DNA from: Hyphomicrobiaceae bacterium
GTDB taxonomy: Bacteria > Pseudomonadota > Alphaproteobacteria > Rhizobiales > Hyphomicrobiaceae
Reading direction: 5' to 3'
DNA: 64,000 nucleotides
Assembly: GCA_022844225.1 (NCBI GenBank)
Contig: JALHMC010000014.1
Coordinates: 1-64,000 of the forward strand
This document shows, piece after piece, positions 1 to 64,000 of this stretch. Each line of letters opens with the position of its first letter. The stretch's first letter is position 1. The position numbers and the translations under genes were made by a program. The notes beneath the pieces were generated by a model. It made no database searches, was not told the origin of the DNA, and saw only the letters and a list, made by a program, of their open reading frames with translations.

Positions 1-162
1 GCTCTCGACGAGCGCCGCCTCAACGGTCTGATCATTTGGGCCCTCGCCGGGAACGAGATCGCCGCCGATTTTTACTGGCGGCGGGGTGGTCGACCGGTCG
101 GCAAGACCACCGAGAAGGTGGGTGGCGTGGTGCTCCAGAAGATCGGTTACGGGTGGTCGTGA
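1..162 (+). CDS. GNAT-family acetyltransferase, C-terminal fragment
   Basis: The reading frame is open from the first base and stops with TGA at 160-162, leaving 53 residues of a protein that begins left of the window. The visible tail contains LIIWALAGNE followed by AADFYWRRGGRPVG. This resembles the last helix and strand of GNAT N-acetyltransferases, where a residue pair near 'N..A..FY...G' helps bind acetyl-CoA. The substrate cannot be told from the fragment. It is too short for the usual ORF cut-off and could be another acyltransferase of the same fold. Confidence 0.7.
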   Translation, partial: ALDERRLNGLIIWALAGNEIAADFYWRRGGRPVGKTTEKVGGVVLQKIGYGWS

Positions 163-230
163 CCGGGCGCTGACAATCGATCGAGCGTCGCAGCCAGCGG
201 TTCCGGCAGTGGCAGACGACCGACCTTCAC

Positions 231-803
231 CTACATGGGGCTGCGGCCTTGTTTCCCGGCGCGTTTTGGCTCATTTCGGCAATCGAAGCTCCGCGCTTCG
301 CCATCGGCGATGGCGCGTGCAAGAACGATGGCCTGCGGATTGGCCAGCGCGTCGATGTGGGCCACGTGGCAGTCCTCGGTCGGGGTCACTTTGGTGACGA
401 CGAGCACTTGGCCGGAGCCTCGATCATTGCGCGTGAAGTAGCGCTGGATGGTCGCGAACGGCAGGACCTTGCCGTCTCGCTTGGTGAAGCGCCATTCGAG
501 CGTGGCACGCCTGGATTTACCGCGGAAAAGGGTATTGAACGCACCGAGTGTTTGCTGGGCTGCGCGTCGCTTTTCCGGCTGGCGGCCGACACTTACGAAC
601 GTCCTCAGATCGCCTTCCCCGATGTAGACAGGATAGTCTTCCAGCCCCGTGCAGAGCCAAGCTCCGCCGTCGGGGTGGGAACTCGTCTGCCGACATTCGC
701 GCAGATCAATTGTCGTGTAGAGGCTCTTCAGCGGATTAGCGTGCGCCGGCAGAGCCAGCGAAAGCGCGATCGCAAGTGTTGTCAATGTCAGCCGAGCGCG
801 CAT
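231..803 (-). CDS. Hypothetical secreted protein
   Basis: A 190-residue protein starting with a clear Sec signal peptide: a basic MRAR n-region, a hydrophobic stretch [13 protein letters not shown], and a likely cleavage after PAHA. The mature part has four cysteines (near residues 37, 51, 144 and 174) that could form disulfides in the periplasm. I recognise no domain. It is divergent from the pyrophosphatase gene, with about 190 bases between the starts. The signal peptide and coding-like composition make it a real gene; function unknown. Confidence 0.7.
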
Positions 804-990
804 TGTCCCGCCGCCTCCGTGTCAGCTTGAAAGTCCATTCCGCGCTGTCTTAGCGGTGCCGAGACACACCCTGAGGGCGAGCCAACCGGAATTCGAGCTT
901 AGCGAAAATCTAGCATGCGACGAAAAGCGGAATGTGGCAGCGCTGAGGAATTCAGTTGATCGAGCCACAGCCACCGCGGAGTCGAGCTCA

Positions 991-1530
991 ATGCGCATCG
1001 ATGCCATTCCCATCGGGAAAAGCCCACCAAATGACGTCAATGTCATCATCGAGGTTCCGGTCGGCGGTGAGCCGATCAAGTACGAACTCGACAAGGCGTC
1101 CGGAACCCTTTTCGTCGATCGGTTCCTCTACACGCCCATGAGGTATCCAGGGAATTATGGGTTCGTGCCTCATACGTTGGCCGCGGATGGTGATCCCATC
1201 GACGTTCTCGTCTGCAATACGCGTGCGATCGTTCCGGGCGCCGTCATGAACTGCCGGCCCGTCGGTGTTCTGCTGATGGAGGACGATGCTGGCGGAGACG
1301 AGAAAGTGATTGCGGTACCCTCAGCCAAGATTACGAGGCGTTACGAGCGGGTCCACAGTTATGCCGACCTGCCACAGATCACGCTCGATCAGATCCGGCA
1401 CTTCTTCGAGCACTACAAGGATCTGGAGCCAGGAAAGTGGGTCAAGATCAGGGGGTGGGGTGATGCAGACGAGGCTCGACGCCTGATTGTCGAGGCGATC
1501 GATCGAGAGCGCGATGCCACGCGCACCTAG
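991..1530 (+). CDS. ppa: Inorganic pyrophosphatase (family I)
   Basis: Hydrolyses inorganic pyrophosphate to phosphate in the cytoplasm and so drives biosynthetic reactions forward. The 179-residue product matches the usual bacterial family I length. It carries the family signature around DGDPIDVLV, with the acidic Mg2+-binding residues, plus the [13 protein letters not shown] block and the KxxKWVK-like C-terminal block ([11 protein letters not shown]). An upstream extension in frame to 856 exists, but the ATG at 991 has a GGAG about nine bases ahead and gives the family N-terminus (MRIDAIPIG). It is convergent with cckA, with two hairpins in between. Confidence 0.95.
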
Positions 1531-1546
1531 GCGCGAAATCGCCTAG
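1527..1546. terminator. Hairpin overlapping the ppa stop codon
   Basis: CTAGGCG pairs with CGCCTAG around a six-base loop. The left arm contains the ppa stop codon. It lies between two convergent genes and could end transcription from either side. There is no strong T tract. Confidence 0.5.
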
Positions 1547-1572
1547 CCGCGATGCAACCCATGCCGAGGGAC

Positions 1573-1592
1573 GTACCGCACCCAAGCGGTAC
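1573..1592. terminator. Second hairpin between ppa and cckA
   Basis: GTACCGC and GCGGTAC form a seven-pair stem with a six-base loop, 24 bases before the last codon of the convergent cckA. With the hairpin at 1527 it probably forms a bidirectional terminator pair. Confidence 0.5.
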
Positions 1593-1616
1593 ACTCCGGC
1601 GACCCTTCTGGCGCTG

Positions 1617-4184
1617 TCAGCGGGACAGCTCCTCCTTAACCTTCGCCGCCAACTGAGGAAGTGAGAACGGCTTGGCGAGGAATGCATAATGAGCGTCCGC
1701 GTCAAGACCGGTCTTGAAGCGGTCGTCGGGATAACCCGAGACGAAGATGACCTTGAGGTCCGGGCGCGATTTGCGCATCTCGGTCAACATGGTCGGGCCA
1801 TCCATCTCCGGCATCACGACGTCGGAGACGACGATGTCGATCGGCTCCTGCTCGCTCGCGTAGATCTCGAGAGCCTCGAGACCTGTGGTCGCCTCGAGAA
1901 CCACATACCCTTGGCGCTTCAACGCGCGGACCGCGAAATTCCTCACGGAGTCCTCGTCCTCGACGAGGAGCACGCGTCCGGTCCCCGTCAGATCACGGGA
2001 CCGCTCGGGTTTGGCTACCGGTTGCGCTTCACCCGGCTCGGGGGCGACCGACGCCTGGGGTAGATGGCGCGGGAGGTAAACGCGGAACGTGGTGCCTTTG
2101 CCCAGCGTGCTTTCGGGGAAAATGTAGCCACCGGTTTGCTTGACGATGCCGTAGACCGTCGAGAGCCCCAGTCCGGTGCCCTTGCCCACGTCCTTGGTCG
2201 AGAAGAACGGCTCGAAGATCTTCGCCATGACCTCCGGCGTCATCCCGGTGCCTGTATCCTCGACCTCGATCAGAACATACTCGCCCGGCTGGACCGCCAA
2301 CGACCGGAGCTTCAGGGACTCGCGCTCGGTGACATTGCGCGTCTTGACCGTAAGGCGGCCGCCATTCGGCATGGCGTCCTTGGCGTTGACGGCAAGGTTC
2401 ATGATGACTTGGCCGAACTGCGTGCGATCTGCCTTGATCAGCCAAAGATCGCGACCGGTGACGAGCTTCAGGTCAATCTTTTCGCCGATGAGGCGACTGA
2501 CGAGGACCGACAAATCGGTCATCACTTCGCCGAGTTCCAGGACCTCGGGAGTCAACGTCTGGCGGCGCGAGAAGGCAAGGAGCTGGCGAACGAGGCCGGC
2601 CGCGCGATTGGCCTCCTTCTTGATGTTCATTATGTCCTTATGGGCTGGATCGAACGGCCGGTGAGTCTGCAGCAACAGATCCGAGAAGCCGAGGATTGCC
2701 GTGAGGACGTTGTTGAAATCGTGCGCGATGCCGCCAGCGAGTTTGCCCACGGCCTCCATCTTGGTGGACTGTGCGTACTTGACTTCGAGCGCCTTCTGCT
2801 CGGTTGCATCGATGGCGTAGAGCATTGCGCTCTCGCCTGGACCCAGGCCGGCGCGCGTCGGGCTGACGAAGAGTCGGCGGGTGAACTGGCGCTCCGCACC
2901 AAAAGACACCTCGATCGGGGCTAGTGTCGCCCGTCCTGAGCGTGCCTCGGCCATCGCGGCATCGACGGCTTTGAGTGCCTCGGTATCGCCGGCGGCCTCG
3001 ATCAGGGCACGTAAAGTTTTGGCCGGACCCAGACCGGCGTCGAAGAACATGCGAGCGAACGCGGCATTGAACGATTGGATGGCGCCATCCTGACCGAGTG
3101 TCGCGATGCCGAATGGGGCGGCATGAAACAGTCGCTCGAAGCGCGGTCCGCCGTCGTCGTTCTCCGAGCCGGCCGGGGTGCCGGAGCGTGAGAGGACGAG
3201 TGCGGAGAAATCGACTCCGCGCTCGCTTGAACCCCCGAGGCGGGCCACGATCTCGACCGGTATACCGATCCCGTCCTCACGGACGAGATCCAGGTCGAGG
3301 CGCACGACCTCTCCCGAGGCGCGGGCGAGGGCCGCACGGAGAAGTGCGTCGCCGTCACCGGCGACGATGTCTGCGAGGGACAGTTCCCGCGCGCGGGCTG
3401 CCTCTGCGTCGAGCCCCAGCCAACCGGCGAGCGTCGCATTGAGATGTGTGATGGTTCCGTCCAGACTGCAGCCGAACAGGCCGATGGGCATGGCCTCATA
3501 GCGTCCGATCTCGGCTTCGAGGTCGCGGACAGCCTCAGCTTCGTGAGCGCGCTCGCCCGAGATATCGGTGAGCTGCCACAGCCGCGACGCACGAGCGAAA
3601 CGGTTGTCGCCGGATTTCACGGGACTGACAGCGAGACGCAACCAACGCCCCGAGCGGGCGCGATTGTCGAGATCGCGGATACGAAACTCCTCGCTTCGCT
3701 GCTCGCCGAGTTCGGCGGCTCGCATCAAGCGGAAGATGCACTCGGCCGCCTGAGGCTCGCCAGCAAACGCGACCTCGAGACTGCGTGCCTCGCCGTCCTG
3801 ATCCGTTCCAGCGAGGTTGCGATAGGCGGCGTTGGCATAGACGATGCTGCCGTCACGGCCAGTGATCATGACGCCGGTGTCGATCAGCTCGCCCGCGATT
3901 GCCGCGATGCCTTCGCCGGAATCGTTGCTCGCTCCGATCCGGATGTGCCCCGCAGCAAGACCGAAGAGGAAGAAGCTGCCGACCATCCCGAGGATCGAGA
4001 GGATTGCGAGAAGTATCGGATCGCTGGCGCGAGCCGAGACAACAACTAGCGCCCCGAGGCCCAAGGCTGTCAGGATCGCGAGAACAACAAAGAGAACTCC
4101 CATCCCCGGCGTCTGCTCGGGGGCATTGGAGCCCACCTGAGCTTCGGGGCGGCGTACGTCTGTCCCGATCATGCGGACAGACAT
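1617..4184 (-). CDS. cckA: Cell-cycle hybrid histidine kinase CckA
   Basis: Membrane-bound hybrid kinase that in alphaproteobacteria feeds phosphate through ChpT to the master regulator CtrA and to CpdR. Order: two N-terminal membrane segments (about residues 25-80), several PAS regions, a HisKA/HATPase core, then a receiver domain. The H-box GGIAHDFNNVLTAILGF holds the phospho-accepting His. The N-box NAKDAMPNGG, the G-boxes DTGTGM and GKGTGLGLS, and the receiver SDVVMPEMDGP are all intact. A TTG start at 4277 is possible, but the ATG at 4184 is preferred, giving about 855 residues. It is divergent from the FliO-like gene, with CtrA-like half-sites between them. Confidence 0.9.
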   Translation of the reverse strand: MSVRMIGTDVRRPEAQVGSNAPEQTPGMGVLFVVLAILTALGLGALVVVSARASDPILLAILSILGMVGSFFLFGLAAGHIRIGASNDSGEGIAAIAGELIDTGVMITGRDGSIVYANAAYRNLAGTDQDGEARSLEVAFAGEPQAAECIFRLMRAAELGEQRSEEFRIRDLDNRARSGRWLRLAVSPVKSGDNRFARASRLWQLTDISGERAHEAEAVRDLEAEIGRYEAMPIGLFGCSLDGTITHLNATLAGWLGLDAEAARARELSLADIVAGDGDALLRAALARASGEVVRLDLDLVREDGIGIPVEIVARLGGSSERGVDFSALVLSRSGTPAGSENDDGGPRFERLFHAAPFGIATLGQDGAIQSFNAAFARMFFDAGLGPAKTLRALIEAAGDTEALKAVDAAMAEARSGRATLAPIEVSFGAERQFTRRLFVSPTRAGLGPGESAMLYAIDATEQKALEVKYAQSTKMEAVGKLAGGIAHDFNNVLTAILGFSDLLLQTHRPFDPAHKDIMNIKKEANRAAGLVRQLLAFSRRQTLTPEVLELGEVMTDLSVLVSRLIGEKIDLKLVTGRDLWLIKADRTQFGQVIMNLAVNAKDAMPNGGRLTVKTRNVTERESLKLRSLAVQPGEYVLIEVEDTGTGMTPEVMAKIFEPFFSTKDVGKGTGLGLSTVYGIVKQTGGYIFPESTLGKGTTFRVYLPRHLPQASVAPEPGEAQPVAKPERSRDLTGTGRVLLVEDEDSVRNFAVRALKRQGYVVLEATTGLEALEIYASEQEPIDIVVSDVVMPEMDGPTMLTEMRKSRPDLKVIFVSGYPDDRFKTGLDADAHYAFLAKPFSLPQLAAKVKEELSR

Positions 4185-4328
4185 AGACTGATTCTGAAGA
4201 CCAAAAGCCAATCCAAGGACTTCGACCACAGAAGAGTACAGCACGCGAACCGATACCACCTTGCCACCCCCGCACAATCAAGACCGGGCATCGCTGCCTC
4301 GAACCCGTCAACAACTCGATCATTAGAG

Positions 4329-4354
4329 TTAAAAGTGCGCTAAACATCTGCTAA
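4329..4354. promoter_or_regulatory. Candidate CtrA-binding site, three phased half-sites
   Basis: TTAA at 4329, CTAA at 4340 and CTAA at 4351 are each separated by exactly seven bases, so the half-sites repeat every 11 bases. The alphaproteobacterial CtrA consensus is TTAA-N7-TTAA. The site lies between the divergent cckA and FliO-like genes, in a locally AT-rich patch of a GC-rich genome. Each CTAA has one mismatch, so this is a prediction. Confidence 0.45.
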
Positions 4355-4437
4355 CGACGCGACCGGGCGAACGGCGCGTGCGTCTCTGGCGGCGCGCGCG
4401 TCACTGGTGATGCGGCCCGGACGAGGGACATCGGACC

Positions 4438-4827
4438 ATGGTCGACCTTCTGCTGTACGTGATCTTGTTCGCGCTGATTGCACTCGGCGTGCTGGGCGGG
4501 GTGTGGTTCATGCGCAATTCGTCCGCTGGTCAGTCGTCGATGACGGCAATTTTTGGCGCGAGGCCGGACAAGCGGCTGGCCGTCGTCGAACACGCGAGTG
4601 TCGATGGCCGGCGACGTCTGGTGCTCGTGCGCCGCGACAATGTGGAGCATCTCATCATGACTGGTGGTCCGGTTGACGTGCTGATCGAGACTGGAATCGA
4701 GCCGGGACGTGGCGAAGCAAGTGTGGCGCGAACTCTCGGGACGGAGCGCGACGATACCCGCGAGCCTCCGGTATTCGGCCGGCAGAGCAGGAATGGGACT
4801 CGTCCGGCACAACCCATCGCGGAATAG
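4438..4827 (+). CDS. FliO-like membrane protein
   Basis: A 129-residue protein with one N-terminal membrane helix (LLLYVILFALIALGVLGGVWFM) and a cytoplasmic part containing RRRLVLVRRDNVEHLIMTGG. This block is typical of the FliO/MopB family, in which FliO helps assemble the flagellar export gate. Such genes commonly lie next to cckA in Rhizobiales without other flagellar genes, as here, so a true flagellar role is uncertain. The tail after residue 95 is polar and low in complexity. ATG start; no strong ribosome-binding site seen. Confidence 0.7.
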   Translation: MVDLLLYVILFALIALGVLGGVWFMRNSSAGQSSMTAIFGARPDKRLAVVEHASVDGRRRLVLVRRDNVEHLIMTGGPVDVLIETGIEPGRGEASVARTLGTERDDTREPPVFGRQSRNGTRPAQPIAE

Positions 4828-5021
4828 TCGTCGCGTCGCAACGTCGACCGCGTTTGCGCGGCAAGCGAACAGCGTTTTCTATGCGCTGCCAAGACGGTCG
4901 ACACACGCTCGCCGCAATTCCACGGTGCGGAGAGGGATGGCGGGGAGGTCACCGTCTTGCAAAGCCCTGCAATGAGCCTCACGGGCCACCGAGCACGACT
5001 TAGCCGCGCTCAGCTAGCGAA

Positions 5022-7607
5022 TTGAAACTCCGATTCCGAGGGCATTCCTTGCGCACTTCGTCGAAGCTCGTTGCCGTCCTGTTGCTCCTGACCGGTCTCG
5101 TTACGCAAGCCGACTACTGGCCGGCGAATGCGCAGGCGCCATCGCCGCCCCCTGCTTCCGGCGTTTCCCCTGCGCAGCCGCAAGAGCCAGTGGCGGCTGC
5201 AGCACAGCCTCTCCCGTCGTCGCTGCCGCGCGAGGCCATCGAACCTGTCGAGCGCCTCGCGCGCAATATCGAGAGCGCCGAGAAGGCCATTCAGCAGCTC
5301 AAGGAACTCGAGGGTGAGTTGTCCCGGCTGCGCAGCGAAGTCGAGCGCATCATCTACGACTCGACGACGACCGCGCAGGCCCTGCGGCCACAGCTCGAGG
5401 AGGTCGAGAAGCAGATCGAGCGCCTGGGGCCGCCACCGGGCAAGGATCAACCGCCCGAATCCGCGACGGTTGTCGCAGAGAGGGCTCGCCTCAATGCCCT
5501 GAAGGCCAATCTCGACGGTGCGGTCAAGACGACCGAGCTGGCTTGGGTCCGCGCAAAGCAGCTGATCGATCGGATCACGGTGATTCGTTACCAGCTGTTC
5601 ACGCGCAATCTGCTCGAGCGCCGCGACAGTCCCCTGGCACCAAGCGTCTGGCAAAATGTCGTCCAGCACTGGCCGACGATCGAAGGCCGGCTCGGGTATT
5701 ACGGCAACGATTGGCTGACATGGGCCAGTCGGGTGAGCAACTGGCTCGCGCTGCTGGGGGTGGCCGTCGCTGCCGTCTATCTGTCGCTGAGATTGGGCCT
5801 GTCCCGAGTACTTGCACGTGCTCTGGTCAAACGTGACCCGTCCCCTAGTTTTTTCGAACGGACTCTCAAGGCGGCCTGGATAGCGCCCTTGCGGTTCGTT
5901 CCGCCGGCAGTCGCCGTGGCGATGCTGTACTTCGGGTTGTCCAGCCTGGATCTCCTGTTTTCTCCCTGGATCGGGCTCGCGGCGTCGGCCCTGGGCGGTC
6001 TGCTGGTCTATTCGGCCTCGGCGGCCCTGCTCCGGGTCTGCCTGGCCCCGCACCATCCTGGGTGGCGGTTGGTACCTGTTGCCGATCACACTGCCCGACG
6101 CATTCTTTTGCTTCTCGAGGCGTTTGTCGCGGTCTACGTGGTCGACATCGTGCTCGTCGAGCTCGGTCGGGCGATCTATGTGCCGCTCTCGGTTACAGTT
6201 ACGAAGTCATTTTTGACCAGCTTGACGTTCGCACTCCTACTGGCGCTTCTGGTCATTACGCCGTTCGTTCCACAAACCGGGCCCGACCGGCCCGTCAATG
6301 GTCACGCCTACGTTCCGAAGCGGGTCACCTTGATGAGCCCGCTGTGGATGAAGTTGCCGTTGGCAGCGACGGCGGTGGCGATCGTTGTCACTTCGGTGCT
6401 GGGCTACATCGCCCTCGGCAGGTTCATTGCGCATCAGGTGGTGCTGTCCGGGACAGTGATTGCAGGCTGCGGCCTGCTCTACCTCGGTGTCAGGGCGGCG
6501 ACGCGAGGGCGTGCAGACAATCGCGATCTGATCGGGCAAGCGCTCGAGACTCGTTTCGGCCTGACCGATCCAGGACGTCGGCGGCAGATCTCGCGACTGA
6601 TCGAGGCGATGGCGACCGGGACGATCGCCTTGGCGGCCCTGCCGCTTCTCATGCTGCAGTGGGGGTTCTCGGGCGCCGACATCCGCGATTGGCTGAAGGC
6701 ACTGCTCTTCGGTTTCGAGATCGGGCAGTTCAGGATCTCACTGGCTCGGATACTGATCGGCGTGGCTCTGTTCACCTCGCTGCTGTTCGTGACAAGGCTC
6801 CTGCAGCGTTGGTTGCGTGAGCAGGTGCTCACGCAACCTCGAGTCGACGCCGGTATTGCCAACTCGGTCGACACGGCGATCGGCTATGCAGGAATCGGAT
6901 TGGCGCTACTCATCGCGCTCTCCTATGCCGGCCTCGACATCACGAGCCTCGCCATCGTTGCTGGCGCACTTTCGGTCGGTATCGGCTTCGGCTTGCAATC
7001 GATCGTCAACAACTTTGTCTCGGGTCTCATTCTGCTGGTCGAGCGGCCGGTGAAAGTCGGTGACTGGATTGTCGTCGGCAACGAGCAGGGCAATGTCCGG
7101 CGGATTTCGGTGCGCTCAACGGAAATCGAGACGTTCGACCGCGCCAGTCTAATCCTACCGAACTCGGAGTTGATCACGGGGCGAGTGTTGAACTGGACAC
7201 ATCGCAATCCGATGGGCCGGGCGGTTATCAAAGTCGAGGTTGTCCCCAATGCCGATCCCGAACTGGTGATTTCCATTCTCCGAGAAGTGGCGGCGGAAAA
7301 CGCGGATGCGCTCAAGACGCCGGGTCCGGTGATAACTTTCGACCACTTTTCTTCCGCCTCGCTACAGTTCACGCTGCGCGTCGTTCTCGGCGATGTCTAT
7401 CTCGGCGGCAAGGTTGGCACGGACTTGCGTTTGGCGATCCTGAAACGCCTCAGGAGCGAGAACATCCAGATGGTGAACACTGCTTACGACGTTCACCTCA
7501 GAGATCTCGATTGGGTCAAGGCTGCCGCGGCCAGGGTCGTGGAGCAAAGACGCGGTCCCGACGATGCTCCGCGAGGTGCTAATACCGGATCAAACGACAA
7601 CGCCTGA
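5022..7607 (+). CDS. DUF3772 / MscS-family mechanosensitive channel
   Basis: An 861-residue inner-membrane channel, probably releasing solutes on hypo-osmotic shock. It starts at TTG with no nearby in-frame ATG, followed at once by a signal peptide (LVAVLLLLTGLV). Residues about 70-190 form the periplasmic coiled-coil DUF3772 region, rich in Glu and Arg. Many membrane helices follow. The MscS pore and beta domain run from about 640 to 800, with the pore-lining helix around GALSVGIGFGLQSIVNNFVSG and the conserved RPVKVGDWI and PNSELITGRVLNWT blocks. It is full length and stands alone between the FliO-like gene and the TRAP operon. Confidence 0.88.
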   Translation: MKLRFRGHSLRTSSKLVAVLLLLTGLVTQADYWPANAQAPSPPPASGVSPAQPQEPVAAAAQPLPSSLPREAIEPVERLARNIESAEKAIQQLKELEGELSRLRSEVERIIYDSTTTAQALRPQLEEVEKQIERLGPPPGKDQPPESATVVAERARLNALKANLDGAVKTTELAWVRAKQLIDRITVIRYQLFTRNLLERRDSPLAPSVWQNVVQHWPTIEGRLGYYGNDWLTWASRVSNWLALLGVAVAAVYLSLRLGLSRVLARALVKRDPSPSFFERTLKAAWIAPLRFVPPAVAVAMLYFGLSSLDLLFSPWIGLAASALGGLLVYSASAALLRVCLAPHHPGWRLVPVADHTARRILLLLEAFVAVYVVDIVLVELGRAIYVPLSVTVTKSFLTSLTFALLLALLVITPFVPQTGPDRPVNGHAYVPKRVTLMSPLWMKLPLAATAVAIVVTSVLGYIALGRFIAHQVVLSGTVIAGCGLLYLGVRAATRGRADNRDLIGQALETRFGLTDPGRRRQISRLIEAMATGTIALAALPLLMLQWGFSGADIRDWLKALLFGFEIGQFRISLARILIGVALFTSLLFVTRLLQRWLREQVLTQPRVDAGIANSVDTAIGYAGIGLALLIALSYAGLDITSLAIVAGALSVGIGFGLQSIVNNFVSGLILLVERPVKVGDWIVVGNEQGNVRRISVRSTEIETFDRASLILPNSELITGRVLNWTHRNPMGRAVIKVEVVPNADPELVISILREVAAENADALKTPGPVITFDHFSSASLQFTLRVVLGDVYLGGKVGTDLRLAILKRLRSENIQMVNTAYDVHLRDLDWVKAAAARVVEQRRGPDDAPRGANTGSNDNA

Positions 7608-7635
7608 GTAGTCGAAGCGAGGTAACGACATAGAA

Positions 7636-7735
7636 ACGATCTTTATTCGCTTATGCATCCAATTGTGACGATCTAGCGCAACCGAAACTTAGAAGAATTG
7701 GTATTGAGTGCATTGCAACAAAAAAGAATCGGTGG
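7636..7735. promoter_or_regulatory. AT-rich upstream region of the TRAP operon
   Basis: The 165 bases before the TRAP genes are much richer in A and T than their surroundings. ACGATCT occurs twice, at 7636 and 7668, as a direct repeat. Near 7697-7720 there is an imperfect inverted repeat, TTGGTAT ... ATTGCAA. This probably holds the promoter and an operator; the regulator is not in the window. Confidence 0.3.
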
Positions 7736-7772
7736 AGCCCCGCCGAACCGAACGTGAGCGCAGGCACAGGCC

Positions 7773-8318
7773 ATGATCAGAAGACTGCTTGACGGCCTCT
7801 ATCTTGCCGCTGGATATCTGGCGGGGGCTTTTCTGATCGCGATCTTCTTGTTGATGATGGCTCTTTCCATCGGCCGCGAGATCGGCGTCAACGTCAAGTC
7901 GGGCGACGATTTCGCATCGTGGTGCATGGCGTCGATGGCCTTCCTCGGTTTGGCACATACCTTCAAATCTGGGGAGATGGTCCGGGTCGGCCTCCTGACG
8001 GAGCGTCTGACCGGCAAACCGAAATGGGCTGCCGAGGTCTTCGCGTTGGTCATGGCCGCCATCTTCACTGGCTACTTTGCGTGGCAAGCCGTGCTCATGA
8101 CCTACACATCGTGGCTGATCAACGACACCTCGACGGGGGTTGTGGTCGTGCCGCTCTGGATTCCGCAGACCGGCTTTACCGCAGGGCTCGTCATTCTCTT
8201 CATCGCAGTCTTCGATGAACTGGTCCATGTGCTCCCAGGCAATAAGCCGCGCTATGAAAAAGATCCGCCGAAATCGACCGAAGAGGTGATCGAGCGCGCT
8301 GCGGCTGGGGGAGTGTAG
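7773..8318 (+). CDS. TRAP transporter small permease (DctQ type)
   Basis: The 181-residue small membrane subunit of a tripartite ATP-independent periplasmic transporter, which moves organic acids or similar substrates using the sodium gradient. Four membrane helices are visible: an N-terminal helix around LAAGYLAGAFLIAIFLLMM, one near residues 45-65, one near 90-110 and one near 130-150. This matches the DctQ fold. It is first in a three-gene operon; the large permease begins five bases after its stop. The substrate cannot be deduced from this subunit. Confidence 0.88.
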   Translation: MIRRLLDGLYLAAGYLAGAFLIAIFLLMMALSIGREIGVNVKSGDDFASWCMASMAFLGLAHTFKSGEMVRVGLLTERLTGKPKWAAEVFALVMAAIFTGYFAWQAVLMTYTSWLINDTSTGVVVVPLWIPQTGFTAGLVILFIAVFDELVHVLPGNKPRYEKDPPKSTEEVIERAAAGGV

Positions 8319-8322
8319 CCGC

Positions 8323-9630
8323 ATGGAACTCGGCATGATCGCGCTGGTGATCAGCGTACTCCTGGTGATTTTCCTGCCATCGGGCGTCTGGATTGCCATC
8401 GCACTGCTCGCGTGCGGGTGGGTGGGCATGCAATTCGCAGGCGGATCGATCCCTGCGGGCTCGGTCCTCGCGACGAAGATTTGGGGCAATGCCGCGTCGT
8501 GGGAACTTGCGGCGCTGCCGCTTTTCATCTGGATGGGCGAAATCCTTTTCCGAACACGGCTATCCGAGGAGATGTTTCGAGGGCTCGCCCCTTGGCTCGG
8601 CCGGGTTCCTGGCCGGTTGCTGCACGTCAATGTGCTTGGTTGCGGCATTTTCGGCGCCGTATCGGGTTCCTCGGCCGCGACGTGCGCGACGATCGCCAAG
8701 ATCGCTTTGCCAGAACTCAAGAAGCGGGGCTATCCGGAGTCGATCGCACTCGGCTCGTTAGCCGGCGCCGGAACGCTTGGTATTCTCATTCCGCCTTCGA
8801 TCACGATGATCGTCTACGCCGTCGCGGCGGAAGTCTCGATCCTACAGATCTTTCTCGCAGGCTTCCTTCCAGGCCTATTGGTGATGTCGCTCTACTCGGG
8901 CTACATTGCTGCTTGGGCGCTGCTGAACCCCGACAAAATGCCGCCGCGTGAAGCACGGATGGCGTTTCGCGACAAGATTAGAGAGTCGGCCAATCTCATT
9001 CCCTGCGCCCTTCTCATCATGTTCGTGTTCGCGGTGCTCATCTCCGGATTGGCGACAGCTACAGAGTGCGCGGCGTGGGGCGTCCTTGGTGCGCTCGGCA
9101 TCGCCTGGTGGTCGGGTGCACTGAACCGGCGGGCGTTCTGGGACAGCGTAATGGGTGCAGCGCGGCTCACGGCCATGATCATGCTGATTCTGGCCGGCGC
9201 CTCGTTCATGTCCACGTCGATGGGCTACACGGGTATTCCGGTCGCGCTCGCCGGATGGGTCGATACGCTGCAATTGTCGCCGTACATGTTGATCGCGGCG
9301 CTGACAGTCATGTACATCATCCTCGGTACGGCGCTCGACGGCATCTCCATGATCGTGTTGACCACTGTGGTGGTTCTGCCGATGGTGCAGAAGGCCGGTT
9401 TCGATCTGGTCTGGTTCGGCATCTTCCTCATTCTCATCGTGGAAATGGCCGAAGTCTCCCCGCCCGTTGGATTCAATCTCTTCGTGCTCCAGACGATGAG
9501 CGGGAAGGACAGCAACACAGTTGCTTGGGCGGCACTGCCGTTCTTCCTTCTGCTGGTTGCGGCAGTCGCCATCGTCACAGTATTCCCCGACATCGTGATG
9601 TTCTTGCCTCGGCTCGTGTTCCCGGCCTGA
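8323..9630 (+). CDS. TRAP transporter large permease (DctM type)
   Basis: The 435-residue transport subunit, with about 12 hydrophobic segments. Family blocks include the GSLAGAGTLGILIPPSITMIVY signature region (near residues 145-167, part of it here) and the C-terminal VVLPMVQKAGFDLVWFGIF and VSPPVGFNLFV blocks, which form the substrate and Na+ sites. A GGGGGAG ribosome-binding site sits ten bases ahead of the ATG, inside the end of the small permease gene, so the two are probably coupled. Length is normal. Confidence 0.93.
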   Translation: MELGMIALVISVLLVIFLPSGVWIAIALLACGWVGMQFAGGSIPAGSVLATKIWGNAASWELAALPLFIWMGEILFRTRLSEEMFRGLAPWLGRVPGRLLHVNVLGCGIFGAVSGSSAATCATIAKIALPELKKRGYPESIALGSLAGAGTLGILIPPSITMIVYAVAAEVSILQIFLAGFLPGLLVMSLYSGYIAAWALLNPDKMPPREARMAFRDKIRESANLIPCALLIMFVFAVLISGLATATECAAWGVLGALGIAWWSGALNRRAFWDSVMGAARLTAMIMLILAGASFMSTSMGYTGIPVALAGWVDTLQLSPYMLIAALTVMYIILGTALDGISMIVLTTVVVLPMVQKAGFDLVWFGIFLILIVEMAEVSPPVGFNLFVLQTMSGKDSNTVAWAALPFFLLLVAAVAIVTVFPDIVMFLPRLVFPA

Positions 9631-9650
9631 GGAACCAAGGAGACTATCGA

Positions 9651-10637
9651 ATGAACCTGCGCTCTACCCTCCTCGCCGCTATCACAGCCGCAGCCGTTTC
9701 GGTTGCGACTCTGTCCGCGACTGCGACGGCACAGACGAAGTGGAATTTGCCGGCGGCCTATCCGCCGTCGAACTACCATTCGGAGAATCTCGTCTGGTTC
9801 GCCGAAGAAGTGAAGAAGGCAACCGACGGCAAGCTCGAGATCACGGTGCATGCCGGTGCGTCGCTGTTCAAGGCTCCCGAGATCAAGCGCGCGGTGGCGA
9901 CGGGCCAGGCGCAGATGGGAGAAGTTCTTATCTCGATCCACGAGAACGAGGACCCTGTCTTCGGTCTCGACACGATCCCGTTTCTGGCTTCCAGCTTTGC
10001 CGATTCCTACAAGCTCTGGCAGGCGCAGAAGCCCGTGGTAGCCAAGAAGCTCGATAGCCAGGGCATCATGGTGCTCTACTCGGTGGCTTGGGGTCCGCAG
10101 GGCATCTACTCCAAGAAGGAAATCACCACTGTCGACGATATGAAGGGCCTCAAGATGCGGGCCTACAACGTTGGCACGACGCGCATTGCGGAGCTCGTGG
10201 GCGCACAGGCGGTGACTGTCCAAGCGGCGGAATTGCCGCAGGCGCTGGCGACGGGCGTGGTCAACGCGTTCATGACGTCGGGCTCGACGGGCTATGACAG
10301 CAAAGTGTGGGAGACCATGACGCACTGGTACGACGTCCAGGGATGGATCCCGAAGAACATCATCATGGTCAGCAAGTCGGCATTCGCCAGCCTGCCCAAA
10401 GACCAGCAGGATGCGATTCTCACCACGGCAGCGGCCGCCGAAGCACGCGGTTGGAAGATCGCCGAAGAGAAGGCGCAGTGGTATGTCGAGCAGTTGCAGG
10501 CGAAGGGACTTAAAGTGGTCCCGCCCAGCCCAGAGTTGAAGGCCGGCCTGAAGAAGATCGGTGATCAGCTGACCGAGGACTGGACCAAGCGTGCCGGCGC
10601 GACCGGTTCAGAGGTGCTCGAAACTTATCGCAAGTAG
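9651..10637 (+). CDS. TRAP transporter substrate-binding protein (DctP family)
   Basis: A 328-residue periplasmic solute receptor for the adjoining permeases. A Sec signal peptide ends near TATAQ. The mature part keeps the DctP pattern: LPAAYPPSNYHSENL at the start, MKGLKMRAYN (the conserved arginine that usually binds a carboxylate), and the ALATGVVNAFMTSG hinge block. AAGGAG at 9637 is well placed for the ATG at 9651. Upstream in-frame codons are not used, because they lie inside the permease gene. The arginine suggests an organic acid ligand; the exact ligand is unknown. Confidence 0.92.
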   Translation: MNLRSTLLAAITAAAVSVATLSATATAQTKWNLPAAYPPSNYHSENLVWFAEEVKKATDGKLEITVHAGASLFKAPEIKRAVATGQAQMGEVLISIHENEDPVFGLDTIPFLASSFADSYKLWQAQKPVVAKKLDSQGIMVLYSVAWGPQGIYSKKEITTVDDMKGLKMRAYNVGTTRIAELVGAQAVTVQAAELPQALATGVVNAFMTSGSTGYDSKVWETMTHWYDVQGWIPKNIIMVSKSAFASLPKDQQDAILTTAAAAEARGWKIAEEKAQWYVEQLQAKGLKVVPPSPELKAGLKKIGDQLTEDWTKRAGATGSEVLETYRK

Positions 10638-10672
10638 TGTTCCTGACTAAGAACGGACCAATGGATGGATTG

Positions 10673-10700
10673 ATGCCCTGATCCCAGCCGATCAGGGCAT
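10673..10700 (+). terminator. Hairpin after the TRAP operon
   Basis: ATGCCCTGAT and ATCAGGGCAT form a perfect ten-pair stem around an eight-base loop, 35 bases after the binding-protein stop codon. The following bases are only weakly T-rich, but the position fits an operon terminator. Confidence 0.7.
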
Positions 10701-10971
10701 CTTCGCGATGGCACGAGGCCTTTTCCCGCGCCAGCCTGCCGCAGGGCTCAGCAAATCCTTGTTGGCGCGGACGGAATGTGGCATCTAGCCGCCATCGGGC
10801 GCAGGGGATCAGTTTATTCATTTGTCCCTTTCTCGATGACACCATCTTCACGACGGCTACCGAGCGCTATCGCCCAGGCCCGTGCGATCGACCTGCCCCT
10901 GCGCTCCGCAATGCCCGCGTACGCCCGCCAGTGGGTGGATCGGGGCTCGACGAAGTTACGGAGACGTTTTT
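10701..10971. other. Gene-free stretch before the DEAD-box helicase
   Basis: About 330 bases separate the TRAP stop from the helicase start. After the hairpin I see no convincing gene. Small frames in all phases lack start signals and family resemblance. The stretch probably holds the helicase promoter and a long 5' leader, which is common for RNA helicase genes. No clear promoter boxes could be assigned. Confidence 0.5.
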
Positions 10972-12651
10972 TTGCAAACGACCACGTTCGCTGAGCTCGG
11001 CCTCAGCGCCAAGGTGCTCGCCGCGATCGATGCGGCAGGCTATCCAGCGCCCACACCCATCCAGGCGCAGGCGATACCCGTTGCCGTGACCGGGCGAGAT
11101 GTCCTCGGCATCGCTCAGACAGGCACGGGCAAGACCGCATCGTTCGTGCTACCGATGATTACCCGTCTGGAGACGGGACGGGCGCGGGCCCGCATGCCGC
11201 GATCGCTCATCCTGGCGCCGACACGCGAGCTCGCGGCCCAGTGTGCACAGAGCTTCGAAAAGTATGGGGTCAACCACAAGCTCGACGTCGCGCTGTTGAT
11301 CGGCGGCGTCTCGATGGACGATCAGGTGCGAAAGCTCGACCGTGGGGTCGATGTCCTGATCGCGACGCCGGGCCGGCTGCTCGACCATTTCCAGCGTGGC
11401 CGCATCATGCTGATGGGGGTCGAAATCCTCGTCATCGATGAGGCGGACCGGATGCTCGACATGGGCTTCATCCCGGATATCGAGAAGATTTGCAAACTTC
11501 TGCCCCCAAGGCGGCAGACGCTGTTCTTCTCGGCGACGATGCCGCCCGAGATCACGCGGCTGGTCGACCAGTTCCTCAACGATCCGGCGCGGATCGAGGT
11601 GGCACGGCCGGCGACGACGGCAAAGACCATCACGCAGCGGTTCTGCTATTGCGACAGCGCCGAGGACTGGGCGAAGCGTGAGGTGTTGCGCGAGCTGCTG
11701 CGTTCCCTCGACGTGCGTAACGCCATCATCTTTTGCAATCGCAAGAAGGATGTGGCGATCCTGCTCAAGTCGCTGACCAAGCACGGTTTCAATGCGGGCG
11801 CGCTGCACGGCGACATGGATCAGATGAGCCGTATGGCGACCCTGGACAAGTTTCGTGCCGGCGAGATCGCATTTCTGGCGGCATCGGACGTCGCCGCACG
11901 TGGCCTCGACATTCCCGATGTGAGTCACGTGATCAACTACGACGTGCCCTGGCAGGCCGACGATTATGTGCACCGGATCGGGCGTACGGGGCGCGCCGGC
12001 AAGGAAGGGTTCTCGGCGACGATCGTAACGAGTGACGACATCAAGGCGATCGATTCCATCGCTAAGCTGATCGGCGAGGAACCCAAGTGGATTGGTGAGC
12101 CACCGGACGAGGCAGCGTTTGCCGATGGGCGCAGTCGCAAGCGGCGTGGCCGCGGCGCGCCCGCGGTGCGCGGGCGGCCGGAAGCTCGCGGTGGTCGCAG
12201 TGGGGATCGTGGTGAGCGCGGTTCCCGGCGAGATGTTCCCGAGCGGCGCGAGGCGTCGCGTCGTATCGCACGAACGGACCGACCGGAGATCGGCGATCAG
12301 CCCGAGATTGCCGATGATTCGATCATCGCATCGCGGCGGCCCGTCCGCAGGCGCGAGCGGGCGCCGCAGGAGGGCGACGTGCGTCGCGACGAGGCGACTC
12401 GCGTCGAGAGGGCTGCGCCCGAGGCGCGGTCCGAACGTCAAGCGCAGCGTCCGGAGCACCGCTCCGAAAGGCCGCCGGCACCGCCGCAGCGCGGTGGTGA
12501 GACTCGAGGGACTGAGGGCAAAGGCGGTGGCCGCAGCGCGGGAAGAGACGGCCGGGGCCATCAACGAGGTGGCGACGAGGCCACGCCACTTGCCTTCGGT
12601 GATCACATGCCTGCGTTTCTCAAGAGACCGGTGCGGGTCAGCGCTGACTGA
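10972..12651 (+). CDS. DEAD-box RNA helicase (RhlE-like)
   Basis: ATP-dependent RNA unwinding in the cytoplasm, in ribosome assembly or mRNA decay. Every core motif is present: PTPIQAQ (Q motif), AQTGTGKT (I), PTRELA (Ia), TPGR (Ib), DEAD (II), SAT (III), ARGLDIP (V) and HRIGRTGRAG (VI). The core covers about residues 1-370. The remaining ~190 residues are a disordered Arg/Gly/Glu-rich tail that probably binds RNA. TTG at 10972 is the likely start: GGAG lies eight bases ahead and the frame then opens with the usual FAELGLS. A farther in-frame start at 10882 would add 30 unrelated residues. Confidence 0.92.
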   Translation: MQTTTFAELGLSAKVLAAIDAAGYPAPTPIQAQAIPVAVTGRDVLGIAQTGTGKTASFVLPMITRLETGRARARMPRSLILAPTRELAAQCAQSFEKYGVNHKLDVALLIGGVSMDDQVRKLDRGVDVLIATPGRLLDHFQRGRIMLMGVEILVIDEADRMLDMGFIPDIEKICKLLPPRRQTLFFSATMPPEITRLVDQFLNDPARIEVARPATTAKTITQRFCYCDSAEDWAKREVLRELLRSLDVRNAIIFCNRKKDVAILLKSLTKHGFNAGALHGDMDQMSRMATLDKFRAGEIAFLAASDVAARGLDIPDVSHVINYDVPWQADDYVHRIGRTGRAGKEGFSATIVTSDDIKAIDSIAKLIGEEPKWIGEPPDEAAFADGRSRKRRGRGAPAVRGRPEARGGRSGDRGERGSRRDVPERREASRRIARTDRPEIGDQPEIADDSIIASRRPVRRRERAPQEGDVRRDEATRVERAAPEARSERQAQRPEHRSERPPAPPQRGGETRGTEGKGGGRSAGRDGRGHQRGGDEATPLAFGDHMPAFLKRPVRVSAD

Positions 12652-12945
12652 CCGCGAGCCGGAGCCGGGCGACTTCCCAGCAATGGAAAGGGGCCCGGCC
12701 AGAAACGTCTTCATCGGCGTTCCCTGGCGAGGTTGCGTCCGAGCGGGATGACCGCTGCTGTTGACACCGGAAGGGTCGACCGGCCGCCTTGGTTGTGCAG
12801 AGCCGGGGGACAACTCGAACGACGGCTTGCGGCGCGGCGAATCTGGGCCTGAAGTGCACGGCGCGGGTCGGTCAGTTGTTCTCGGCGACTGGGGACAGCT
12901 ACAGAAGACCGCTGCGGCGGAGCAGATCAGCAAGGAGGGCCGGCC
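12652..12945. other. Intergenic stretch before the CoA-transferase
   Basis: I see no supported gene in these 294 bases. GCCGGGC at 12664 can pair with GCCCGGC at 12693 across a 22-base loop and may help end helicase transcription. Otherwise the region is GC-rich without recognisable sites, apart from the ribosome-binding site at its right end. Confidence 0.35.
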
Positions 12946-14337
12946 ATGTCACCAGCGGAAGCCACGGCGCATATCTGGCAGCTGGGGGGCGGCGCGCTGA
13001 CGGCGCTCGACGGAGTCGCGTTGAGGGGCCACGAGCCTGCTCTGCCGTCCACGTTTGCCGTCGGGACCATGGCGCAGGCAACGATTGCGGCGAGCACATT
13101 GGCGGCCGCTGAATTCTGGTACGAGCGCACCGGCCGGAGACAACTCGCGGCTGTCGATATGCGACATGCTGCGGCCGAGTTTCGCAGCGAGCGCTACGTG
13201 CACGTCGAAGGCAAGCCCCAACGTGAGATCTGGAACAAGGTGGCCGGCGTCTATCAGACGGGCGACGGCCGCTATGTCCGGGTTCACGCCAACATGCCTC
13301 ATCACAGGGAGCGCACGCTGCGCTTCCTCGGCGCCGAGTACGACCGTGCCAGCGTCGCGGCCAAGCTCATGGACTGGGGCGGGGAAGCACTGGAGACGGC
13401 GGCTGCCGAAAACGGAATGGTCATCACGATGATGCGTTCGCCCGAGGAATGGCGTGCGCATCCTCATGGGCGGGCCGTCGCCGAGTTGCCTCTGTTCGAG
13501 ATCATTCGCATCGGTGATGCCCCGCCGCGAAAGCGCGACGCTGGTGCGCAACCGCTTACGGGCATTCGCGTGCTCGATCTGACCCGGGTGATCGCCGGGC
13601 CGGTTTGCGGACGCACCCTTGCCGCGCACGGCGCGGACGTGCTGTCCGTGACGGGGCCTGGAATTCCGGACATCGAGACTCTGATCATGGATGGTGGGCG
13701 CGGCAAGCTGCGCGCGGAGGTCGATCTCGCACAGAAGTCGGGTAAGGAGACCCTCCGGTTACTGGCTCAGCAAGCGGATGTGTTCGTCCAGGGATATCGG
13801 CCCGGCGCCATCGCGGCGAAAGGTTTCGCGCCCGAGGCGGTTGCCGAGCTTTCGCCGGGGATCGTCTGCGTCTCGCTATCGGCCTGGGGACATTCGGGAC
13901 CATGGGCAGAACGGCGCGGCTTCGACAGCCTCGTGCAGAATGCCAACGGGTTGAATGCTGCCGAGGCTGTTGCTGCGGGTATTGCAGGGCCGAAAGAGCT
14001 GCCATGTCAGGCGCTCGATCACGGTACCGGATTCCTGATGGCGACAGGGGCCATGATGGCTCTCAAGCGGCAGGCGCAAGAGGGCGGCTCCTGGCTCGTG
14101 CGCGTTTCCTTGGCGCAGACCGGCGAATGGCTATGGAAACTCGGTCGGCTGCCTGTCGAATGCCTGAGTGGGGCAGATCCGACGCGCGCCGACGTCGCCG
14201 ATCTGATGGAGATTTCCGAATCGGGCTTCGGCCGCATGACGGCGGTGCGCCACGCCGGACACCTTTCCGAGACGACTGCCCGCTTCGCGAGACCCGCGAT
14301 GCCGCTCGGCTCGCATCCGGCGAAATGGCCAGCGTGA
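12946..14337 (+). CDS. CaiB/BaiF-type class III CoA-transferase, permuted order
   Basis: Transfers CoA between carboxylic acids; the acid pair is unknown. The 463 residues are in an unusual order. Residues about 40-130 resemble the middle and C-terminal part of ordinary family members (STLAAAEFWYERTGRRQ, then GVYQTGDGRYVRVHANM). The normal N-terminal block (GIRVLDLTRVIAGPVCGRTLAAHGADV) appears only near residue 206, followed by the QADVFVQGYRPGAI block and the DHGTGFLMATGAMMAL block near the end. AAGGAGG at 12932 is a strong ribosome-binding site for the ATG. The gene stands alone between helicase and hypothetical gene. Confidence 0.82.
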   Translation: MSPAEATAHIWQLGGGALTALDGVALRGHEPALPSTFAVGTMAQATIAASTLAAAEFWYERTGRRQLAAVDMRHAAAEFRSERYVHVEGKPQREIWNKVAGVYQTGDGRYVRVHANMPHHRERTLRFLGAEYDRASVAAKLMDWGGEALETAAAENGMVITMMRSPEEWRAHPHGRAVAELPLFEIIRIGDAPPRKRDAGAQPLTGIRVLDLTRVIAGPVCGRTLAAHGADVLSVTGPGIPDIETLIMDGGRGKLRAEVDLAQKSGKETLRLLAQQADVFVQGYRPGAIAAKGFAPEAVAELSPGIVCVSLSAWGHSGPWAERRGFDSLVQNANGLNAAEAVAAGIAGPKELPCQALDHGTGFLMATGAMMALKRQAQEGGSWLVRVSLAQTGEWLWKLGRLPVECLSGADPTRADVADLMEISESGFGRMTAVRHAGHLSETTARFARPAMPLGSHPAKWPA

Positions 14338-14345
14338 CAGGGACC

Positions 14346-14360
14346 GTAAGACATCGTTAA
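14346..14360. promoter_or_regulatory. Weak CtrA-like site
   Basis: GTAA and TTAA with exactly seven bases between them lie about 65 bases ahead of the gene at 14427. One base differs from the TTAA-N7-TTAA consensus. It may be chance, but TTAA is rare in this GC-rich DNA. Confidence 0.25.
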
Positions 14361-14426
14361 GGGGGCGCAGCTAGCGTAGAGCCATCCCCGGTTGCGGGGA
14401 ACGGTGGTTCGACAGCGGGCATTTTC

Positions 14427-15212
14427 ATGATCTTCGGGAAGCGCGCTACTGCGCCTGCAAGCCTGTCAGTGGTCGCCGGAAGAAGTCCGCAAGACAGGAC
14501 AGCGACGGCCCGCGTCGAGGAATTACGCGACCATCTGCTGACATTGTTCGCGACTGCGCAGCGAATTGCCGATGCAGTGGACCAGCAGGGCGTCGTCCCG
14601 GTTCCAGTGATCGTAGACGATACCGACCCCGAGGCCGGTCCGTTTGTGCTCAAGGGGTTCCCTGAGCATTTCGTGACTCATGGCGCCAGCGGTATCGGCC
14701 ATCTCACATACGGCTACAGGAATCCGCAAGGCGACGGCGCTGTCGATCCCAATGCGCAGTACCACCTGCAACAAATGACGGGCCAGATCCTCGCGTTCAA
14801 CCTGTATTGCCAACGCGCTGAGCTCGAGGATGCGCTCGGAGTAGCGCTGCAGGCCCCCGATGTCGGGCCGACTGTCGACAGTATGCTGGTTCGGCTGGCA
14901 TTTTTCTGTGCGCTCTTCGATAATATGGTCACCATTCAGCCGCGGAACGGCTTGCTACCGCACGTCGACCTGCCACGGCAGCGCGCCAACTTGGACAGGT
15001 ACCTCCTGATGGCCAGCGACAAGATGCTCGTGCCAAGCCGCCTGGAGGAACTGTTGCCGATCAAGGGGTGGCCGCTCATCGGCGTCGAATTGGCTTATGC
15101 GCCGCACGACGGCGACTACTTTATCAATGGCGTGTACTTCCCCGCGGAGCACGCACAAGTGCTGCTGGCAGCACAGAAGCGCGCCAAATCGCAACTTGCC
15201 GAAGTGGCTTAG
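14427..15212 (+). CDS. Hypothetical protein, 261 aa
   Basis: I do not recognise this cytoplasmic protein. It has no signal peptide or membrane helix. It contains an N-terminal helix rich in Arg, Glu and Ala (VEELRDHLLTLFATAQRIADAV), a central acidic patch (VIVDDTDPEAGPFVLKG), and a C-terminal part with GVELAYAPHDGDYFINGVYFP. Codon use is like the neighbours. It has its own upstream region with a possible CtrA-like site and faces the convergent sulfotransferase gene. Confidence 0.65.
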   Translation: MIFGKRATAPASLSVVAGRSPQDRTATARVEELRDHLLTLFATAQRIADAVDQQGVVPVPVIVDDTDPEAGPFVLKGFPEHFVTHGASGIGHLTYGYRNPQGDGAVDPNAQYHLQQMTGQILAFNLYCQRAELEDALGVALQAPDVGPTVDSMLVRLAFFCALFDNMVTIQPRNGLLPHVDLPRQRANLDRYLLMASDKMLVPSRLEELLPIKGWPLIGVELAYAPHDGDYFINGVYFPAEHAQVLLAAQKRAKSQLAEVA

Positions 15213-15277
15213 CGCCTCTCGTCCAGTGCGGAGCCTTGGGTCCGTGTGCGGCGTCGGGCCTTTGTCAGCGATCCTGT

Positions 15278-16195
15278 TCAGCCAGCCGTGGCCGGCCCGA
15301 GATCGAACTCGCGCTGCCACGCCTCAGGAATGCGGCCGATGCGGCTGCGAACGGCCTCGGCCTGGGCCCGGCACAATATCCGCATATGGGCCCGTACGGG
15401 CGGCGGTAGTGCCGCTTGCTGACTGCGATTGAAGCGGCGGCCCAGCTCCGTGAAATGGTTGGCATCGAAGCGTGCGCCGATGAACCGGCAGACCTGCCGC
15501 AAGGCGCCGAGGCGGTCGGCGTGCATGTCCTCGTAGAATAGAACGAGGGTCTGATCGTCGCGAAAAACGGCGGCCATATCGTCGAGGGTCTGGGCGTAGT
15601 CGGCCAGCTCGCCGAAGCGCGGCTCGGCCAACATGGCGGCGATCGCCTCTGTCGACTGGCGGTTTGCGTCCAACCCGCGAGCCCGGCATTGGTGGAGCAC
15701 CTGACTCCAAAGGCGGTCGACGGGATTGCGCATGATGAAGATGACCCGGGCTTCGGGCGCGAGCCGCTTGATATGGCTGAGACCGTCGATGCCGAGAATG
15801 GCGTATTCGGGCGTGATTTCACCGGCAAATGTGGCCGCGCCGCGATGTCGGAACAGGCCCCTGTACCAGTTGTCATCGATGGGGGAGGCCATGTAGTCGC
15901 GCCACCATTGGCGCTGGCCGAGATGCTCGGAAAAAAGACGCCACTGGGTCCACATTCTCTGGTGGTACTTGCGGTATCGCGATCGGCGCTTCTTCTGCGA
16001 GAGGTGCTGAGTGAGACCGCGGATATGGTCGAAGTAGTGGATCTCCTTCACCGGCGTGACGAAGATGTCCGGATGGCCAGCCAGCATGCGGGCCAGCCAC
16101 GTCGTTCCGGACTTCTGTGCGCCGATGCCGACGAAGAAATTCTCGATGCCGCCGCTGCTCAAGGTCGCTGGTCCCCGTTCACGTTCGCCCGCCAT
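15278..16195 (-). CDS. Sulfotransferase family protein
   Basis: Predicted to transfer sulfate from PAPS to a hydroxyl or amine acceptor. GAQKSGTTWLARML near residue 13 is the 5'-phosphosulfate-binding loop, with its catalytic-site Lys/Ser/Thr. RNPVDRLWSQVLH near residue 134 is the 3'-phosphate-binding block. KEIHYFDH follows the first loop, as in the bacterial family. The frame stays open to a TTG at 16240, but the ATG at 16195 puts the PAPS loop at the usual distance from the N-terminus, giving about 305 residues. No PAPS-synthesis or glycan genes adjoin it, so the acceptor is unknown. Confidence 0.85.
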   Translation of the reverse strand: MAGERERGPATLSSGGIENFFVGIGAQKSGTTWLARMLAGHPDIFVTPVKEIHYFDHIRGLTQHLSQKKRRSRYRKYHQRMWTQWRLFSEHLGQRQWWRDYMASPIDDNWYRGLFRHRGAATFAGEITPEYAILGIDGLSHIKRLAPEARVIFIMRNPVDRLWSQVLHQCRARGLDANRQSTEAIAAMLAEPRFGELADYAQTLDDMAAVFRDDQTLVLFYEDMHADRLGALRQVCRFIGARFDANHFTELGRRFNRSQQAALPPPVRAHMRILCRAQAEAVRSRIGRIPEAWQREFDLGPATAG

Positions 16196-16285
16196 CCCAG
16201 GGTGCTGCTTAACCTTCCGGACGATGGCTGACAACGACAACGCTTACGACGGTCCAGAGGACCGAGGTGGAGCAGCCTGGGCGGC

Positions 16286-17068
16286 TCAGTAGCGGAATTG
16301 CTCGGACAAGATGCGTTCGTCCAGGTTGTGGCCGGAATCGAACAACATGAGGATCTCAGTCTGCTCCGCCTCCTTAACGGTGACGTGGACGACGGAGCGC
16401 GTCTCGATGTTATCAGCAACGGCGCTCACGGGACGCTTGTCGGCCTCTAGCACCTCGATCTCGATGTAAGCGGCGGCGGGCAGGAGCGCGCCGCGCCAGC
16501 GACGGGGGCGGAACGCGGAAATGGGGGTCAGGGCCAGCAGGCGGGCGTTAATCGGGAGGATCGGGCCATAAGCCGAGAGGTTGTAGGCGGTGGAGCCGGC
16601 CGGTGTTGCCACGAGGAGGCCATCGCACGCGAGTTCTTCCATGCGCACCTTGCCGTCGACGGAGATGCGCAGCTTCGCAACCTGGTGAGTCTCGCGGAAC
16701 ACCGAGACCTCGTTGATGGCCAGCGCGGAGTGGGTGGTACCAGCGCGATCGACCGCGGTCATCGACAACGGATGGATGCTGCTCAGTTCGGCACGCTCCA
16801 GGCGCTCGAGCAGCCCAACCTCGTGGTACTCGTTCATCAGGAAGCCGACGGAGCCTCGGTTCATGCCGTAGATGGGGATCCGATCGTGCATGTGGCGCTG
16901 TAGCGTCTCGAGCATCAACCCGTCGCCTCCGAGCGCAACAATGACGTCAGCGGTCGCGATGTCAGAGTTGCCGTATCGTTCGGACATGCGGTCGAGTGCC
17001 TGGCGTGCCTCGGACGTCTCGCTTGCGACGAAGGCGATGCGCTCGAACTTGGCGCTGGTCTTGAGCAT
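16286..17068 (-). CDS. nadK: NAD kinase
   Basis: Phosphorylates NAD+ to NADP+ in the cytoplasm. The 260-residue product has the GGDG motif ([15 protein letters not shown]) with the catalytic aspartate, the NE pair in [11 protein letters not shown], and the glycine-rich [15 protein letters not shown] block. These are the three hallmarks of the family, at normal spacing. The ATG at 17068 gives the usual N-terminus; a GTG at 17143 would overlap the divergent cutA start. Short, compact proteobacterial form. Confidence 0.93.
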
Positions 17069-17129
17069 TATGGGACATCCGGATCTGCCCGGCTGACCAG
17101 GCGCTTCCTCGGTGAGGAGAGTTATTGCA

Positions 17130-17516
17130 GTGCCAGAAAACACGACGCGAGTAAATGTCGAGGAGCAACCGTCACTTCCTGATGGCGGAGATGAAGTCGT
17201 TTTGATCTATGCAACTTTCCCTGATGCGGGGGCGGCAGACCGGATCGGTGGTGAGTTGGTCATGGCCGGGCTCGCGGCGTGTGTGAATGTCATTCCGGGC
17301 ATGCGAGCGATCTATCGTTGGGCCGGAGCGATCCAGCGCGATGACGAGGTGGTCGGGATCGTCAAGACGCGGGCGGTGCTAGCCGAGCGGGTCGTGGGCT
17401 GGATTCGGGTTTCCCACCCCTATCTGAACCCGGCAGCTATCGTGCTGTCGGTGTCTGGAGGCTCGGCGGATTTTCTGGCGTGGATCGCCGAAGAGACGAG
17501 GCGAGCAGGCGCCTGA
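17130..17516 (+). CDS. cutA: Divalent-cation tolerance protein CutA
   Basis: Small trimeric cytoplasmic protein associated with copper tolerance; its biochemical role is not settled. The family core is clear: [41 protein letters not shown] and [28 protein letters not shown], with the conserved Cys in 'AACVN'. It is about 128 residues from the GTG at 17130, which has GGAG ten bases ahead. A GTG at 17112 would give 134. The N-terminal ~20 residues exceed the usual family start. It is divergent from nadK, with the two starts only about 60 bases apart. Confidence 0.92.
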
Positions 17517-17534
17517 TTGGCAGAGCCGCGTCGT

Positions 17535-18647
17535 TTAGCGGCGGCCGAGCAGGACGCGCTGGAGAATTCGCCAACCCCACCGCATGACGACGAACCGGAT
17601 CAGCCAGCCTATGAAGCCCCGGTTGCCGAAGCCGAGGGCACCGCCGATAACGCTCCGCACGACCGACCAGAGCCCGCCGCTCGCGGCGTTGCCCGATGGG
17701 AGGCTACCGCCGCGGCGGCGGAGAATGTCAGACAGATCGCCGTAGGGGTTGTTGCCTCGCCTCACCGACCCGGAGCCCGGCTGGGGAAACGGGAACGGAA
17801 AACCGCTCCTGCCCTCCTCATCGCGGGGCGGCGGCTGTTCGGAGCCATCGCCCGGCCATTGGGGTATCGGAGGCATGGGATAGCCCCCCGGAGGCGGGCT
17901 ACTGGTCTCGGGCAGATCGAACCCCGTTCGACTGCGGCGGTCGCGCGGCTCGGGCTGGTCTCGTGTCGCGCCGGGCCAGGGCATCTCGAAGCCTCCGGGG
18001 CGGCGCATGGGATCGTCGCGAGCAGGGTCGCGCGCTGCGCGGTCGCCTGCGTCCGGCGAACCGGGTATCGGAGGCATGGGAAATCCACCTTGCGGCAGAT
18101 CGACCTTCGGCAGCTCGAAGCCGCCTCGATCGCCCATGGCGCCGCCCGTGTCGAAGCCGCCGTCGCGGCGATCGGGCGCGGGGCTCCCACCGCCCGGGAT
18201 GGGGAGGCGGGAGAGGATATCGCCGAGGCCGCCTTTGGCATACTTGGCGATGGCACCCATCAGAAGTTGGGCCAGGATCGGCAAAAGCATCTCTACGATA
18301 CCGCCGCCAACTCCAGCCGCCCTCGAAGCGCGCGCGGCGAGCGCCCTGGCTTTCCCATCAGAGCCGAGGATGTGGGCGAGAACGGCCTCACCGTCGGCCG
18401 TGACGCGTGGATCAGACCACGCTCGTGGCGTTTCGAGAATCTGCTCGTGATGGCCTTGTCCAAGCGCATGAACGAGATCGGCGAGGCCGCCACGAGAGAG
18501 CGTGTTTCGCTCGAGTGCGAGCGCGAGTTCCGGCACGACGACTTTGGCGATGGCGCGAGCCTCGGTCTCGGTGACGCCGGCGATGCGCGCGAGATGAGCC
18601 ATGGCCTCGCCCGATTGTGACTGCTCGATGATTTCCAGCGCCTGCAT
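17535..18647 (-). CDS. DUF937-type protein with Pro/Gly-rich linker
   Basis: About 370 residues from the ATG at 18647. The N-terminal ~125 residues are helical (ALEIIEQSQSGEAMAHLARIAGV..., then EAVLAHILG) and resemble DUF937 proteins such as YidB. A short hydrophobic stretch (IVEMLLPILAQLLMGAIAKYA) follows. The middle is a long disordered linker in which PMPPIP occurs twice and PGGFEMPWPG once; a 19-base DNA repeat at 17862 and 18063 reflects this. A hydrophobic C-terminus (GFIGWLIRFVVMRWGWRIL) may touch the membrane. It ends 18 bases from convergent cutA. Role unknown. Confidence 0.72.
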   Translation of the reverse strand: MQALEIIEQSQSGEAMAHLARIAGVTETEARAIAKVVVPELALALERNTLSRGGLADLVHALGQGHHEQILETPRAWSDPRVTADGEAVLAHILGSDGKARALAARASRAAGVGGGIVEMLLPILAQLLMGAIAKYAKGGLGDILSRLPIPGGGSPAPDRRDGGFDTGGAMGDRGGFELPKVDLPQGGFPMPPIPGSPDAGDRAARDPARDDPMRRPGGFEMPWPGATRDQPEPRDRRSRTGFDLPETSSPPPGGYPMPPIPQWPGDGSEQPPPRDEEGRSGFPFPFPQPGSGSVRRGNNPYGDLSDILRRRGGSLPSGNAASGGLWSVVRSVIGGALGFGNRGFIGWLIRFVVMRWGWRILQRVLLGRR

Positions 18648-18787
18648 GGCCGCTACCGTCCTCGTCAACCGGCGATCGCGTGACCATATCGTTTGGTATC
18701 CCGAGGTCAAATTCGCGCGATCAGGCCCATGTCATGCGATGATCGTGGCAAGCTCGGGCAGCTCCAGTGATGCCGATGGGTAGCGAC

Positions 18788-19798
18788 ATGACACATGGTC
18801 ATCGAACGGTTCTTTCGCTGAGTGCGGGCCTGTTGTCGCTGCTCGGTGTGCTCTTTACGGCGATGCCTCCAGCCGCTGGCCAGACGCCGGTGGAGCAGTT
18901 GGTCTCCGGCGTCGTTAGGATCAAGGCTTTCATCAATCCCGATGGGCGGACAATTGGTTCGCTTGGCTCAGAGCGCTCCGGCACGGGCATCGTGATCGAC
19001 AGCGATGGTCTCGTGCTGACGATCGGGTACTTGATGGTCGAGGCCCATGCAGGGGAGATCGTGCTCAACGACGGCCGACAGGTCGGCGCGGAAGTCGTCG
19101 GCTACGACTACGACACGGGCTTCGGCCTGCTCAGGGCGACAGCACCCCTCAACGTTCGTCCGGTTCCGTTCGGAAGCTCGGCCGCGTTGAAGGTCGGAGA
19201 CAAAGTCCTGGTGGCACTCGGCGGGGGTGCGGAAAGGCTCGGGCCGGCCTCGATTGCGGCGAAACGCGAGTTCGCGGGTTATTGGGAATATCTTCTTCAA
19301 GAAGCGATTTTCACCACGCCGCCGTACCAGGACTGGAGCGGGGCAGCCTTGATCAATCGCGAAGGGAGACTGGTCGGGGTCGGATCGCTCGTCGTCGGCG
19401 ATACGTCGGGGGCCGGGAGCGGGACGCCCGGCAACATGTTCGTTCCGATCGATCTGCTGCCACCCATTCTGGGGGAGCTGATGGCCGGGGGCGCCCGGTC
19501 CGGCAAGGCAAAGCCTTGGCTCGGTCTCACCACGGATGAAAAAAATGGGGCGCTGGTGGTACGACGCGTGACAGAGGCTGGGCCGGCCCATAAGGCCGGT
19601 GTCGAGGCAGGCGACCGCATCATTGGGATCGGTGAAGAGCGGCCAAGGTCCTTAGCACAGCTCTACCGCGCTATCTGGGCGCGGGGGGAGGCTGGTGCGG
19701 TCGTGAACGTTGAGATCGAGCGCAACGGCGTGCGGCAAACGATCGAGGTAAAGTCGGTCGACCGGAGAGAGCATCTCAGGCTCAACTCCAGTCTCTGA
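18788..19798 (+). CDS. S1C (HtrA/DegP-like) protein with PDZ domain, triad incomplete
   Basis: About 336 residues: signal peptide (VLSLSAGLLSLLGVLFTAMP), trypsin-like domain (about 45-225) and one PDZ domain (about 240-330). The fold blocks of DegP are recognisable, but the His block reads VLTIGYLMVEA instead of VLTNxHVI, so the catalytic His is replaced. The Asp block reads DYDTGFGLLR instead of TDLALL, with Gly in place of the Asp. The serine block DWSGAALIN keeps Ser but lacks the GNSGG form. It is therefore probably not an active protease and may act as a periplasmic chaperone or sensor. Starts at 18767 or 18770 are also possible. Confidence 0.82.
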   Translation: MTHGHRTVLSLSAGLLSLLGVLFTAMPPAAGQTPVEQLVSGVVRIKAFINPDGRTIGSLGSERSGTGIVIDSDGLVLTIGYLMVEAHAGEIVLNDGRQVGAEVVGYDYDTGFGLLRATAPLNVRPVPFGSSAALKVGDKVLVALGGGAERLGPASIAAKREFAGYWEYLLQEAIFTTPPYQDWSGAALINREGRLVGVGSLVVGDTSGAGSGTPGNMFVPIDLLPPILGELMAGGARSGKAKPWLGLTTDEKNGALVVRRVTEAGPAHKAGVEAGDRIIGIGEERPRSLAQLYRAIWARGEAGAVVNVEIERNGVRQTIEVKSVDRREHLRLNSSL

Positions 19799-19936
19799 GC
19801 AGCGGCGCATCGACGTCCCGCGCACCGTCTACGACCGGATATGTTCGGCGCTTGCCACCTCCAGGCGTCCGGCCCCATGCTCTGCTTGCGGGCGGCGATG
19901 ACCGGCTCGCGAAAAATCGAACCGGAGGCAAGCGAC

Positions 19937-21661
19937 ATGGCTGGCACACATGATCTCGTCGTCCGCGGCGGCACAGTGATCGACGGAACGGGGGCGGGGG
20001 CACGGGAGGCTGATGTCGCCGTCGACAACGGGCGCATCACGGCTGTCGGCAAAGGGCTCGGCAAGGGACGCGAGGAGGTCGACGCGAAGGGCCGAATCGT
20101 GACGCCGGGCTTCGTCGACATCCACACGCACTACGATGGCCAAGCGGTTTGGGACAAGTATACGGCGCCGTCCGCCTGGCACGGCGTCACGACGGCAGTG
20201 ATGGGCAACTGCGGCGTCGGTTTTGCACCGTGCAAGCCGGAGGATCGTGAAAAGCTGGTTGAGCTGATGGAGGGTGTGGAGGACATCCCCGGTCCCGTCA
20301 TGCACGAGGGATTGAAGTGGCAATGGGAGACGTTTGCCGAGTACTTCAACGTTCTCGATCAGCAGCGCCGGGACATCGATCTTTGCGCCCTGCTGCCTCA
20401 CGCCGCCATGCGGGTCTATGTGATGGGCGATCGGGCCATCCGGCATGAGAAAGCGACGCCGGCGGATATCGCAGCAATGCGCAAGATCACTGCGGACGCC
20501 ATACGGGACGGCGCGTTCGGCGTGTCGACGTCGCGAACGATCAGCCACAAGAGCTTGACCGGGGAATACACGCCGACGCTTCGGGCCAACGAAGAGGAGC
20601 TGACCGGCATCGCTCTTGGTATGAAGGACGCAAATTCCGGTTTCCTGGAGATGGTTTCCGATTGGAACGAACCGGATGCCAAGTCCGAGTTCGGCATGCT
20701 TCGCCGGGTCGTCGAGGCGTGCGGTCGGCCGGCCGTCTTCTCGCTGACGCAGCGTCACGAGAAAGAACGGATGGGCGTCTGGCAGGAATTGATGGGCTAT
20801 GCCGATGACGCTGTCAAAGCTGGCCACTCGATCCGTCCCGTGTTTCCTCCGCGCGCGATCGGTATTCTGCTCGGGCTCGAAGGCAGCCAGAATCCGTTCT
20901 CCGGTACGCCGACCTACAAATCGATTGCGCATCTCCCGCTCGCCGAGCGGGTCAAGGCGATGCAGAGCCCCGAGGTGCGGGCCAGGATCCTGTCAGAGGA
21001 TCCGATTGCGGGCTCGACCTTCCCGCTGATCCGGCGCTTGAGCTATTCGCAGATGTTCCGTTTCGGCAATCCTCCGAACTATCTGCCGAAGGGCGAGGAT
21101 TCGATCGAGGCGATGGCCGGTCGCGAGGGACGCACGGCAGCGGAGGTCGCCTACGACGTCCTGATCGAGGATGGCGGACGCAACTTCCTCTATACGCCGA
21201 TCGTCAACTACGCAGGCTACAAGCTAACGGCGCCCGAGGCGTTGTTGCAGAACAAGAACGCCATCATGGGGCTCAGCGATGGCGGCGCCCACGTCGGCTT
21301 CATCCTCGATGCCGGATTCCCGACGTGGATGTTCACCTACTGGGGGAAGGAACGCGGCCTGCTGTCGACCGAGGAAGTCGTGCGGCGGTTGTCGTCGGAC
21401 ACGGCGCGAGCCGCGGGCCTGCTCGACCGTGGCGTGATCGCGGTCGGCAAGAAGGCCGATCTCAATGTTCTCGACCACGACCGGATCTCGTTCGGGCGGC
21501 CCTATGTTACTTATGATCTGCCGGCCGGCGGCAAGCGGCTGTTGCAGAAAGCCGAGGGCTACGATGCGACGATCGTTTCGGGCAAGGTCACCTATCGCCA
21601 TGGCGAGGCGACGGGGGTTCTGCCTGGCCGCATGGTCAAAGGGCAACAGCTCGCCGTTTGA
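19937..21661 (+). CDS. N-acyl-D-amino-acid deacylase-like amidohydrolase
   Basis: A 574-residue metal-dependent hydrolase of the D-aminoacylase branch of the amidohydrolase superfamily. Metal-site blocks are visible: FVDIHTHYDGQ near residue 66, MGNCGVG with the bridging cysteine typical of D-aminoacylases, and GLSDGGAHVGF near residue 440 with the catalytic Asp. The C-terminus closes the small beta domain (GVIAVGKKADLNVLD). GGAGG at 19924 fixes the ATG at 19937; the frame is open farther upstream without a better start. Likely substrates are N-acylated D-amino acids or related amides. It is the first of two genes before the hairpin at 21687. Confidence 0.86.
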   Translation: MAGTHDLVVRGGTVIDGTGAGAREADVAVDNGRITAVGKGLGKGREEVDAKGRIVTPGFVDIHTHYDGQAVWDKYTAPSAWHGVTTAVMGNCGVGFAPCKPEDREKLVELMEGVEDIPGPVMHEGLKWQWETFAEYFNVLDQQRRDIDLCALLPHAAMRVYVMGDRAIRHEKATPADIAAMRKITADAIRDGAFGVSTSRTISHKSLTGEYTPTLRANEEELTGIALGMKDANSGFLEMVSDWNEPDAKSEFGMLRRVVEACGRPAVFSLTQRHEKERMGVWQELMGYADDAVKAGHSIRPVFPPRAIGILLGLEGSQNPFSGTPTYKSIAHLPLAERVKAMQSPEVRARILSEDPIAGSTFPLIRRLSYSQMFRFGNPPNYLPKGEDSIEAMAGREGRTAAEVAYDVLIEDGGRNFLYTPIVNYAGYKLTAPEALLQNKNAIMGLSDGGAHVGFILDAGFPTWMFTYWGKERGLLSTEEVVRRLSSDTARAAGLLDRGVIAVGKKADLNVLDHDRISFGRPYVTYDLPAGGKRLLQKAEGYDATIVSGKVTYRHGEATGVLPGRMVKGQQLAV

Positions 21662-21686
21662 GGGTCGTCATCTAGGGGCTCTCTGA

Positions 21687-21724
21687 GAGAGGCTCTTCGT
21701 GCTGGTCGGCGCGGAGAGCCTCTC
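21687..21724 (+). terminator. Hairpin after the amidohydrolase gene
   Basis: GAGAGGCTCT and AGAGCCTCTC form a perfect ten-pair stem with an 18-base loop, 26 bases after the stop codon. No T tract follows, so termination may be partial. Confidence 0.55.
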
Positions 21725-21804
21725 GCGGTTGCCGCGCGGCCTGTATTTGCCGTTGTCGGTCGCAATCGGTAATCTGAAGTGAAGCAACTCAGCGGAGATG
21801 ACCG

Positions 21805-22839
21805 ATGTCGGAGACACCAGCGCCTCATACCGTCCGGGACGAGATCGGGGTTCTGGAAGCGGCGCGCGATTGGCTCGACCGGGATGGTTCCGTGGCCATC
21901 GCCACTGTGGTCGATACGTGGGGCTCGGCACCGGTACCGATCGGCGGACAGATGGCGGTCGCGGCCGACGGCCGTTTCAAGGGCTCGGTTTCCGGAGGAT
22001 GCATCGAAGGCGATGTCATTGCCGAGGCGGACGATATCCTGGCATCGGGTAAGCCGAAGCTCCTGGAGTTCGGGGTCGCCGACGAGACGGCGTGGCGGGC
22101 GGGCCTGCCGTGCGGGGGGAAGGTCAAGGTCTATGTCGAGCGCGTGAAGGCGGAAGGTGGTGGCCGGGAGCTCATCGAGCGAGCCGTCCAGGCGCAGCAA
22201 GCGCGGCGCGGTCTCGTCATCGAAACGCGACTGAAGGACGGCGCCAAGGCGGTGTTCGCCCGTGACGACGCTGACGTGCCGGATGATGTGGCCCTGCGTT
22301 TTTCGACCGCAAAGAGCGGTCTCAAGGACACACCCGACGGCGAGGTGTTTCTGCACGCGCTGGTGCCGCCCGCCCGGATCGTCGTGGTCGGCGCGTCGCA
22401 CATCGGCCAGGTCTTGGCCGAGATTGCGCGGCTCTCGGGCTACGAAGTTCAGGTCGTCGATCCGCGCACGGCCTTCGCGGCGCCTGATCGCTTCCCGGGC
22501 GTGAAGATCCATGCGGAATGGCCGCAGGACGTCTTGCCCAAGATCGGGCTCGATCCCTATACCGCGGTGGTGGCGCTGGCTCATGTCGGCCACATCGACG
22601 ATGAGGCCCTGAAGCTGGCGCTGAAGTCGGACTGTCTCTATGTCGGTGCCCTCGGATCCTCGCGCAATCACGCCAAGCGGCGCGAGCGGCTTCTGGCGGC
22701 AGGCATCACCGAAGCCGAGCTTGCGCGGATTCGCGCGCCGATCGGCATCGATATCGGCGCACAGACGCCAGCCGAGATCGCGGTCTCGGTCATGGCCGAG
22801 ATCATCCGGGCCGTACGGGGCGCGAAGCGTAAGGCTTGA
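21805..22839 (+). CDS. XdhC/CoxI-family molybdoenzyme maturation protein
   Basis: A 344-residue accessory factor of the type that binds molybdenum cofactor and helps insert the sulfurated form into xanthine dehydrogenase-like enzymes. The N-terminal XdhC_CoxI block includes GSAPVPIGGQMAV and GSVSGGCIEGDV, with the conserved cysteine. The C-terminal XdhC_C block has a nucleotide-binding loop (VVVGASHIGQVLAEI), VVDPRTAF, and GALGSSRNHAKRRERL. GGAGA lies eight bases ahead of the ATG. No molybdoenzyme genes adjoin it, so its client is elsewhere. Confidence 0.88.
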   Translation: MSETPAPHTVRDEIGVLEAARDWLDRDGSVAIATVVDTWGSAPVPIGGQMAVAADGRFKGSVSGGCIEGDVIAEADDILASGKPKLLEFGVADETAWRAGLPCGGKVKVYVERVKAEGGGRELIERAVQAQQARRGLVIETRLKDGAKAVFARDDADVPDDVALRFSTAKSGLKDTPDGEVFLHALVPPARIVVVGASHIGQVLAEIARLSGYEVQVVDPRTAFAAPDRFPGVKIHAEWPQDVLPKIGLDPYTAVVALAHVGHIDDEALKLALKSDCLYVGALGSSRNHAKRRERLLAAGITEAELARIRAPIGIDIGAQTPAEIAVSVMAEIIRAVRGAKRKA

Positions 22840-22884
22840 TCACCTGCCTCCGGATGAAGCAACGAATGCGAAGCGCGGGGAACC

Positions 22885-23094
22885 ATGGACGAGACGAAGA
22901 TCGACCGCGCAACAATGGGGCGGCTCGCCAAGGCCGTCGCCTTCGTGTGTGGCAAGGACCATCCAGCCGTTGCCGCGTTGAGCGCGGCTTCGGAGAGTGG
23001 CCTCGAGAAGGACATCAAGCAGGCGCGGACGTTGTTTCTTAGGCTCAAGCCCGGCGACAGGCGTGCAGCCCTCTCGATGCTCGACGACGACTGA
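22885..23094 (+). CDS. Small hypothetical protein, 69 aa
   Basis: A short acidic-and-basic helical protein (MDETKIDRATMGRLAKAVAFVCGKDHPAV...), without signal peptide or membrane helix, sitting 45 bases after xdhC and 99 bases before an acyl-CoA synthetase gene on the same strand. A GGGGAA stretch precedes the ATG. The sequence looks like a helical hairpin with a conserved-looking LFLRLKPGDRRAALSML end. No family recognised; I regard it as a probable real gene because it fills the gap in frame with good codon use. Confidence 0.55.
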   Translation: MDETKIDRATMGRLAKAVAFVCGKDHPAVAALSAASESGLEKDIKQARTLFLRLKPGDRRAALSMLDDD

Positions 23095-23193
23095 GACACC
23101 TGCCGGCAACGCGCATCAGACGCGGACCGGCCGCTTGTGCATGGCACCGCGACGGTGTGAACTCGCTGTTCCAGTCTCAGCGGGGTAGTGCAT

Positions 23194-24738
23194 ATGGTCG
23201 ACGCGGCGGGACGAAACGACGGGATCGTGAGCGGAGAACGGCATCTCTCGAAGGAGACCTTCGACGATCGGGTCGCCCGCGCAGCGACATCGCTCGCGGA
23301 ACTTGGTGCCGGTCCTGGCCAATCGGTCGCGATCCTACTGCGCAACGATATCGCTTTTCTCGAAGCGTCGTTGGCGGCGCAGCGCATCGGGGCCTATGCC
23401 GTGCCGGTGAACTGGCACTTCCACCCGGACGAGGTTGCCTACGTGCTCGCCGATTGCGACGCTCGGGTCGTGGTGGGCCACGAGGATCTACTTGCGGCCC
23501 TCGGGGATCGCGTGCCGGCGTCAGCAGCCGTGATCGCCGTGGCGGTGCCGCCGGAGATTCGTTCGGCGTATCGCACCGGGGAGAGCGCGACGCGTAGAAC
23601 CGGGACCTACGACTGGGAGGCCCTGATTGGCGCAAGCAAGCCCTACGAAGGCCCAGTGGTGCCGCAGACCATGAGCATGATCTATACGTCCGGCACGACC
23701 GGTCATCCGAAGGGCGTGCGCCGCTTGCCGCCGACGCCGGAGCAGCAGAAGGGGCTCGACGAGCAACGACGGCTTATCAACGGGCTGGAGCCGGGGGTGC
23801 GAGCCCTGTTGCCCGGTCCGCTTTATCATTCGGCGCCGAACTCGTTCGCCTTGCGAGCGGCACGTATTGCAGACCTGCTAGTTGTGCTGCCGCGGTTCGA
23901 TCCGAAAGAATTTCTAGCGGCGGTCGAGCGGCACCGGATCACGACGCTGTTCATGGTGCCGGTGATGTTCGTTCGGCTGCTCAAGCTGCCCGAGGACGTT
24001 CGGCGGCGCTACGACGTGTCGTCCCTCAAGTTCGTCATGCATGCCGCGGCGCCGTGTCCGCCCGATATCAAGCGGGCGATGATCGACTGGTGGGGACCGA
24101 TCGTCTGGGAGTTCTATGGCGCGACCGAAATCGGAGCGATCACCATGATCTCGAGCCAGGAGTGGCTCGAACGTCCAGGGTCGGTTGGAAAGGTCACGCC
24201 TGGCACTACGCTCAAAGTCTATGGCGACGACGGGCGAGAGGTGGCGCAAGGTGAGATCGGCGAGGTCTACTCGCGGGTCGGGTGCGTGCCGGAGTTCACC
24301 TACAACAAGGCACCCGAGAAGCGCGCGGAAGTGGAACGGGACGGGCTCATCACGTGCGGTGACATGGGGTACCTCGACCCGCAGGGGTATCTTTTCCTCT
24401 GCGATCGCAAGAGGGACATGGTGATCTCGGGCGGGGTCAACATCTATCCCGCGGAGATCGAGGCCGTAGGTATCGGCATTCCGGGCGTCAAGGATTGCGC
24501 GGTGTTCGGAATTCCCGACGAGGAGTTCGGCGAGGCCTTGATGATGCTGGTCGAGCCGCAGGAGGGGCATGCGCTGGACCCGGGAGACGTGCGCCTGCAT
24601 CTGGCGTCGCACCTCGCCGGCTACAAGGTGCCTCGCCGCATCGAGATCCGCACTGGTTTGCCGAGGGAGGATTCGGGAAAGATCTTCAAGCGCCGGCTAC
24701 GGGAGCCGTACTGGGAGAAGGCCGGGCGCCGAATTTGA
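23194..24738 (+). CDS. AMP-forming acyl-CoA synthetase
   Basis: Activates a carboxylic acid through an acyl-adenylate to its CoA thioester. About 514 residues of the ANL superfamily: IYTSGTTGHPKGV (phosphate loop) near residue 164, EFYGATEIGAI (A5), GDMGYLD (A7), DRKRDMVISGGVNIYPAEIE (hinge and A8), and the C-terminal catalytic lysine in GKIFKRRLR. The ATG at 23194 is preferred over a GTG six bases earlier. It belongs to the fadD/long-chain or aryl branch; the acid is not predictable. It has no fatty-acid-oxidation partners beside it. Confidence 0.88.
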   Translation: MVDAAGRNDGIVSGERHLSKETFDDRVARAATSLAELGAGPGQSVAILLRNDIAFLEASLAAQRIGAYAVPVNWHFHPDEVAYVLADCDARVVVGHEDLLAALGDRVPASAAVIAVAVPPEIRSAYRTGESATRRTGTYDWEALIGASKPYEGPVVPQTMSMIYTSGTTGHPKGVRRLPPTPEQQKGLDEQRRLINGLEPGVRALLPGPLYHSAPNSFALRAARIADLLVVLPRFDPKEFLAAVERHRITTLFMVPVMFVRLLKLPEDVRRRYDVSSLKFVMHAAAPCPPDIKRAMIDWWGPIVWEFYGATEIGAITMISSQEWLERPGSVGKVTPGTTLKVYGDDGREVAQGEIGEVYSRVGCVPEFTYNKAPEKRAEVERDGLITCGDMGYLDPQGYLFLCDRKRDMVISGGVNIYPAEIEAVGIGIPGVKDCAVFGIPDEEFGEALMMLVEPQEGHALDPGDVRLHLASHLAGYKVPRRIEIRTGLPREDSGKIFKRRLREPYWEKAGRRI

Positions 24739-24920
24739 AGGCTTGCGGCTCGGGCGTTTTGCCCGTCTTGAGACAGATCAACCGAGGCTTGGCGACGATC
24801 CGCTAGAGCGGGTGGGCGGCGTTTCATCCCCGGCAGCGGGGCGGGGGATACGCAGTCTTGGCAGTGGCTTGAGGCGATCACGATACGATCGTCTCAAGCT
24901 GCTCCTGCGGGAGGGCGAGG

Positions 24921-26012
24921 GTGACACTCGGCGACGTGGTCGAGCAGCTCGGTGACGGAACGGTGCTGGCTCTCGCCGGGCTGGCTATAGGCCTCGCCTT
25001 TGGTGCGTTCGCACAGCAGAGCCGGTTCTGCCTCAGGGCTGCAACAGTCGAGGTGTCACGAGGAGCCCTCGGACCCAAGCTCGCGATCTGGCTGGTCGCA
25101 TTCGGCGCCGCCGTGGTCGCCACGCAAGGGTTGATCGTCGCCGGCTTACTCGATGTTTCGCATGCGCGGCAGCTGGTGGCTCGAGGATCGGTGTCGGGGG
25201 CGCTTCTCGGCGGAGCGATGTTTGGTGCTGGAATGGTCTTGGCCAGAGGCTGCGCGAGCCGTCTCCTGGTTCTTTCGGCAACCGGTAATCTCCGGGCCCT
25301 CGTCACGGGGCTGATCGTTACGCTCGTGGCGCAGGCCTCCTTTCGCGGCGCGCTCTCGCCGGCGCGCGAATGGTTCGCACAACTGTGGACTATCGAGGGT
25401 GGGGCGCAGCGCAGCCTGTTGGGGCCTTTCGGGGGCAGCGCTCTGGTCGGGGTTGCAATCGGCTTGGCCTGGCTGATGCCGGGCCTGTGGCTTGCGCGGC
25501 GCCACGGGATCGGAGCTTGGCAGTGGATCGCGGCAGCCGGGGTCGGGTTGGCGGTGGCTGGAGGCTGGGCCGTGACGTTCTGGATCTCGCAGGCGTCATT
25601 CGAACCGGTCGCGGTGAAGAGTGTCAGTTTCACAGGCCCTTCGGCGGATACGCTGATGGCCCTGATCAATATGCCGTCGATACCTCTGGGGTTCGATGCG
25701 GGCCTCATCCCGGGTGTATTCCTCGGCTCGCTATTTGCTGCGGTTGCGACGCGGGAACTCGAGTTGCAGGGATACGAGGGAGGCGCCAGCATGATCCGAT
25801 ACATTGTCGGCGCCGTGCTGATGGGATTCGGCAGCATGCTGGCGGGTGGATGTGCCGTGGGGGCGGGCGTTACGGGCGGTGCCATTTTCGCGTCGACGGC
25901 CTGGCTGGCACTAGTCGCGATGTGGGCAGGAGCTGGGCTCACCGATCTGCTGGTCGACCGTGGCCTCAGCGGGCCAGCAATGCAGCGAGATGGGTTGCGC
26001 CCGTCAAGTTGA
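24921..26012 (+). CDS. YeeE/YedE-family sulfur transporter
   Basis: A 363-residue inner-membrane protein with around nine or ten hydrophobic segments and two YeeE/YedE repeats in one chain, as in thiosulfate importers of the TsuA type. The three cysteines expected along the conduction path are visible: QSRFCLRAA near residue 36, ARGCASRLLV near 112 and LAGGCAVGAGVTGG near 314. GTG start with GGAG eight bases ahead. Its last 47 bases overlap the convergent MAPEG gene. No TusA-like partner adjoins it. Confidence 0.87.
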   Translation: MTLGDVVEQLGDGTVLALAGLAIGLAFGAFAQQSRFCLRAATVEVSRGALGPKLAIWLVAFGAAVVATQGLIVAGLLDVSHARQLVARGSVSGALLGGAMFGAGMVLARGCASRLLVLSATGNLRALVTGLIVTLVAQASFRGALSPAREWFAQLWTIEGGAQRSLLGPFGGSALVGVAIGLAWLMPGLWLARRHGIGAWQWIAAAGVGLAVAGGWAVTFWISQASFEPVAVKSVSFTGPSADTLMALINMPSIPLGFDAGLIPGVFLGSLFAAVATRELELQGYEGGASMIRYIVGAVLMGFGSMLAGGCAVGAGVTGGAIFASTAWLALVAMWAGAGLTDLLVDRGLSGPAMQRDGLRPSS

Positions 26013-26370
26013 CCAGAGCACCTGCTCCCAGGGCCGCAAACGTCAGCCCCATTCCTACGACCCGCATGGCCATACGCTCGGGTTCGCCGCTGACGCCGAC
26101 GGCGTGGATCGTACGCCCGGCGACCAACATCAGCCCGATACCGTGAATGATGGAAGCGGATGCACCTCGTTGCTCGGCAAGCAACATCAATACGAGGGCG
26201 AAAGGGACATACTCGGCGAAGTTGGCGTGGACACGCTGGCGGCGTTGAAGACTCCGGTCGCCGCCATCGCCGAGAGCGATCCCCGCCTCGCGTCTAGCTC
26301 CGATGACGCGAATGCTGAGGGCGATGAAAAGGAGTGCCAGCAAGCCGGCATAGGTGGGTGTAATCGTCAT
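25966..26370 (-). CDS. MAPEG-family membrane protein
   Basis: A 134-residue protein with four membrane helices, matching the MAPEG fold (membrane-associated eicosanoid and glutathione metabolism proteins, including bacterial glutathione transferase-like members). Family-like blocks are RRVHANFAEYVPFALVLMLL-type, here RQRVHANFAEYVPFALVL near residue 44, with the conserved Asn, Glu and Pro. It starts at ATG 26370 and ends inside the convergent YeeE gene. Bacterial members are rarely characterised; detoxification is a guess from the family. Confidence 0.85.
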   Translation of the reverse strand: MTITPTYAGLLALLFIALSIRVIGARREAGIALGDGGDRSLQRRQRVHANFAEYVPFALVLMLLAEQRGASASIIHGIGLMLVAGRTIHAVGVSGEPERMAMRVVGMGLTFAALGAGALVNLTGATHLAALLAR

Positions 26371-26440
26371 GTGCGTGTTCTCTCGATCCGCCGTGGTGCG
26401 GTCAGGAGGGCAACGGATGGGTGAGGGAACCGGATCTCGA

Positions 26441-27238
26441 CTACGCGACGTCTTCGGCGACCATGACGACGATGACGGTCGTGTTGTCCTGATGGGGGTG
26501 GTCCGCCTCGACGACGCTGGTGATCAGAGCGTCGGCGATGGCATCCGGGCCGTTCGGTGCGTAGCTCGCCACGAGGTCGCGGATCGAGTCCGGCTCGAGC
26601 GTGTGAATGCCGTCGCTGGCAATCACCACGATGTCGCCGGCAGCAAGGCGAAGCGGCCGGTCGGGAGCATCGACGAGCTCGATGTCCTCGCCGGTGATCG
26701 CGGAGCGCAGATAGTGGCGACGAGGGTCGGCGCGTGCCTCGTCGGCACTCATCTTGCCTTGCTCGACCAAGCGATCGATGACTGGTGCCAGCGAATGGTC
26801 CTCGTTGAGCTGGACGAGTTCACCGTCGCGGTAGAGGTACATGGGGCTGTCGCCGACGCTGATCCAACTCAACCCCGTTTCGCCAAGCGCGACACCGACG
26901 AGCGTCGCACCCATGCCCGATAGCTGGGGGTTGGCCGAGACTTTGTCGCCGATAGCGTCGTTGGCAGCTACCAGGGCCGGTTTCAGGCGTGAGCGGCCTT
27001 CGCCGGGCGCGGCCGCGAAGTGGGCCAGAAACGCATTGCAGATCGTCGAAGATGCGAGAGCGCCGCCCGCGTGGCCGCCCATGCCGTCGGCAAGGACAGC
27101 TACGAGCGCGGTGTCTTCAGGCGGTGCCGCGACGCCGGACAGCGTCACGACGGGGGAACCCGGCCACACGACCGATGCGTCCTCCTGATACGGTCGTCCA
27201 CCTTGGGTAGCGCGACTGGCATGCGTGAACTTGAGCAT
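26441..27238 (-). CDS. PP2C-type Ser/Thr protein phosphatase
   Basis: A 265-residue metal-dependent phosphatase, probably reversing the kinase encoded at 29066. All PP2C metal-binding blocks are present: YQEDAS near residue 18, ADGMGGHAGG near 50, SVGDSPMYLY near 127, ASDGIHTL near 207, and the final HQDNTTVIVV. The length is that of the stand-alone bacterial catalytic domain. Its ATG overlaps the stop of the upstream FHA gene in a TGATG arrangement, so the two are translationally coupled. Confidence 0.93.
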   Translation of the reverse strand: MLKFTHASRATQGGRPYQEDASVVWPGSPVVTLSGVAAPPEDTALVAVLADGMGGHAGGALASSTICNAFLAHFAAAPGEGRSRLKPALVAANDAIGDKVSANPQLSGMGATLVGVALGETGLSWISVGDSPMYLYRDGELVQLNEDHSLAPVIDRLVEQGKMSADEARADPRRHYLRSAITGEDIELVDAPDRPLRLAAGDIVVIASDGIHTLEPDSIRDLVASYAPNGPDAIADALITSVVEADHPHQDNTTVIVVMVAEDVA

Positions 27239-27972
27239 CAGCCCTTCATCTCGGTGAGCTCGGCCCAGTCGAAGTCGTGGCCGCAGAACGGCACGAAGAC
27301 CAGCTGGGTATGTCCCATTGTTATCACATCCATCGCCGTCAGTTCGACGGCCGACGTCGGCTTGCCGTCATTGACTGCAACGATATTCGTCTTGGCCAGA
27401 TTGGGCACGAGGAGGAACCGGCGGTCAACCGAATCGTAGCGGATATACGCCTGCTCCTCGCTGGAAATCGTCTCGTCGCCGAAATCGATCGGGATACGCT
27501 GGCCAGAGGATCGCCCGATCGTATTGTTGCCCTCGAAGATGGGACGGAAGGCGCCAAGGCCGGGGCCGCCGATGACGACCAGCCAACCAACGACCGGATC
27601 CTGATGAAATTCAGTTCGCTTGACGAGTGACTTGCCGCGGACGAGTTGGGTCCGTGAGCCTCCAGCCGATCCGGTTTGTCGGGAGACCCCGGGACGCATG
27701 ACACGGGTCTGGGGCGCGTCCTCACTCGCAGATTTGCTCGCGGCGCGCACCTCAGCGGCTGCCTGGGATGCGCTCGTCCTTCGTTCGGTGGGTGGGGTCG
27801 GTGGCGCCAGAAGGGGAGGGGCAGCCGGAAGCGGCAGGGCTTTTGGCTCGGTATCGCCACTCGCTGCCGAGGAGCCTTCGCTTCTCGCAGCGGCCGCCAA
27901 AGCGTCTCGGAGCGAACCCATCATGCGCCGCTCATTGCCAATTGACATGTCGTCCCCGATCTTGCTCGACAT
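27238..27972 (-). CDS. FHA-domain protein (cytoplasmic)
   Basis: A 244-residue protein: a low-complexity Ala/Pro/Ser-rich N-terminus (about 1-115) followed by one forkhead-associated domain (about 125-230) that binds phosphothreonine. The FHA core is visible as FEGNNTIGRSSGQRIPIDFGD, then the ISSEEQAYIRY strand, which replaces the usual 'SRxHA', and VNDGKPTSAVELTAMDVITMG. GGAGGG precedes the ATG. It lies between the membrane FHA gene and the coupled PP2C gene, so it is a likely adaptor for phosphorylated partners. Confidence 0.88.
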   Translation of the reverse strand: MSSKIGDDMSIGNERRMMGSLRDALAAAARSEGSSAASGDTEPKALPLPAAPPLLAPPTPPTERRTSASQAAAEVRAASKSASEDAPQTRVMRPGVSRQTGSAGGSRTQLVRGKSLVKRTEFHQDPVVGWLVVIGGPGLGAFRPIFEGNNTIGRSSGQRIPIDFGDETISSEEQAYIRYDSVDRRFLLVPNLAKTNIVAVNDGKPTSAVELTAMDVITMGHTQLVFVPFCGHDFDWAELTEMKG

Positions 27973-28105
27973 TCATCCCTCCTTCGTTCTGGATCAACCG
28001 CTCTGGTCAACTGCCGAAAGGCAGGAGCGTACGCGTGCCTACGACGCCGTTTCCGGAACACTGGTACGCAAGATTTCAGACCGCACGCCAATGCCCACTC
28101 GGGTA

Positions 28106-28765
28106 TCAGGCCACGAGTGGGCCGCGGGCTCCGGTCGTCGGGGTGCCGGTCCTGAACACGACACAGGCGGCACCGATCTCGATATGGTCGCCGTCGTTCA
28201 GCCGGCATCGGCGGGCGGGAGTTCCATTGACGACGATGCCTGGCGCCCCCGAACTGACGTCGAAGAGGATGAACTCGCGGTCGGATGTGCGTTGAATGAC
28301 GGCGCGCATTCCCGAGGGGCCGTCTGTGTCGAGGGCTAGATCACAGTCGTCGCTCTTGCCGATCCGGACGAGTTCGCCGACGGCGACAGGCGGTGTGCGG
28401 CGGTCGAGGGGCTCGATCCATGCTCTGCTATCGGGCATGGGTGCGCAGACGCGTGCCGGGTGAGGCGAGCGCATGGCGCGCGTCCGGTGGGCGAGGAAGC
28501 GGGACAGGGCCGCGAGCAGGGCGAGCATGGGAACGATCATCGCCACACCGCCGGCCAACTTGATGCTGGGATGACGATCGAGGCCGCGTTGCAGTGCTTC
28601 CAGCCAAATCAAGGCACGGTCAAACGTGAATCCTGGGCCGAGGCTGTCAGCCGCTGCAGCGCTGCCGATTGCCATCAGCACGACTGCACCGGCGAAAGCA
28701 CAAGCCGACACGCGTCGCGCCGAATTTTCATCTGCGCAGTTCTCTCGATACCGCAGCTCGGGCAT
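28106..28765 (-). CDS. Membrane-anchored FHA-domain protein
   Basis: 219 residues from the ATG at 28765, which has a GGAGGA ribosome-binding site. Two N-terminal hydrophobic segments (AFAGAVVLMAIGSAAAA and GVAMIVPMLALLAAL) suggest a membrane hairpin. The C-terminal half is an FHA domain: GELVRIGKSDDCDLALD, then SGMRAVIQRTSDREFILFDVSSG and VVNGTPARRCRLNDGDHIEIG. The frame continues open far upstream across the kinase gene, but that part is a shadow. It is first in a leftward three-gene set with a second FHA protein and PP2C, divergent from the kinase. Confidence 0.85.
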   Translation of the reverse strand: MPELRYRENCADENSARRVSACAFAGAVVLMAIGSAAAADSLGPGFTFDRALIWLEALQRGLDRHPSIKLAGGVAMIVPMLALLAALSRFLAHRTRAMRSPHPARVCAPMPDSRAWIEPLDRRTPPVAVGELVRIGKSDDCDLALDTDGPSGMRAVIQRTSDREFILFDVSSGAPGIVVNGTPARRCRLNDGDHIEIGAACVVFRTGTPTTGARGPLVA

Positions 28766-28903
28766 GGTTCCTCCGTCGAATCGCAAACTGTCGCCCGATG
28801 ACGGCCAGAACATGGCCACATGGTGCCGTACCGTGCAGATCGTACGAGAGACGACCGGCGGTGGGAGCCGACCCGAGGCGCGCGGCGACGCGGCGGGCTC
28901 ATG

Positions 28904-28927
28904 CTTTCGCCATATTGATGGCGAAAG
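28904..28927. promoter_or_regulatory. Perfect inverted repeat midway between kinase and FHA genes
   Basis: CTTTCGCCAT and ATGGCGAAAG are exact complements separated by four bases. The repeat is 138 bases from each of the two divergent start codons (28765 and 29066), so it sits exactly at the centre of the 300-base intergenic region. It is a strong candidate operator for a dimeric regulator controlling both sides. The rest of the gap shows no gene. Confidence 0.6.
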
Positions 28928-29065
28928 TGGTCGAGGTGGGAAACGACGCGCCGCCGGACCGTCGTGTCGGCAGCGAGACGGGGAGGGCTGCGTGGTCCTG
29001 AGAGCGGCGATCGTAGCCGCCGGCAGGCGAGCTATGGCGGCGTGCCAGAGCATGGGGGCGACTCC

Positions 29066-31420
29066 ATGAGCGATCTCGTCGCGCTCAAGCCCGGGACCGT
29101 CCTCGCCGACGAGTATCGCATCGAGCGCATGCTCGGCGCCGGGGGCTTCGGGATCACGTATCTCGCGGAGGAGATTGCGCTCGCCCGGCTGGTCACGATC
29201 AAGGAGTACTTCCCGGTCGATTTCGCTGCGCGTGATTCCGCCGAGGACGTCGTACCTCGGTCGCGCGAGAGCGAGGGCGACTATTCGTGGGGCCTCGATC
29301 GCTTCCTTGCGGAAGCACAGACACTCGCCCGCTTCAATCATTCCAATATCGTGCGCGTCTATCGGTTCTTCCAAGCCCGCAACACCGGGTACATCGTGCT
29401 GCACTACGAGGACGGGGCGAGCCTGAAAGGATGGCTGAAGGCCCTGCGGCGGGCGCCGCGCCAGCCTGAACTCGACCGTTTGCTGGCGCCCATGCTGGAC
29501 GCGCTCGAAACAGTGCACCAGGCCGACTACCTGCATCGCGACATTGCGCCCGACAACATCATGATCCGGAAGGATGGGCAGCCCGTTCTCATCGACTTCG
29601 GTTCGGCCCGCGGTGACATTGCCAAACACTCCAAGACGATCTCGGCGCTCGTGAAGCCGGGGTACAGTCCCTACGAGCAGTACGCGACGACGAGCCGGCA
29701 ACAGGGGCCTTGGACGGATATCTATTCGCTCGCCGCGACGCTCTACGAGGCCGTGACGGGCAGGCGCCCGCAAGACGCGCCTACGCGCATGGTGGCCGAC
29801 GAACTGGTGCCGTCGGCGGATGCGGCGCTCTCTTCCTACCGGCCGCGATTCCTGGCAGCCATCGACAAGGGGTTGCGCCTCGAGATCGGGGAGCGGCCGC
29901 GTACGGTCGCGGAATGGCGAACGGAGCTGCTGGCGCCAGCGCCGCAGCGGGCCGAAGCGGCGATTGGCGTCAAGGCGAATGCGCCGTCGGTGGCGGAGCC
30001 GGTCGTCGAGAGCAAAGCAAAGGCCAAATCGAAGCAGAAGGCCGAAGCGCTCGTCGCGGCGTCGGAGGCGAAAGGCGGCACGGCCGCTACTTGCGACAGA
30101 GTTGCGAGTGGCGGCATAGCGGCGGCATTTCTCGATGGCTGGCGTAAGGGTGCCCCTGCGACACCCCGCAAGACGGCACCGCCGGCAGAACCGGTGTCGT
30201 CCAAGCCGCGACAGTCGGCAAAGCCGGCGCAGGATGCCGCGAAAGGCCGATCCGACTCGAACGTGGAGGCCGCCGAACCGCCGCCGCGGCGTTCGCGGTT
30301 CACCTGGAGGAAGCGAGCGGCGCCGACGCCCGGCGAGCCGGGCGCGCGCCGGGCAGCACCCCAAGCGATTCGCAAACGGGCCGCCAGCGTTTGGCGAAGT
30401 TTCGTGCTCAACGTGATGCTGGCGTTGTTCGTCGCCGCCGCGGTCGTGGCGATTCAGGATCAGATCCCGCGCGTTCACCTGCAGAGGGAAGGCGCGGGCG
30501 TCCTGATGAGCTACGAGCACGGGGATGTGCCGCTGGCCGATCTCAAGGGCCATCGAGGCGCGGTGACTGGATTGGCCTTCACCAGCGACGGCCAGCAACT
30601 CGTCACAGCGTCTGTCGACGGGACGCTGAAGGTGTGGAACGCAGTCAAAGGCGGTCTTGCGCGAACGCTCGAACTCGATGCGGGCGGCGCGACGGCGATG
30701 GCGTTCGCCGGACGGCATGCCGCAACCGGACACGCGGATGGGTCGATTGCCATCTTCGACATCGACACGGCATCGAGGCTCGGCACCCTACGGCGCAGCG
30801 CGGCAACGGTTTCGGCCCTAGTCTTTGCCGGCGGACCGGACCGCGTCGCGGCCGGCGGTCGCGACTCGGCTGTGACGGTGTGGGACACGGGAAAGCCGCA
30901 TGTGCCCGTGCGCGTCCTGGAGGGGCACGACAGCTCCGTGCAGGCGATCGCCTATGCCGCGCGCGGTCCGTTCATCGCAACCGGTGCCGGCGATACGAGC
31001 GTCAAGCTGTGGGCTCTCGAAAAGGGCGAGCTGATCCGCACGTATCGGGGGCATCGAAACGCCATCACGGCCGTCGCGTTTGATCCGAAAGGGCGGGTGC
31101 TGGCATCGGGGAGCAGCGATGGCCAGATCCGGCTCTGGTCGACCTACGCCAAGCGATTGAAGCGCCAGCTCAATGGGCACCAAGGCAATGTCTCGGCGCT
31201 GGCGTTCGCGCCGGATGGACTGCATCTTATCTCGGGCGGACCCGATGGAACCGTACGGATCTGGGATTGCGATCGCGGCAGGCTAGTGCGCACGATCACG
31301 ACGGGGGTCGGCTCGATCGGAGTTCTGGCGGTGTCAACCGACGGCCAGCGCATCGCCGCTGGCGGAAGCGACGGGGCTGTTCGCGTTTTCGCTGCAGCGC
31401 TGCCCAAGGAAGGCTCGTGA
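29066..31420 (+). CDS. Membrane Ser/Thr protein kinase with WD40 propeller
   Basis: 784 residues. Kinase domain at about 15-290: glycine loop GAGGFG (24-29), ATP-binding Lys46 in TIKEYFP, catalytic loop LHRDIAPDN with Asp159 and Asn164, and DFG at 177-179. The loop has Ala161 where most kinases have Lys, as in some bacterial PpkA-like kinases. An Ala/Lys/Pro-rich linker (about 290-440) leads to one membrane helix (about 446-467). The C-terminal ~290 residues form seven WD40 repeats with WD-like ends such as VKLWAL, IRLWST and VRIWDC, probably outside the cytoplasm as a sensor or binding platform. ATG at 29066; partners are the PP2C and FHA genes opposite. Confidence 0.9.
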   Translation: MSDLVALKPGTVLADEYRIERMLGAGGFGITYLAEEIALARLVTIKEYFPVDFAARDSAEDVVPRSRESEGDYSWGLDRFLAEAQTLARFNHSNIVRVYRFFQARNTGYIVLHYEDGASLKGWLKALRRAPRQPELDRLLAPMLDALETVHQADYLHRDIAPDNIMIRKDGQPVLIDFGSARGDIAKHSKTISALVKPGYSPYEQYATTSRQQGPWTDIYSLAATLYEAVTGRRPQDAPTRMVADELVPSADAALSSYRPRFLAAIDKGLRLEIGERPRTVAEWRTELLAPAPQRAEAAIGVKANAPSVAEPVVESKAKAKSKQKAEALVAASEAKGGTAATCDRVASGGIAAAFLDGWRKGAPATPRKTAPPAEPVSSKPRQSAKPAQDAAKGRSDSNVEAAEPPPRRSRFTWRKRAAPTPGEPGARRAAPQAIRKRAASVWRSFVLNVMLALFVAAAVVAIQDQIPRVHLQREGAGVLMSYEHGDVPLADLKGHRGAVTGLAFTSDGQQLVTASVDGTLKVWNAVKGGLARTLELDAGGATAMAFAGRHAATGHADGSIAIFDIDTASRLGTLRRSAATVSALVFAGGPDRVAAGGRDSAVTVWDTGKPHVPVRVLEGHDSSVQAIAYAARGPFIATGAGDTSVKLWALEKGELIRTYRGHRNAITAVAFDPKGRVLASGSSDGQIRLWSTYAKRLKRQLNGHQGNVSALAFAPDGLHLISGGPDGTVRIWDCDRGRLVRTITTGVGSIGVLAVSTDGQRIAAGGSDGAVRVFAAALPKEGS

Positions 31421-31508
31421 GGCGACGCGGACGCGCTCACTTGCGATGATGCCGCGAGCTCGGCCTATACTGGTGCAACCTGCGCTTCTGCCACTCTCAG
31501 AGGTCTCT

Positions 31509-33119
31509 ATGTCCGATGCCAAGCCGCTCGATGCCGTGACGCTCGAGATCGTATGGACACGATTGATCTCGTCCGTGGACGAGGCGGCGAAAGTGATCGT
31601 GCGGACGTCGTTCTCGACGCTCTCCAATGAGGCCAATGACTTCGCGTGCGTGCTGACCGATGCCAACGGGGGATCGCTGGCCCAGAACTCGGGTAGCATT
31701 CCGTCTTTCATCGCCTGCCTGCCGGCCACGGTGCGCCATTTCCTCACGCGGATGGGGCCCGAGCAGATGCGGCCGGGAGACGTGCTGATCACCAACAATC
31801 CCTGGGACGCGACGGGGCATCTCAACGACATCACGCTTGTGAAGCCGATTTTCCGCGGCGAGCGGTTGGTTGCGTTCGCGGCCTCGACGTCGCATGTGCC
31901 GGACATCGGCGGCCGGGTGCGTTCCGTTGAGCCGAGGGAGCTTTATGAAGAAGGCTTCCATATTCCGCTGATGCATCTGATCCGCGAGGGCAAGCCGGAC
32001 GAAACACTGATCAGCCTGCTGCGGACGAATGTCAGGACGCCCGACCAGACGCTCGGCGACGTATGGGCGCAAGCAAGTGCGCTCTCCGTCATCGAGGCGC
32101 GTCTCGCGGCGACGATGGACGACTACGGGCTCGAGGATCTCGAAGCCTTTGCAGGCGATCTCTTTCAGCGCTCCGAGGCGGCGATGCGTGCCGCGATTCG
32201 CACCGTCAAGCCGGGAACCTACCGTTACGCCATGAAGACGGACGGCCTCGACGAGCCGTTCGAGTTCAGAGTGGCGGTTACGATTGAAGACGACGAGGCA
32301 GTGTTCGATTTCACAGGGACTTCGCCGCAGCAGCCGCGGGCCATCAATTGCGTCATGGCCTACACGTTCGCGATGACAGCCTATGCGATCAAGTGCGCGC
32401 TCTTGCCCAACCTGCCCAACAATGAGGGCGTGCTTCGCCCGATCAAGGTCATCGCCCCGGAGGGCACTCTGCTCAATCCGCGGTTTCCGGCCCCGTGTGG
32501 CGGACGTTCGGCGACGGGGCACTACGTGCCGGCGCTCATCTTCGGGGCGCTGCATCAGGCGATCCCCGAGAAAGTGATGGCGGCCCCGGGCTCACCGCTC
32601 TGGATTTTCACGCTGGCAGGGCTTGCCGACGATGGCAGGCCGTTTGCGACGGTGCTGTTCTACAATGGTGGACTCGGCGGGCGGAAGGCCGGGGATGGCG
32701 TCTCGGTGTTGTCGTGGCCATCGAACATTTCGTCGACGCCGGTCGAGGTCGCCGAGCAGTCGGGCCGGTTGTTCTTTCGCGAGAAAGCGCTGAAGAGCGG
32801 ATCGGGTGGCGATGGCGAGACGCGCGGAGGGCTTGGCCAGTCGATCGAGATCGAGTGCCTGTCGGAGCGCGAGCTTTCGGCGTGGTTCGTGACGGAGCGA
32901 ACCAAGATCGCGGCGCCCGGCATCGGCGGTGGCGCGAACGGCGGCCTCGGCAGGGTCGCCATCAACGGGCAAGACGTCGATACGCGTCGCATGCATCTTC
33001 TCAAGCGCGGCGATGTCGTGATGATCGAGACACCCGGCGGCGGCGGCTACGGCGATCCGCGGCGGCGGCCCGAGACGGCGCGTCGGCGCGACCGTGACAT
33101 GGGATATGTGGTGACCTGA
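31509..33119 (+). CDS. Hydantoinase B / oxoprolinase family protein
   Basis: A 536-residue HyuB-type subunit. In known systems HyuA and HyuB together use ATP to open hydantoins, 5-oxoproline or similar rings, or carboxylate acetone/acetophenone. Family blocks include VIVRTSFSTLSNEANDFACVL, GDVLITNNPWDATGHLNDITL near residue 98, FRGERLVAFAASTSHVPDIGG and the glycine-rich end GGGGYGDP. The ATG at 31509 has AGAGG ahead. No hyuA-like gene adjoins it, so it is an orphan subunit or works with a distant partner. Confidence 0.88.
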   Translation: MSDAKPLDAVTLEIVWTRLISSVDEAAKVIVRTSFSTLSNEANDFACVLTDANGGSLAQNSGSIPSFIACLPATVRHFLTRMGPEQMRPGDVLITNNPWDATGHLNDITLVKPIFRGERLVAFAASTSHVPDIGGRVRSVEPRELYEEGFHIPLMHLIREGKPDETLISLLRTNVRTPDQTLGDVWAQASALSVIEARLAATMDDYGLEDLEAFAGDLFQRSEAAMRAAIRTVKPGTYRYAMKTDGLDEPFEFRVAVTIEDDEAVFDFTGTSPQQPRAINCVMAYTFAMTAYAIKCALLPNLPNNEGVLRPIKVIAPEGTLLNPRFPAPCGGRSATGHYVPALIFGALHQAIPEKVMAAPGSPLWIFTLAGLADDGRPFATVLFYNGGLGGRKAGDGVSVLSWPSNISSTPVEVAEQSGRLFFREKALKSGSGGDGETRGGLGQSIEIECLSERELSAWFVTERTKIAAPGIGGGANGGLGRVAINGQDVDTRRMHLLKRGDVVMIETPGGGGYGDPRRRPETARRRDRDMGYVVT

Positions 33120-33150
33120 ACCGACGGCCAGGCGGTCCGGTGCCGTCGGT
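33120..33150 (+). terminator. Rho-independent terminator after the HyuB gene
   Basis: ACCGACGGC pairs with GCCGTCGGT in a perfect nine-pair stem with a 13-base loop, directly after the stop codon, and is followed by the T-rich run CTTCTT. Confidence 0.75.
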
Positions 33151-33205
33151 CTTCTTGACCCGGGCGACCAAGTCAGTGGGGACTAAGCGCGCGGATGCCG
33201 GGCGC

Positions 33206-33406
33206 TTACTTTCCGTTTTTCTGGGCGAGGTCTTTCTTGCTCGTCTGCGCCTCGGGGAAAACCCACATGGCGATTACGGCGAAAACGGCGAAGCCGACCA
33301 CCAACCAGAAAAGATGATCCTTGCCGATCGAGCTTTCCCAGTAACCGACCGCTATGCCGACCAGCAGCGTGATGACGGACAGGATGGCTTTGACATCATT
33401 GGGCAT
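33206..33406 (-). CDS. Small two-helix membrane protein
   Basis: 66 residues from the ATG at 33406. Two hydrophobic helices are clear: AILSVITLLVGIAVGYW and LFWLVVGFAVFAVIAMWVF, joined by a short charged loop (ESSIGKDH), with a Lys-rich tail (SKKDLAQKNGK). An in-frame start at 33511 would add 35 polar residues and is less likely. It lies about 140 bases after the leftward fatty-acid-hydroxylase-like gene and may be the last gene of that operon. Function unknown. Confidence 0.6.
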   Translation of the reverse strand: MPNDVKAILSVITLLVGIAVGYWESSIGKDHLFWLVVGFAVFAVIAMWVFPEAQTSKKDLAQKNGK

Positions 33407-33544
33407 GGGCGAGTTCTCGGGGTCGCGAACTGATGTGGCCGGGAGGCGAGGCCAGCGCTGGATCTGAGCACGTGATCTGCTGGTCCACACTCTGACCCTC
33501 TCCTCATGCAATTGGAGGGCATGGGGAGAGGGGGTTCTCGTTTC

Positions 33545-34315
33545 TCAATAGTTTCCCATCGGGGCGGCCGCGGCCTCGTCGGGGCGTTTCGGGCGACCGC
33601 GGAGGTTCGACTTCAAGTGCCTCGTGTCATAGCCGTTGAAAAGGTGGCCGACGAGCCCTCGGTCCAGATCCGACGTGCCGAACAGCCAGTCGGCGATGGG
33701 GAACGTCAGGTTCATGTTCGTCTCCATCATCAGGCGCGCGTTGTGGTGCGCGGTGTGATGACGCCGGAGTGTGTTCACGAACGGGCAGTTCCTGACGAAC
33801 CAGTTCTCTTCGACGTGGCAGCAGAAGTGCATGAACTCGTAAAGGAGATACATGCCCGTCGTCGTGCACATGAAGAGCCAGCCGACGTTCGGCGTGAAGA
33901 TCTTGCCGAGGATGATGCCGGCGGGGATCGACATGAGGATGAAGACGACCAGTGCGTAGGGCGGGAAGACTGTAACGCGCCAGTCCTTGTGGTCGCGGAA
34001 ACGCATCTCCTCGTCCGTGAAGAACTGGTGGTGGTTGAGCGTGTGGCGCTCGTAAACCGCACGCAAGCCACGGATGTTGATCGGCCGGTGCATGATGAAC
34101 TTGTGCACCCACCACTCGAAGAGATTGGTGAAGAGGAACGTCAGCGGGATGGTCATCAACTCGAGCCAGCTCGGCGCGGAGAGATGCTCAAGGTAGATGT
34201 AGAACGCGGCGGCGCCCATCGCGTAGATGATCGCGATGTGAAGATAGCCGTCGTAAAATCCCATGATGCGCGACCGGTATTCGTGCCGGAAGGCTTTCTG
34301 GCGCTCGGTGATCAT
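33545..34315 (-). CDS. Sterol desaturase / fatty acid hydroxylase family protein
   Basis: A 256-residue integral membrane di-iron enzyme of the fatty acid hydroxylase superfamily, which hydroxylates or desaturates lipids, sterols or carotenoids. The histidine clusters that hold the two irons are visible: HKFIMHR (near residue 71), HTLNHHQFF (near 91), HFCCH (near 162) and RRHHTAHH (near 184). At least four hydrophobic segments surround them. The start ATG at 34315 follows the dioxygenase gene by 53 bases on the same strand. It is the only membrane enzyme in a leftward operon of oxygenases; substrate unknown. Confidence 0.88.
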   Translation of the reverse strand: MITERQKAFRHEYRSRIMGFYDGYLHIAIIYAMGAAAFYIYLEHLSAPSWLELMTIPLTFLFTNLFEWWVHKFIMHRPINIRGLRAVYERHTLNHHQFFTDEEMRFRDHKDWRVTVFPPYALVVFILMSIPAGIILGKIFTPNVGWLFMCTTTGMYLLYEFMHFCCHVEENWFVRNCPFVNTLRRHHTAHHNARLMMETNMNLTFPIADWLFGTSDLDRGLVGHLFNGYDTRHLKSNLRGRPKRPDEAAAAPMGNY

Positions 34316-34368
34316 TCGTCTCGTCTCACTGCGTTCGAGCTGGTGGATTCAAGTCAGAAGAGGATCGT

Positions 34369-35181
34369 TCAGGCGGTTGCCATAGCCGCCTGCAAAATGC
34401 CGTCGTCGGCCACGGTCTCGAGCGGCTTCCAGTTGCGGGAGCGCACGTAATCCGGACGCGGCTTCTCGACGTCTCGCGGGCGATTGGCGACGGTGTTGTA
34501 GCAGAAGTAGGCCTGCCAGCGATCCTGGACCGAAAGATTATGGCCGGAGGCGTGGACGAGGTTGCAGTCGAATACGGTGAGTGAGCCCGGTTTGCCGGTG
34601 ATGGCGACGGGCTCGCCGTATTCGCCGATGATGCGCTTCATGTCGGTCGGGGTCAGTGACCAGACCTTGTAGGCGGTCGAGGTATCAAAGTAGGGATCGA
34701 CGCGGCCGATCACGTGCGTGCCCGGGATAAAGTAGAGACAGCCGTTCATCTCCTTGGACGCGTCGAGGCCGACCATCATCGTGAGCATCGTGGGACGCTC
34801 GATGCCGTCGTTGAACCAGGAGCCATAATCCTGATGCCAGGGCCAGATCGAGCCTTCGATCGCGGCCTTGATGTTGACCTTGGTGTGATGAAGGTAGAGA
34901 TCGTCGTCGCGCAAGAGCTGCTGGGCGACACCCAATGTTCGTGGCAGGCGGACGGCGGCATTGAACACGGGCGACGCGGTGGCACCGTCGGTCTCGTGCA
35001 TGCGGAACATGATCTTCGGCACTCTGCTCGTGCCCTCGCGTACGACCATTTCAGTGTCGATCTCGGACACGCGGCCGACCTCGCGGCGCATGGCTTCGAC
35101 TTCGGCGGCCGTAAAGAACTCGGGAAAGTGGAGATAGCCGTCGCGGTCGTATTGGGCGATTTGGGCTGGGGTGAGCTGCAT
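34369..35181 (-). CDS. Phytanoyl-CoA dioxygenase family protein (1)
   Basis: A 270-residue Fe(II)/2-oxoglutarate-dependent oxygenase. The metal triad is visible as WHQDYGSW (His and Asp, near residue 115) and the distal LVHASGHN His (near 214), with FIPGTHVIG before it and a downstream Arg for 2-oxoglutarate. The family includes phytanoyl-CoA hydroxylase and ectoine hydroxylase EctD. No ectoine genes are near, so another small substrate is likely. AAAGGA precedes the ATG. It is one of two PhyH members in the same leftward operon. Confidence 0.88.
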   Translation of the reverse strand: MQLTPAQIAQYDRDGYLHFPEFFTAAEVEAMRREVGRVSEIDTEMVVREGTSRVPKIMFRMHETDGATASPVFNAAVRLPRTLGVAQQLLRDDDLYLHHTKVNIKAAIEGSIWPWHQDYGSWFNDGIERPTMLTMMVGLDASKEMNGCLYFIPGTHVIGRVDPYFDTSTAYKVWSLTPTDMKRIIGEYGEPVAITGKPGSLTVFDCNLVHASGHNLSVQDRWQAYFCYNTVANRPRDVEKPRPDYVRSRNWKPLETVADDGILQAAMATA

Positions 35182-35202
35182 AGTTTGTCCTTTGTCGATG
35201 GG

Positions 35203-35640
35203 TCAGCCGAAGGCGCGGCGGTCGGGCAGCATTTCGATCAGACGTTTCGTGTCGTGTTCGCGTTCGATGAGATGGCGGCGCTTCTCGGATGCGTCGTCGT
35301 CATCGTCGATCTCGGCAAGCAGAAGGTGCTTGAGCATGCGCTGGGCGAGCTGCGCCTCCGTCGGATGCTTCGCGAGGGTCGCGTCGATCAAGTCATGCCG
35401 CTCGGGCCCGAGCGGCTTCATGGTGATCAGTCGACCGGCGGTGTCGAGCGCCAGATAGCCGCCCTGGAATAGATCTCCTGCCCGGAGGTCTCCGACCAGC
35501 GCGTCGAGAGATTTGAAAGTGTCAACGTCACCCGGCTCTCGAGGATCTGCAGGATTGTGGTTGAGGATCACGAGAACGTCTGGCCTCTTGCCGGGGAGAA
35601 GACCGGCACGGCGCAGTCCGTTCATCAGGCTGTTCAGCAC
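35203..35640 (-). CDS. Hypothetical protein, 145 aa
   Basis: A soluble protein with an acidic patch (LLLAEIDDDDDASEKRRHL) near residue 110 and a basic/acidic C-terminal helix. GTG at 35640 is the likely start, because AGGAGA lies six bases ahead; an ATG at 35625 also exists. It sits between two dioxygenase genes, 21 bases upstream of one and 37 bases after the NTF2-like gene, so it belongs to the same operon. No known family recognised. Confidence 0.65.
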   Translation of the reverse strand: MLNSLMNGLRRAGLLPGKRPDVLVILNHNPADPREPGDVDTFKSLDALVGDLRAGDLFQGGYLALDTAGRLITMKPLGPERHDLIDATLAKHPTEAQLAQRMLKHLLLAEIDDDDDASEKRRHLIEREHDTKRLIEMLPDRRAFG

Positions 35641-35677
35641 TTGCGTTCTCCTGTCCCGCCCTGCTCTTCAAACGCCT

Positions 35678-36091
35678 TCAGGGTGTGGCGGCGGCCATGA
35701 CGCGGGCGGAATCGAAGAGTTCGATCACCGAGGTGGCTTGGCCCTGCTCGAAGGTCCACAGATGGGCGCTTGGCGTCTCCACGGTCTTGCCCGTCTGCTT
35801 GTTGGTCCAGGCACAGTCGGCGAAGACGGCAATCCGGTCGCCTTCCGTGACGAACGTGTGCGGAGTCCAGTGGACCATCGTCCAATGGCGCGCCAAGCCT
35901 GCAAAGTATTCGACTGCGTCGGCTTTGCTGCGTCGCTCCTGAGCGAACGCCAGTGGTTGAGCCTCCGCACCGAGCGACTGGATGTGGACCTTGTCTGCCA
36001 GCAGATCGAGCCAAATCTCGGGTCGGGCGCCTTTGCTGTCGTCCCAGGCCTGATACGCTGCCTTCAAGCGATCGAGATTGGTCACTGGCAA
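35678..36091 (-). CDS. NTF2-like / SnoaL-like protein
   Basis: About 137 residues with the NTF2-like pattern of an N-terminal helix (LDRLKAAYQAWDDSKG), a strand block (IWLDLLADKVHIQSLG) and paired strands (WTMVHWTPHTFVTEGDRIAVFADCAW). This fold serves as a dehydratase, isomerase or ligand pocket in many catabolic operons. The start is TTG at 36091, or more likely GTG at 36085, with GGGAG nine bases ahead. It lies 30 bases after the second dioxygenase gene in the leftward operon. Confidence 0.75.
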   Translation of the reverse strand: MPVTNLDRLKAAYQAWDDSKGARPEIWLDLLADKVHIQSLGAEAQPLAFAQERRSKADAVEYFAGLARHWTMVHWTPHTFVTEGDRIAVFADCAWTNKQTGKTVETPSAHLWTFEQGQATSVIELFDSARVMAAATP

Positions 36092-36121
36092 CTGCTCCCG
36101 TTGTCTGCGCGGCGATCAAGC

Positions 36122-37036
36122 TCACATCATGCCGCCGCGGGCTTTCGCGTCCTCGCCCTGTTGCTTCGCGAAGATCGACGAGTAGCCACCGGACCAGTCG
36201 GGCGGAATGAGGCAGGGGCGAGGATCGTGATGGGCCCAGAGTGCCGGCTTGCCCCGCACGATCTCGCCAGCCCGCGGCGAGGGGATCGGGTTGAACGAGT
36301 AGGGCATCGCATTGGCATTCGAATAGACGTTGAGCAGCAGCGGACGCGCGATGGGGGAGTTGTTCGGCTCGGAGTAATGAAGCGAGCGGCAATTGTGGAT
36401 GGTGATCGAGCCGGTTTTCGCCTCGAGCCATTGGACTTTCGAGGTGTCGAGTTTGGCCGTGTCCTCTTTTGAAAGGCAACCGACCCATTCACCGTTCTCA
36501 TCGTACTCGGAGTAGATCGGGCCATTGTGGCTGCCAGGAATGAAGCCCATCGGCCCTTGCTCGCGATTGCAGTCGTAGATGTAGGTGCCGGCGGTGCAGG
36601 GCGTGTAGTTGGTGTGGGGCCAGGCGGGAATGTCCTGATGCCACTTCACCTCGGCGCCACCCTTCGACCATTTGAAGTTCAGCTTCGAGTGATGGAACTT
36701 CACGTCCGGCCCGACGAGATCGGCGATAATGTCAGGCAACGGCGACTGGGCCGACGACGCGTACTCCCAGAAAACGGGATGATGATCGACGGGGCTCGAC
36801 AGGCGGCGCAGGCGCGGATTGTCGGCGCTGTGGCCTGCCTCCATGTCCCAGACGGCGTCGCGCTTCGTGACCTTGCGGCTTTGCTCGATCATCTCGTTGG
36901 TGGCCGCGCGCAGCCTCTCGACCCAAGCCGTCGAGATCGCGTTCTCGACCAGCAGATGGCCATCCTCGAAGTAGCTTTCGCGTTGCCTCTGAGAGAGGAC
37001 CCGGGGCGGAATCGAAAGGATCTGCTCTGGTGTCAT
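36122..37036 (-). CDS. Phytanoyl-CoA dioxygenase family protein (2)
   Basis: A 304-residue Fe(II)/2-oxoglutarate oxygenase, distinct from the one at 34369. The metal-binding pair is in VKWHQDIPAW (near residue 131), the distal His in IHNCRSLHYSEPN (near 220), and the Arg for 2-oxoglutarate in ARPLLLNVYS. A GFIPGSHNGPIY block matches the family. Its ATG at 37036 has GGAGG ahead. It is the first gene of the leftward oxygenase operon and is divergent from the paaG-like gene, so the two share a control region. Confidence 0.87.
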   Translation of the reverse strand: MTPEQILSIPPRVLSQRQRESYFEDGHLLVENAISTAWVERLRAATNEMIEQSRKVTKRDAVWDMEAGHSADNPRLRRLSSPVDHHPVFWEYASSAQSPLPDIIADLVGPDVKFHHSKLNFKWSKGGAEVKWHQDIPAWPHTNYTPCTAGTYIYDCNREQGPMGFIPGSHNGPIYSEYDENGEWVGCLSKEDTAKLDTSKVQWLEAKTGSITIHNCRSLHYSEPNNSPIARPLLLNVYSNANAMPYSFNPIPSPRAGEIVRGKPALWAHHDPRPCLIPPDWSGGYSSIFAKQQGEDAKARGGMM

Positions 37037-37131
37037 GTATCCTCCGGCGTGCTGGCGCAGCTCCCGTCGACGCTGGGCGCTTGGATTGCAACCCCTTTTG
37101 CCGATAGACGTCTGCCCCGCGGGTGCGTCTG

Positions 37132-37141
37132 TGATATATCA
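37132..37141. promoter_or_regulatory. Palindrome in the divergent control region
   Basis: TGATATATCA is a perfect ten-base palindrome in the 234 bases between the leftward oxygenase operon and the rightward paa/box cluster, close to the centre of the gap. It may be an operator or may contain a promoter -10 element. Its sequence composition stands out against GC-rich surroundings. Confidence 0.35.
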
Positions 37142-37189
37142 GCCTATGGGCTGCGCAGGCAGAGGTCAACGGCGAGACGATGTCGATCC

Positions 37190-37213
37190 CATTGCCATTG
37201 TCATTGTCATTGA
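37190..37213. repeat. Four tandem hexamers CATTGN
   Basis: CATTGC, CATTGT, CATTGT and CATTGA follow one another without gaps, 57 bases ahead of the paaG-like start. The repeat could be a slippage tract or a set of phased half-sites. It is too short for a typical satellite. Confidence 0.5.
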
Positions 37214-37270
37214 GACCAGCCCCGGCAGCGGCCAATATGCTGCTGTGAAACGCGGTCATGGAGTTCGAGT

Positions 37271-38059
37271 ATGGCAAACGACACGGTGCTGGTGGAACGA
37301 AACGGCGGCATCGTGCGCCTGACGCTCAACCGGCCAGACAAGCTCAACGCGCTTTGCCGCGAGGTGGCTGAGGCTTTGGCTCCGGCACTCGAGGCGGCCG
37401 ACCGGGACGAAAAGTGCCGCGTCGTGGTGTTGACGGGAGCGGGGCGTGGCTTCTGCGCAGGGCAAGAGCTGTCTGACGAGGTCTACGCCAAGAGCGGACC
37501 GCAGCCGGATCTCGGTGAGGTGCTGGATCGCTACAACCCGATCATCGAGCGCATGCGCGGGATGGCGAAGCCCATCGTCGGGGCGGTGAACGGCGTAGCG
37601 GCGGGCGCCGGCGCCAGTCTGGCGCTCGCCTGCGATATCGTGATCGCGCGCCGATCGGCGACATTTCTGCAGGCGTTCGCGCGACTCGGCCTGGTGCCCG
37701 ACTGCGGCTCGACGTGGCTGTTGCCGCGGCTGATCGGCGAGGCCCGGGCGCGGGGCCACGCGATGCTGGCGGAACCGATCAAGGCCGACCAGGCCGAGGC
37801 GTGGGGGATGATCTGGAAGGCGGTCGACGACGACAAATTCGATGCCGAGGTGACGGCTGTCGCGGAGCGACTCGCATCGGCGGCCACCTATGGGTTGGGA
37901 CTGCAGAAGCGGGCTTTTGCGGCGGCGGCGGGCAACGATCTCGGTGGCCAACTCGCGCTCGAGAAGTTGCTGCAGCAGCAGGCGGCTGCGTCCGTCGACT
38001 ACATCGAGGGCGTCACAGCATTCCAGGAGAAGCGGCCGGCGAAGTTCAATGGCCGATAG
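37271..38059 (+). CDS. paaG: PaaG-like epoxide isomerase (crotonase family)
   Basis: A 262-residue crotonase-fold protein close to PaaG, which isomerises the ring epoxide of phenylacetyl-CoA to an oxepin. PaaG hallmarks are kept: GRGFCAGQELSD near residue 58, VNGVAAGAGASLALACDIV (oxyanion hole) and LGLVPDCGSTWLLPRL with the Asp used by PaaG. GGAG precedes the ATG. It is the first gene of the rightward cluster with a PaaI-like thioesterase (12 bases downstream), a PaaK-like ligase and BoxB. Assignment as true PaaG rests on motif likeness; another epoxide substrate is possible. Confidence 0.85.
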   Translation: MANDTVLVERNGGIVRLTLNRPDKLNALCREVAEALAPALEAADRDEKCRVVVLTGAGRGFCAGQELSDEVYAKSGPQPDLGEVLDRYNPIIERMRGMAKPIVGAVNGVAAGAGASLALACDIVIARRSATFLQAFARLGLVPDCGSTWLLPRLIGEARARGHAMLAEPIKADQAEAWGMIWKAVDDDKFDAEVTAVAERLASAATYGLGLQKRAFAAAAGNDLGGQLALEKLLQQQAAASVDYIEGVTAFQEKRPAKFNGR

Positions 38060-38070
38060 CGGGAGCGACG

Positions 38071-38502
38071 ATGAGCAGCCCTGATGCCGATGCCATTGCG
38101 CGGGCCAGTGCCGAGGCGATGTGGGCAGAGGACAACGCGAGCCGTGGCCTCGGGATGCGGCTCGAGCGGGTCGGGCCGGGCTCGGCCGTGCTGTCGATGG
38201 AGATCACGGCCGCCATGGTGAACGGGCTCGGTGTCTGCCACGGTGGGTTCATCTTCACACTGGCCGACAGCGCGTGTGCCTTCGCTTCCAACAGCTACAA
38301 TCAGCGCATGATACTTGCGCAGAGCCAGATCGCGTTGGTTGCTCCAGCTCGGCTCGGCATGCGGCTCGTTGCCGAAGGCACAGAGCGGCAGCGGGCCGAT
38401 CGCAGTGCCATCTATGACGTGCGGGTGACGAGCGATGCCGGCGAGGTGATCGCTGAGTTCCGCGGACACGTGAGAAGCATTCCGGGCAAGCTGTACGGGT
38501 AG
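38071..38502 (+). CDS. paaI: PaaI-like hotdog thioesterase
   Basis: 143 residues with the hotdog-fold signature VCHGGFIFTLADSACAFASNS near residue 57. PaaI releases CoA from dead-end aryl-CoA intermediates, protecting the CoA pool. The ATG at 38071 has GGGAG eight bases ahead, and the gene lies between PaaG- and PaaK-like genes as in phenylacetate operons. An earlier in-frame start at 37714 is a shadow inside paaG. Confidence 0.88.
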   Translation: MSSPDADAIARASAEAMWAEDNASRGLGMRLERVGPGSAVLSMEITAAMVNGLGVCHGGFIFTLADSACAFASNSYNQRMILAQSQIALVAPARLGMRLVAEGTERQRADRSAIYDVRVTSDAGEVIAEFRGHVRSIPGKLYG

Positions 38503-38596
38503 AGCCACGCTGGGGCAGACCCCGAGTGGGGGCTGGTTCACACGCCCTCCGACAACGAACTCGGGCCGTGGAGCCGGGCATGGGAGGAACGACAGG

Positions 38597-39907
38597 ATGC
38601 AAGTTCTGACACCGGAGCGTTTCGAGCTCGATCCGATCGAGATCGCGCCTGTCGAGGTGATCCGCGGGCTTCAACTGCATCGGCTGAAGTGGTCGCTCAA
38701 GCACGCCTACGAGAACGTGGCGCACTACCGGCAGGCTTTCGATGCAGCAAACGTCAAGCCGGAGGATCTTCGCTCGCTCGACGACTTGAGGCTGTTCCCG
38801 TTCACGGCCAAGGCGGATCTCAGGGCCAACTATCCTTTCGGGATGTTCGCGGTGCCACAAGCTCAGCTCGCGCGCATTCATGCGTCATCCGGCACAACGG
38901 GGAAGCCGACGGTGGTCGGCTATACCAAGCGGGATCTGGCGACGTGGGCGCAGATGGTGGGACGGTGCATCCGGGCCTCCGGCGGGCGGCCGGGCATGAA
39001 GTTGCACAATGCCTACGGATACGGATTGTTCACGGGTGGCCTCGGATATCATGACGGCGCGACCGACTTCGGGTTGACCGTGATCCCGGTGTCGGGCGGC
39101 ATGACCGAGCGGCAGGTGCAACTCATCTCGGAGTTCGCGCCAGACATCATCACAGTGACGCCATCCTATCTGCTGGCGATCCTCGACGAGTTCCGCCGTC
39201 AGGGCCGTGACCCCAGGAAAACCTCGCTCAAGGTGGCGATCCTCGGGGCTGAACCCTGGACGGATGCCATGCGGGCTGAGATCGAGGCGGCCTTTGATAT
39301 TCACGCGGTGGATACTTACGGGCTTTCCGAGGTGATCGGGCCGGGCGTCGCCAACGAGTGCGTGGAAACGAAGGACGGGCCGCACATCTGGGAGGACCAC
39401 TTCTATCCGGAGATCGTCGACCCGGAGACGGGGGCGCCGGTCGCGGAGGGGGAACTGGGTGAGCTGGTGTTCACGTCGCTGACCAAGGAGGCAATGCCGA
39501 TCATCCGGTACCGCACGCGGGATCTGACGCGCCTGATACCAGGCACCGCGCGCTCGATGCGCCGGATGGAGCGCGTCACCGGGCGGTCGGACGACATGAT
39601 GATCGTCAGGGGAGTGAATGTCTTTCCGACGCAGATCGAGGAGCAGATTTTCAAGGTCATGGGGCTGTCGCCACATTACCAGATCGTGCTGACGCGAACC
39701 GGGCGAATGGACGAGATGGAGGTGGTGGTCGAGGCGGCCGACCCCGAGGAGGGGTTAGAAATCCGGGCCAAAGCGGCAGGCGAACTCGGCCATCACATCA
39801 AGGGCGCCATCGGCGTGACGGCGAAGATTACCGTGGCGGAGCCTGGCAGCGTTGCCCGCAGCGAGGGCAAGGCCAAGCGAGTGATCGACAAGCGGAGCCG
39901 AGCATGA
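38597..39907 (+). CDS. paaK: PaaK-like aryl-CoA ligase
   Basis: A 436-residue AMP-forming ligase of the phenylacetate-CoA ligase family, which makes the CoA thioester that starts aerobic aryl acid breakdown. HASSGTTGKPTVVGYT is the phosphate loop; DTYGLSEVIGPG is A5; RTRDLTRLIPG is A7; RSDDMMIVRGVNVFPTQIEEQI is the hinge region. Length matches PaaK (~430). The acid could be phenylacetate, benzoate or a related compound; the neighbouring BoxB favours a benzoyl-type substrate. GGGAGGAAC precedes the ATG. Confidence 0.87.
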   Translation: MQVLTPERFELDPIEIAPVEVIRGLQLHRLKWSLKHAYENVAHYRQAFDAANVKPEDLRSLDDLRLFPFTAKADLRANYPFGMFAVPQAQLARIHASSGTTGKPTVVGYTKRDLATWAQMVGRCIRASGGRPGMKLHNAYGYGLFTGGLGYHDGATDFGLTVIPVSGGMTERQVQLISEFAPDIITVTPSYLLAILDEFRRQGRDPRKTSLKVAILGAEPWTDAMRAEIEAAFDIHAVDTYGLSEVIGPGVANECVETKDGPHIWEDHFYPEIVDPETGAPVAEGELGELVFTSLTKEAMPIIRYRTRDLTRLIPGTARSMRRMERVTGRSDDMMIVRGVNVFPTQIEEQIFKVMGLSPHYQIVLTRTGRMDEMEVVVEAADPEEGLEIRAKAAGELGHHIKGAIGVTAKITVAEPGSVARSEGKAKRVIDKRSRA

Positions 39908-40074
39908 CGTCGGCCCGCGAAGTTTACGGAGCATACGCAAAAGCGTCGCCATCGGATCGCAATCCGGTAAATTGGGTGCTCAGAATCCGTGCAATCTAAT
40001 GATAGACTGCCGGCATGACGGCGGTCGGTCGCCCCGCCCAACGTAGAAATGTCTGGTCCCTCACGAGTGAGCCG

Positions 40075-41526
40075 ATGCCCGATACGACCTTCGTCGACTA
40101 CTCGACCAAGATCCCGAACAACGTCAACCTGGCATCGGACAACCGGGTGCTGAAGGCGTTGGAACAGTGGCATCCGGGGTATATCGACTGGTGGATGGCC
40201 ATGGGTCCTGAAGGGTTCCAGTCGTCCGACGTGTATCTGCGCACCGCCGTTTCCATCGATCCCAAGGGATGGGCGAAGTTCGACTACGTGAAGATGCCGG
40301 AGTACCGATGGGGAATCCTGCTGGCGCCGCAGGACGAGGATCGGCGTGTCAATTTCGGTGCGCACAAGGGCGAAAAGGCCTGGCAGGAGGTGCCGGGCGA
40401 GTATCGCGCCATGCTGCGCCGCCTCGTGGTGATTCAGGGTGACACGGAGCCCGCGTCTGTCGAGCAACAGCGCCACCTCGGCAAAACGGCACCGTCACTC
40501 TACGACATGCGTAATCTGTTTCAGGTGAACGTCGAGGAGGGCCGGCACCTCTGGGCGATGGTCTACCTGCTGCAGAAGTATTTCGGGCGGGACGGCCGCG
40601 AGGAGGCGCAAGGCCTGCTGGAGCGGCGCTCGGGTGACGCCGACAAGCCGCGGATGCTGGGCGCTTTCAACGAGGAGACGCCGGACTGGCTGTCCTTCTT
40701 CATGTTCACGTTCTTCACCGACCGTGACGGCAAGATGCAGCTCGAGAGCCTGGCGCAGTCGGGCTTCGATCCGATGTCACGCACCTGCCGGTTCATGCTG
40801 ACCGAGGAAGCCCACCACATGTTCGTCGGCGAGACGGGCGTGGGGCGCGTGATCGAGCGCACGTGCGAGGCCATGAAGGCCGCCGGCATCGATGATCCGT
40901 TCGATACGACGCGCATCCGGGCACTGGGCGTGATCGATCTGCCGACGATCCAGAAGAAGGCGAACCTGCACTATTCGCTTTCACTGGACCTTTTTGGATC
41001 GGAGGTCTCGACCAACGCAGCCAATTTCTTCAATGCCGGCCTCAAGGGTCGCTTCATGGAGACGCGGATCGAGGACGATCACCAGCTGACGAGCGCGACG
41101 TATCCGGTGCTCAAGCTGGTCGACGGGGATATTCGAACAGTGGACGAGCCGGCGCTGACGGCCATCAACATGCGGTTGCGGGACGATTACACGAAGGACT
41201 GCCAAGGCGGCGTCTCGCGCTGGAACCGCATCATCGAGAAGGCCGGCATCAAGTTTCAGCTCATGCTGCCGTCGGTCGCCTTCAACCGCAAAATCGGCGA
41301 GTTCAAGAGCATCGAGGCGTCGCCCGAGGGTAAGCTATTGGACGCCGAGCGGTGGATGAAGATGCGCGACCAGTGGCTGCCATCGAAGGCGGATGGCGAT
41401 TTCATCGCCTCGCTGATGCAGCCGTGCTGGGACCGCGGCAAATTTGCCCCGTGGATCGCGGCGCCGAAGGTGGGTATCGACCAGAAGCCCGGTGACTTCG
41501 AATATGTGAAGATTCACCGGGGATAG
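40075..41526 (+). CDS. boxB: BoxB-like benzoyl-CoA 2,3-epoxidase component
   Basis: 483 residues, di-iron oxygenase family of BoxB, which makes 2,3-epoxybenzoyl-CoA with O2. All six iron ligands expected from characterised BoxB are found at a constant offset: Glu125 (QGDTEPA), Glu155 and His158 (VEEGRHLW), Asp216 (FFTDRDGK), and Glu245 and His248 (TEEAHHM). The ATG at 40075 gives an N-terminus aligned with known BoxB; an ATG at 40015 would add 20 residues. It needs a reductase (BoxA), which is not in the window. Its gene follows the PaaK-like gene after 167 bases and is convergent with typA. Confidence 0.87.
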   Translation: MPDTTFVDYSTKIPNNVNLASDNRVLKALEQWHPGYIDWWMAMGPEGFQSSDVYLRTAVSIDPKGWAKFDYVKMPEYRWGILLAPQDEDRRVNFGAHKGEKAWQEVPGEYRAMLRRLVVIQGDTEPASVEQQRHLGKTAPSLYDMRNLFQVNVEEGRHLWAMVYLLQKYFGRDGREEAQGLLERRSGDADKPRMLGAFNEETPDWLSFFMFTFFTDRDGKMQLESLAQSGFDPMSRTCRFMLTEEAHHMFVGETGVGRVIERTCEAMKAAGIDDPFDTTRIRALGVIDLPTIQKKANLHYSLSLDLFGSEVSTNAANFFNAGLKGRFMETRIEDDHQLTSATYPVLKLVDGDIRTVDEPALTAINMRLRDDYTKDCQGGVSRWNRIIEKAGIKFQLMLPSVAFNRKIGEFKSIEASPEGKLLDAERWMKMRDQWLPSKADGDFIASLMQPCWDRGKFAPWIAAPKVGIDQKPGDFEYVKIHRG

Positions 41527-41564
41527 GACGGTTTGCACCAGCTCTGAGGAGGTGGCTCTGGCGG

Positions 41565-43391
41565 TCAGACCGCCTCGGCCTCGCTCTTCCTCTCCATGCG
41601 CTTGCGCACGTTCGGATCGAGCCAGCGCTTCCTCAGGCGAATGGTTTCCGGCGTGATCTCGACGAGCTCGTCGTCCTGGATGTAGCTCATCGCCTTCTCG
41701 AGCGTCATGCGAACGGGCGGCGTCAGGATGAGGGCTTCGTCCTTGCCGGAGGCGCGCACGTTGGTGAGCTTCTTGCCCTGGATGACGTTGACGACGAGGT
41801 CGTTCTCGCGGCTGTGCTCGCCGACGATCATGCCCTCGTAGACCTTGGTCTGGGGATCGATCATCAGCGCGCCGCGCTCCTGCAAGTAGAACAGCGAGTA
41901 GGCAGTTGCCTCGCCGACGCCGTTGGAGATGAGGACGCCATTACGGCGACCGGCGATCTCACCCTTAAAGGGCACGTAGTCGTGGAACAGGCGGTTCATC
42001 ACCGCCGTGCCGCGGGTGTCGGTCAGCAACTCGCCCTGATAGCCGATCAGGCCACGCGTCGGGACGTAAAAGACCAACCGGGTGCGGCCGCCGCCCGAAG
42101 GGCGCATCTCGCGGAGTTCGCCTTTTCGCTCAGACAGCTTCTGGACGACGATGCCGGAGTGAGCCTCATCGACGTCGACGATGACTTCCTCGACCGGCTC
42201 CAGCCGCTGGCCCGTCGCCTCATCGGTCTTGGTTACGACCTGGGGGCGGGAAACGGTCAACTCGAAGCCTTCGCGGCGCATGTTCTCGATCAGGATGCCG
42301 AGCTGCAACTCGCCGCGCCCGGCCACCTCGAAGCTATCTTTGTCGGCGTTCTCGCGGACGCGGATCGCGACGTTGCGCTCGAGTTCCTTCATCAGCCGGT
42401 CGCGGATAACGCGGCTCTGGACCTTGTCGCCTTCCTGGCCGGCGAAGGGGCCGTCGTTGATGCGGAAATTCATCGCCAGCGTCGGCGGATCGATCGGCTG
42501 GGCCGGGATCGGGGTCTCGACGGTCGGATCGCACAGGGTATCGGCAACCGTCGCCTCGGTGACACCAGCGATCGCCACGATATCGCCGGCCTCGGCGAGG
42601 TCGACGGACGTTCGGTCGAGGCCACGGAAGGCCAGCACCTTGGTCACGCGGGTGGTTTCGATCAGTTTGCCGTCGCGGGAGATCGCCTTGATGGCCTGGT
42701 TCGGTTTGACGCTTCCCGAGCGGATGCGGCCGGTCAGGATCCGGCCAAGGAACGGATCGGCCTCGAGCGTGGTCGCAAGCATCCGGAAAGGACCATCCTC
42801 TGCAACCGGGGGCGGCACATGGCGCAGGATCAACTCGAACAATGGGGTGAGGTCACCTATGGGGCCTTCGGGCGCGTCGGCCATCCAGCCATCGCGCCCC
42901 GAGCCGTAAACGACAGGGAAGTCGAGTTGCTCGTCGGTCGCGTCGAGGGAGGCGAACAGATCGAAGATCTCGTTCAGAACGGCGTCGTGGCGCTCGTCGG
43001 GGCGGTCGATCTTGTTAATCGCCACGATCGGGCGCATGCCCTGCTTGAGGGCCTTGGAGACGACGAATTTGGTCTGGGGCAACGGGCCCTCGGAGGCGTC
43101 GACCAGGACGACGACGCCGTCCACCATGTTGAGAATGCGTTCGACCTCGCCGCCGAAATCGGCGTGGCCCGGCGTGTCGACGATGTTGATACGGGTGTCG
43201 TGCCAGAGGATCGACGTGCACTTGGCGAGAATGGTGATCCCCCGCTCGCGCTCGAGATCGTTCGAATCCATGGCCTGGGACTCGACCTTCTGGTTCTCCC
43301 GGAAGGCGCCGGATTGCTTGAGAAGCGCGTCGACGAGCGTGGTCTTGCCATGATCGACGTGGGCGATGATCGCGATGTTGCGCAAGTTCAT
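41565..43391 (-). CDS. typA: Ribosome-associated GTPase TypA/BipA
   Basis: A 608-residue translational GTPase that binds the ribosome and supports growth at low temperature and stress. G1 AHVDHGKTTL near residue 9, switch region GITILAK, G3 DTPGHADFGGEVERIL and G4 NKIDRP are present, followed by the EF-G-like domains III and V and the BipA C-terminal domain. The ATG at 43391 gives the standard MNLRNIAII start; a GTG-type frame extension to 43442 is not needed. Full length, convergent with boxB. Confidence 0.95.
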   Translation of the reverse strand: MNLRNIAIIAHVDHGKTTLVDALLKQSGAFRENQKVESQAMDSNDLERERGITILAKCTSILWHDTRINIVDTPGHADFGGEVERILNMVDGVVVLVDASEGPLPQTKFVVSKALKQGMRPIVAINKIDRPDERHDAVLNEIFDLFASLDATDEQLDFPVVYGSGRDGWMADAPEGPIGDLTPLFELILRHVPPPVAEDGPFRMLATTLEADPFLGRILTGRIRSGSVKPNQAIKAISRDGKLIETTRVTKVLAFRGLDRTSVDLAEAGDIVAIAGVTEATVADTLCDPTVETPIPAQPIDPPTLAMNFRINDGPFAGQEGDKVQSRVIRDRLMKELERNVAIRVRENADKDSFEVAGRGELQLGILIENMRREGFELTVSRPQVVTKTDEATGQRLEPVEEVIVDVDEAHSGIVVQKLSERKGELREMRPSGGGRTRLVFYVPTRGLIGYQGELLTDTRGTAVMNRLFHDYVPFKGEIAGRRNGVLISNGVGEATAYSLFYLQERGALMIDPQTKVYEGMIVGEHSRENDLVVNVIQGKKLTNVRASGKDEALILTPPVRMTLEKAMSYIQDDELVEITPETIRLRKRWLDPNVRKRMERKSEAEAV

Positions 43392-43519
43392 AAGGACGTC
43401 CTGGGGTCGGCCCCCGGCCGCTGGGGCCGTGGGAGCGCGCAATTGTGCAGCGCATCATGAAAGCTCGCCGGGGGCGTAGCACATCCGGGGAGAAGCCGCC
43501 AGTGCGGTGGTTCCGAAGG

Positions 43520-44623
43520 TCAGTCCCGGCTCGCGACGGCGGCGCCTGAGCGTGCTCGAGTCTCGGGTTTGCTTTCGATTGGCGTTTGGCAGTGCTGCTC
43601 CCTGGGCTTCTCCGCTTCGGGGTCGTCCGGCGGGATGACCAGTCGCTCGGGTGGAGTAGCCCTCGAGACCGGATTGGGAGCTGGCCGCTCGGAACGGGGC
43701 GGAAACAGGGCCGTCGGCGACGCCGAGGCGGAAGGAGCCTCGTCCATTTTTAGGTGCTGGGTCAGCACGATCTGAGGGTCGGTTGGGTCGATGCCGTTCG
43801 CCTGGAACGTCTCCTTGATTGCTTGAACGACCCGGCTGCGGCCCGCCACCTCGTCCGAGCGCTGGGAACGTGTCCACCAGCGGATCCTCAGGGCGAGCGA
43901 CGTGGGGCCCAGCTCCCAGCACAAGACCTGAGGTGCGGGTGACTTCTCGACCTCGTCGAGGCTGGCAAGGGCATTTGCAATAAGATTGCGGACGAGGGTT
44001 ACCTCATAATCGTAGCCGACCGTCACATCGAGAGTGAGGCGGCGGGTCGGGTAGGCGGTCATAACGATGACGCTCGACGTATAAATGTCAGCATTAGGAA
44101 CGACGACGATGCGGTTGTCATAGGTCCGGATCAAGGTTGCGCGCTGGTTGATGCGATGGACGGTACCCTCGATCTCGCCAACTCGGATCTGATCACCCCG
44201 CCGGAACGGCTGCCGGAGCAGGATCAGAAGCCCCGCCAGCCAATTCTGCAAAATATCCTTGAACGCAAATCCGACGGCAATCGAGCCGATGCCAAGGCTG
44301 GCGACCAGATCGCCCGGATTGAGGGTTGGTAGAATTATGGTCAGGGCTATCAGTGTTCCGAACAGCGTGATCACCCAGAATGACGAGCTCGAAACCATTT
44401 CCCCGAGATCGTGGCGCTCGCGACGGCGGAAAGACGAGCGGAGGGTCGAACTGGTCAATTGAGCGACGAGCAGCAGGATCGCGAAAACCACGGTTCCGAC
44501 AATGAGGTTGGGGAGCAGTCCGAAGAAGCCGTCGACCCATGAGTCGATGCGGGACCAAGCTACCTGCCATCCGTCGACAAAGCGCGTCGTCTTGTCCAAC
44601 TCGTCCCCATTCGCTGCCGGCAT
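43520..44623 (-). CDS. MscS-family small mechanosensitive channel
   Basis: About 367 residues: three N-terminal membrane helices, then the pore helix block GIGSIAVGFAFKDILQNWLAG near residue 112, the beta-domain RPGRRGDQI-type block (here RQPFRRGDQIRVGEIEG) and PNADIYTSSVIVMTAY. The cytoplasmic part is followed by a Pro/Ser-rich disordered tail (~70 residues) not typical of MscS. ATG at 44623 is preferred to a TTG at 44656. It is a second, smaller mechanosensitive channel in the window, unlike the DUF3772 type at 5022. Confidence 0.88.
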   Translation of the reverse strand: MPAANGDELDKTTRFVDGWQVAWSRIDSWVDGFFGLLPNLIVGTVVFAILLLVAQLTSSTLRSSFRRRERHDLGEMVSSSSFWVITLFGTLIALTIILPTLNPGDLVASLGIGSIAVGFAFKDILQNWLAGLLILLRQPFRRGDQIRVGEIEGTVHRINQRATLIRTYDNRIVVVPNADIYTSSVIVMTAYPTRRLTLDVTVGYDYEVTLVRNLIANALASLDEVEKSPAPQVLCWELGPTSLALRIRWWTRSQRSDEVAGRSRVVQAIKETFQANGIDPTDPQIVLTQHLKMDEAPSASASPTALFPPRSERPAPNPVSRATPPERLVIPPDDPEAEKPREQHCQTPIESKPETRARSGAAVASRD

Positions 44624-44793
44624 CCGATCGGTGGAGTGCGATCGACCCGTCCCCAAATCTGAACTCGCAACGACTTGGATTGTTCGCTGGGCGGGAAATC
44701 TAAGAGCTGGGGGCGTTGTGCACGGTTCTTGCGAGGTTCATCGGCATAGGTGAACCGGTGTGCCGTCCTGGGACACGCAACGAGACGAGCAGA

Positions 44794-45324
44794 ATGTTCG
44801 AGCGCAACAAGATCGACAATGTCGAGCAGCAGAGCGTGGCGATCCAGCTGACAACCGACGGGGGCGACACGCTCAGTGGTCGGGCGATGATTGGGATCGG
44901 ACGCACGCTCGCCAGCGTGCTGAATGGTCCTGATGTGTTCATTGAGTTCGAGCCGTGGGGCGGCGAGCGGGTGTTGATCTCCAAGGCTAAGATCCGTTCG
45001 GTGAAGGTCCTGCAGGTGGCGAAGCCGGACAGCCTGAAAGGTCGGATCGCGGCAATGGACGAGTTCGATCCGCATACTATTCTCGGGGTCAAGGCCGAGG
45101 CCAGCCTCGAGGAGGTCAAGAGCGCCTGGCACCGGCTCTCGAAGGCCTATCATCCGGATCGCTACGCCTCGGCCGAGCTGCCGACCGAGGTGCTCGACTA
45201 CCTCGCGGCGATGGCACGGCGCGTGAACGCGGCGTATGCGGCCTTGGAAGGACCGTTGCAGGCGAGGCGGCGGAATGCCGCTTTGCGGACCGACGCTGTC
45301 TATACGTCGGTGCCGAGGGGGTGA
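44794..45324 (+). CDS. J-domain (DnaJ-like) protein
   Basis: 176 residues: an N-terminal beta-rich part (about 1-85, QSVAIQLTTDGGDTLSGRAMIG...) of unknown type, then a C-terminal J domain with AYHPDRYA as the HPD motif that stimulates Hsp70. There is no Gly/Phe-rich or zinc region, so it is a specialised co-chaperone rather than DnaJ itself. The ATG at 44794 is preferred over a TTG at 44716. It is divergent from the MscS gene. Confidence 0.85.
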   Translation: MFERNKIDNVEQQSVAIQLTTDGGDTLSGRAMIGIGRTLASVLNGPDVFIEFEPWGGERVLISKAKIRSVKVLQVAKPDSLKGRIAAMDEFDPHTILGVKAEASLEEVKSAWHRLSKAYHPDRYASAELPTEVLDYLAAMARRVNAAYAALEGPLQARRRNAALRTDAVYTSVPRG

Positions 45325-45394
45325 TGCGGAGTTGAGTCAACTGCTTTGAACAAGAATTGGGTTGCCTCTGGAAAGTGGGTCGTAGTCTGCCCAT

Positions 45395-46366
45395 ATGACG
45401 CCGGAGACGAGTTTTGGACGTGTGCTCCTCATTCCGTTTCGGCCGCTAACGATGCCAACCGAGCAACTCAGCTATGCCTCGGACAGTCTGCCGCGATGGC
45501 AGCGACGTTTCGTCCGCGCGGTCGAGAATGCTTCGGGGCGTCGGCGTCTCCTTCCTCTTTATGAGCGATGGCGCTGCGAGTCGGCCGGCAAGAGCCCGCG
45601 CATGATGGCCGACATGCTGTCTCTGATCGGTACTTCGCTCGATCTGCAGGGGCCGTGGCCGCCCAGGATCGGTGCGGATGATCCGCTAGTGATCGTGGCC
45701 AATCATCCATTCGGCATTGGCGACGGAATCGCGTTGACCGTGCTGGCGGAAGCGATCGGGCGACCCTATCGTATCCTGGTCAATCGTGATTTCCTCAAGG
45801 TGCCGGAAGTTCGCAATATCGTTCTGCCGATCGACTTCGCGGAGACCGAGGCGGCGCTTGCGACAAACCTCGCGACGCGGGTTGCGGCACGTCGACTGCT
45901 GCAGGACGGCACGACGCTGATCATCTTCCCATCGGGCGGCGTTGCGACGGCCGAGCGGCCGTTCGGCAAAGCCGAGGAATTGCCGTGGAAGCACTTCACG
46001 GCGCGCCTCGTGCAGCAGAGCCGGGCCAGTGTGCTGCCGGTCTACTTCGAGGGGCAGAACAGTCGTCTTTTCCATCTCGTGAGCCGGGTCAGCCTCATTC
46101 TCAGGCTATCGCTGCTGGTGTCCGAGTTCCGCAAGTTCGTTGGAGCCGACGTGCGGCTGCATGTCGGCGACGTCGTGCCGTTCTCAGCACTCGAGCACGC
46201 GAACGACCGACGAAAGCTTACTGACGAACTCTTTGCGCGGGTGCATCAGCTCGCGCCGGGCAACAGGAGCAAGCCTCTCTCCGCGTTGGGGCCGCGGCCG
46301 GCTGCCGAACGTGTGCGTTTTCCCTGGGACCCGCCGCGCGAGGCTGCGCGATGGCCGCAGACCTGA
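45395..46366 (+). CDS. Lysophospholipid acyltransferase family protein
   Basis: A 323-residue PlsC-type acyltransferase. IVANHPFGIGDG near residue 101 is the HX5D-type catalytic block of the hemolysin/OlsA-like branch; the second block is IFPSGGVAT near residue 178. It probably acylates a lysolipid such as lyso-ornithine lipid or lysophosphatidic acid at the inner membrane. ATG start without a clear ribosome-binding site; an ATG at 45452 is an alternative. It lies 70 bases after the J-domain gene on the same strand. Confidence 0.85.
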   Translation: MTPETSFGRVLLIPFRPLTMPTEQLSYASDSLPRWQRRFVRAVENASGRRRLLPLYERWRCESAGKSPRMMADMLSLIGTSLDLQGPWPPRIGADDPLVIVANHPFGIGDGIALTVLAEAIGRPYRILVNRDFLKVPEVRNIVLPIDFAETEAALATNLATRVAARRLLQDGTTLIIFPSGGVATAERPFGKAEELPWKHFTARLVQQSRASVLPVYFEGQNSRLFHLVSRVSLILRLSLLVSEFRKFVGADVRLHVGDVVPFSALEHANDRRKLTDELFARVHQLAPGNRSKPLSALGPRPAAERVRFPWDPPREAARWPQT

Positions 46367-46448
46367 AGCGAAAGTGTCATTCGAGATCCCTATGAAGCCG
46401 TCTGTTTCGAAGGAAGAGAGACGAGGTCGAGGTCAGTAGAGAAAGACC

Positions 46449-47249
46449 ATGATCACCGAAGCGCTTTTCGTGCTTTTGTCTGTCGGTGCAGGCGGACTCG
46501 CGTACGCCCGCCATCGCCGTGGCCGTCTCTACGAATCTCTCGAGGCGAGAAGCCAGGCGATCCGATGCGCCGTGCCGTTGGACCTCGATCCACTGCTGCA
46601 GCGGCCGGTTCCCGTATTCGATCAACGCCTGGCACATCTCGACGACATCTTACCGGTGAGAACACTCGAAGTGCTCCGCAAACAGGCGCTCGCGCTCGCC
46701 GGTCCAGAGCGCAGCTATATCCCGACGCACAAGAAGGGTGGGACGGTCGCCTACGAAAGCCTCTTCGAGACGGCTCCGGCGATTGTCGCCCTCTACCACT
46801 CGCGTGAGATACAGGCGCTCATTTCGCGCATCGTCGGGGAAACGGTGAAACCGACACCGATCAATGATCAGAGCTCGCTTTCTGTGCTGTTCTACGAAAA
46901 GCCCGGAGACCATATCGGCTGGCACTACGACCATAACTTCTATCGGGGACGCCATTTCACAGTGCTGCTGCCGGTGATCAACGAGGGCAGAGCTTCTGGA
47001 GGGCTCAGTCACGCGACGCTGAAGGCGAAAATCCAGGGTGTGGAGACGGACGTCGCGACGCCGCCGAACGCCTTGATCGTGTTCGAGGGTGCGAAGGTGC
47101 ACCACAAAGTGACGCCGATCGTCGAGGGTGAGCGACGGTTGGTGATCTCGATGACCTATTGCACGGATCCGCGCGCCAATGCGCTGCAGGGCGCGGTGCG
47201 GCGGATCAAGGATGTGGCGTTCTTCGGTCCGCGGGCGCTCTGGACCTAG
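46449..47249 (+). CDS. Membrane-anchored 2OG-Fe(II) oxygenase-like protein
   Basis: 266 residues with one N-terminal hydrophobic segment (LFVLLSVGAGGLAYA) and a catalytic-type domain that keeps the Fe(II) His/Asp pair in IGWHYDHNFYRGRHF (near residue 158) and the distal His and Arg in KVHHKVTPIVEGERRLVISM (near residue 220). These features fit the AlkB-like/prolyl-hydroxylase double-stranded beta-helix superfamily. Its position beside an acyltransferase suggests a lipid or envelope substrate, but this is inference. Confidence 0.75.
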   Translation: MITEALFVLLSVGAGGLAYARHRRGRLYESLEARSQAIRCAVPLDLDPLLQRPVPVFDQRLAHLDDILPVRTLEVLRKQALALAGPERSYIPTHKKGGTVAYESLFETAPAIVALYHSREIQALISRIVGETVKPTPINDQSSLSVLFYEKPGDHIGWHYDHNFYRGRHFTVLLPVINEGRASGGLSHATLKAKIQGVETDVATPPNALIVFEGAKVHHKVTPIVEGERRLVISMTYCTDPRANALQGAVRRIKDVAFFGPRALWT

Positions 47250-47389
47250 CTGGCGACGAGGCGAGGCTGGGGTTCATGCGACGACGGCGAGCGATCCAGA
47301 GAAATTTCTCGCCGGTGTGTTAGATCTCCAATGCGGGCTCGACCTCGTTTCGTATCAGTGGGCGGTTCAATCGTTGAGGGATGCCATCG

Positions 47390-47848
47390 ATGAATTCACT
47401 CGGCGAAACTGACGCATTCTCTCCGGTCAACATTGCGAAAGCGTTCGTTGCGGGATTTGTCAGCGTGTTGGTGTTCCAGTTCGGGCTGGCGGCGCTTCTC
47501 CATCTCGCGGGTCTAATTGCGAATGCGCCCTATGCCATGAGGCCCGTGCCGCCGTTCGGGGTGCCGCAGACCTTGAGCTCGGCGTTTTGGGGTGGGTTGT
47601 GGGGGATCGTTTTCCTGGGTGTGCTTCGGGGGCGTGCCGGGAGCAGTTACTGGCTGACAGCGGCGTTGTTCGGCGGGATCGTCGTGAGTGCGGTGGCGCT
47701 GCTGATCGTCGGACCGATCAAGGGGCGGCCGTTCGCTGCCGGATGGAACATGCGGACCTGGTTGACCCTGTTCGTCCTGCATGGCGCTTTCGGACTTGGG
47801 GCGGCGCTGATGCTGCGGGTGCTCAAGGTCGGGGGGCGTGCGCGCTGA
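47390..47848 (+). CDS. Hypothetical four-helix membrane protein
   Basis: 152 residues from the ATG at 47390, which has GAGGG nine bases ahead; an ATG three codons earlier is poorly spaced. Four hydrophobic helices are clear: AFVAGFVSVLVFQFGLAALL, SAFWGGLWGIVFLGVL, LTAALFGGIVVSAVALLIV and LTLFVLHGAFGLGAALML. No known family. It is convergent with the gene at 47849, ending one base before it. Confidence 0.72.
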   Translation: MNSLGETDAFSPVNIAKAFVAGFVSVLVFQFGLAALLHLAGLIANAPYAMRPVPPFGVPQTLSSAFWGGLWGIVFLGVLRGRAGSSYWLTAALFGGIVVSAVALLIVGPIKGRPFAAGWNMRTWLTLFVLHGAFGLGAALMLRVLKVGGRAR

Positions 47849-48700
47849 TCAAGTGATGGGGCCGTCGGGGTCGTCGGAGAGGTGCGATTTGGCATTGCGC
47901 GGCTTGCCGTTCAACGGGCCGTTAGCGAGATTGCGCCAAGGCTTCTCGGTCGTGTGCTCCTTCTCGTAGAGATCTCGCAGAAAGTCATCGATACGCGGAT
48001 CGGGCGGCGAGGCTTCGTCGGTATCGCGTCGCTCGACTGACTGAAGGTCGCGGGCCCACTTCGGCGCACCGGTCTTCTTGTGACGGCGACCGCCCCAGGC
48101 AAGCAGAGGCCGATCCGGTGGCTCGAGTTCGAGCTCTTCAAGGAAGTTCTCCCGCAGTGCGTAGAAGGACTGCAGGACGGCGTCGCGCACCAGACGTCGA
48201 TCGTCGGCGGAGACGTCCTTCGCCTTTGTCGGGTCGAGGGTCTGCAACGCTCGGCGCATGTCGTGGAGCGGAGCGAACGGATAGATACCGATCATGTTCC
48301 CCGTTTCGCCGACATTGGCGTAGACGGTACGCATGTTGTCGATCGTGGCCGAGATGGCGAGAAACGTTTCGATATAGTCCTCGTGGGATGGCGCATCGCG
48401 GCGCGTGTAGGCGTAGAGCTTGGACTTTGCATCGACGATCTCGCGCCATTCCTCCTTCAGCGCGGCGATGAAGCTCTGGCGGCGCTGGTAGATGCCGGCG
48501 AGGGCGGCGGCGACGACGGTGACGAAGACCAGCGCCATGTCCTTGAGGTATTCGTACACATCCTTCGCGACGCTCTCCCAAGGCGAGCCGGCCATACCGG
48601 GGATATGGGGAGTCAATTTCGTGACGAGCGAGACGGCAAGCACCACGGTCAGCGCAACATAAGACCATCGGAGCGTTCGGCGGAGCTTTGATCTCGTCAT
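47849..48700 (-). CDS. Hypothetical membrane protein, 283 aa
   Basis: One N-terminal hydrophobic segment (SYVALTVVLAVSLVTKL) and a second (MALVFVTVVAAALAGIY) place the ends in the membrane; the rest is a soluble helical domain ending in a basic tail. It lies 12 bases after a PlsC-like gene on the same strand, so it is in the operon with it and the YdcF-like gene. No family recognised. Confidence 0.7.
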   Translation of the reverse strand: MTRSKLRRTLRWSYVALTVVLAVSLVTKLTPHIPGMAGSPWESVAKDVYEYLKDMALVFVTVVAAALAGIYQRRQSFIAALKEEWREIVDAKSKLYAYTRRDAPSHEDYIETFLAISATIDNMRTVYANVGETGNMIGIYPFAPLHDMRRALQTLDPTKAKDVSADDRRLVRDAVLQSFYALRENFLEELELEPPDRPLLAWGGRRHKKTGAPKWARDLQSVERRDTDEASPPDPRIDDFLRDLYEKEHTTEKPWRNLANGPLNGKPRNAKSHLSDDPDGPIT

Positions 48701-48712
48701 GTTCGCTGCTCG

Positions 48713-49495
48713 TCAGGCGGGTGCGGAGGCGGCCAGCTCGCGGGCCTTCGGCGGGGGAGATGGCTCGCGCGCCGCCTCGGCGATCAGGCGCCAGGAGGCC
48801 TGCTCGATCGCGGTTTCGACCTCGCGCCGAATCTGCGCGCGGGGGCGGCCGGCGGGGATGGGTGGCAGGATCTCGACAATGATGGTGCCGGGATAGCGGG
48901 TCAGGCTTTTGCGTGGCCAATAGAGCCCTGAATTGAGGGCGAGCGGAATGAGGGGGACCTCCAGTGCATCGTAGAGGGCCACGTAGCCGGGCTTGTAATC
49001 GGGTTCGGCGCCTGGAGGGCGGCGGGTGCCTTCGGCGAAAATCACGACCTCGCGGCCCGCATCCGAGCGCGCCTTGGCGTCGGCCAGCATGGCCTTGAGG
49101 GCCGCGGCCGCGCGGTCGCGACGGACGAGGATGTGCTCGAACTTGATGCAGAACCAGCCGTAGAGCGGAATGCGGGTCAGCTCGGCCTTGAGCACAATGG
49201 CGGGGTCGCGGAAGAGTGGGATCAGCGCGAACGTGTCCCAGGCGGACTGATGCTTCGCGACGACCAGGCATGAGCCGGCGGGGATGTGCTCGCGGCCACG
49301 CACCTCGTAGCGGGTGCCACAGATCACGCGGAGCAACCAAAGACAGACCAAGCCATGCCAGCGAAGGCCCGTCATCGCCCACGAGCGGGGACCAATCAGA
49401 AGCCAGACGCCGAGCAGCATCATCAGCGCAGTGACGAGATAGAATGCCAAGTTGAAGACGGCCGAGCGCAGGGCCACTCCCACTGATGCGGTCAT
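48713..49495 (-). CDS. plsC: 1-acylglycerol-3-phosphate acyltransferase (PlsC-like)
   Basis: 260 residues. VVAKHQSAWDTFAL near residue 80 is the HX4D active site; FAEGTRRPPG near 154 is the second acceptor block. It acylates lysophosphatidate to phosphatidate in membrane-lipid synthesis. An N-terminal hydrophobic segment anchors it. The ATG at 49495 overlaps the YdcF-like gene's stop codon by four bases (ATGA), showing coupling; the frame stays open farther upstream as a shadow. Confidence 0.9.
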   Translation of the reverse strand: MTASVGVALRSAVFNLAFYLVTALMMLLGVWLLIGPRSWAMTGLRWHGLVCLWLLRVICGTRYEVRGREHIPAGSCLVVAKHQSAWDTFALIPLFRDPAIVLKAELTRIPLYGWFCIKFEHILVRRDRAAAALKAMLADAKARSDAGREVVIFAEGTRRPPGAEPDYKPGYVALYDALEVPLIPLALNSGLYWPRKSLTRYPGTIIVEILPPIPAGRPRAQIRREVETAIEQASWRLIAEAAREPSPPPKARELAASAPA

Positions 49496-50181
49496 CGATC
49501 CGACCTGGGAGTGGCGGAGGCGGAAGGGAGACTCCCCGGCGGGAGCACCGGTCGAGAGGGTTCCGGAACGGGTGTCACGAGCCGCGCGACCGAGAAGCGG
49601 GCGCTGGAGCCCAGGAACTTCAGGTACTCTCCGAACAGGAGACGGGCCGTCGGCCAATGGTGCCACCAATTCTCCAACTGCAGATTGCGGCCTGCGCTGA
49701 CTGGGTGGGAGACGAGGTGAATGTCCGGCATGACGCGCGCGAACTCGACCCTGCTGCGGAGCATATGGTAGCTCGACGTGACTACGATCAGGCTTCGAAA
49801 GCCGTTGTTGCGAACCCATTGGCGGGCTTCGTCGGCGTTGCCGCTGGTGTTCATGGCGGCGTGCCCGATTTCGATGCAACAGCGTACGAGCGCGTCGCGC
49901 GTCGTATCACTGCCGTCGACGGGGCGCTTCAGCTCGGTCGGCATGCGGGTTGTCGGATTGACACCGGAAATCAGCAGGCGTGGGGCGCGTCCTTCGGCCA
50001 TGAGCCGGACGCCAGTGGTGATTCGCTCTTCGTCACCGGTGAGGACAACGATGGCGTCGGCGCGAGGATCACGGGCAGGAGAGAGCTTGTGAACGGTTTC
50101 GGCGAAAGCCCAGAAACCGGTAGCGCCAGCCAAAGAGGCTAGCATTCCCAATACGATAACGGAGCGGATGAGCTTCGCCAT
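49492..50181 (-). CDS. YdcF/SanA-like DUF218 protein
   Basis: About 229 residues with an N-terminal membrane anchor (SVIVLGMLASLAGATGFWAF) and a periplasmic DUF218 domain. Family blocks are AIVVLTGDEERITTGVRLM, LLISGVN and IVVTSSYHMLRSRVEF. Members such as ElyC and SanA affect envelope integrity and peptidoglycan-lipid handling. ATG at 50181; an in-frame start at 50280 would push the anchor inward. It is upstream of and coupled to plsC by the ATGA overlap. Confidence 0.85.
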   Translation of the reverse strand: MAKLIRSVIVLGMLASLAGATGFWAFAETVHKLSPARDPRADAIVVLTGDEERITTGVRLMAEGRAPRLLISGVNPTTRMPTELKRPVDGSDTTRDALVRCCIEIGHAAMNTSGNADEARQWVRNNGFRSLIVVTSSYHMLRSRVEFARVMPDIHLVSHPVSAGRNLQLENWWHHWPTARLLFGEYLKFLGSSARFSVARLVTPVPEPSRPVLPPGSLPSASATPRSDR

Positions 50182-50419
50182 ATCGACCTGCCGAGCCGCC
50201 GTTGATCTGCTCGGGGATGGCTCGGTCGATCCGCGAAGCAGGTGTTCACTGGATTTGATTGTGCATTGTGCCACGACCAAGGCAAGCGGTTCGCGGCGGT
50301 GTGGTGGACGTGCTGTTGAACATTGGTGACGTAAGTCGGCTGATCATCCTACGAATGTTCAAATGCCGCAGTCCTGAGCCGCGTCTCGGGCGTCTGCCGG
50401 ACTTGCAACGGGCAGTTAG

Positions 50420-50728
50420 TCACTGGTCCCAGACGCGTTCGTTCAGCGTCTCGAAGAAGTCCAAGGCCTCTTCGCGCAGCGTACGTGCACAGTTGCGCTT
50501 GCATCCGATCCAGGTTCCACCGGGCATGCGAACCTCCAAGCCCACGGGGCCCCGGCGCACCGGGCCGCTCACGCAACCCTTGCCGTAGTGGCTACATGCA
50601 ACCACCGAGCCGCCGCCGCCTTGTCGGGGACGGGCGTCAGCTGGCTGCGCGATGGTGGCGAAACCCACCGTCACCAATCCGATGAGGCCGATGCGCCGGT
50701 CACAAAGTGTTCGCCAAGCTGTGGTCAT
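50420..50728 (-). CDS. Small secreted cysteine-containing protein
   Basis: 102 residues: signal peptide (IGLIGLVTVGFATIAQPADA), then a Gly-rich stretch and four cysteines (ACSHYGKGCVS and WIGCKRNCAR) that could form two disulfides in the periplasm. The ATG at 50728 has AGAGG nine bases ahead; the longer frame to 51091 is a shadow of the ceramidase-like gene opposite. Related small proteins are common in rhizobial genomes but uncharacterised. Confidence 0.7.
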   Translation of the reverse strand: MTTAWRTLCDRRIGLIGLVTVGFATIAQPADARPRQGGGGSVVACSHYGKGCVSGPVRRGPVGLEVRMPGGTWIGCKRNCARTLREEALDFFETLNERVWDQ

Positions 50729-50854
50729 CGTGGCTGCCTCTTCGGCTGATTTTGACGACTCGACTACACAGCTGTGGGGTAGCGTATCGCCGCCTGGCGG
50801 GCAATTCGGGTGCCCGGCTCCGGCTCCGTGCGGGCGTCGCAGTGGAGGACCGCG

Positions 50855-51556
50855 GTGAGCTGGCTCGAGCAAGTTTTCAACTACTGCGAGCGGGGAACGG
50901 ATCCATCGTTCTGGGCGGAGCCGGTGAATGCCGTAACAAACGCGGCGTTCCTGGGGGCGGCAGCGGTCGCGGCTAGTCGGTTGCGGCGAATGGAACGATC
51001 GGCAGTCGTTTCGGGGGCCGGCGAGCGGCTGGCGTTGTGGCTGCTGGTTAGCGCAGTGGCGGCCATCGGGATAGGCAGCTTTCTGTTTCATACGTTCGCG
51101 ACGCGATGGGCGCTGGTTGCGGACGTGGCGCCGATCACCGTGTTCATGCTCGGCTATCTGGCATTCGCGCTCAGAGCTTTTGTCGGTCTGGGGTGGTTGG
51201 CGACCGGGATTATTATGCTGGCGTTTCTCTATGCGGGCTCGCTGGCATCGAGGGTGTCTTGTAGCGGCGAGCCCTGCCTCAACGGGTCGCTCGGCTATCT
51301 GCCGGCACTGGTCTCACTTTTGATCGTCGGGCTCGTGGCGGAACAGCGGGGCTTGCGCTCCGGGCGTTTGCTGCTCGCTGCAGGGGCAGTCTTCTTCGTC
51401 TCGGCAATGTTCAGGACGATCGACCGGGAGGTGTGCGAGGCGACGCACGTGCTCGGTCATCATCGAGGCACGCATGCGCTGTGGCATATCCTCAATGCAA
51501 CGACGCTCTACCTGTTGCTTCGGGCGGCGATCGAAAGGCGGTCTCAACCCGCCTGA
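50855..51556 (+). CDS. Alkaline ceramidase-family membrane hydrolase
   Basis: 233 residues, CREST superfamily (seven-helix membrane hydrolases), related to alkaline ceramidases. ERGTDPSFWAEPVNAVTNAAFL near residue 13 is the conserved opening. GIGSFLFHTFATRWALVADVAPI near 74 supplies a His and an Asp, and GTHALWHILNA near 209 supplies two more His, together forming a probable zinc site. GTG at 50855 has GGAGG seven bases ahead. Substrate could be a ceramide-like or ornithine lipid. It overlaps the convergent gene by 13 bases. Confidence 0.83.
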   Translation: MSWLEQVFNYCERGTDPSFWAEPVNAVTNAAFLGAAAVAASRLRRMERSAVVSGAGERLALWLLVSAVAAIGIGSFLFHTFATRWALVADVAPITVFMLGYLAFALRAFVGLGWLATGIIMLAFLYAGSLASRVSCSGEPCLNGSLGYLPALVSLLIVGLVAEQRGLRSGRLLLAAGAVFFVSAMFRTIDREVCEATHVLGHHRGTHALWHILNATTLYLLLRAAIERRSQPA

Positions 51557-52188
51557 TTGAGCGGGCGCGCGGTGGCAGATGGATGCATGGCCGCCGTGAA
51601 TCCGGCAGCCAGCACCGAGACGACGCTGCGTGGTGTCAGCACCTCCAGTTGGCAGTTTCGCGGGCGTGGTTGGGGCCGCTGGTATCCGTCCGGCGTCCAA
51701 GGGTGGATGCTGCCCGCGAAGACAAGGCAGGGTTGGCCTTGGTGGCGGATGAAGGTGCCGTCGGGTAGATCGTCGAGTTCGGCGATGTAGGTCACTTTGC
51801 GGCCGCGTGCGTCGACTCGTTCGGCGTGGAGGACATCGTCCATCTCGCGTGCGGAGGCACGACCGTCCTCGCCCCGAAGCCGGGCCCATAAGGTGGCGAA
51901 GGCGACCGCATCGTCCCGGCGGCATTCAAAGCAAGGGCGGTGGCCGGCCGCCAAGGCCGTCGCCTCGTCGAGGAAGAACAGCTCGGTGTACTGGCCGGGT
52001 GACATGACCTGACGGTGGCGGTCCTTGAAGGCGAGCCGGCAGCAGATCCACTGCCTGGAGACCCAGCGGCGGCGGCGCAGCGTGCGATGCTCATCGTGGA
52101 GGGCCCCGCCGCGATTGCCCATCATGAGCCCGCGGGCTGCATGGGCGACGATCTCGCCCTCGGGCGTCACTCGGTTCTGGAGCGGCAT
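51544..52188 (-). CDS. Hypothetical protein with a Cys-rich block
   Basis: About 214 residues from the ATG at 52188; a TTG at 52203 is also in frame. It contains WICCRLAF near residue 48 and GHRPCFECRRDDAVAFATLW near residue 82, the latter resembling the Cys-containing metal-binding block of Ada-type proteins. No membrane segments. Function not known. It is divergent from the enoyl-CoA hydratase gene, with about 50 bases between. Confidence 0.68.
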   Translation of the reverse strand: MPLQNRVTPEGEIVAHAARGLMMGNRGGALHDEHRTLRRRRWVSRQWICCRLAFKDRHRQVMSPGQYTELFFLDEATALAAGHRPCFECRRDDAVAFATLWARLRGEDGRASAREMDDVLHAERVDARGRKVTYIAELDDLPDGTFIRHQGQPCLVFAGSIHPWTPDGYQRPQPRPRNCQLEVLTPRSVVSVLAAGFTAAMHPSATARPLNQAG

Positions 52189-52238
52189 GTCGCGATCTGC
52201 CAAGTTGCGTTGAAACTAGATCTCGTGGAGGACCGACC

Positions 52239-53030
52239 ATGACCGAAGCCGGCGTCAGCGTGAAGATGGTGCAGCACGGGTCGCTCGGCCCGGTGGCGTA
52301 CGTCACGATCGACAATCGTCGGCGGCTCAACGTGCTGTCGACGCCGATCATCGTGGCGTTGCGGGAGGCGTTCGAGAGGTTGTCGCGCGATGAAGCGCTC
52401 AGAGCCGTCGTGCTGACCGGGGCGGGAGATCGGGCGTTCATCGGCGGGGCCGATCTCAATGAGCTTGGCGGCATGTGCGCGGACAGTGCGCGGCTCTTCA
52501 TTACGCGGCTCCACATGGCGTGCAAGGCGATCCGGGAGTGTCCGGTGCCGGTGATCGGGCGGATCAACGGCTTCTGCCTCGGCGGCGGGCTCGAGGTGGC
52601 GGCGGCAGCCGACATGCGGGTGGTGGTCGAGGGTGCGGTACTCGGCATGCCCGAGGTCGTGATGGGCTTGCCCTCGGTGATCGAGGCGGCGCTGCTGCCC
52701 GGCCTGATCGGTTGGGGGAAGACGCGCGAGATCCTGCTCACGGGCGAGACATTCGGGGCCGAGGAAGCTCTTGCCATGGGATTCGCACAGAAGGTGGTGC
52801 CGGCTCCTGGGCTGGATGCGGCGGTCGAGCACTGGTTGACGCTGATCCTCAAGGCGACGCCGCAGGCGGTGCGGGCACAAAAGGCGCTGATGAACCGCTG
52901 GCAACGCGTCTCGGTCGACGAGGGCATCTATGCCGGCATCGATGCCCTGTCGGACGCCTACAAGACGGGCGAGCCACAGGCGGCGATTGCGGCGTTCTTC
53001 GCCGAGAAGGCCAAGCGGAAGGCGAGGTAG
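52239..53030 (+). CDS. Enoyl-CoA hydratase/isomerase family protein
   Basis: A 263-residue crotonase-fold protein. VLTGAGDRAFIGGADLNEL near residue 60 and INGFCLGGGLEVAAAADMRV near residue 108 form the oxyanion hole. The acid/base block GMPEVVMGLPSVIEAALLPG departs from the usual PGxGGT form, so the exact reaction may differ from hydration. GGAGG sits ahead of the ATG. It ends ten bases before an acyl-CoA ligase gene; the two probably act on the same CoA ester. Confidence 0.85.
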   Translation: MTEAGVSVKMVQHGSLGPVAYVTIDNRRRLNVLSTPIIVALREAFERLSRDEALRAVVLTGAGDRAFIGGADLNELGGMCADSARLFITRLHMACKAIRECPVPVIGRINGFCLGGGLEVAAAADMRVVVEGAVLGMPEVVMGLPSVIEAALLPGLIGWGKTREILLTGETFGAEEALAMGFAQKVVPAPGLDAAVEHWLTLILKATPQAVRAQKALMNRWQRVSVDEGIYAGIDALSDAYKTGEPQAAIAAFFAEKAKRKAR

Positions 53031-53039
53031 GGTGAGCCG

Positions 53040-54686
53040 ATGAGGGACGAGCAGCTTCGAGGCATTGCAAGGCACACGCCCTACAGCGATCTGGTGCGCG
53101 ATTTCCGCTGGGATATTCCGGAGACCTTCAATTTCGCGACGGATGTGGTCGACCAATGGGCCGCGGAACGGGATGGCATCGCCCTCGTCTGGGAGAATGC
53201 CGGCGGCGAGACGGCGGAGTATCGCTTTTCGGACATTGCGCGCCGTTCGTGCCGGCTGGCATCAGCGCTCGCTGCCGCGGGTGTCGGCAAAGGCGATCGG
53301 GTGATCGTCATGCTGCCCCGCGTCCCCGAGTGGCAGATCGCGCTCGTTGCGTGCGTCCGGATGGGGGCCATCGCCATTCCGTGCATCGAGATGCTGACGG
53401 GGCGCGACATCGCCTATCGGGTGCGGAACTCGGGGGCGAAAGCGGCCATCTGCAGGGCCGATCAGGTGACGAAATTCGCCGACGTCGAGGCCGAGATTGC
53501 CGTGCGCGTCGCAGTCGGTGGAGCGCGCGGCTGGATCTCCTGGTCTGACGCGCTCAACTCAGGCACGGATCATTTCGCGGCGCCAAGGATCGGGATCGAG
53601 GACCCGGCCGTGATGTACTACACGTCCGGGTCGACGGGACACCCGAAGGGCGTGCTGCATGCGGCGCGTGCGCTTTATGCGTGGCGGATGCAGGCCTATT
53701 TCTGGCTCGACCTCGAGCCGGCAGACCGGATCTGGTGCACGGCCGATACGGGGTGGAGCAAGGCGGGCACAAGCGTGATCTGGGGTCCTTGGAGTTGCGG
53801 GGCAACCGCTTTCCAGTACGACGCCCCGTTCGTTCCAGCGGATCGGCTGCGAATGCTCGCCAAGCACCGCATCACGGTGTTCTGCGCCTCCAGCACGGAA
53901 CTGCTTCGGCTCGGGAGCGAGGAGACCGGATCTCATGACCTTTCGGCTCTCCGGCGGACGGTATCAGCGGGGGAAGCGGTAAGCCCCATCGCAGCGGAGC
54001 GCTGGCGCAGGGCGACTGGATCTCTCGTGTCGGAGGCTTACGGGCAGACGGAAGCCTTGATGATGGTGCTCAATTATCCATCGGAGCCAGTGCGGCTCGG
54101 CTCGATGGGGCGACCGCAGCCGGGGCTCGACATCGATATCGTGGACGATGATGGGCGCAGGGTCGGCGTCGGCGAAGAAGGTCATGTCGCGTTGCTGACG
54201 CCGAGCCCGCAGCTGATGCTCGGTTACTGGCAGGACCTGGAGCGGACCGCTCAGTGCTTCATCGAGGGGCCCGCGGGGCGATGGTACTTGTCCGGTGATC
54301 GTGGCACGAGAGATGCCGAGGGTTATCTCTGGTACGCGGGGAGATCCGACGACGTGATCAACTCGGCTGGTTATCGGATTGGCCCGATTGAGGTGGAAAA
54401 CGTTCTGCTCGAACATCCGGCCGTGGCGGAATGCGCGGTGGTGCCGAGTCCTGATCAGGAGCGGGGCGAGATCGTCAAGGCTTTCATCGTTCTGAAAGCG
54501 GGTGAAGCGGGGACCGCAGCGTTGGTTGGTGAGCTGCAAGACTACGTCAAGTCTATGACAGCGCCTTATAAATACCCGCGGGCGGTGGAGTTCATCGATG
54601 AAATCCCCAAGACGGTGACGGGGAAGATTCGACGGCGGACGCTAAGGGAACTCGAGCTGGAGCGGTTCCGCGGGGGCATCGGGTGA
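53040..54686 (+). CDS. Acyl-CoA synthetase (medium-chain type)
   Basis: A 548-residue AMP-forming ligase of the ACSM-like branch. Motifs: YYTSGSTGHPKGVL near residue 197, SEAYGQTEALM (A5), SGDRGTRD (A7), GRSDDVINSAGYRIGPIEVE near residue 439 (A8), and GKIRRRTLREL with the catalytic lysine. Coupled to the upstream hydratase gene by a ten-base gap. It likely activates a medium-chain or aromatic acid. Confidence 0.88.
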   Translation: MRDEQLRGIARHTPYSDLVRDFRWDIPETFNFATDVVDQWAAERDGIALVWENAGGETAEYRFSDIARRSCRLASALAAAGVGKGDRVIVMLPRVPEWQIALVACVRMGAIAIPCIEMLTGRDIAYRVRNSGAKAAICRADQVTKFADVEAEIAVRVAVGGARGWISWSDALNSGTDHFAAPRIGIEDPAVMYYTSGSTGHPKGVLHAARALYAWRMQAYFWLDLEPADRIWCTADTGWSKAGTSVIWGPWSCGATAFQYDAPFVPADRLRMLAKHRITVFCASSTELLRLGSEETGSHDLSALRRTVSAGEAVSPIAAERWRRATGSLVSEAYGQTEALMMVLNYPSEPVRLGSMGRPQPGLDIDIVDDDGRRVGVGEEGHVALLTPSPQLMLGYWQDLERTAQCFIEGPAGRWYLSGDRGTRDAEGYLWYAGRSDDVINSAGYRIGPIEVENVLLEHPAVAECAVVPSPDQERGEIVKAFIVLKAGEAGTAALVGELQDYVKSMTAPYKYPRAVEFIDEIPKTVTGKIRRRTLRELELERFRGGIG

Positions 54687-54801
54687 CCCGTCGGGGTGGG
54701 CCCATACAGGTTGAGACAATCGTAACCGACGCGGCGGCTCAGTATATGTGCGGACTGGACGTGGGGGCAGCAGCTCCTATATCAGTTGCACGTCCGTCCG
54801 G

Positions 54802-54817
54802 GCCCGTGATCACGGGC
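54802..54817. promoter_or_regulatory. 16-base perfect palindrome before the Tim44-like gene
   Basis: GCCCGTGA is followed at once by its exact complement TCACGGGC. It ends 32 bases before the Tim44-like ATG. It could be an operator or an mRNA leader hairpin overlapping the translation region. Confidence 0.35.
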
Positions 54818-54849
54818 TTCCGTGGCCCGTCGTAACTCTGAGGGGCAAG

Positions 54850-55797
54850 ATGAACACTCGTTTCAAGCTGTTTTCCGGCAAGGCTCTCGCACTTTTGGCA
54901 GTACTGGGAGCCGGTGCCATGGTGACCGTCGACTTTGCCGAGGCCCGAAGCGGTAAGGGCGGTAGTGTCGGCAGCCGCGGCAGCAAGACACACTCCGCGC
55001 CGCCAGCGACCAACACGGCGCCGGCCGCGCAACCGATCCAGAAGTCGATCACGCAGCCCGGCCGACCGGGCGCGGCTGCAACCGCTCAGCAAGCGTCGCG
55101 CGGCGGTAGCATGATGCGCAACCTCCTGCTCGGCGGATTGATCGGCGCTGGTCTTGCGAGCCTGTTCGGCATGGGCGGCGGTCTCGCCGCCGTGCTGGGC
55201 TTCGTCCTGCAGGGCCTGATGATCGCAGGTCTGGTGATGCTGGCCATCATGTTGTTCCGCCGTCTGCGTGGCGGCAGCGGTCAGCCGGCCATGGCAACAG
55301 CGACGGCCGGGGCCAGTGCGGCGCCGACGCCGGGCCAGCAGGCCTACCGGGCGAGCATGGGCGGCATGGGCGTTGCGGCCCCTGAGCTGGTCATCGGCGG
55401 CGACGACTACAACGCGTTCGAGCGTCTGCTGAAGGAGATCCAGCTCGGCTACGCCAACGCCGACCTCAAGGCTCTCGAGCAGCGCCTGACGCCCGAGATG
55501 CTCTCGAACTTCGCCAACGAGCTCGAGGACAATAAGCGCCGGGGCGTCTCGAACGACCTCTCGGAGCCCAATCTTCTCCAGGGTGATCTTGCCGAAGCAT
55601 GGCGCGAGGGCGCGAGCGAGTATGCAACCGTCGCGATGCGTTACTCGCTGATCGACGCCTTGGTGGACGTGAAGTCCGGCCGGGTGATCGAGGGCTCGAC
55701 CACCGAGCCGCAAGAGGTCACCGAGTTGTGGACGTTCTACCGTCCGACAGGTGGCGACGCGAACAAGTGGGAGCTTTCGGCGATCCAGCAGGCCTGA
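54850..55797 (+). CDS. Tim44-like domain membrane protein
   Basis: 315 residues with a signal peptide (KALALLAVLGAGAMVTVDFAEA), a Ser/Gly/Ala-rich linker, two hydrophobic segments (LLLGGLIGAGLASLFGMGGG and AAVLGFVLQGLMIAGLVML) and a C-terminal Tim44-like (NTF2-fold) domain from about residue 195 (FERLLKEIQLGYANADLKALEQRL...). GAGGGG precedes the ATG. Bacterial Tim44-like proteins are thought to bind membranes or membrane proteins; the role here is not known. A strong hairpin follows. Confidence 0.87.
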   Translation: MNTRFKLFSGKALALLAVLGAGAMVTVDFAEARSGKGGSVGSRGSKTHSAPPATNTAPAAQPIQKSITQPGRPGAAATAQQASRGGSMMRNLLLGGLIGAGLASLFGMGGGLAAVLGFVLQGLMIAGLVMLAIMLFRRLRGGSGQPAMATATAGASAAPTPGQQAYRASMGGMGVAAPELVIGGDDYNAFERLLKEIQLGYANADLKALEQRLTPEMLSNFANELEDNKRRGVSNDLSEPNLLQGDLAEAWREGASEYATVAMRYSLIDALVDVKSGRVIEGSTTEPQEVTELWTFYRPTGGDANKWELSAIQQA

Positions 55798-55828
55798 GGC
55801 TTGCGCGATTTCTGATCGATCATTCGGG

Positions 55829-55856
55829 AGGGCTCCGTCACGAGTGGCGGGGCCCT
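55829..55856 (+). terminator. Strong hairpin after the Tim44-like gene
   Basis: Thirteen pairs, including two G-U, form a stem with a two-base loop (AGGGCTCCGTCAC against GTGGCGGGGCCCT), 31 bases after the stop and followed by TCTC. It separates this gene from cmk. Confidence 0.75.
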
Positions 55857-55963
55857 TCTCGCGTTCTGGTCGATTGCAGGCCCCGCTACGATGTCGGCCG
55901 ATTGTCGACGGGGCGGACTTGGCCTAACTGTCGCGCCGAGACATCCGACGGAATCACGACGCC

Positions 55964-56596
55964 ATGATCATCGCCATCGACGGACCGGCCGCCTCGGGGA
56001 AAGGGACGCTCGCAAGGCTGATCGCCGAGCATCTAGGGTATGCCTGCCTCGACACGGGGTTGCTCTATCGGGCGGTTGCACGCGATGTACTGGCCAGGGG
56101 GCAGTCGCTCGAGGACGAGGAATTCGCCGCGCAGGCAGCGCGGATGATCGACACGGCCACCCTCGACGATCCCGAGCTCAGGTCGCCTGGTGCCGGTGAT
56201 GCGGCCTCAGTGGTGGCGAAGTTTCCCGCGGTTCGACAGGCGTTGCTGGCATTGCAAAGGGCCTTTGCGGATCAGAGCCCGGGAGCTGTCCTCGACGGAC
56301 GGGACATCGGGACGGTGGTGTGTCCCGATGCGGACATCAAGATCTTCGTGACCGCAGATCTCGCCGTGCGTGCGCAGCGCCGCTTCGAGGAGTTACGCCG
56401 TCGCGGCGACCCGGTCACGCTGGAGGCGGTGACCGAGATCCTACGGCTCCGGGACGAACGAGATCAGAGCCGGGCCGATGCACCGATGCGCGCGGCAAGC
56501 GATGCCGACTTGCTCGATACGACGGAGATGGATATAGAAGCGGCATTCGACGCTGCCGTCGGGTTGATCAAAAGGAGGATCGCCCGGCTGGGGTGA
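55964..56596 (+). CDS. cmk: Cytidylate kinase
   Basis: Phosphorylates CMP and dCMP in pyrimidine nucleotide synthesis. The 210-residue length fits. AIDGPAASGKGT near residue 4 is the P-loop; CLDTGLLYRAVA near 28 binds the nucleotide; LDGRDIGTVVCPDADIKIFV near 110 and the Arg-rich lid RRFEELRRRGD follow. ATG at 55964. It precedes rpsA as in many alphaproteobacteria, but the usual upstream neighbour aroA is missing. Confidence 0.95.
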   Translation: MIIAIDGPAASGKGTLARLIAEHLGYACLDTGLLYRAVARDVLARGQSLEDEEFAAQAARMIDTATLDDPELRSPGAGDAASVVAKFPAVRQALLALQRAFADQSPGAVLDGRDIGTVVCPDADIKIFVTADLAVRAQRRFEELRRRGDPVTLEAVTEILRLRDERDQSRADAPMRAASDADLLDTTEMDIEAAFDAAVGLIKRRIARLG

Positions 56597-56825
56597 CCCA
56601 AAGGGCTGCCCCAATCCGAAGCCGGTGGGATTTACTTCCCGCTCACGGTAGCGATGCGAACTGACACAGCTTGGGCGCCTTTCGAGGCGGCGTCGGCGAA
56701 CCGCGGGACAAAACCGTGGTCGGTCGGCGCCATTTGCATTGGGCGCCAATCCCCTGAAACCCGAGGTTCGAGCCGGCCACAGCGCCGGTCGCCTCCTCTT
56801 ACACACTTGCGAGCAAGGACACTTG

Positions 56826-58541
56826 ATGAGCACCGAGGCTGCCACCAGAGAGATGAACCCGTCCCGCGGCGATTTCGAGGCCCTCCTCAACGAGATGATG
56901 GGCGAGGACAACGCCTTCGAGGGCACCGTGATCAAGGGCACGATCACCGCGATCGAGAAGGATCTCGCGGTGATCGACGTGGGTCTCAAGATGGAGGGCC
57001 GCGTTCCGCTGAAAGAGTTCGGCGTCGGCGGGAAGCCGGCCGACCTCAAGGTCGGCGATGAGGTCGAGGTCTACCTGGAGCGCATGGAGAATGCGCTGGG
57101 CGAGGCCGTTCTCAGCCGTGACAAAGCTCGGCGCGAAGAGAGCTGGACCCGCCTCGAGAAGCAGTTCGAGGCCAACGAGAAGGTCGAAGGCGTCATCTTC
57201 AACAAGGTTAAAGGTGGCTTTACGGTCGATCTCGACGGTGCGGTGGCCTTCCTTCCCGGTAGCCAGGTCGACATCCGCCCGGTGCGCGACATCGGGCCAC
57301 TGATGCACCAGCCGCTGATGTTCCAGATCCTCAAGATGGATCGCCGGCGCGGCAACATCGTCGTCTCGCGCCGCTCGGTGCTGGAGGAGACACGGGCCGA
57401 GCAGCGTTCGGAGATCGTGGCGCGCCTCGGCGAGGGCCAGGTCATCGACGGCGTGGTCAAGAACATCACCGACTACGGTGCGTTCATCGACCTCGGCGGC
57501 ATCGACGGTCTGTTGCACGTCACCGACATGGCTTGGCGTCGCGTCAACCATCCCAGCGACGTCGTGAACGTCGGCGACACTGTGAAGGTGCAGATCATCC
57601 GCATCAATCCCGAGACGCAGCGGATCAGCCTCGGCATGAAGCAGCTGCTGTCCGATCCGTGGGAGGGCATCGAGGTCAAGTATCCAGTCAACTCGCGCTT
57701 CTCCGGCACCGTCACGAACATCGCCGACTACGGCGCCTTCGTGGAGCTGGAGCCGGGCGTCGAGGGCCTGATCCACGTCTCCGAGATGAGCTGGACCAAG
57801 AAGAACGTGCACCCCGGCAAGATCGTGTCGACCAGCCAGCAGGTCGATGTGCAGATCCTGGAAGTGGACCCGAACAAGCGGCGGATCTCGCTCGGCCTCA
57901 AGCAGACCCAGGACAACCCGTGGGATTCGTTCCTCACGACGCATCCCAAAGGCTCGGTCGTCGAAGGTCCGATCCGCAACATCACCGAGTTCGGGTTGTT
58001 CATCGGTCTCGACAACGGCATCGACGGCATGGTGCACCTCTCCGACCTCGACTGGAACAAGGCGGGCGAAGAAGTCATCAAGGACTACAAGAAGGGCGAC
58101 AACGTCAAAGCCGTGGTGCTCGACGTCGACAGCTCGAAGGAGCGCATCTCGCTCGGCGTCAAGCAGCTCGCCGGCGATCCGCTGGACACGCTCGGCAAGT
58201 ACAAGAAGGGCGACGCCGTCACCTGCGAAGTGACCGCGGTCGAGCCGAACGGCATCATGGTCAAGATCGCCGACTCGGACATCACCACCTACATCAAGCG
58301 TGCCGATCTCTCTCGCGACCGCTCTGAGCAGCGGCCGGAGCGGTTCAACATCGGCAACAAGGTCGATGCCCAGGTGCTGACCGTCGACAAGGCGGCGCGA
58401 CGCATCCAGGTGTCGATCAAGGCGCTCGAGATCGCCGAGGAGAAGCAAGCGGTGGCGCAGTACGGCTCGTCCGACTCGGGCGCGTCGCTGGGCGACATCT
58501 TCAAGGCGGCCCTCAAGAAGCGCGAGGGTGGCGACGGCTGA
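56826..58541 (+). CDS. rpsA: 30S ribosomal protein S1
   Basis: A 571-residue protein with six S1 RNA-binding repeats: KGTITAIEKDLAVIDVGLK, VIFNKVKGGFTVDLDG, VVKNITDYGAFIDLGG, TVTNIADYGAFVELEPG, PIRNITEFGLFIGLDNG and TAVEPNGIMVKIADSD. It delivers mRNA to the ribosome. AAGGA lies seven bases ahead of the ATG at 56826; the preceding 229 bases probably form a long leader. No full-length gene is missing parts. Confidence 0.97.
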   Translation: MSTEAATREMNPSRGDFEALLNEMMGEDNAFEGTVIKGTITAIEKDLAVIDVGLKMEGRVPLKEFGVGGKPADLKVGDEVEVYLERMENALGEAVLSRDKARREESWTRLEKQFEANEKVEGVIFNKVKGGFTVDLDGAVAFLPGSQVDIRPVRDIGPLMHQPLMFQILKMDRRRGNIVVSRRSVLEETRAEQRSEIVARLGEGQVIDGVVKNITDYGAFIDLGGIDGLLHVTDMAWRRVNHPSDVVNVGDTVKVQIIRINPETQRISLGMKQLLSDPWEGIEVKYPVNSRFSGTVTNIADYGAFVELEPGVEGLIHVSEMSWTKKNVHPGKIVSTSQQVDVQILEVDPNKRRISLGLKQTQDNPWDSFLTTHPKGSVVEGPIRNITEFGLFIGLDNGIDGMVHLSDLDWNKAGEEVIKDYKKGDNVKAVVLDVDSSKERISLGVKQLAGDPLDTLGKYKKGDAVTCEVTAVEPNGIMVKIADSDITTYIKRADLSRDRSEQRPERFNIGNKVDAQVLTVDKAARRIQVSIKALEIAEEKQAVAQYGSSDSGASLGDIFKAALKKREGGDG

Positions 58542-58555
58542 GGTCGTCACGACGA

Positions 58556-58586
58556 GGCGGATCCGGTTTGCGTAGCCGGTTCCGCC
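58556..58586 (+). terminator. Hairpin after rpsA
   Basis: GGCGGATCCGGT and GCCGGTTCCGCC form a 12-position stem with one mismatch, 14 bases after the stop codon, with a run of six T's following 18 bases later. Confidence 0.65.
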
Positions 58587-58701
58587 CTCTATCCAAGATC
58601 GTTTTTTCGTCGAGGGCCAGGAATAAACACGATCGGCCCCGGTGATGCCTTCTCTTCCATGCGCGGGCGTCCGGGGCTCTCCGGGCGCTTTGGGCTGTGC
58701 A

Positions 58702-58724
58702 GGGCCGCTTTTTTACAGCGGCCC
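58702..58724. terminator. Hairpin with T-rich loop between rpsA and the aldolase
   Basis: GGGCCGCT pairs with AGCGGCCC around the loop TTTTTAC. It lies about 60 bases past the end of the convergent aldolase gene and may terminate transcription from that side. Confidence 0.45.
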
Positions 58725-58784
58725 GATGCGTAGCCTCAATTGGCTTGACCTGCACTATCGTGCTCGCCGCCAGCGTCCGCCACT

Positions 58785-59585
58785 TCACCCCTCCTCCAGC
58801 GCCGCATTGACCCCATCCACCCACGCCTTCGCGCCCGAGTGGAGAAGAGCGATGTCGGTCTGGGTCGAGAGGAAGCGGATGCCGCGCTTGATCCAGTACG
58901 CCTGCTTGGCGGTATCGCGAATGCCGCCGCAGCCGGCGTAGTTGCCGGCGGCCTTGCAGGCGGCGATGGCGCGATCCAGGGCGTTACCGACGGCCGGGTC
59001 GTCGAGTTGGCCGGGTTTGCCGAGATCGGTCATGAGGTCATTGGTGCCGATGTGGACGACATCGACGCCCGGCACGGCCGCGATCTTCTCGATGTTCTCG
59101 AGGCCGCGTGCCGTCTCGACCATGACCACCACCACCGTCGAGGCGTTGAGAGCGGGGACGGAAACGGATGCCGGAACGGCGCGTCCGTCGAATTGTGGGA
59201 AGTTGCCGCCCACTGAGCGGCGTCCCACCGGCGGAAAGCGGCAGATCTCGACTGCGCGCTGAGCTTCCTCCGGCGTGTTGATGTCGGGGAAGATGATCCC
59301 GGACACGCCGTTGTCGAGCAGGATCGGCGTATCGGGATCGGCGAGGCTTTTGACGCGGGCGAGAGGGGCGACGCCGACAGCAAGCGCGGCGTTTGCGATA
59401 TTGCAGACGGTCTCGGCGTTGAAGACGCCGTGCTGGCCGTCGATGAACAGGAACTGATGGCCGCTCGCGCGAGCAATGCGGGCGATCTCGGGACCGCGGA
59501 CGACGCGGACCGACAGGCCGAATGCGGGCCGGTCTGCGCGCATGGCATCCAGAACGGGGTTGGCGAGGGTGGGCTCTGTGGTCAT
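58785..59585 (-). CDS. HpcH/HpaI aldolase family protein
   Basis: A 266-residue class II aldolase that cleaves 2-keto-3-deoxy or 4-hydroxy-2-keto acids. FLFIDGQHG near residue 46 and GVSGIIFPDINTPEEAQ near 92 form the barrel core. VMVETARGLENIEKIAA supplies the metal-binding Glu, and HIGTNDLMTDLG the metal-binding Asp. ATG at 59585 with GGAG eight bases ahead. It stands between rpsA and the PRC-barrel gene; substrate unknown. Confidence 0.88.
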   Translation of the reverse strand: MTTEPTLANPVLDAMRADRPAFGLSVRVVRGPEIARIARASGHQFLFIDGQHGVFNAETVCNIANAALAVGVAPLARVKSLADPDTPILLDNGVSGIIFPDINTPEEAQRAVEICRFPPVGRRSVGGNFPQFDGRAVPASVSVPALNASTVVVVMVETARGLENIEKIAAVPGVDVVHIGTNDLMTDLGKPGQLDDPAVGNALDRAIAACKAAGNYAGCGGIRDTAKQAYWIKRGIRFLSTQTDIALLHSGAKAWVDGVNAALEEG

Positions 59586-59825
59586 GGGCGGGCTCCAGAT
59601 CGAGGCTGGTCGAGCTTAGTTGCGAGATCGGCATGCTGCCAACGGTTCTGCGTCAATCGCGCCGCTCGGCTCCATATGGGATCTGGGCTTGGCATGCCAG
59701 GCAGATGCTGACAGCGTCCGCAACGAGGAACCCGGACAATCTGGCTCGCGTTATGCGTGACCGGACGCCGGCGGGACCCGGACGCACCAGGATCCGACCG
59801 TCGTTCCCAGCATTGGAGTGATCAG

Positions 59826-60380
59826 ATGCAACTCAAGACATTGATTGCAGCGGCGCCACTGCTCGCGGTGTCGGGATTCCTGGCTGTCGCGCAGACACAG
59901 CAGGTGCCTCCCACGTCACCGATGCCTCCTGCTCGCCCGCAAAACGCGGCTCCGCCGACCGCCGCGCCGCCGGTGGTCGAGGCGAAGCCGGTCAAAGGAC
60001 AGGTTGTGCAGCAGCCAGACGGCACTATGCTGTCCACGGACTTGGTCGGGGCGAATGTTCGCGTGGGCGATCAAGAAAAGGCGGGCTCGGTGAGCGATCT
60101 CATCCTTGCCAAGGACGGAAAAGTAGAGGCCGTCGTGCTGAGCGTCGGTGGCTTCCTCGGACTTGGCTCGCGCGAGATCGCGGTCAAACTCGAGGACGTC
60201 CAGATCACGTCCGACGGCAAGAAGCCCGTTGTGCAACTGGAGGCACGTAAGGTCGATCTCGAGAAGGCGCCGCCGTTCAAATCGCTGGCGAGCATCAAAG
60301 CCGAGCAGGACGCGATAAAGGCACGCCAGGAGCGGCCCGTGCCGCCAAGCGCGACGACCCCGCCCCGTCCGGTCAATTGA
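59826..60380 (+). CDS. Secreted PRC-barrel domain protein
   Basis: 184 residues: signal peptide (TLIAAAPLLAVSGFLAVA), a Pro-rich linker, and a PRC-barrel domain (about 75-135) with LVGANVRVGDQEKAGSVSDLILAKDGKVEAVVL-type strands. The C-terminal tail is helical and rich in Lys and Glu. GGAG precedes the ATG. PRC-barrels in alphaproteobacteria occur in envelope-stress or photosynthetic contexts; no such genes are nearby. Confidence 0.85.
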   Translation: MQLKTLIAAAPLLAVSGFLAVAQTQQVPPTSPMPPARPQNAAPPTAAPPVVEAKPVKGQVVQQPDGTMLSTDLVGANVRVGDQEKAGSVSDLILAKDGKVEAVVLSVGGFLGLGSREIAVKLEDVQITSDGKKPVVQLEARKVDLEKAPPFKSLASIKAEQDAIKARQERPVPPSATTPPRPVN

Positions 60381-60452
60381 CCGTGCTGAATGTCCGCCAG
60401 GCGCGTGGCTCGCTAGGGGTGTGACCCGTCGCGCGCCGCGCGCTTGCGCGTG

Positions 60453-60779
60453 TCATCCCTTGGGCAGGTAAGGGATCGTACCGGCGGCGTCGGTATCGTC
60501 CAGAACGTGGAATCGACTGATGCTTCCCGCCTGACGGGCGGTGGCATGAGGTGCATAGGCTGGATCGCCGGCAAAGGCCTCTACCGCCTGCATCGAGGGA
60601 AACTCGACGAGGGCGACAATGGTCGTATCGAGGGGTACGCCCTCGACGGTCTTCACATTGGCGCTGCGGGCGAGGTACTTCCCGCCGTGCTTGTGAACGA
60701 TGTCGTGGACTTCGGTCGCATAAGCGGGCAACCACGCGTCGTTGGTGACCTTAACGTCGGCGATGACATAGACAGGCAT
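60453..60779 (-). CDS. DUF1330 family protein
   Basis: 108 residues with the DUF1330 pattern: MPVYVIADVKVTNDAWLPAYA, then a strand-helix pair (VEGVPLDTTIVALVEFPSMQAVEAFAGDPAY). The fold is a dimeric alpha-beta barrel like ferredoxin-type monooxygenases, with no proven function. The ATG at 60779 is preferred over one four codons earlier. It is divergent from the metallo-hydrolase gene. Confidence 0.85.
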   Translation of the reverse strand: MPVYVIADVKVTNDAWLPAYATEVHDIVHKHGGKYLARSANVKTVEGVPLDTTIVALVEFPSMQAVEAFAGDPAYAPHATARQAGSISRFHVLDDTDAAGTIPYLPKG

Positions 60780-61015
60780 TGAGGGCTCCAATTCACGCAG
60801 GGCCAGAATGAGGAGAGCGGTCGAATAAGCAATGTCGGCCGTGCGAGCCTCTGCAACTTAAAGGGGGTGGCCGTCCGCCGCAATCGGCACCCACACGCGG
60901 CGATGAGAGCCAACGGCGTTAAGGCACGCTTCGCTAGGACGAAACTTGGCTCTGGCACCGATGCCGCCGTCTCGTCTACGGTGCGCCAAGTGGGCTAGGC
61001 GGGCGGAGAACGTGA

Positions 61016-61771
61016 ATGCGCATCGAAGGCTGGGACATCGATATCCTGGTGCAGGGCTTTCCGGGAAAGAGCGTTTGCCATGGCGGCCTTGGCTGGAGCT
61101 CGGTCGTGCTGCTGCGCCGGCAGGGTCGAGTCGCGCTGATCGACTGCGGCACCTTCTCGATGCGCAACCTGATCATCGACGGGCTCGCCAGGCGCGGTTT
61201 GAAGCCTGCCGACGTGACCGATCTGCTGCTCACCCATTCGCACTGGGACCACTCGATCAACTGGACGCTCTTTCGCCATGCGCGGATCGTGCTCGGCAAA
61301 GTCGAGATCGACTGGGCGCTGAAGCAACCGTGGGGCGAGACGCCGGTGCCGGAACTCTATGTGGAGCGCCTGAACACGTGGCCGACGCTGGTGACGGCCA
61401 ATGAAGGCGACGAGGTGCTGCCCGGCATGACCGCGCACATTGCGCCGGGACACACGCCGGGGTGCCTCGTGTTCATCCTCAAGGGCCTGGAGAAGGACGT
61501 GATCTTCACGGGCGATGCGGCGAAGAACCGGGCCGAGCTGGTCTCCGGCACCACGGATATGACTTACGATGCGGCGGTGAGCCGGGCGACGATCGAGATG
61601 ATCTGGGGACACTGGCGCCGGAAGACCGGAAGCCTCGTCGTTCCCGGCCATGATCTGCCGATGACGCAGGAGGGCGGCCGGATCAGCTATCTCGGCACGC
61701 GGGAAGCGGCCATCAGCTGCTGGTACGGCGACGACATGGAGACCACCACGACCTTCAAGTTGACGGTGTGA
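61016..61771 (+). CDS. MBL-fold metallo-hydrolase
   Basis: A 251-residue beta-lactamase-fold hydrolase. [14 protein letters not shown] near residue 72 is the HxHxDH zinc motif; further ligands are in [12 protein letters not shown] and [12 protein letters not shown], and the end has [13 protein letters not shown] precedes the ATG. Its stop overlaps the soxB GTG by three bases (GTGA), so it is cotranslated with the sarcosine oxidase subunit; it may hydrolyse a substrate of the same pathway. Confidence 0.88.
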
Positions 61772-63027
61772 GCGGCATGCGATTCTCGTTCCCGAGGCTG
61801 GCTGCTGAGGCGCTGCGCGGACATACCGGTTGGACCCGGCAATGGCGCGATCCCGAGCCGAAGGCGGCCTACGACGTGGTTATCGTCGGCGCCGGGGGGC
61901 ACGGGCTCGCGACGGCCTACTACCTCGCGAAAGAGCACGGCATCACGGATGTCGCCGTGTTGGAGAAGGGTTGGCTCGGCGGCGGCAACACGGGACGCAA
62001 CACCACGATCATCCGGTCAAACTATCTCTGCGAGGAATCGGAGGCGCTGTACGAACACGCCATGGGGCTCTGGGAGGGGCTGTCGCACGAACTCAACTAC
62101 AACGTCATGTACTCGCCTCGCGGCGTGATGATGCTCGCGCACAACGAGCATGACATCAGAGTTTTCAAGCGGCATGTGCACGCCAACCGACTGGCTGGGA
62201 TCGACAATGAATGGCTCGATCCGGCCGACGCGAAAGCCTTCTGCCCGATCCTGAATATCGATCCGCGCCTGCGCCATCCCGTGCTGGGTGCGGCCCTGCA
62301 GCGCCGCGGCGGAGTTGCGCGGCACGACGCTGTCGCTTGGGGCTACGCGCGCGGTGCCGACGCATTCGGCGTCGATATCATCCAGAACTGCGAGGTGACC
62401 GGACTCGAGCGCAATGCAGCGGGCCGGGTGACGGGTGTTACGACCACGCGTGGGCAGATCGCGGCACGCCGGGTCGGGATCGTGGCGGCGGGGCACACAT
62501 CGGTCTTGATGGCGATGGCTGGTGTTCGCATGCCGCTCGAGAGTTTTCCGCTTCAGGCGCTCGTCTCGGAGCCCGTCAAGCCCGTGATGCCGTGCGTCGT
62601 CATGTCGAATACGATTCACGCCTACATGTCGCAATCTGACAAAGGCGAGCTGGTGATCGGGGCCGGCACCGACGCCTATACGTCCTACTCGCAGACCGGC
62701 GGTCTGCATGTCACGCAGCATACGCTCGAGGCTATAGCCGAGCTGTTTCCGGTGACGCGGCGGCTGCGCATGCTCAGGAGTTGGGGCGGCATCGTCGACG
62801 TGACGCCGGATCGATCGCCCATCATCGGGACGACGCCGGTTCCAGGGCTGTTCGTGAACTGCGGCTGGGGGACCGGAGGTTTCAAGGCGACGCCCGGCTC
62901 GGGCCACGTGTTTGCTGCAACGATCGCGCGCGACCAGCCGCACCCGATTGCCGCGCCCTTCGCGCTCGAACGGTTCACGACGGGGCGGTTGATCGACGAG
63001 GCTGCGGCGGCGGCGGTCTCTCACTGA
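61768..63027 (+). CDS. soxB: Sarcosine oxidase subunit beta
   Basis: A 419-residue flavoprotein subunit that oxidises sarcosine to glycine and formaldehyde. [23 protein letters not shown] near residue 33 is the FAD-binding loop; [23 protein letters not shown] near 66 holds the covalent-flavin region, where a His is usual; [16 protein letters not shown] and [21 protein letters not shown] are the other hallmarks. GTG at 61768, or ATG at 61777, is the start. It is first of the sox genes. Confidence 0.93.
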
Positions 63028-63060
63028 GGCAACGGCCAGCGGCAGAAGGGAGGCGATAAA

Positions 63061-63531
63061 ATGGCGAGAGGCTCAAAAGTGTTCCGCGCGGACGATGTTC
63101 CGGAGAGCAATGCGACGGCCTATCCGGAGCCCTATCGCGCGCTCAACATGAACCGTTATGGGCGGCGCCTCGGCGAGTTCGCGGGCTTGAAGAATTTCGG
63201 CGTCAATCTCGTTCGGATCGTGCCCGGAGCACAGTCGTCGTGCCGGCATGCCCATGCGGCGCAGGACGAGATGGTCCTGATCATGGAGGGCGAGATCACG
63301 CTCGAGACCGATGCGGGTCGCGAAAAGCTCAAGCCGGGAACCTGGGTGGGATTTCCCAAGGGCACGGGCGACGCGCACCGCTTCATCAACGAGACGGACC
63401 GGGACGTGGTCTTCCTCGTCATCGGCGACAAATCACCCGACAAGGTGACCTACCCTGACGTCGACATGTACGGCGAGCACGGCGCCGACGGGGTGTTCCG
63501 CTACACCCGCAAGGATGGGACGCCCTACTGA
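63061..63531 (+). CDS. Cupin domain protein within the sox operon
   Basis: A 156-residue cupin. SCRHAHAAQDEMVLIMEGEITLETDAG near residue 60 holds the His/His/Glu-type metal ligands of motif 1, and DAHRFINETDRDVVFLVIGDKSPD near 103 supplies motif 2. GGGAGG precedes the ATG. Such a gene does not usually sit between soxB and soxD, so it may be a small enzyme or sensor linked to this operon. Confidence 0.85.
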   Translation: MARGSKVFRADDVPESNATAYPEPYRALNMNRYGRRLGEFAGLKNFGVNLVRIVPGAQSSCRHAHAAQDEMVLIMEGEITLETDAGREKLKPGTWVGFPKGTGDAHRFINETDRDVVFLVIGDKSPDKVTYPDVDMYGEHGADGVFRYTRKDGTPY

Positions 63532-63547
63532 TGAAAGTGACCTGCCG

Positions 63548-63859
63548 ATGCTGTTGATCCGCTGTCCCTTCTGCGAGGAGGAGCGCCCCGAAGTCGAGTT
63601 CCGCTATGCGGGCGAGGCGCACGTCGTACGCGCAGCAGATCCCATGGGCGAAAGCGACGAGGCCTGGGCCGGCTATCTCTATCTGCGGACCAACCCGAAA
63701 GGCTGGCATGCGGAACGGTGGCACCATGTGCACGGCTGCGGTCGCTTCTTCAACGCGGTGCGACACACGATGAGCGACCGGATCGTATCGACCTACAAGC
63801 CGGGCGAGGCGCGGCCAGAGCCGGATGACGCGCAAGGGACCGGGGAGGCCGCGCGGTGA
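63548..63859 (+). CDS. soxD: Sarcosine oxidase subunit delta
   Basis: 103 residues. LIRCPFCEEERPEVEFRYAGEAH near residue 3 and RWHHVHGCGRFFNAVRHT near 57 give the Cys/His zinc site typical of SoxD, the small structural subunit of heterotetrameric sarcosine oxidase. ATG at 63548. Its stop overlaps the soxA GTG (GTGA), indicating coupling. Confidence 0.92.
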   Translation: MLLIRCPFCEEERPEVEFRYAGEAHVVRAADPMGESDEAWAGYLYLRTNPKGWHAERWHHVHGCGRFFNAVRHTMSDRIVSTYKPGEARPEPDDAQGTGEAAR

Positions 63860-64000
63860 AACGGGAGCGGATGGCGGCAACCGCGGAACAGTTCAGGATG
63901 GCGGTCGGCGGTCGCATCGACCGTGGGCAACGCCTGTCGTTCACCTTCGACGGCATCACTTATACGGGGCATCCAGGCGATACGCTCGCGTCGGCGCTTC
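63856..64000 (+). CDS. soxA: Sarcosine oxidase subunit alpha, N-terminal fragment
   Basis: The gene starts with GTG at 63856 (or ATG at 63871) and runs off the right end; 48 residues are seen. GGRIDRGQRLSFTFDG followed by YTGHPGDTLASAL is the typical opening of the large SoxA subunit, which binds NAD+ and tetrahydrofolate. It overlaps soxD by four bases. The rest, and a possible soxG, lie outside the window. Confidence 0.9.
   Translation, partial: MKRERMAATAEQFRMAVGGRIDRGQRLSFTFDGITYTGHPGDTLASAL

Follow-up and report, generated by a model that had tools for sequence, protein, structure and literature searches.

This analysis centred on the question of what function is served by a leftward run of genes that contains three iron oxygenases and lies divergently beside a cluster of phenylacetate and benzoyl-CoA (paa/box) genes. 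The run occupies positions 33206-37036 on the minus strand of a 64,000-nt stretch of DNA, the whole of which is referred to as the window. Six genes were found where the initial annotation had placed them, all on the minus strand and separated, from PhyH1 to TM2, by gaps of 30, 37, 21, 53 and 138 bp, and it is plausible that they form an operon:

36122..37036, minus strand: PhyH1, a PhyH-type 2OG-Fe(II) oxygenase, the copy proper to the recurrent module described below (PF05721, 98.5 bits, cut-off 22)
35678..36091, minus strand: NTF2/SnoaL-like small protein (PF12680, 42.3 bits, cut-off 27)
35203..35640, minus strand: orphan protein with no known domain (no Pfam or NCBIfam match)
34369..35181, minus strand: PhyH2, a second PhyH-type oxygenase and genus-level addition (PF05721, 108 bits, cut-off 22)
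33545..34315, minus strand: FAH, a membrane di-iron hydroxylase of the FA_hydroxylase / sterol desaturase superfamily (PF04116, 44.1 bits, cut-off 31)
33206..33406, minus strand: TM2, 66 aa with two hydrophobic segments, a common companion of FAH (no profile match above cut-off)

The tight spacing on one strand, the two differing PhyH oxygenases (25% identical to each other), the NTF2-like protein, the protein without an assignable family, the membrane di-iron hydroxylase and the small two-helix membrane protein had all been described in the initial annotation and were borne out, as was its count of three iron oxygenases in one operon (PhyH1, PhyH2 and FAH). The start of TM2, whose hydropathy is highest at residues 5 and 32, was corrected from the TTG at 33511 to the ATG at 33406 (66 aa, MPNDVKAILS), where its relatives begin likewise. 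In an eight-row PhyH alignment that included both window copies, H133, D135, H220 and R231 were invariant, and these we take to be the residues expected of 2OG oxygenases (HxD...H iron-binding motif). Ectoine hydroxylase (TIGR02408) was rejected as an identity for PhyH1 and PhyH2, which scored 49.7 and 114.3 bits against an equivalog cut-off of 336.5. The two-metal His motifs of FAH (H71/H76, H91/H95/H96, H163/H167 and H186/H187/H190/H191) were invariant in 31 aligned sequences, and the His motifs and an HFCCH sequence were conserved across 82 rows.

The divergent cluster begins 234 bp from PhyH1 and comprises the following genes:

37271..38059, plus strand: PaaG-like enoyl-CoA hydratase/isomerase, the first divergent gene (TIGR02280, 336.4 bits, slightly under the cut-off of 345.15)
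38071..38502, plus strand: PaaI-like thioesterase, named by eye and position
38597..39907, plus strand: PaaK-type phenylacetate-CoA ligase (TIGR02155, 687.1 bits, cut-off 646.3)
40015..41526, plus strand: BoxB, benzoyl-CoA 2,3-epoxidase subunit (TIGR03225, 909.6 bits, cut-off 499.1)

A family related to the PaaI-like gene (F25) occupies the equivalent place in loci L025, L026 and L029. The cluster passes the PaaK and BoxB models of the phenylacetate and benzoyl-CoA pathways, but the association of these pathways with the leftward operon is confined to the genus, as far as was searched. Among 84 loci, PaaK was found only in L025/L029 (one contig of genus member G001, fetched twice) and L026 (G003), and BoxB only in L025/L029, the same G001 contig; a tie between the operon and aryl-CoA genes, as initially proposed, was not encountered beyond the genus in these loci. 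Within the genus sample of four genomes, where two contigs stop partway through the first leftward gene, a leftward gene (PhyH1, the orphan or PhyH2) is divergent from PaaG in all four, with a conserved palindrome between them, and FAH was detected in only two. There is no fixed enzyme set in the genus, since the first leftward gene varies and FAH is present in two of the four genomes. The suggestion of a control region shared with the aryl-CoA genes holds for the divergent layout and the palindrome, but the operator-like site in the gap belongs to a different module. The leftward operon does not look as if it chiefly extended the benzoate-type pathway next to it.

The individual proteins differ in their distribution. 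FAH, TM2 and the orphan are 93%, 76% and 50% identical, respectively, to their counterparts in G001; PhyH1 is 92% identical in genus member G002 over the 204 residues available, and PhyH2 77% identical in G003 over 176 residues, with a next-best match of 40% among 103 family genomes. The NTF2-like gene had no match in the three other genus genomes (E ≤ 0.001) or in 84 FAH-type loci (E ≤ 1e-8). The orphan matched 4 of 397 order genomes at E ≤ 0.01, convincingly only itself and G001, and hhalign gave no relation to DUF6166 (probability 2.3, with an orphan alignment of only two rows).

Conservation of the gene set was examined in the best 80 of 295 loci of FAH relatives (identity 64-93%), a sample that leans to close relatives because the best were taken. 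The full six-gene set was seen in none of these 80, and the conserved core is instead PhyH1, FAH and TM2. The lack of conservation that was to count against the initial reading holds for the complete set and does not hold for this core. In relatives, the partners of the core are DUF6166, a GntR regulator of the FCD type, a PanB-like protein and an importer that can be exchanged between the TRAP, LIV-type ABC and MFS types; PhyH1 is often but not always present in this recurrent module, which spans Alpha-, Beta- and Gammaproteobacteria. Counted as matches anywhere in the available locus, with contigs cut and loci not dereplicated, 97 FAH loci contained TM2 (75), DUF6166 (56), GntR (44), the PanB-like protein (31), PhyH1 (24), DctM (23) and LivH (20). 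In 16 of 81 loci (not dereplicated) PhyH1 belonged to the run of genes on one strand that includes FAH, standing directly before FAH in 15 loci that were scattered over the tree, and it is 65-69% identical to the PhyH gene immediately upstream of FAH in L032, L035, L039, L042 and L043. FAH is patchily distributed, being found at E ≤ 1e-50 in 9 of the 398 phylum genomes sampled, but it ranges broadly over Hyphomicrobiales, marine Alphaproteobacteria, Beta- and Gammaproteobacteria, plasmids, and a 1.3-Mb genome whose examined stretch has 30% GC. In an FAH tree that was midpoint-rooted and carried a long-branch warning, the window FAH paired with G001 (support 99/87), nested in a group with L035 (97/89) and L032, both of which have TRAP clusters. 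Five other loci close to the window FAH (L030, L031, L033, L034, L036) carried TM2 and had no PhyH1 or importer match, and a marine clade (M19/u571, nine rows) had no TM2, GntR or DUF6166 match. No published description of the module was found among the papers searched, and the GntR-linked FAH/TM2 gene set is apparently undescribed so far.

A putative regulatory signature of this module is present between PhyH1 and PaaG:

37132..37141, no strand: palindrome TGATATATCA, predicted operator of the FCD-type GntR regulator, from conservation and enrichment upstream of module genes
37141..37169, minus strand: possible leftward promoter, TTGACC - 17 bp - TAGGCT, running into the operator, by eye

The copy at 37132..37141 is the only exact one of TGATATATCA in the window and one of two in the whole 4.37 Mb draft genome, the other (C4:160447) being near no recognised module gene. 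In G001, G002 and G003, too, the palindrome separates the divergent genes; across the genus, about 27-95 bp lie between it and the leftward gene, and PaaG is about 117-211 bp away. The best 80 of the 295 relatives' loci contained 48 exact copies, spread over 36 loci, and 44 of these stood upstream of a module gene at a distance of at most 300 bp (FAH 27, LivK 7, DUF6166 5, PhyH1 5). In these best 80 of 295, the next of 160 palindromic 10-mers of equal composition had 15 copies (median 0), and TGATATATCA came first by locus number among all 1,024 palindromic 10-mers, followed by the GC-rich CGCCGCGGCG in 33 loci. Within 400 bp before FAH, the exact site was present in 28 of 78 loci and a one-mismatch site in 14 more, leaving 36 with no site of at most one mismatch; such sites occurred in 53 of 1310 control windows. 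The presumed link between GntR and the palindrome comes from their co-location. The leftward promoter call is weak because a consensus promoter scan found none at 37141..37169; TTGA[CT]/TTGCC stood at -30 in 11 of 51 site sequences and at -29 in four.

Further pieces were found elsewhere in the window genome. A GntR homologue (63% identical, E 5.5e-82) lies on a separate contig from the operon, at C17:2801-3436, where the match crosses one in-frame TGA at its end and the called ORF stops at 3427. It is adjoined by a 42% homologue of the companion membrane protein mem144, with the one-mismatch palindrome AGATATATCA 54 bp before the latter. DUF6166 and the PanB-like protein had no match in the draft genome, which is 85% complete and gave no positive control for these searches, and no importer was seen beside the operon or the C17 piece. 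The operon shares with the module a TM2 directly downstream of FAH, TGATATATCA upstream and a GntR homologue in the genome, and because that homologue and mem144 with its one-mismatch site lie elsewhere, it is viewed as a split remnant.

The explanation we consider reasonably probable is that the leftward operon represents what is left, after rearrangement, of a GntR-linked catabolic regulon that imports and oxidises an organic acid; uptake and oxidation of small organic acids are the probable role of the module as such. In the window genome, this set seems to have been split, with PhyH1, FAH, TM2 and one palindrome placed opposite the paa/box genes alongside the NTF2-like, orphan and PhyH2 genes. 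GntR would repress the operon until the imported acid or its product binds. FAH, aided by TM2, would then act at the membrane and, with its di-iron centre and O2, hydroxylate the acid on a methyl or methylene carbon, PhyH1 (here also PhyH2) may contribute a 2-oxoglutarate-dependent hydroxylation, and ordinary alcohol and aldehyde dehydrogenases could complete the oxidation. In the window genus, the product may pass into the adjacent CoA-ligase/Box route. In favour of the regulon explanation, ADH, ALDH, SDR and alpha/beta hydrolase genes lie near FAH on plasmids, and the TRAP binding protein is nearest to the structures 2hzk and 2zzv, the ligands of which are presumably an alpha-keto acid and lactate. 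Of the route initially envisaged for an aromatic or isoprenoid acid, acid oxidation fits this explanation, while the isoprenoid part drew no support and the aromatic part draws it only indirectly.

FAH belongs to the FA_hydroxylase superfamily (PF04116; Scs7p/FA2H fold), as judged from its Pfam score and conserved His motifs, but it differs by the invariant Cys pair of HFCCH and by its genetic partners, which are importers, GntR, DUF6166 and TM2. Its predicted model is nearest to the hydroxylase domain of Scs7p (200 residues aligned at Z 10.8 and rmsd 3.9; among helical bundles, Z values below about 13 may be commonplace), although the two are only 14% identical and the Foldseek E-value is 0.052. 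Enzymes of this superfamily with known substrates act mostly on lipids and hydrocarbons. Relatives of FAH are found in furan-acid (hmf-like) clusters, which suggests that small imported acids are hydroxylated. In a neighbouring FAH clade (support 100/100), hmf-type genes are present in five of six tree loci, with some or most of a Mo-hydroxylase, AMP ligase, enoyl-CoA hydratase, UbiD/UbiX, GMC oxidoreductase and aldehyde dehydrogenase of the furan-acid pathway (HmfABCDE, HmfFG, HmfH; gene functions as given in passages of PMC12064950). Those passages list no FAH-type hydroxylase in the GO16 hmf cluster. The window-type clade (91 rows) instead has GntR, DUF6166 and TM2 as partners, and the Mo-hydroxylase, AMP ligase, UbiD, UbiX and aldehyde dehydrogenase of the Dinoroseobacter shibae type gave only matches of at most 33% in its loci, taken as unspecific; strong matches were confined to L170, L171, L177/L184, L181 and L183. 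The D. shibae homologue Dshi_3702 ('fatty acid hydroxylase', on a 191-kb plasmid with a TRAP transporter nearby) is 40% identical to FAH and, unlike it, belongs to the hmf-linked clade; we know of no enzymatic function for it. Its length of 279 aa and the position of the insertion match it to the gene whose transposon mutant lost dinoflagellate killing, according to PMC8831719.

The module's PanB-like protein, which is absent from the window, passes the model for ketopantoate hydroxymethyltransferase (TIGR00222, 289.1 against a cut-off of 207.55). It keeps what we take to be the equivalents of Asp45, Lys112, His136 and Glu181 (E. coli numbers), but Asp84 and Glu114, presumably two metal ligands of PanB in E. 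coli numbering, are replaced by Cys and Gln in all 28 rows that cover both motifs (30 rows in total).

Other readings of the locus were weighed against the regulon remnant. A single aromatic-acid route made up of both clusters, in which FAH and the PhyH enzymes would hydroxylate an aromatic acid bearing methyl or alkyl groups, PaaK would activate it and BoxB would epoxidise the ring, is unlikely. The divergence from PaaG in all four genus genomes favours such a route, as do the CoA ligase and enoyl-CoA hydratase of the furan-acid-type clade, an annotated MFS transporter adjoining FAH in M. nodulans with MFS look-alikes in L168/L169 (by resemblance to an L105 gene), and a PaaK-like gene (37%) near the TRAP/GntR genes of PhyH1 in L142, a locus without FAH. 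However, the restriction of PaaK and BoxB matches to the genus among the 84 loci, the variable first leftward gene with FAH confirmed in half of the genomes, and a palindrome that marks the GntR module and is somewhat closer to the leftward gene all argue against it.

Membrane lipids are hydroxylated by OlsE and fatty acid 2-hydroxylases, and Scs7p is a sphingolipid fatty acid hydroxylase, so that the family and closest fold of FAH would also suit a lipid-modifying FAH-TM2 pair for which the transporters are mere companions in a membrane-adaptation regulon. Loci such as L030, L031 and L034, with FAH-TM2 and the palindrome but no importer in the same-strand run, are in keeping with this. We nevertheless regard it as improbable, given the three unrelated transporter types that accompany FAH, the furan-acid-type clusters of the neighbouring clade, and plasmid units in which ADH, ALDH, SDR or alpha/beta hydrolase genes lie near FAH, one unit being flanked by two Tn3 transposases. 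Least credible is an opportunistic collection of unrelated genes beside a permissive promoter, in which only FAH-TM2 is lasting and PhyH1, the NTF2-like, orphan and PhyH2 genes are independent. The varying gene composition within the genus and the rarity of the orphan and NTF2-like genes would agree with it, but PhyH1 recurs directly before FAH across the tree, and in L074, too, another PhyH-like gene separates PhyH1 from FAH.

A more specific form of the regulon explanation, which is speculative and rather doubtful, would make the module an oxidative one-carbon-salvage system. FAH-TM2 would hydroxylate the methyl group of an imported keto or (hetero)aryl acid, PhyH1 would act on the same skeleton, and the Cys/Gln PanB-like protein would remove or transfer the hydroxymethyl group by retro-aldol reaction, under a dedicated GntR/TGATATATCA switch whose reach seems to include even a streamlined marine genome; the window lineage would have dropped the PanB step and passed the hydroxylated acid to the CoA-ligase/Box genes beside it. 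The membrane hydroxylase FAH, which is well conserved and is annotated on plasmids as 'sterol desaturase family', appears to be part of a regulon that also comprises an operator-like palindrome, exchangeable importers and a PanB that has been repurposed, and TGATATATCA makes the regulator and inducer directly testable. The substrate, once found, would name an organic acid oxidised by environmental bacteria, give a role to DUF6166 and TM2, and correct 'panB' annotations.

The initial annotation had described a leftward operon rich in oxygenases, and this gene set proved to be real, with only the start of its last gene needing to be moved. The features are:

33206-37036, minus strand: six genes, in the order PhyH1, NTF2/SnoaL-like protein, orphan, PhyH2, FAH and TM2
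35203-35640, minus strand: the orphan
33406, minus strand: ATG to which the start of TM2, a 66-aa two-helix protein, was reassigned
opposite strand to the operon: PaaG-like enzyme, PaaI-like protein, PaaK and BoxB

PhyH1 and PhyH2 are 2OG-Fe(II) oxygenases and FAH is a membrane di-iron hydroxylase (PF04116). Intergenic gaps within the operon were 21 to 138 bp, and both PhyH domains, as well as the SnoaL and FA_hydroxylase domains, exceeded their Pfam cut-offs. A scan of 32900-37500 with consensus patterns returned no promoter, and terminators at chance level only. Profile scans of the orphan protein gave no domain match, and its AlphaFold model, with a mean pLDDT of 42.5, was too poor to be of use; the idea that it is a divergent DUF6166 protein was rejected for now (hhalign probability 2.3, in a weak test of two rows only). 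Ectoine-type hydroxylation by the PhyH proteins was also rejected, as their scores fell far under the ectoine hydroxylase cut-off. A PhyH1 paralogue (45%) lies elsewhere in the draft genome (contig C3, 90758-91633), and relatives of PhyH1 at E<=1e-80 were found in 45 of 385 sampled genomes of the class. Tail to tail with the operon, at 31446-33119, is a solitary HyuB-type (hydantoinase B/oxoprolinase) gene; in two relatives (L080 and L084) a homologue of it (36-37%) sits beside a 698-aa HyuA-like gene, upstream of FAH.

FAH was used to scan a collection in which 84,980 species are represented by a single genome each, and the best 80 of 295 relatives, which were retained, shared 64-93% identity with the window protein. 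The gene has a patchy distribution: at E<=1e-50 it occurs in 9 of 398 genomes sampled across the phylum, and it is present in two of the four genus genomes. In the three genus genomes other than that of the window, two of the contigs stopping within the first leftward gene, PhyH1 (92%), PhyH2 (77%) and the orphan were each found in one, while the NTF2-like gene had no match in any of them (four genomes were compared, including that of the window). Beyond the genus, no convincing homologue of the orphan was detected among 397 genomes of the order. Given this uneven occurrence in the genus, and the lack of convincing orphan homologues elsewhere in the order, three of the operon genes (NTF2-like, orphan and PhyH2) have the look of local additions. 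The other three, PhyH1, FAH and TM2, do not, as judged from their relatives: PhyH1 was 65-69% identical in the nearest FAH loci, and PhyH1 and FAH shared one same-strand run in 16 of 81 loci (not dereplicated), PhyH1 directly preceding FAH in 15. One relative (L074) carries a second PhyH-like gene at 5341-6174, between PhyH1 and FAH, so that the pairing of PhyH genes seen in the window has an independent counterpart there. An IlvD-type dehydratase, named by eye, lies near FAH and TM2 in L063, L108 and the G001 contig (sampled twice).

Genes were called by a score of amino-acid composition for which 14 window genes served as the training set. Clustering of neighbouring genes plus domain scans then revealed a recurrent module: FAH, TM2, DUF6166 (PF19663), a GntR regulator of the FCD type, a PanB-like protein (PF02548), mem144 (a membrane protein about 120-150 aa long) and an importer. 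The importer was of the TRAP type (DctP/Q/M) or a LIV-type ABC system, and other FAH loci adjoin an MFS protein, annotated as such in some and recognised by resemblance in others. Tblastn searches of 97 FAH loci matched TM2 in 75, DUF6166 in 56, GntR in 44, the PanB-like gene in 31, PhyH1 in 24, DctM in 23 and LivH in 20, where a match may lie anywhere in the locus, many contigs are short, and a matched transporter is not necessarily the module's own. FAH, mem144, DUF6166, PanB-like and GntR genes are all present in Hansschlegelia zhihuaiae and in a Methylobacterium strain. A genome of 1.3 Mb (30% GC in the stretch read), which by its size and composition may be that of a SAR11-type organism, has TRAP, PhyH1, FAH, TM2, PanB-like and GntR genes. 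As unrelated importers replace one another, the module probably acts on a compound imported from outside. The binding proteins could not be used to name this compound, as their nearest relatives (2hzk and 2zzv for the TRAP protein, a mixed list for the LIV protein) are too broad. No description of the module was found in the literature, within open-licence papers.

Similar sets were also seen on named plasmids. There were 23 plasmid records matching FAH, and ten of them were examined, one of which (Azospirillum) was without annotation. In Halomonas sp. KO116, FAH was accompanied by a small hypothetical protein, DUF6166, GntR, a TRAP transporter and an aldehyde dehydrogenase, with no TM2 or DctM match at the thresholds used. 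Hydrogenophaga sp. PBL-H3 carried a LIV transporter, SDR, alpha/beta hydrolase, DUF6166, FAH and a small protein, and Methylobacterium nodulans carried GntR, MFS, FAH, DUF6166 and panB, with ABC transporter genes upstream. The set of Cupriavidus sp. USMAA2-4 consisted of a LIV transporter, DUF6166, FAH, a small protein, GntR, SDR and an alpha/beta hydrolase; within the stretch examined (NZ_CP017750.1, 321285-339971) two Tn3-family transposases flank this whole unit, which may therefore move as a catabolic transposon.

The initial annotation had proposed an oxidation route shared with the divergent aryl-CoA genes, and this is only partly borne out, in that the neighbourhood recurs within the genus: among 84 loci, PaaK was matched only in G001 (one contig, sampled twice) and G003, and BoxB only in G001, both genomes being of the window's genus. 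Against it, the core genes and their palindrome belong to the wider GntR-linked module, which in the loci searched occurs elsewhere without paa/box genes. (A PaaK-like gene, 37%, was seen near a PhyH1/TRAP/GntR set lacking FAH, in L142.) The alternative of an isoprenoid or sterol route found no support, no sterol or terpene genes being recognised among the largest neighbour families. On the best reading, operon and module would serve to oxidise a small organic acid in conjunction with its uptake, with FAH as the first oxygenase.

The palindrome emerged when the PhyH1/PaaG gap was aligned with those of G001 and G003: a single block was clearly conserved, CTGATATATCAG, from which the window copy deviates at the last base. 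The same palindrome lies between PhyH1 (92%) and PaaG (95%) in a further genus member, G002. Its core, TGATATATCA, has 48 copies, spread over 36 of the 80 loci (1,026,543 bases); the runner-up among the 160 palindromic 10-mers of equal base composition had 15 copies, and the median was 0; it ranked first by locus count of all 1,024, followed by the GC-rich CGCCGCGGCG with 33. For all but four copies (44/48) a module gene follows no more than 300 bp downstream, most often FAH (27), then LivK (7), DUF6166 (5) and PhyH1 (5). Where 300 bp or more of sequence precede FAH (78 loci), 28 had the exact site, 14 more a site with a single mismatch, and 36 neither; control windows from the same loci had a site at up to one mismatch in 53 of 1310 cases, some of which may cover genuine sites of other module genes. 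Among 51 site sequences, 11 have a TTGA[CT]/TTGCC motif at -30 and 4 have it at -29, so that, judged by eye, the palindrome would fall near the -10/start region, as expected of a repressor site. The draft genome (4.37 Mb) contains exactly two copies of TGATATATCA, one at window position 37132. At the window GC of 0.638, chance alone would give about 0.5 copies in the genome, and some 3 in 100,000 in the 234-bp PhyH1/PaaG gap. The other copy (C4, position 160447; L190, 9448-9457) is close to a contig end (about 350 bp away); no module gene was recognised around it, and the nearest called gene encodes an unassigned 115-aa protein.

Homologues of further module genes were located on a separate contig (C17), where a GntR gene 63% identical to the module regulator (called ORF 261 aa, with a match that crosses the TGA at its end) adjoins a mem144 homologue (42%), and AGATATATCA lies 54 bp upstream of the latter. 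As the order mem144, PanB-like, GntR is present in several relatives (L039, L042, L045 and L053), C17 looks like this segment minus the PanB-like gene. PanB-like and DUF6166 genes had no match in the draft, which is 85% complete and was searched without a positive control. In a midpoint-rooted FAH tree, which omitted four of 81 rows (<225 or >310 aa) and the duplicate L025, the window copy paired with G001 (99/87), and its group took in L035 (97/89) and, less supported, L032, both with the order DUF6166-TRAP-PhyH1-FAH, as well as FAH and TM2 loci without a PhyH1 or importer match. Most simply, an ancestral TRAP-type cluster would have broken up, and PhyH1, FAH and TM2 would have come to rest with a palindrome opposite paa/box and gained new genes.

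The PanB-like protein, a module member that is not part of the window, scores above the PanB cut-off and keeps the positions taken for PanB Asp45, Lys112, His136 and Glu181; in 28 of 30 rows (those covering both motifs), however, Asp84 is replaced by Cys and Glu114 by Gln. These two residues are metal ligands of PanB (E. coli numbering), and with both replaced the protein is unlikely to be an ordinary pantothenate enzyme.

All His motifs are present in FAH, HFCCH being invariant in 31 aligned sequences and in 82 rows. Its model (mean pLDDT 72.3, pTM 0.69) was nearest to the hydroxylase domain of Scs7p (Z 10.8, rmsd 3.9, 200 residues), with a weak Foldseek E value of 0.052. The next unrelated row was at Z 5.4, helical bundles being flagged as a caveat by the tool, and ion-channel and receptor folds from this value downwards were taken as helical chance matches. 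A sequence search for solved relatives returned one chance-like row (E 0.46).

The most useful clue to FAH function is a neighbouring clade, separated in the tree with 100/100 support. In five of its six loci the FAH relative lies beside furan-acid-type genes, variously UbiD/UbiX, Mo-hydroxylase, AMP ligase, enoyl-CoA hydratase, GMC oxidoreductase and aldehyde dehydrogenase; the sixth, from Caballeronia, is without them. No hmf-specific NCBIfam model matched, so these clusters are read as hmf-like from their gene content and the gene list in PMC12064950. In such a setting the hydroxylase would oxidise a ring methyl to hydroxymethyl, and by analogy the FAH clade of the window might do likewise.

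One member of the neighbouring clade, Dshi_3702 of Dinoroseobacter shibae, has a mutant phenotype: according to PMC8831719, the transposon mutant no longer killed the dinoflagellate, and transposon mutants in the 3-octaprenyl-4-hydroxybenzoate carboxy-lyase (UbiX-like), aldehyde dehydrogenase and AMP-ligase genes of the same plasmid lost the mutualistic phase. In its 109000-134000 stretch this 'killer plasmid', pDSHI01, has an apparent furan-acid (hmf-like) cluster that includes TRAP and LIV importers. Loci of a marine FAH clade had no TM2, GntR or DUF6166 match; seven of them (L086, L088, L090, L092, L093, L097 and L099) pair FAH with an M19 membrane dipeptidase, a 570-aa protein without Pfam match is often also present, and in L086 the palindrome still precedes FAH.
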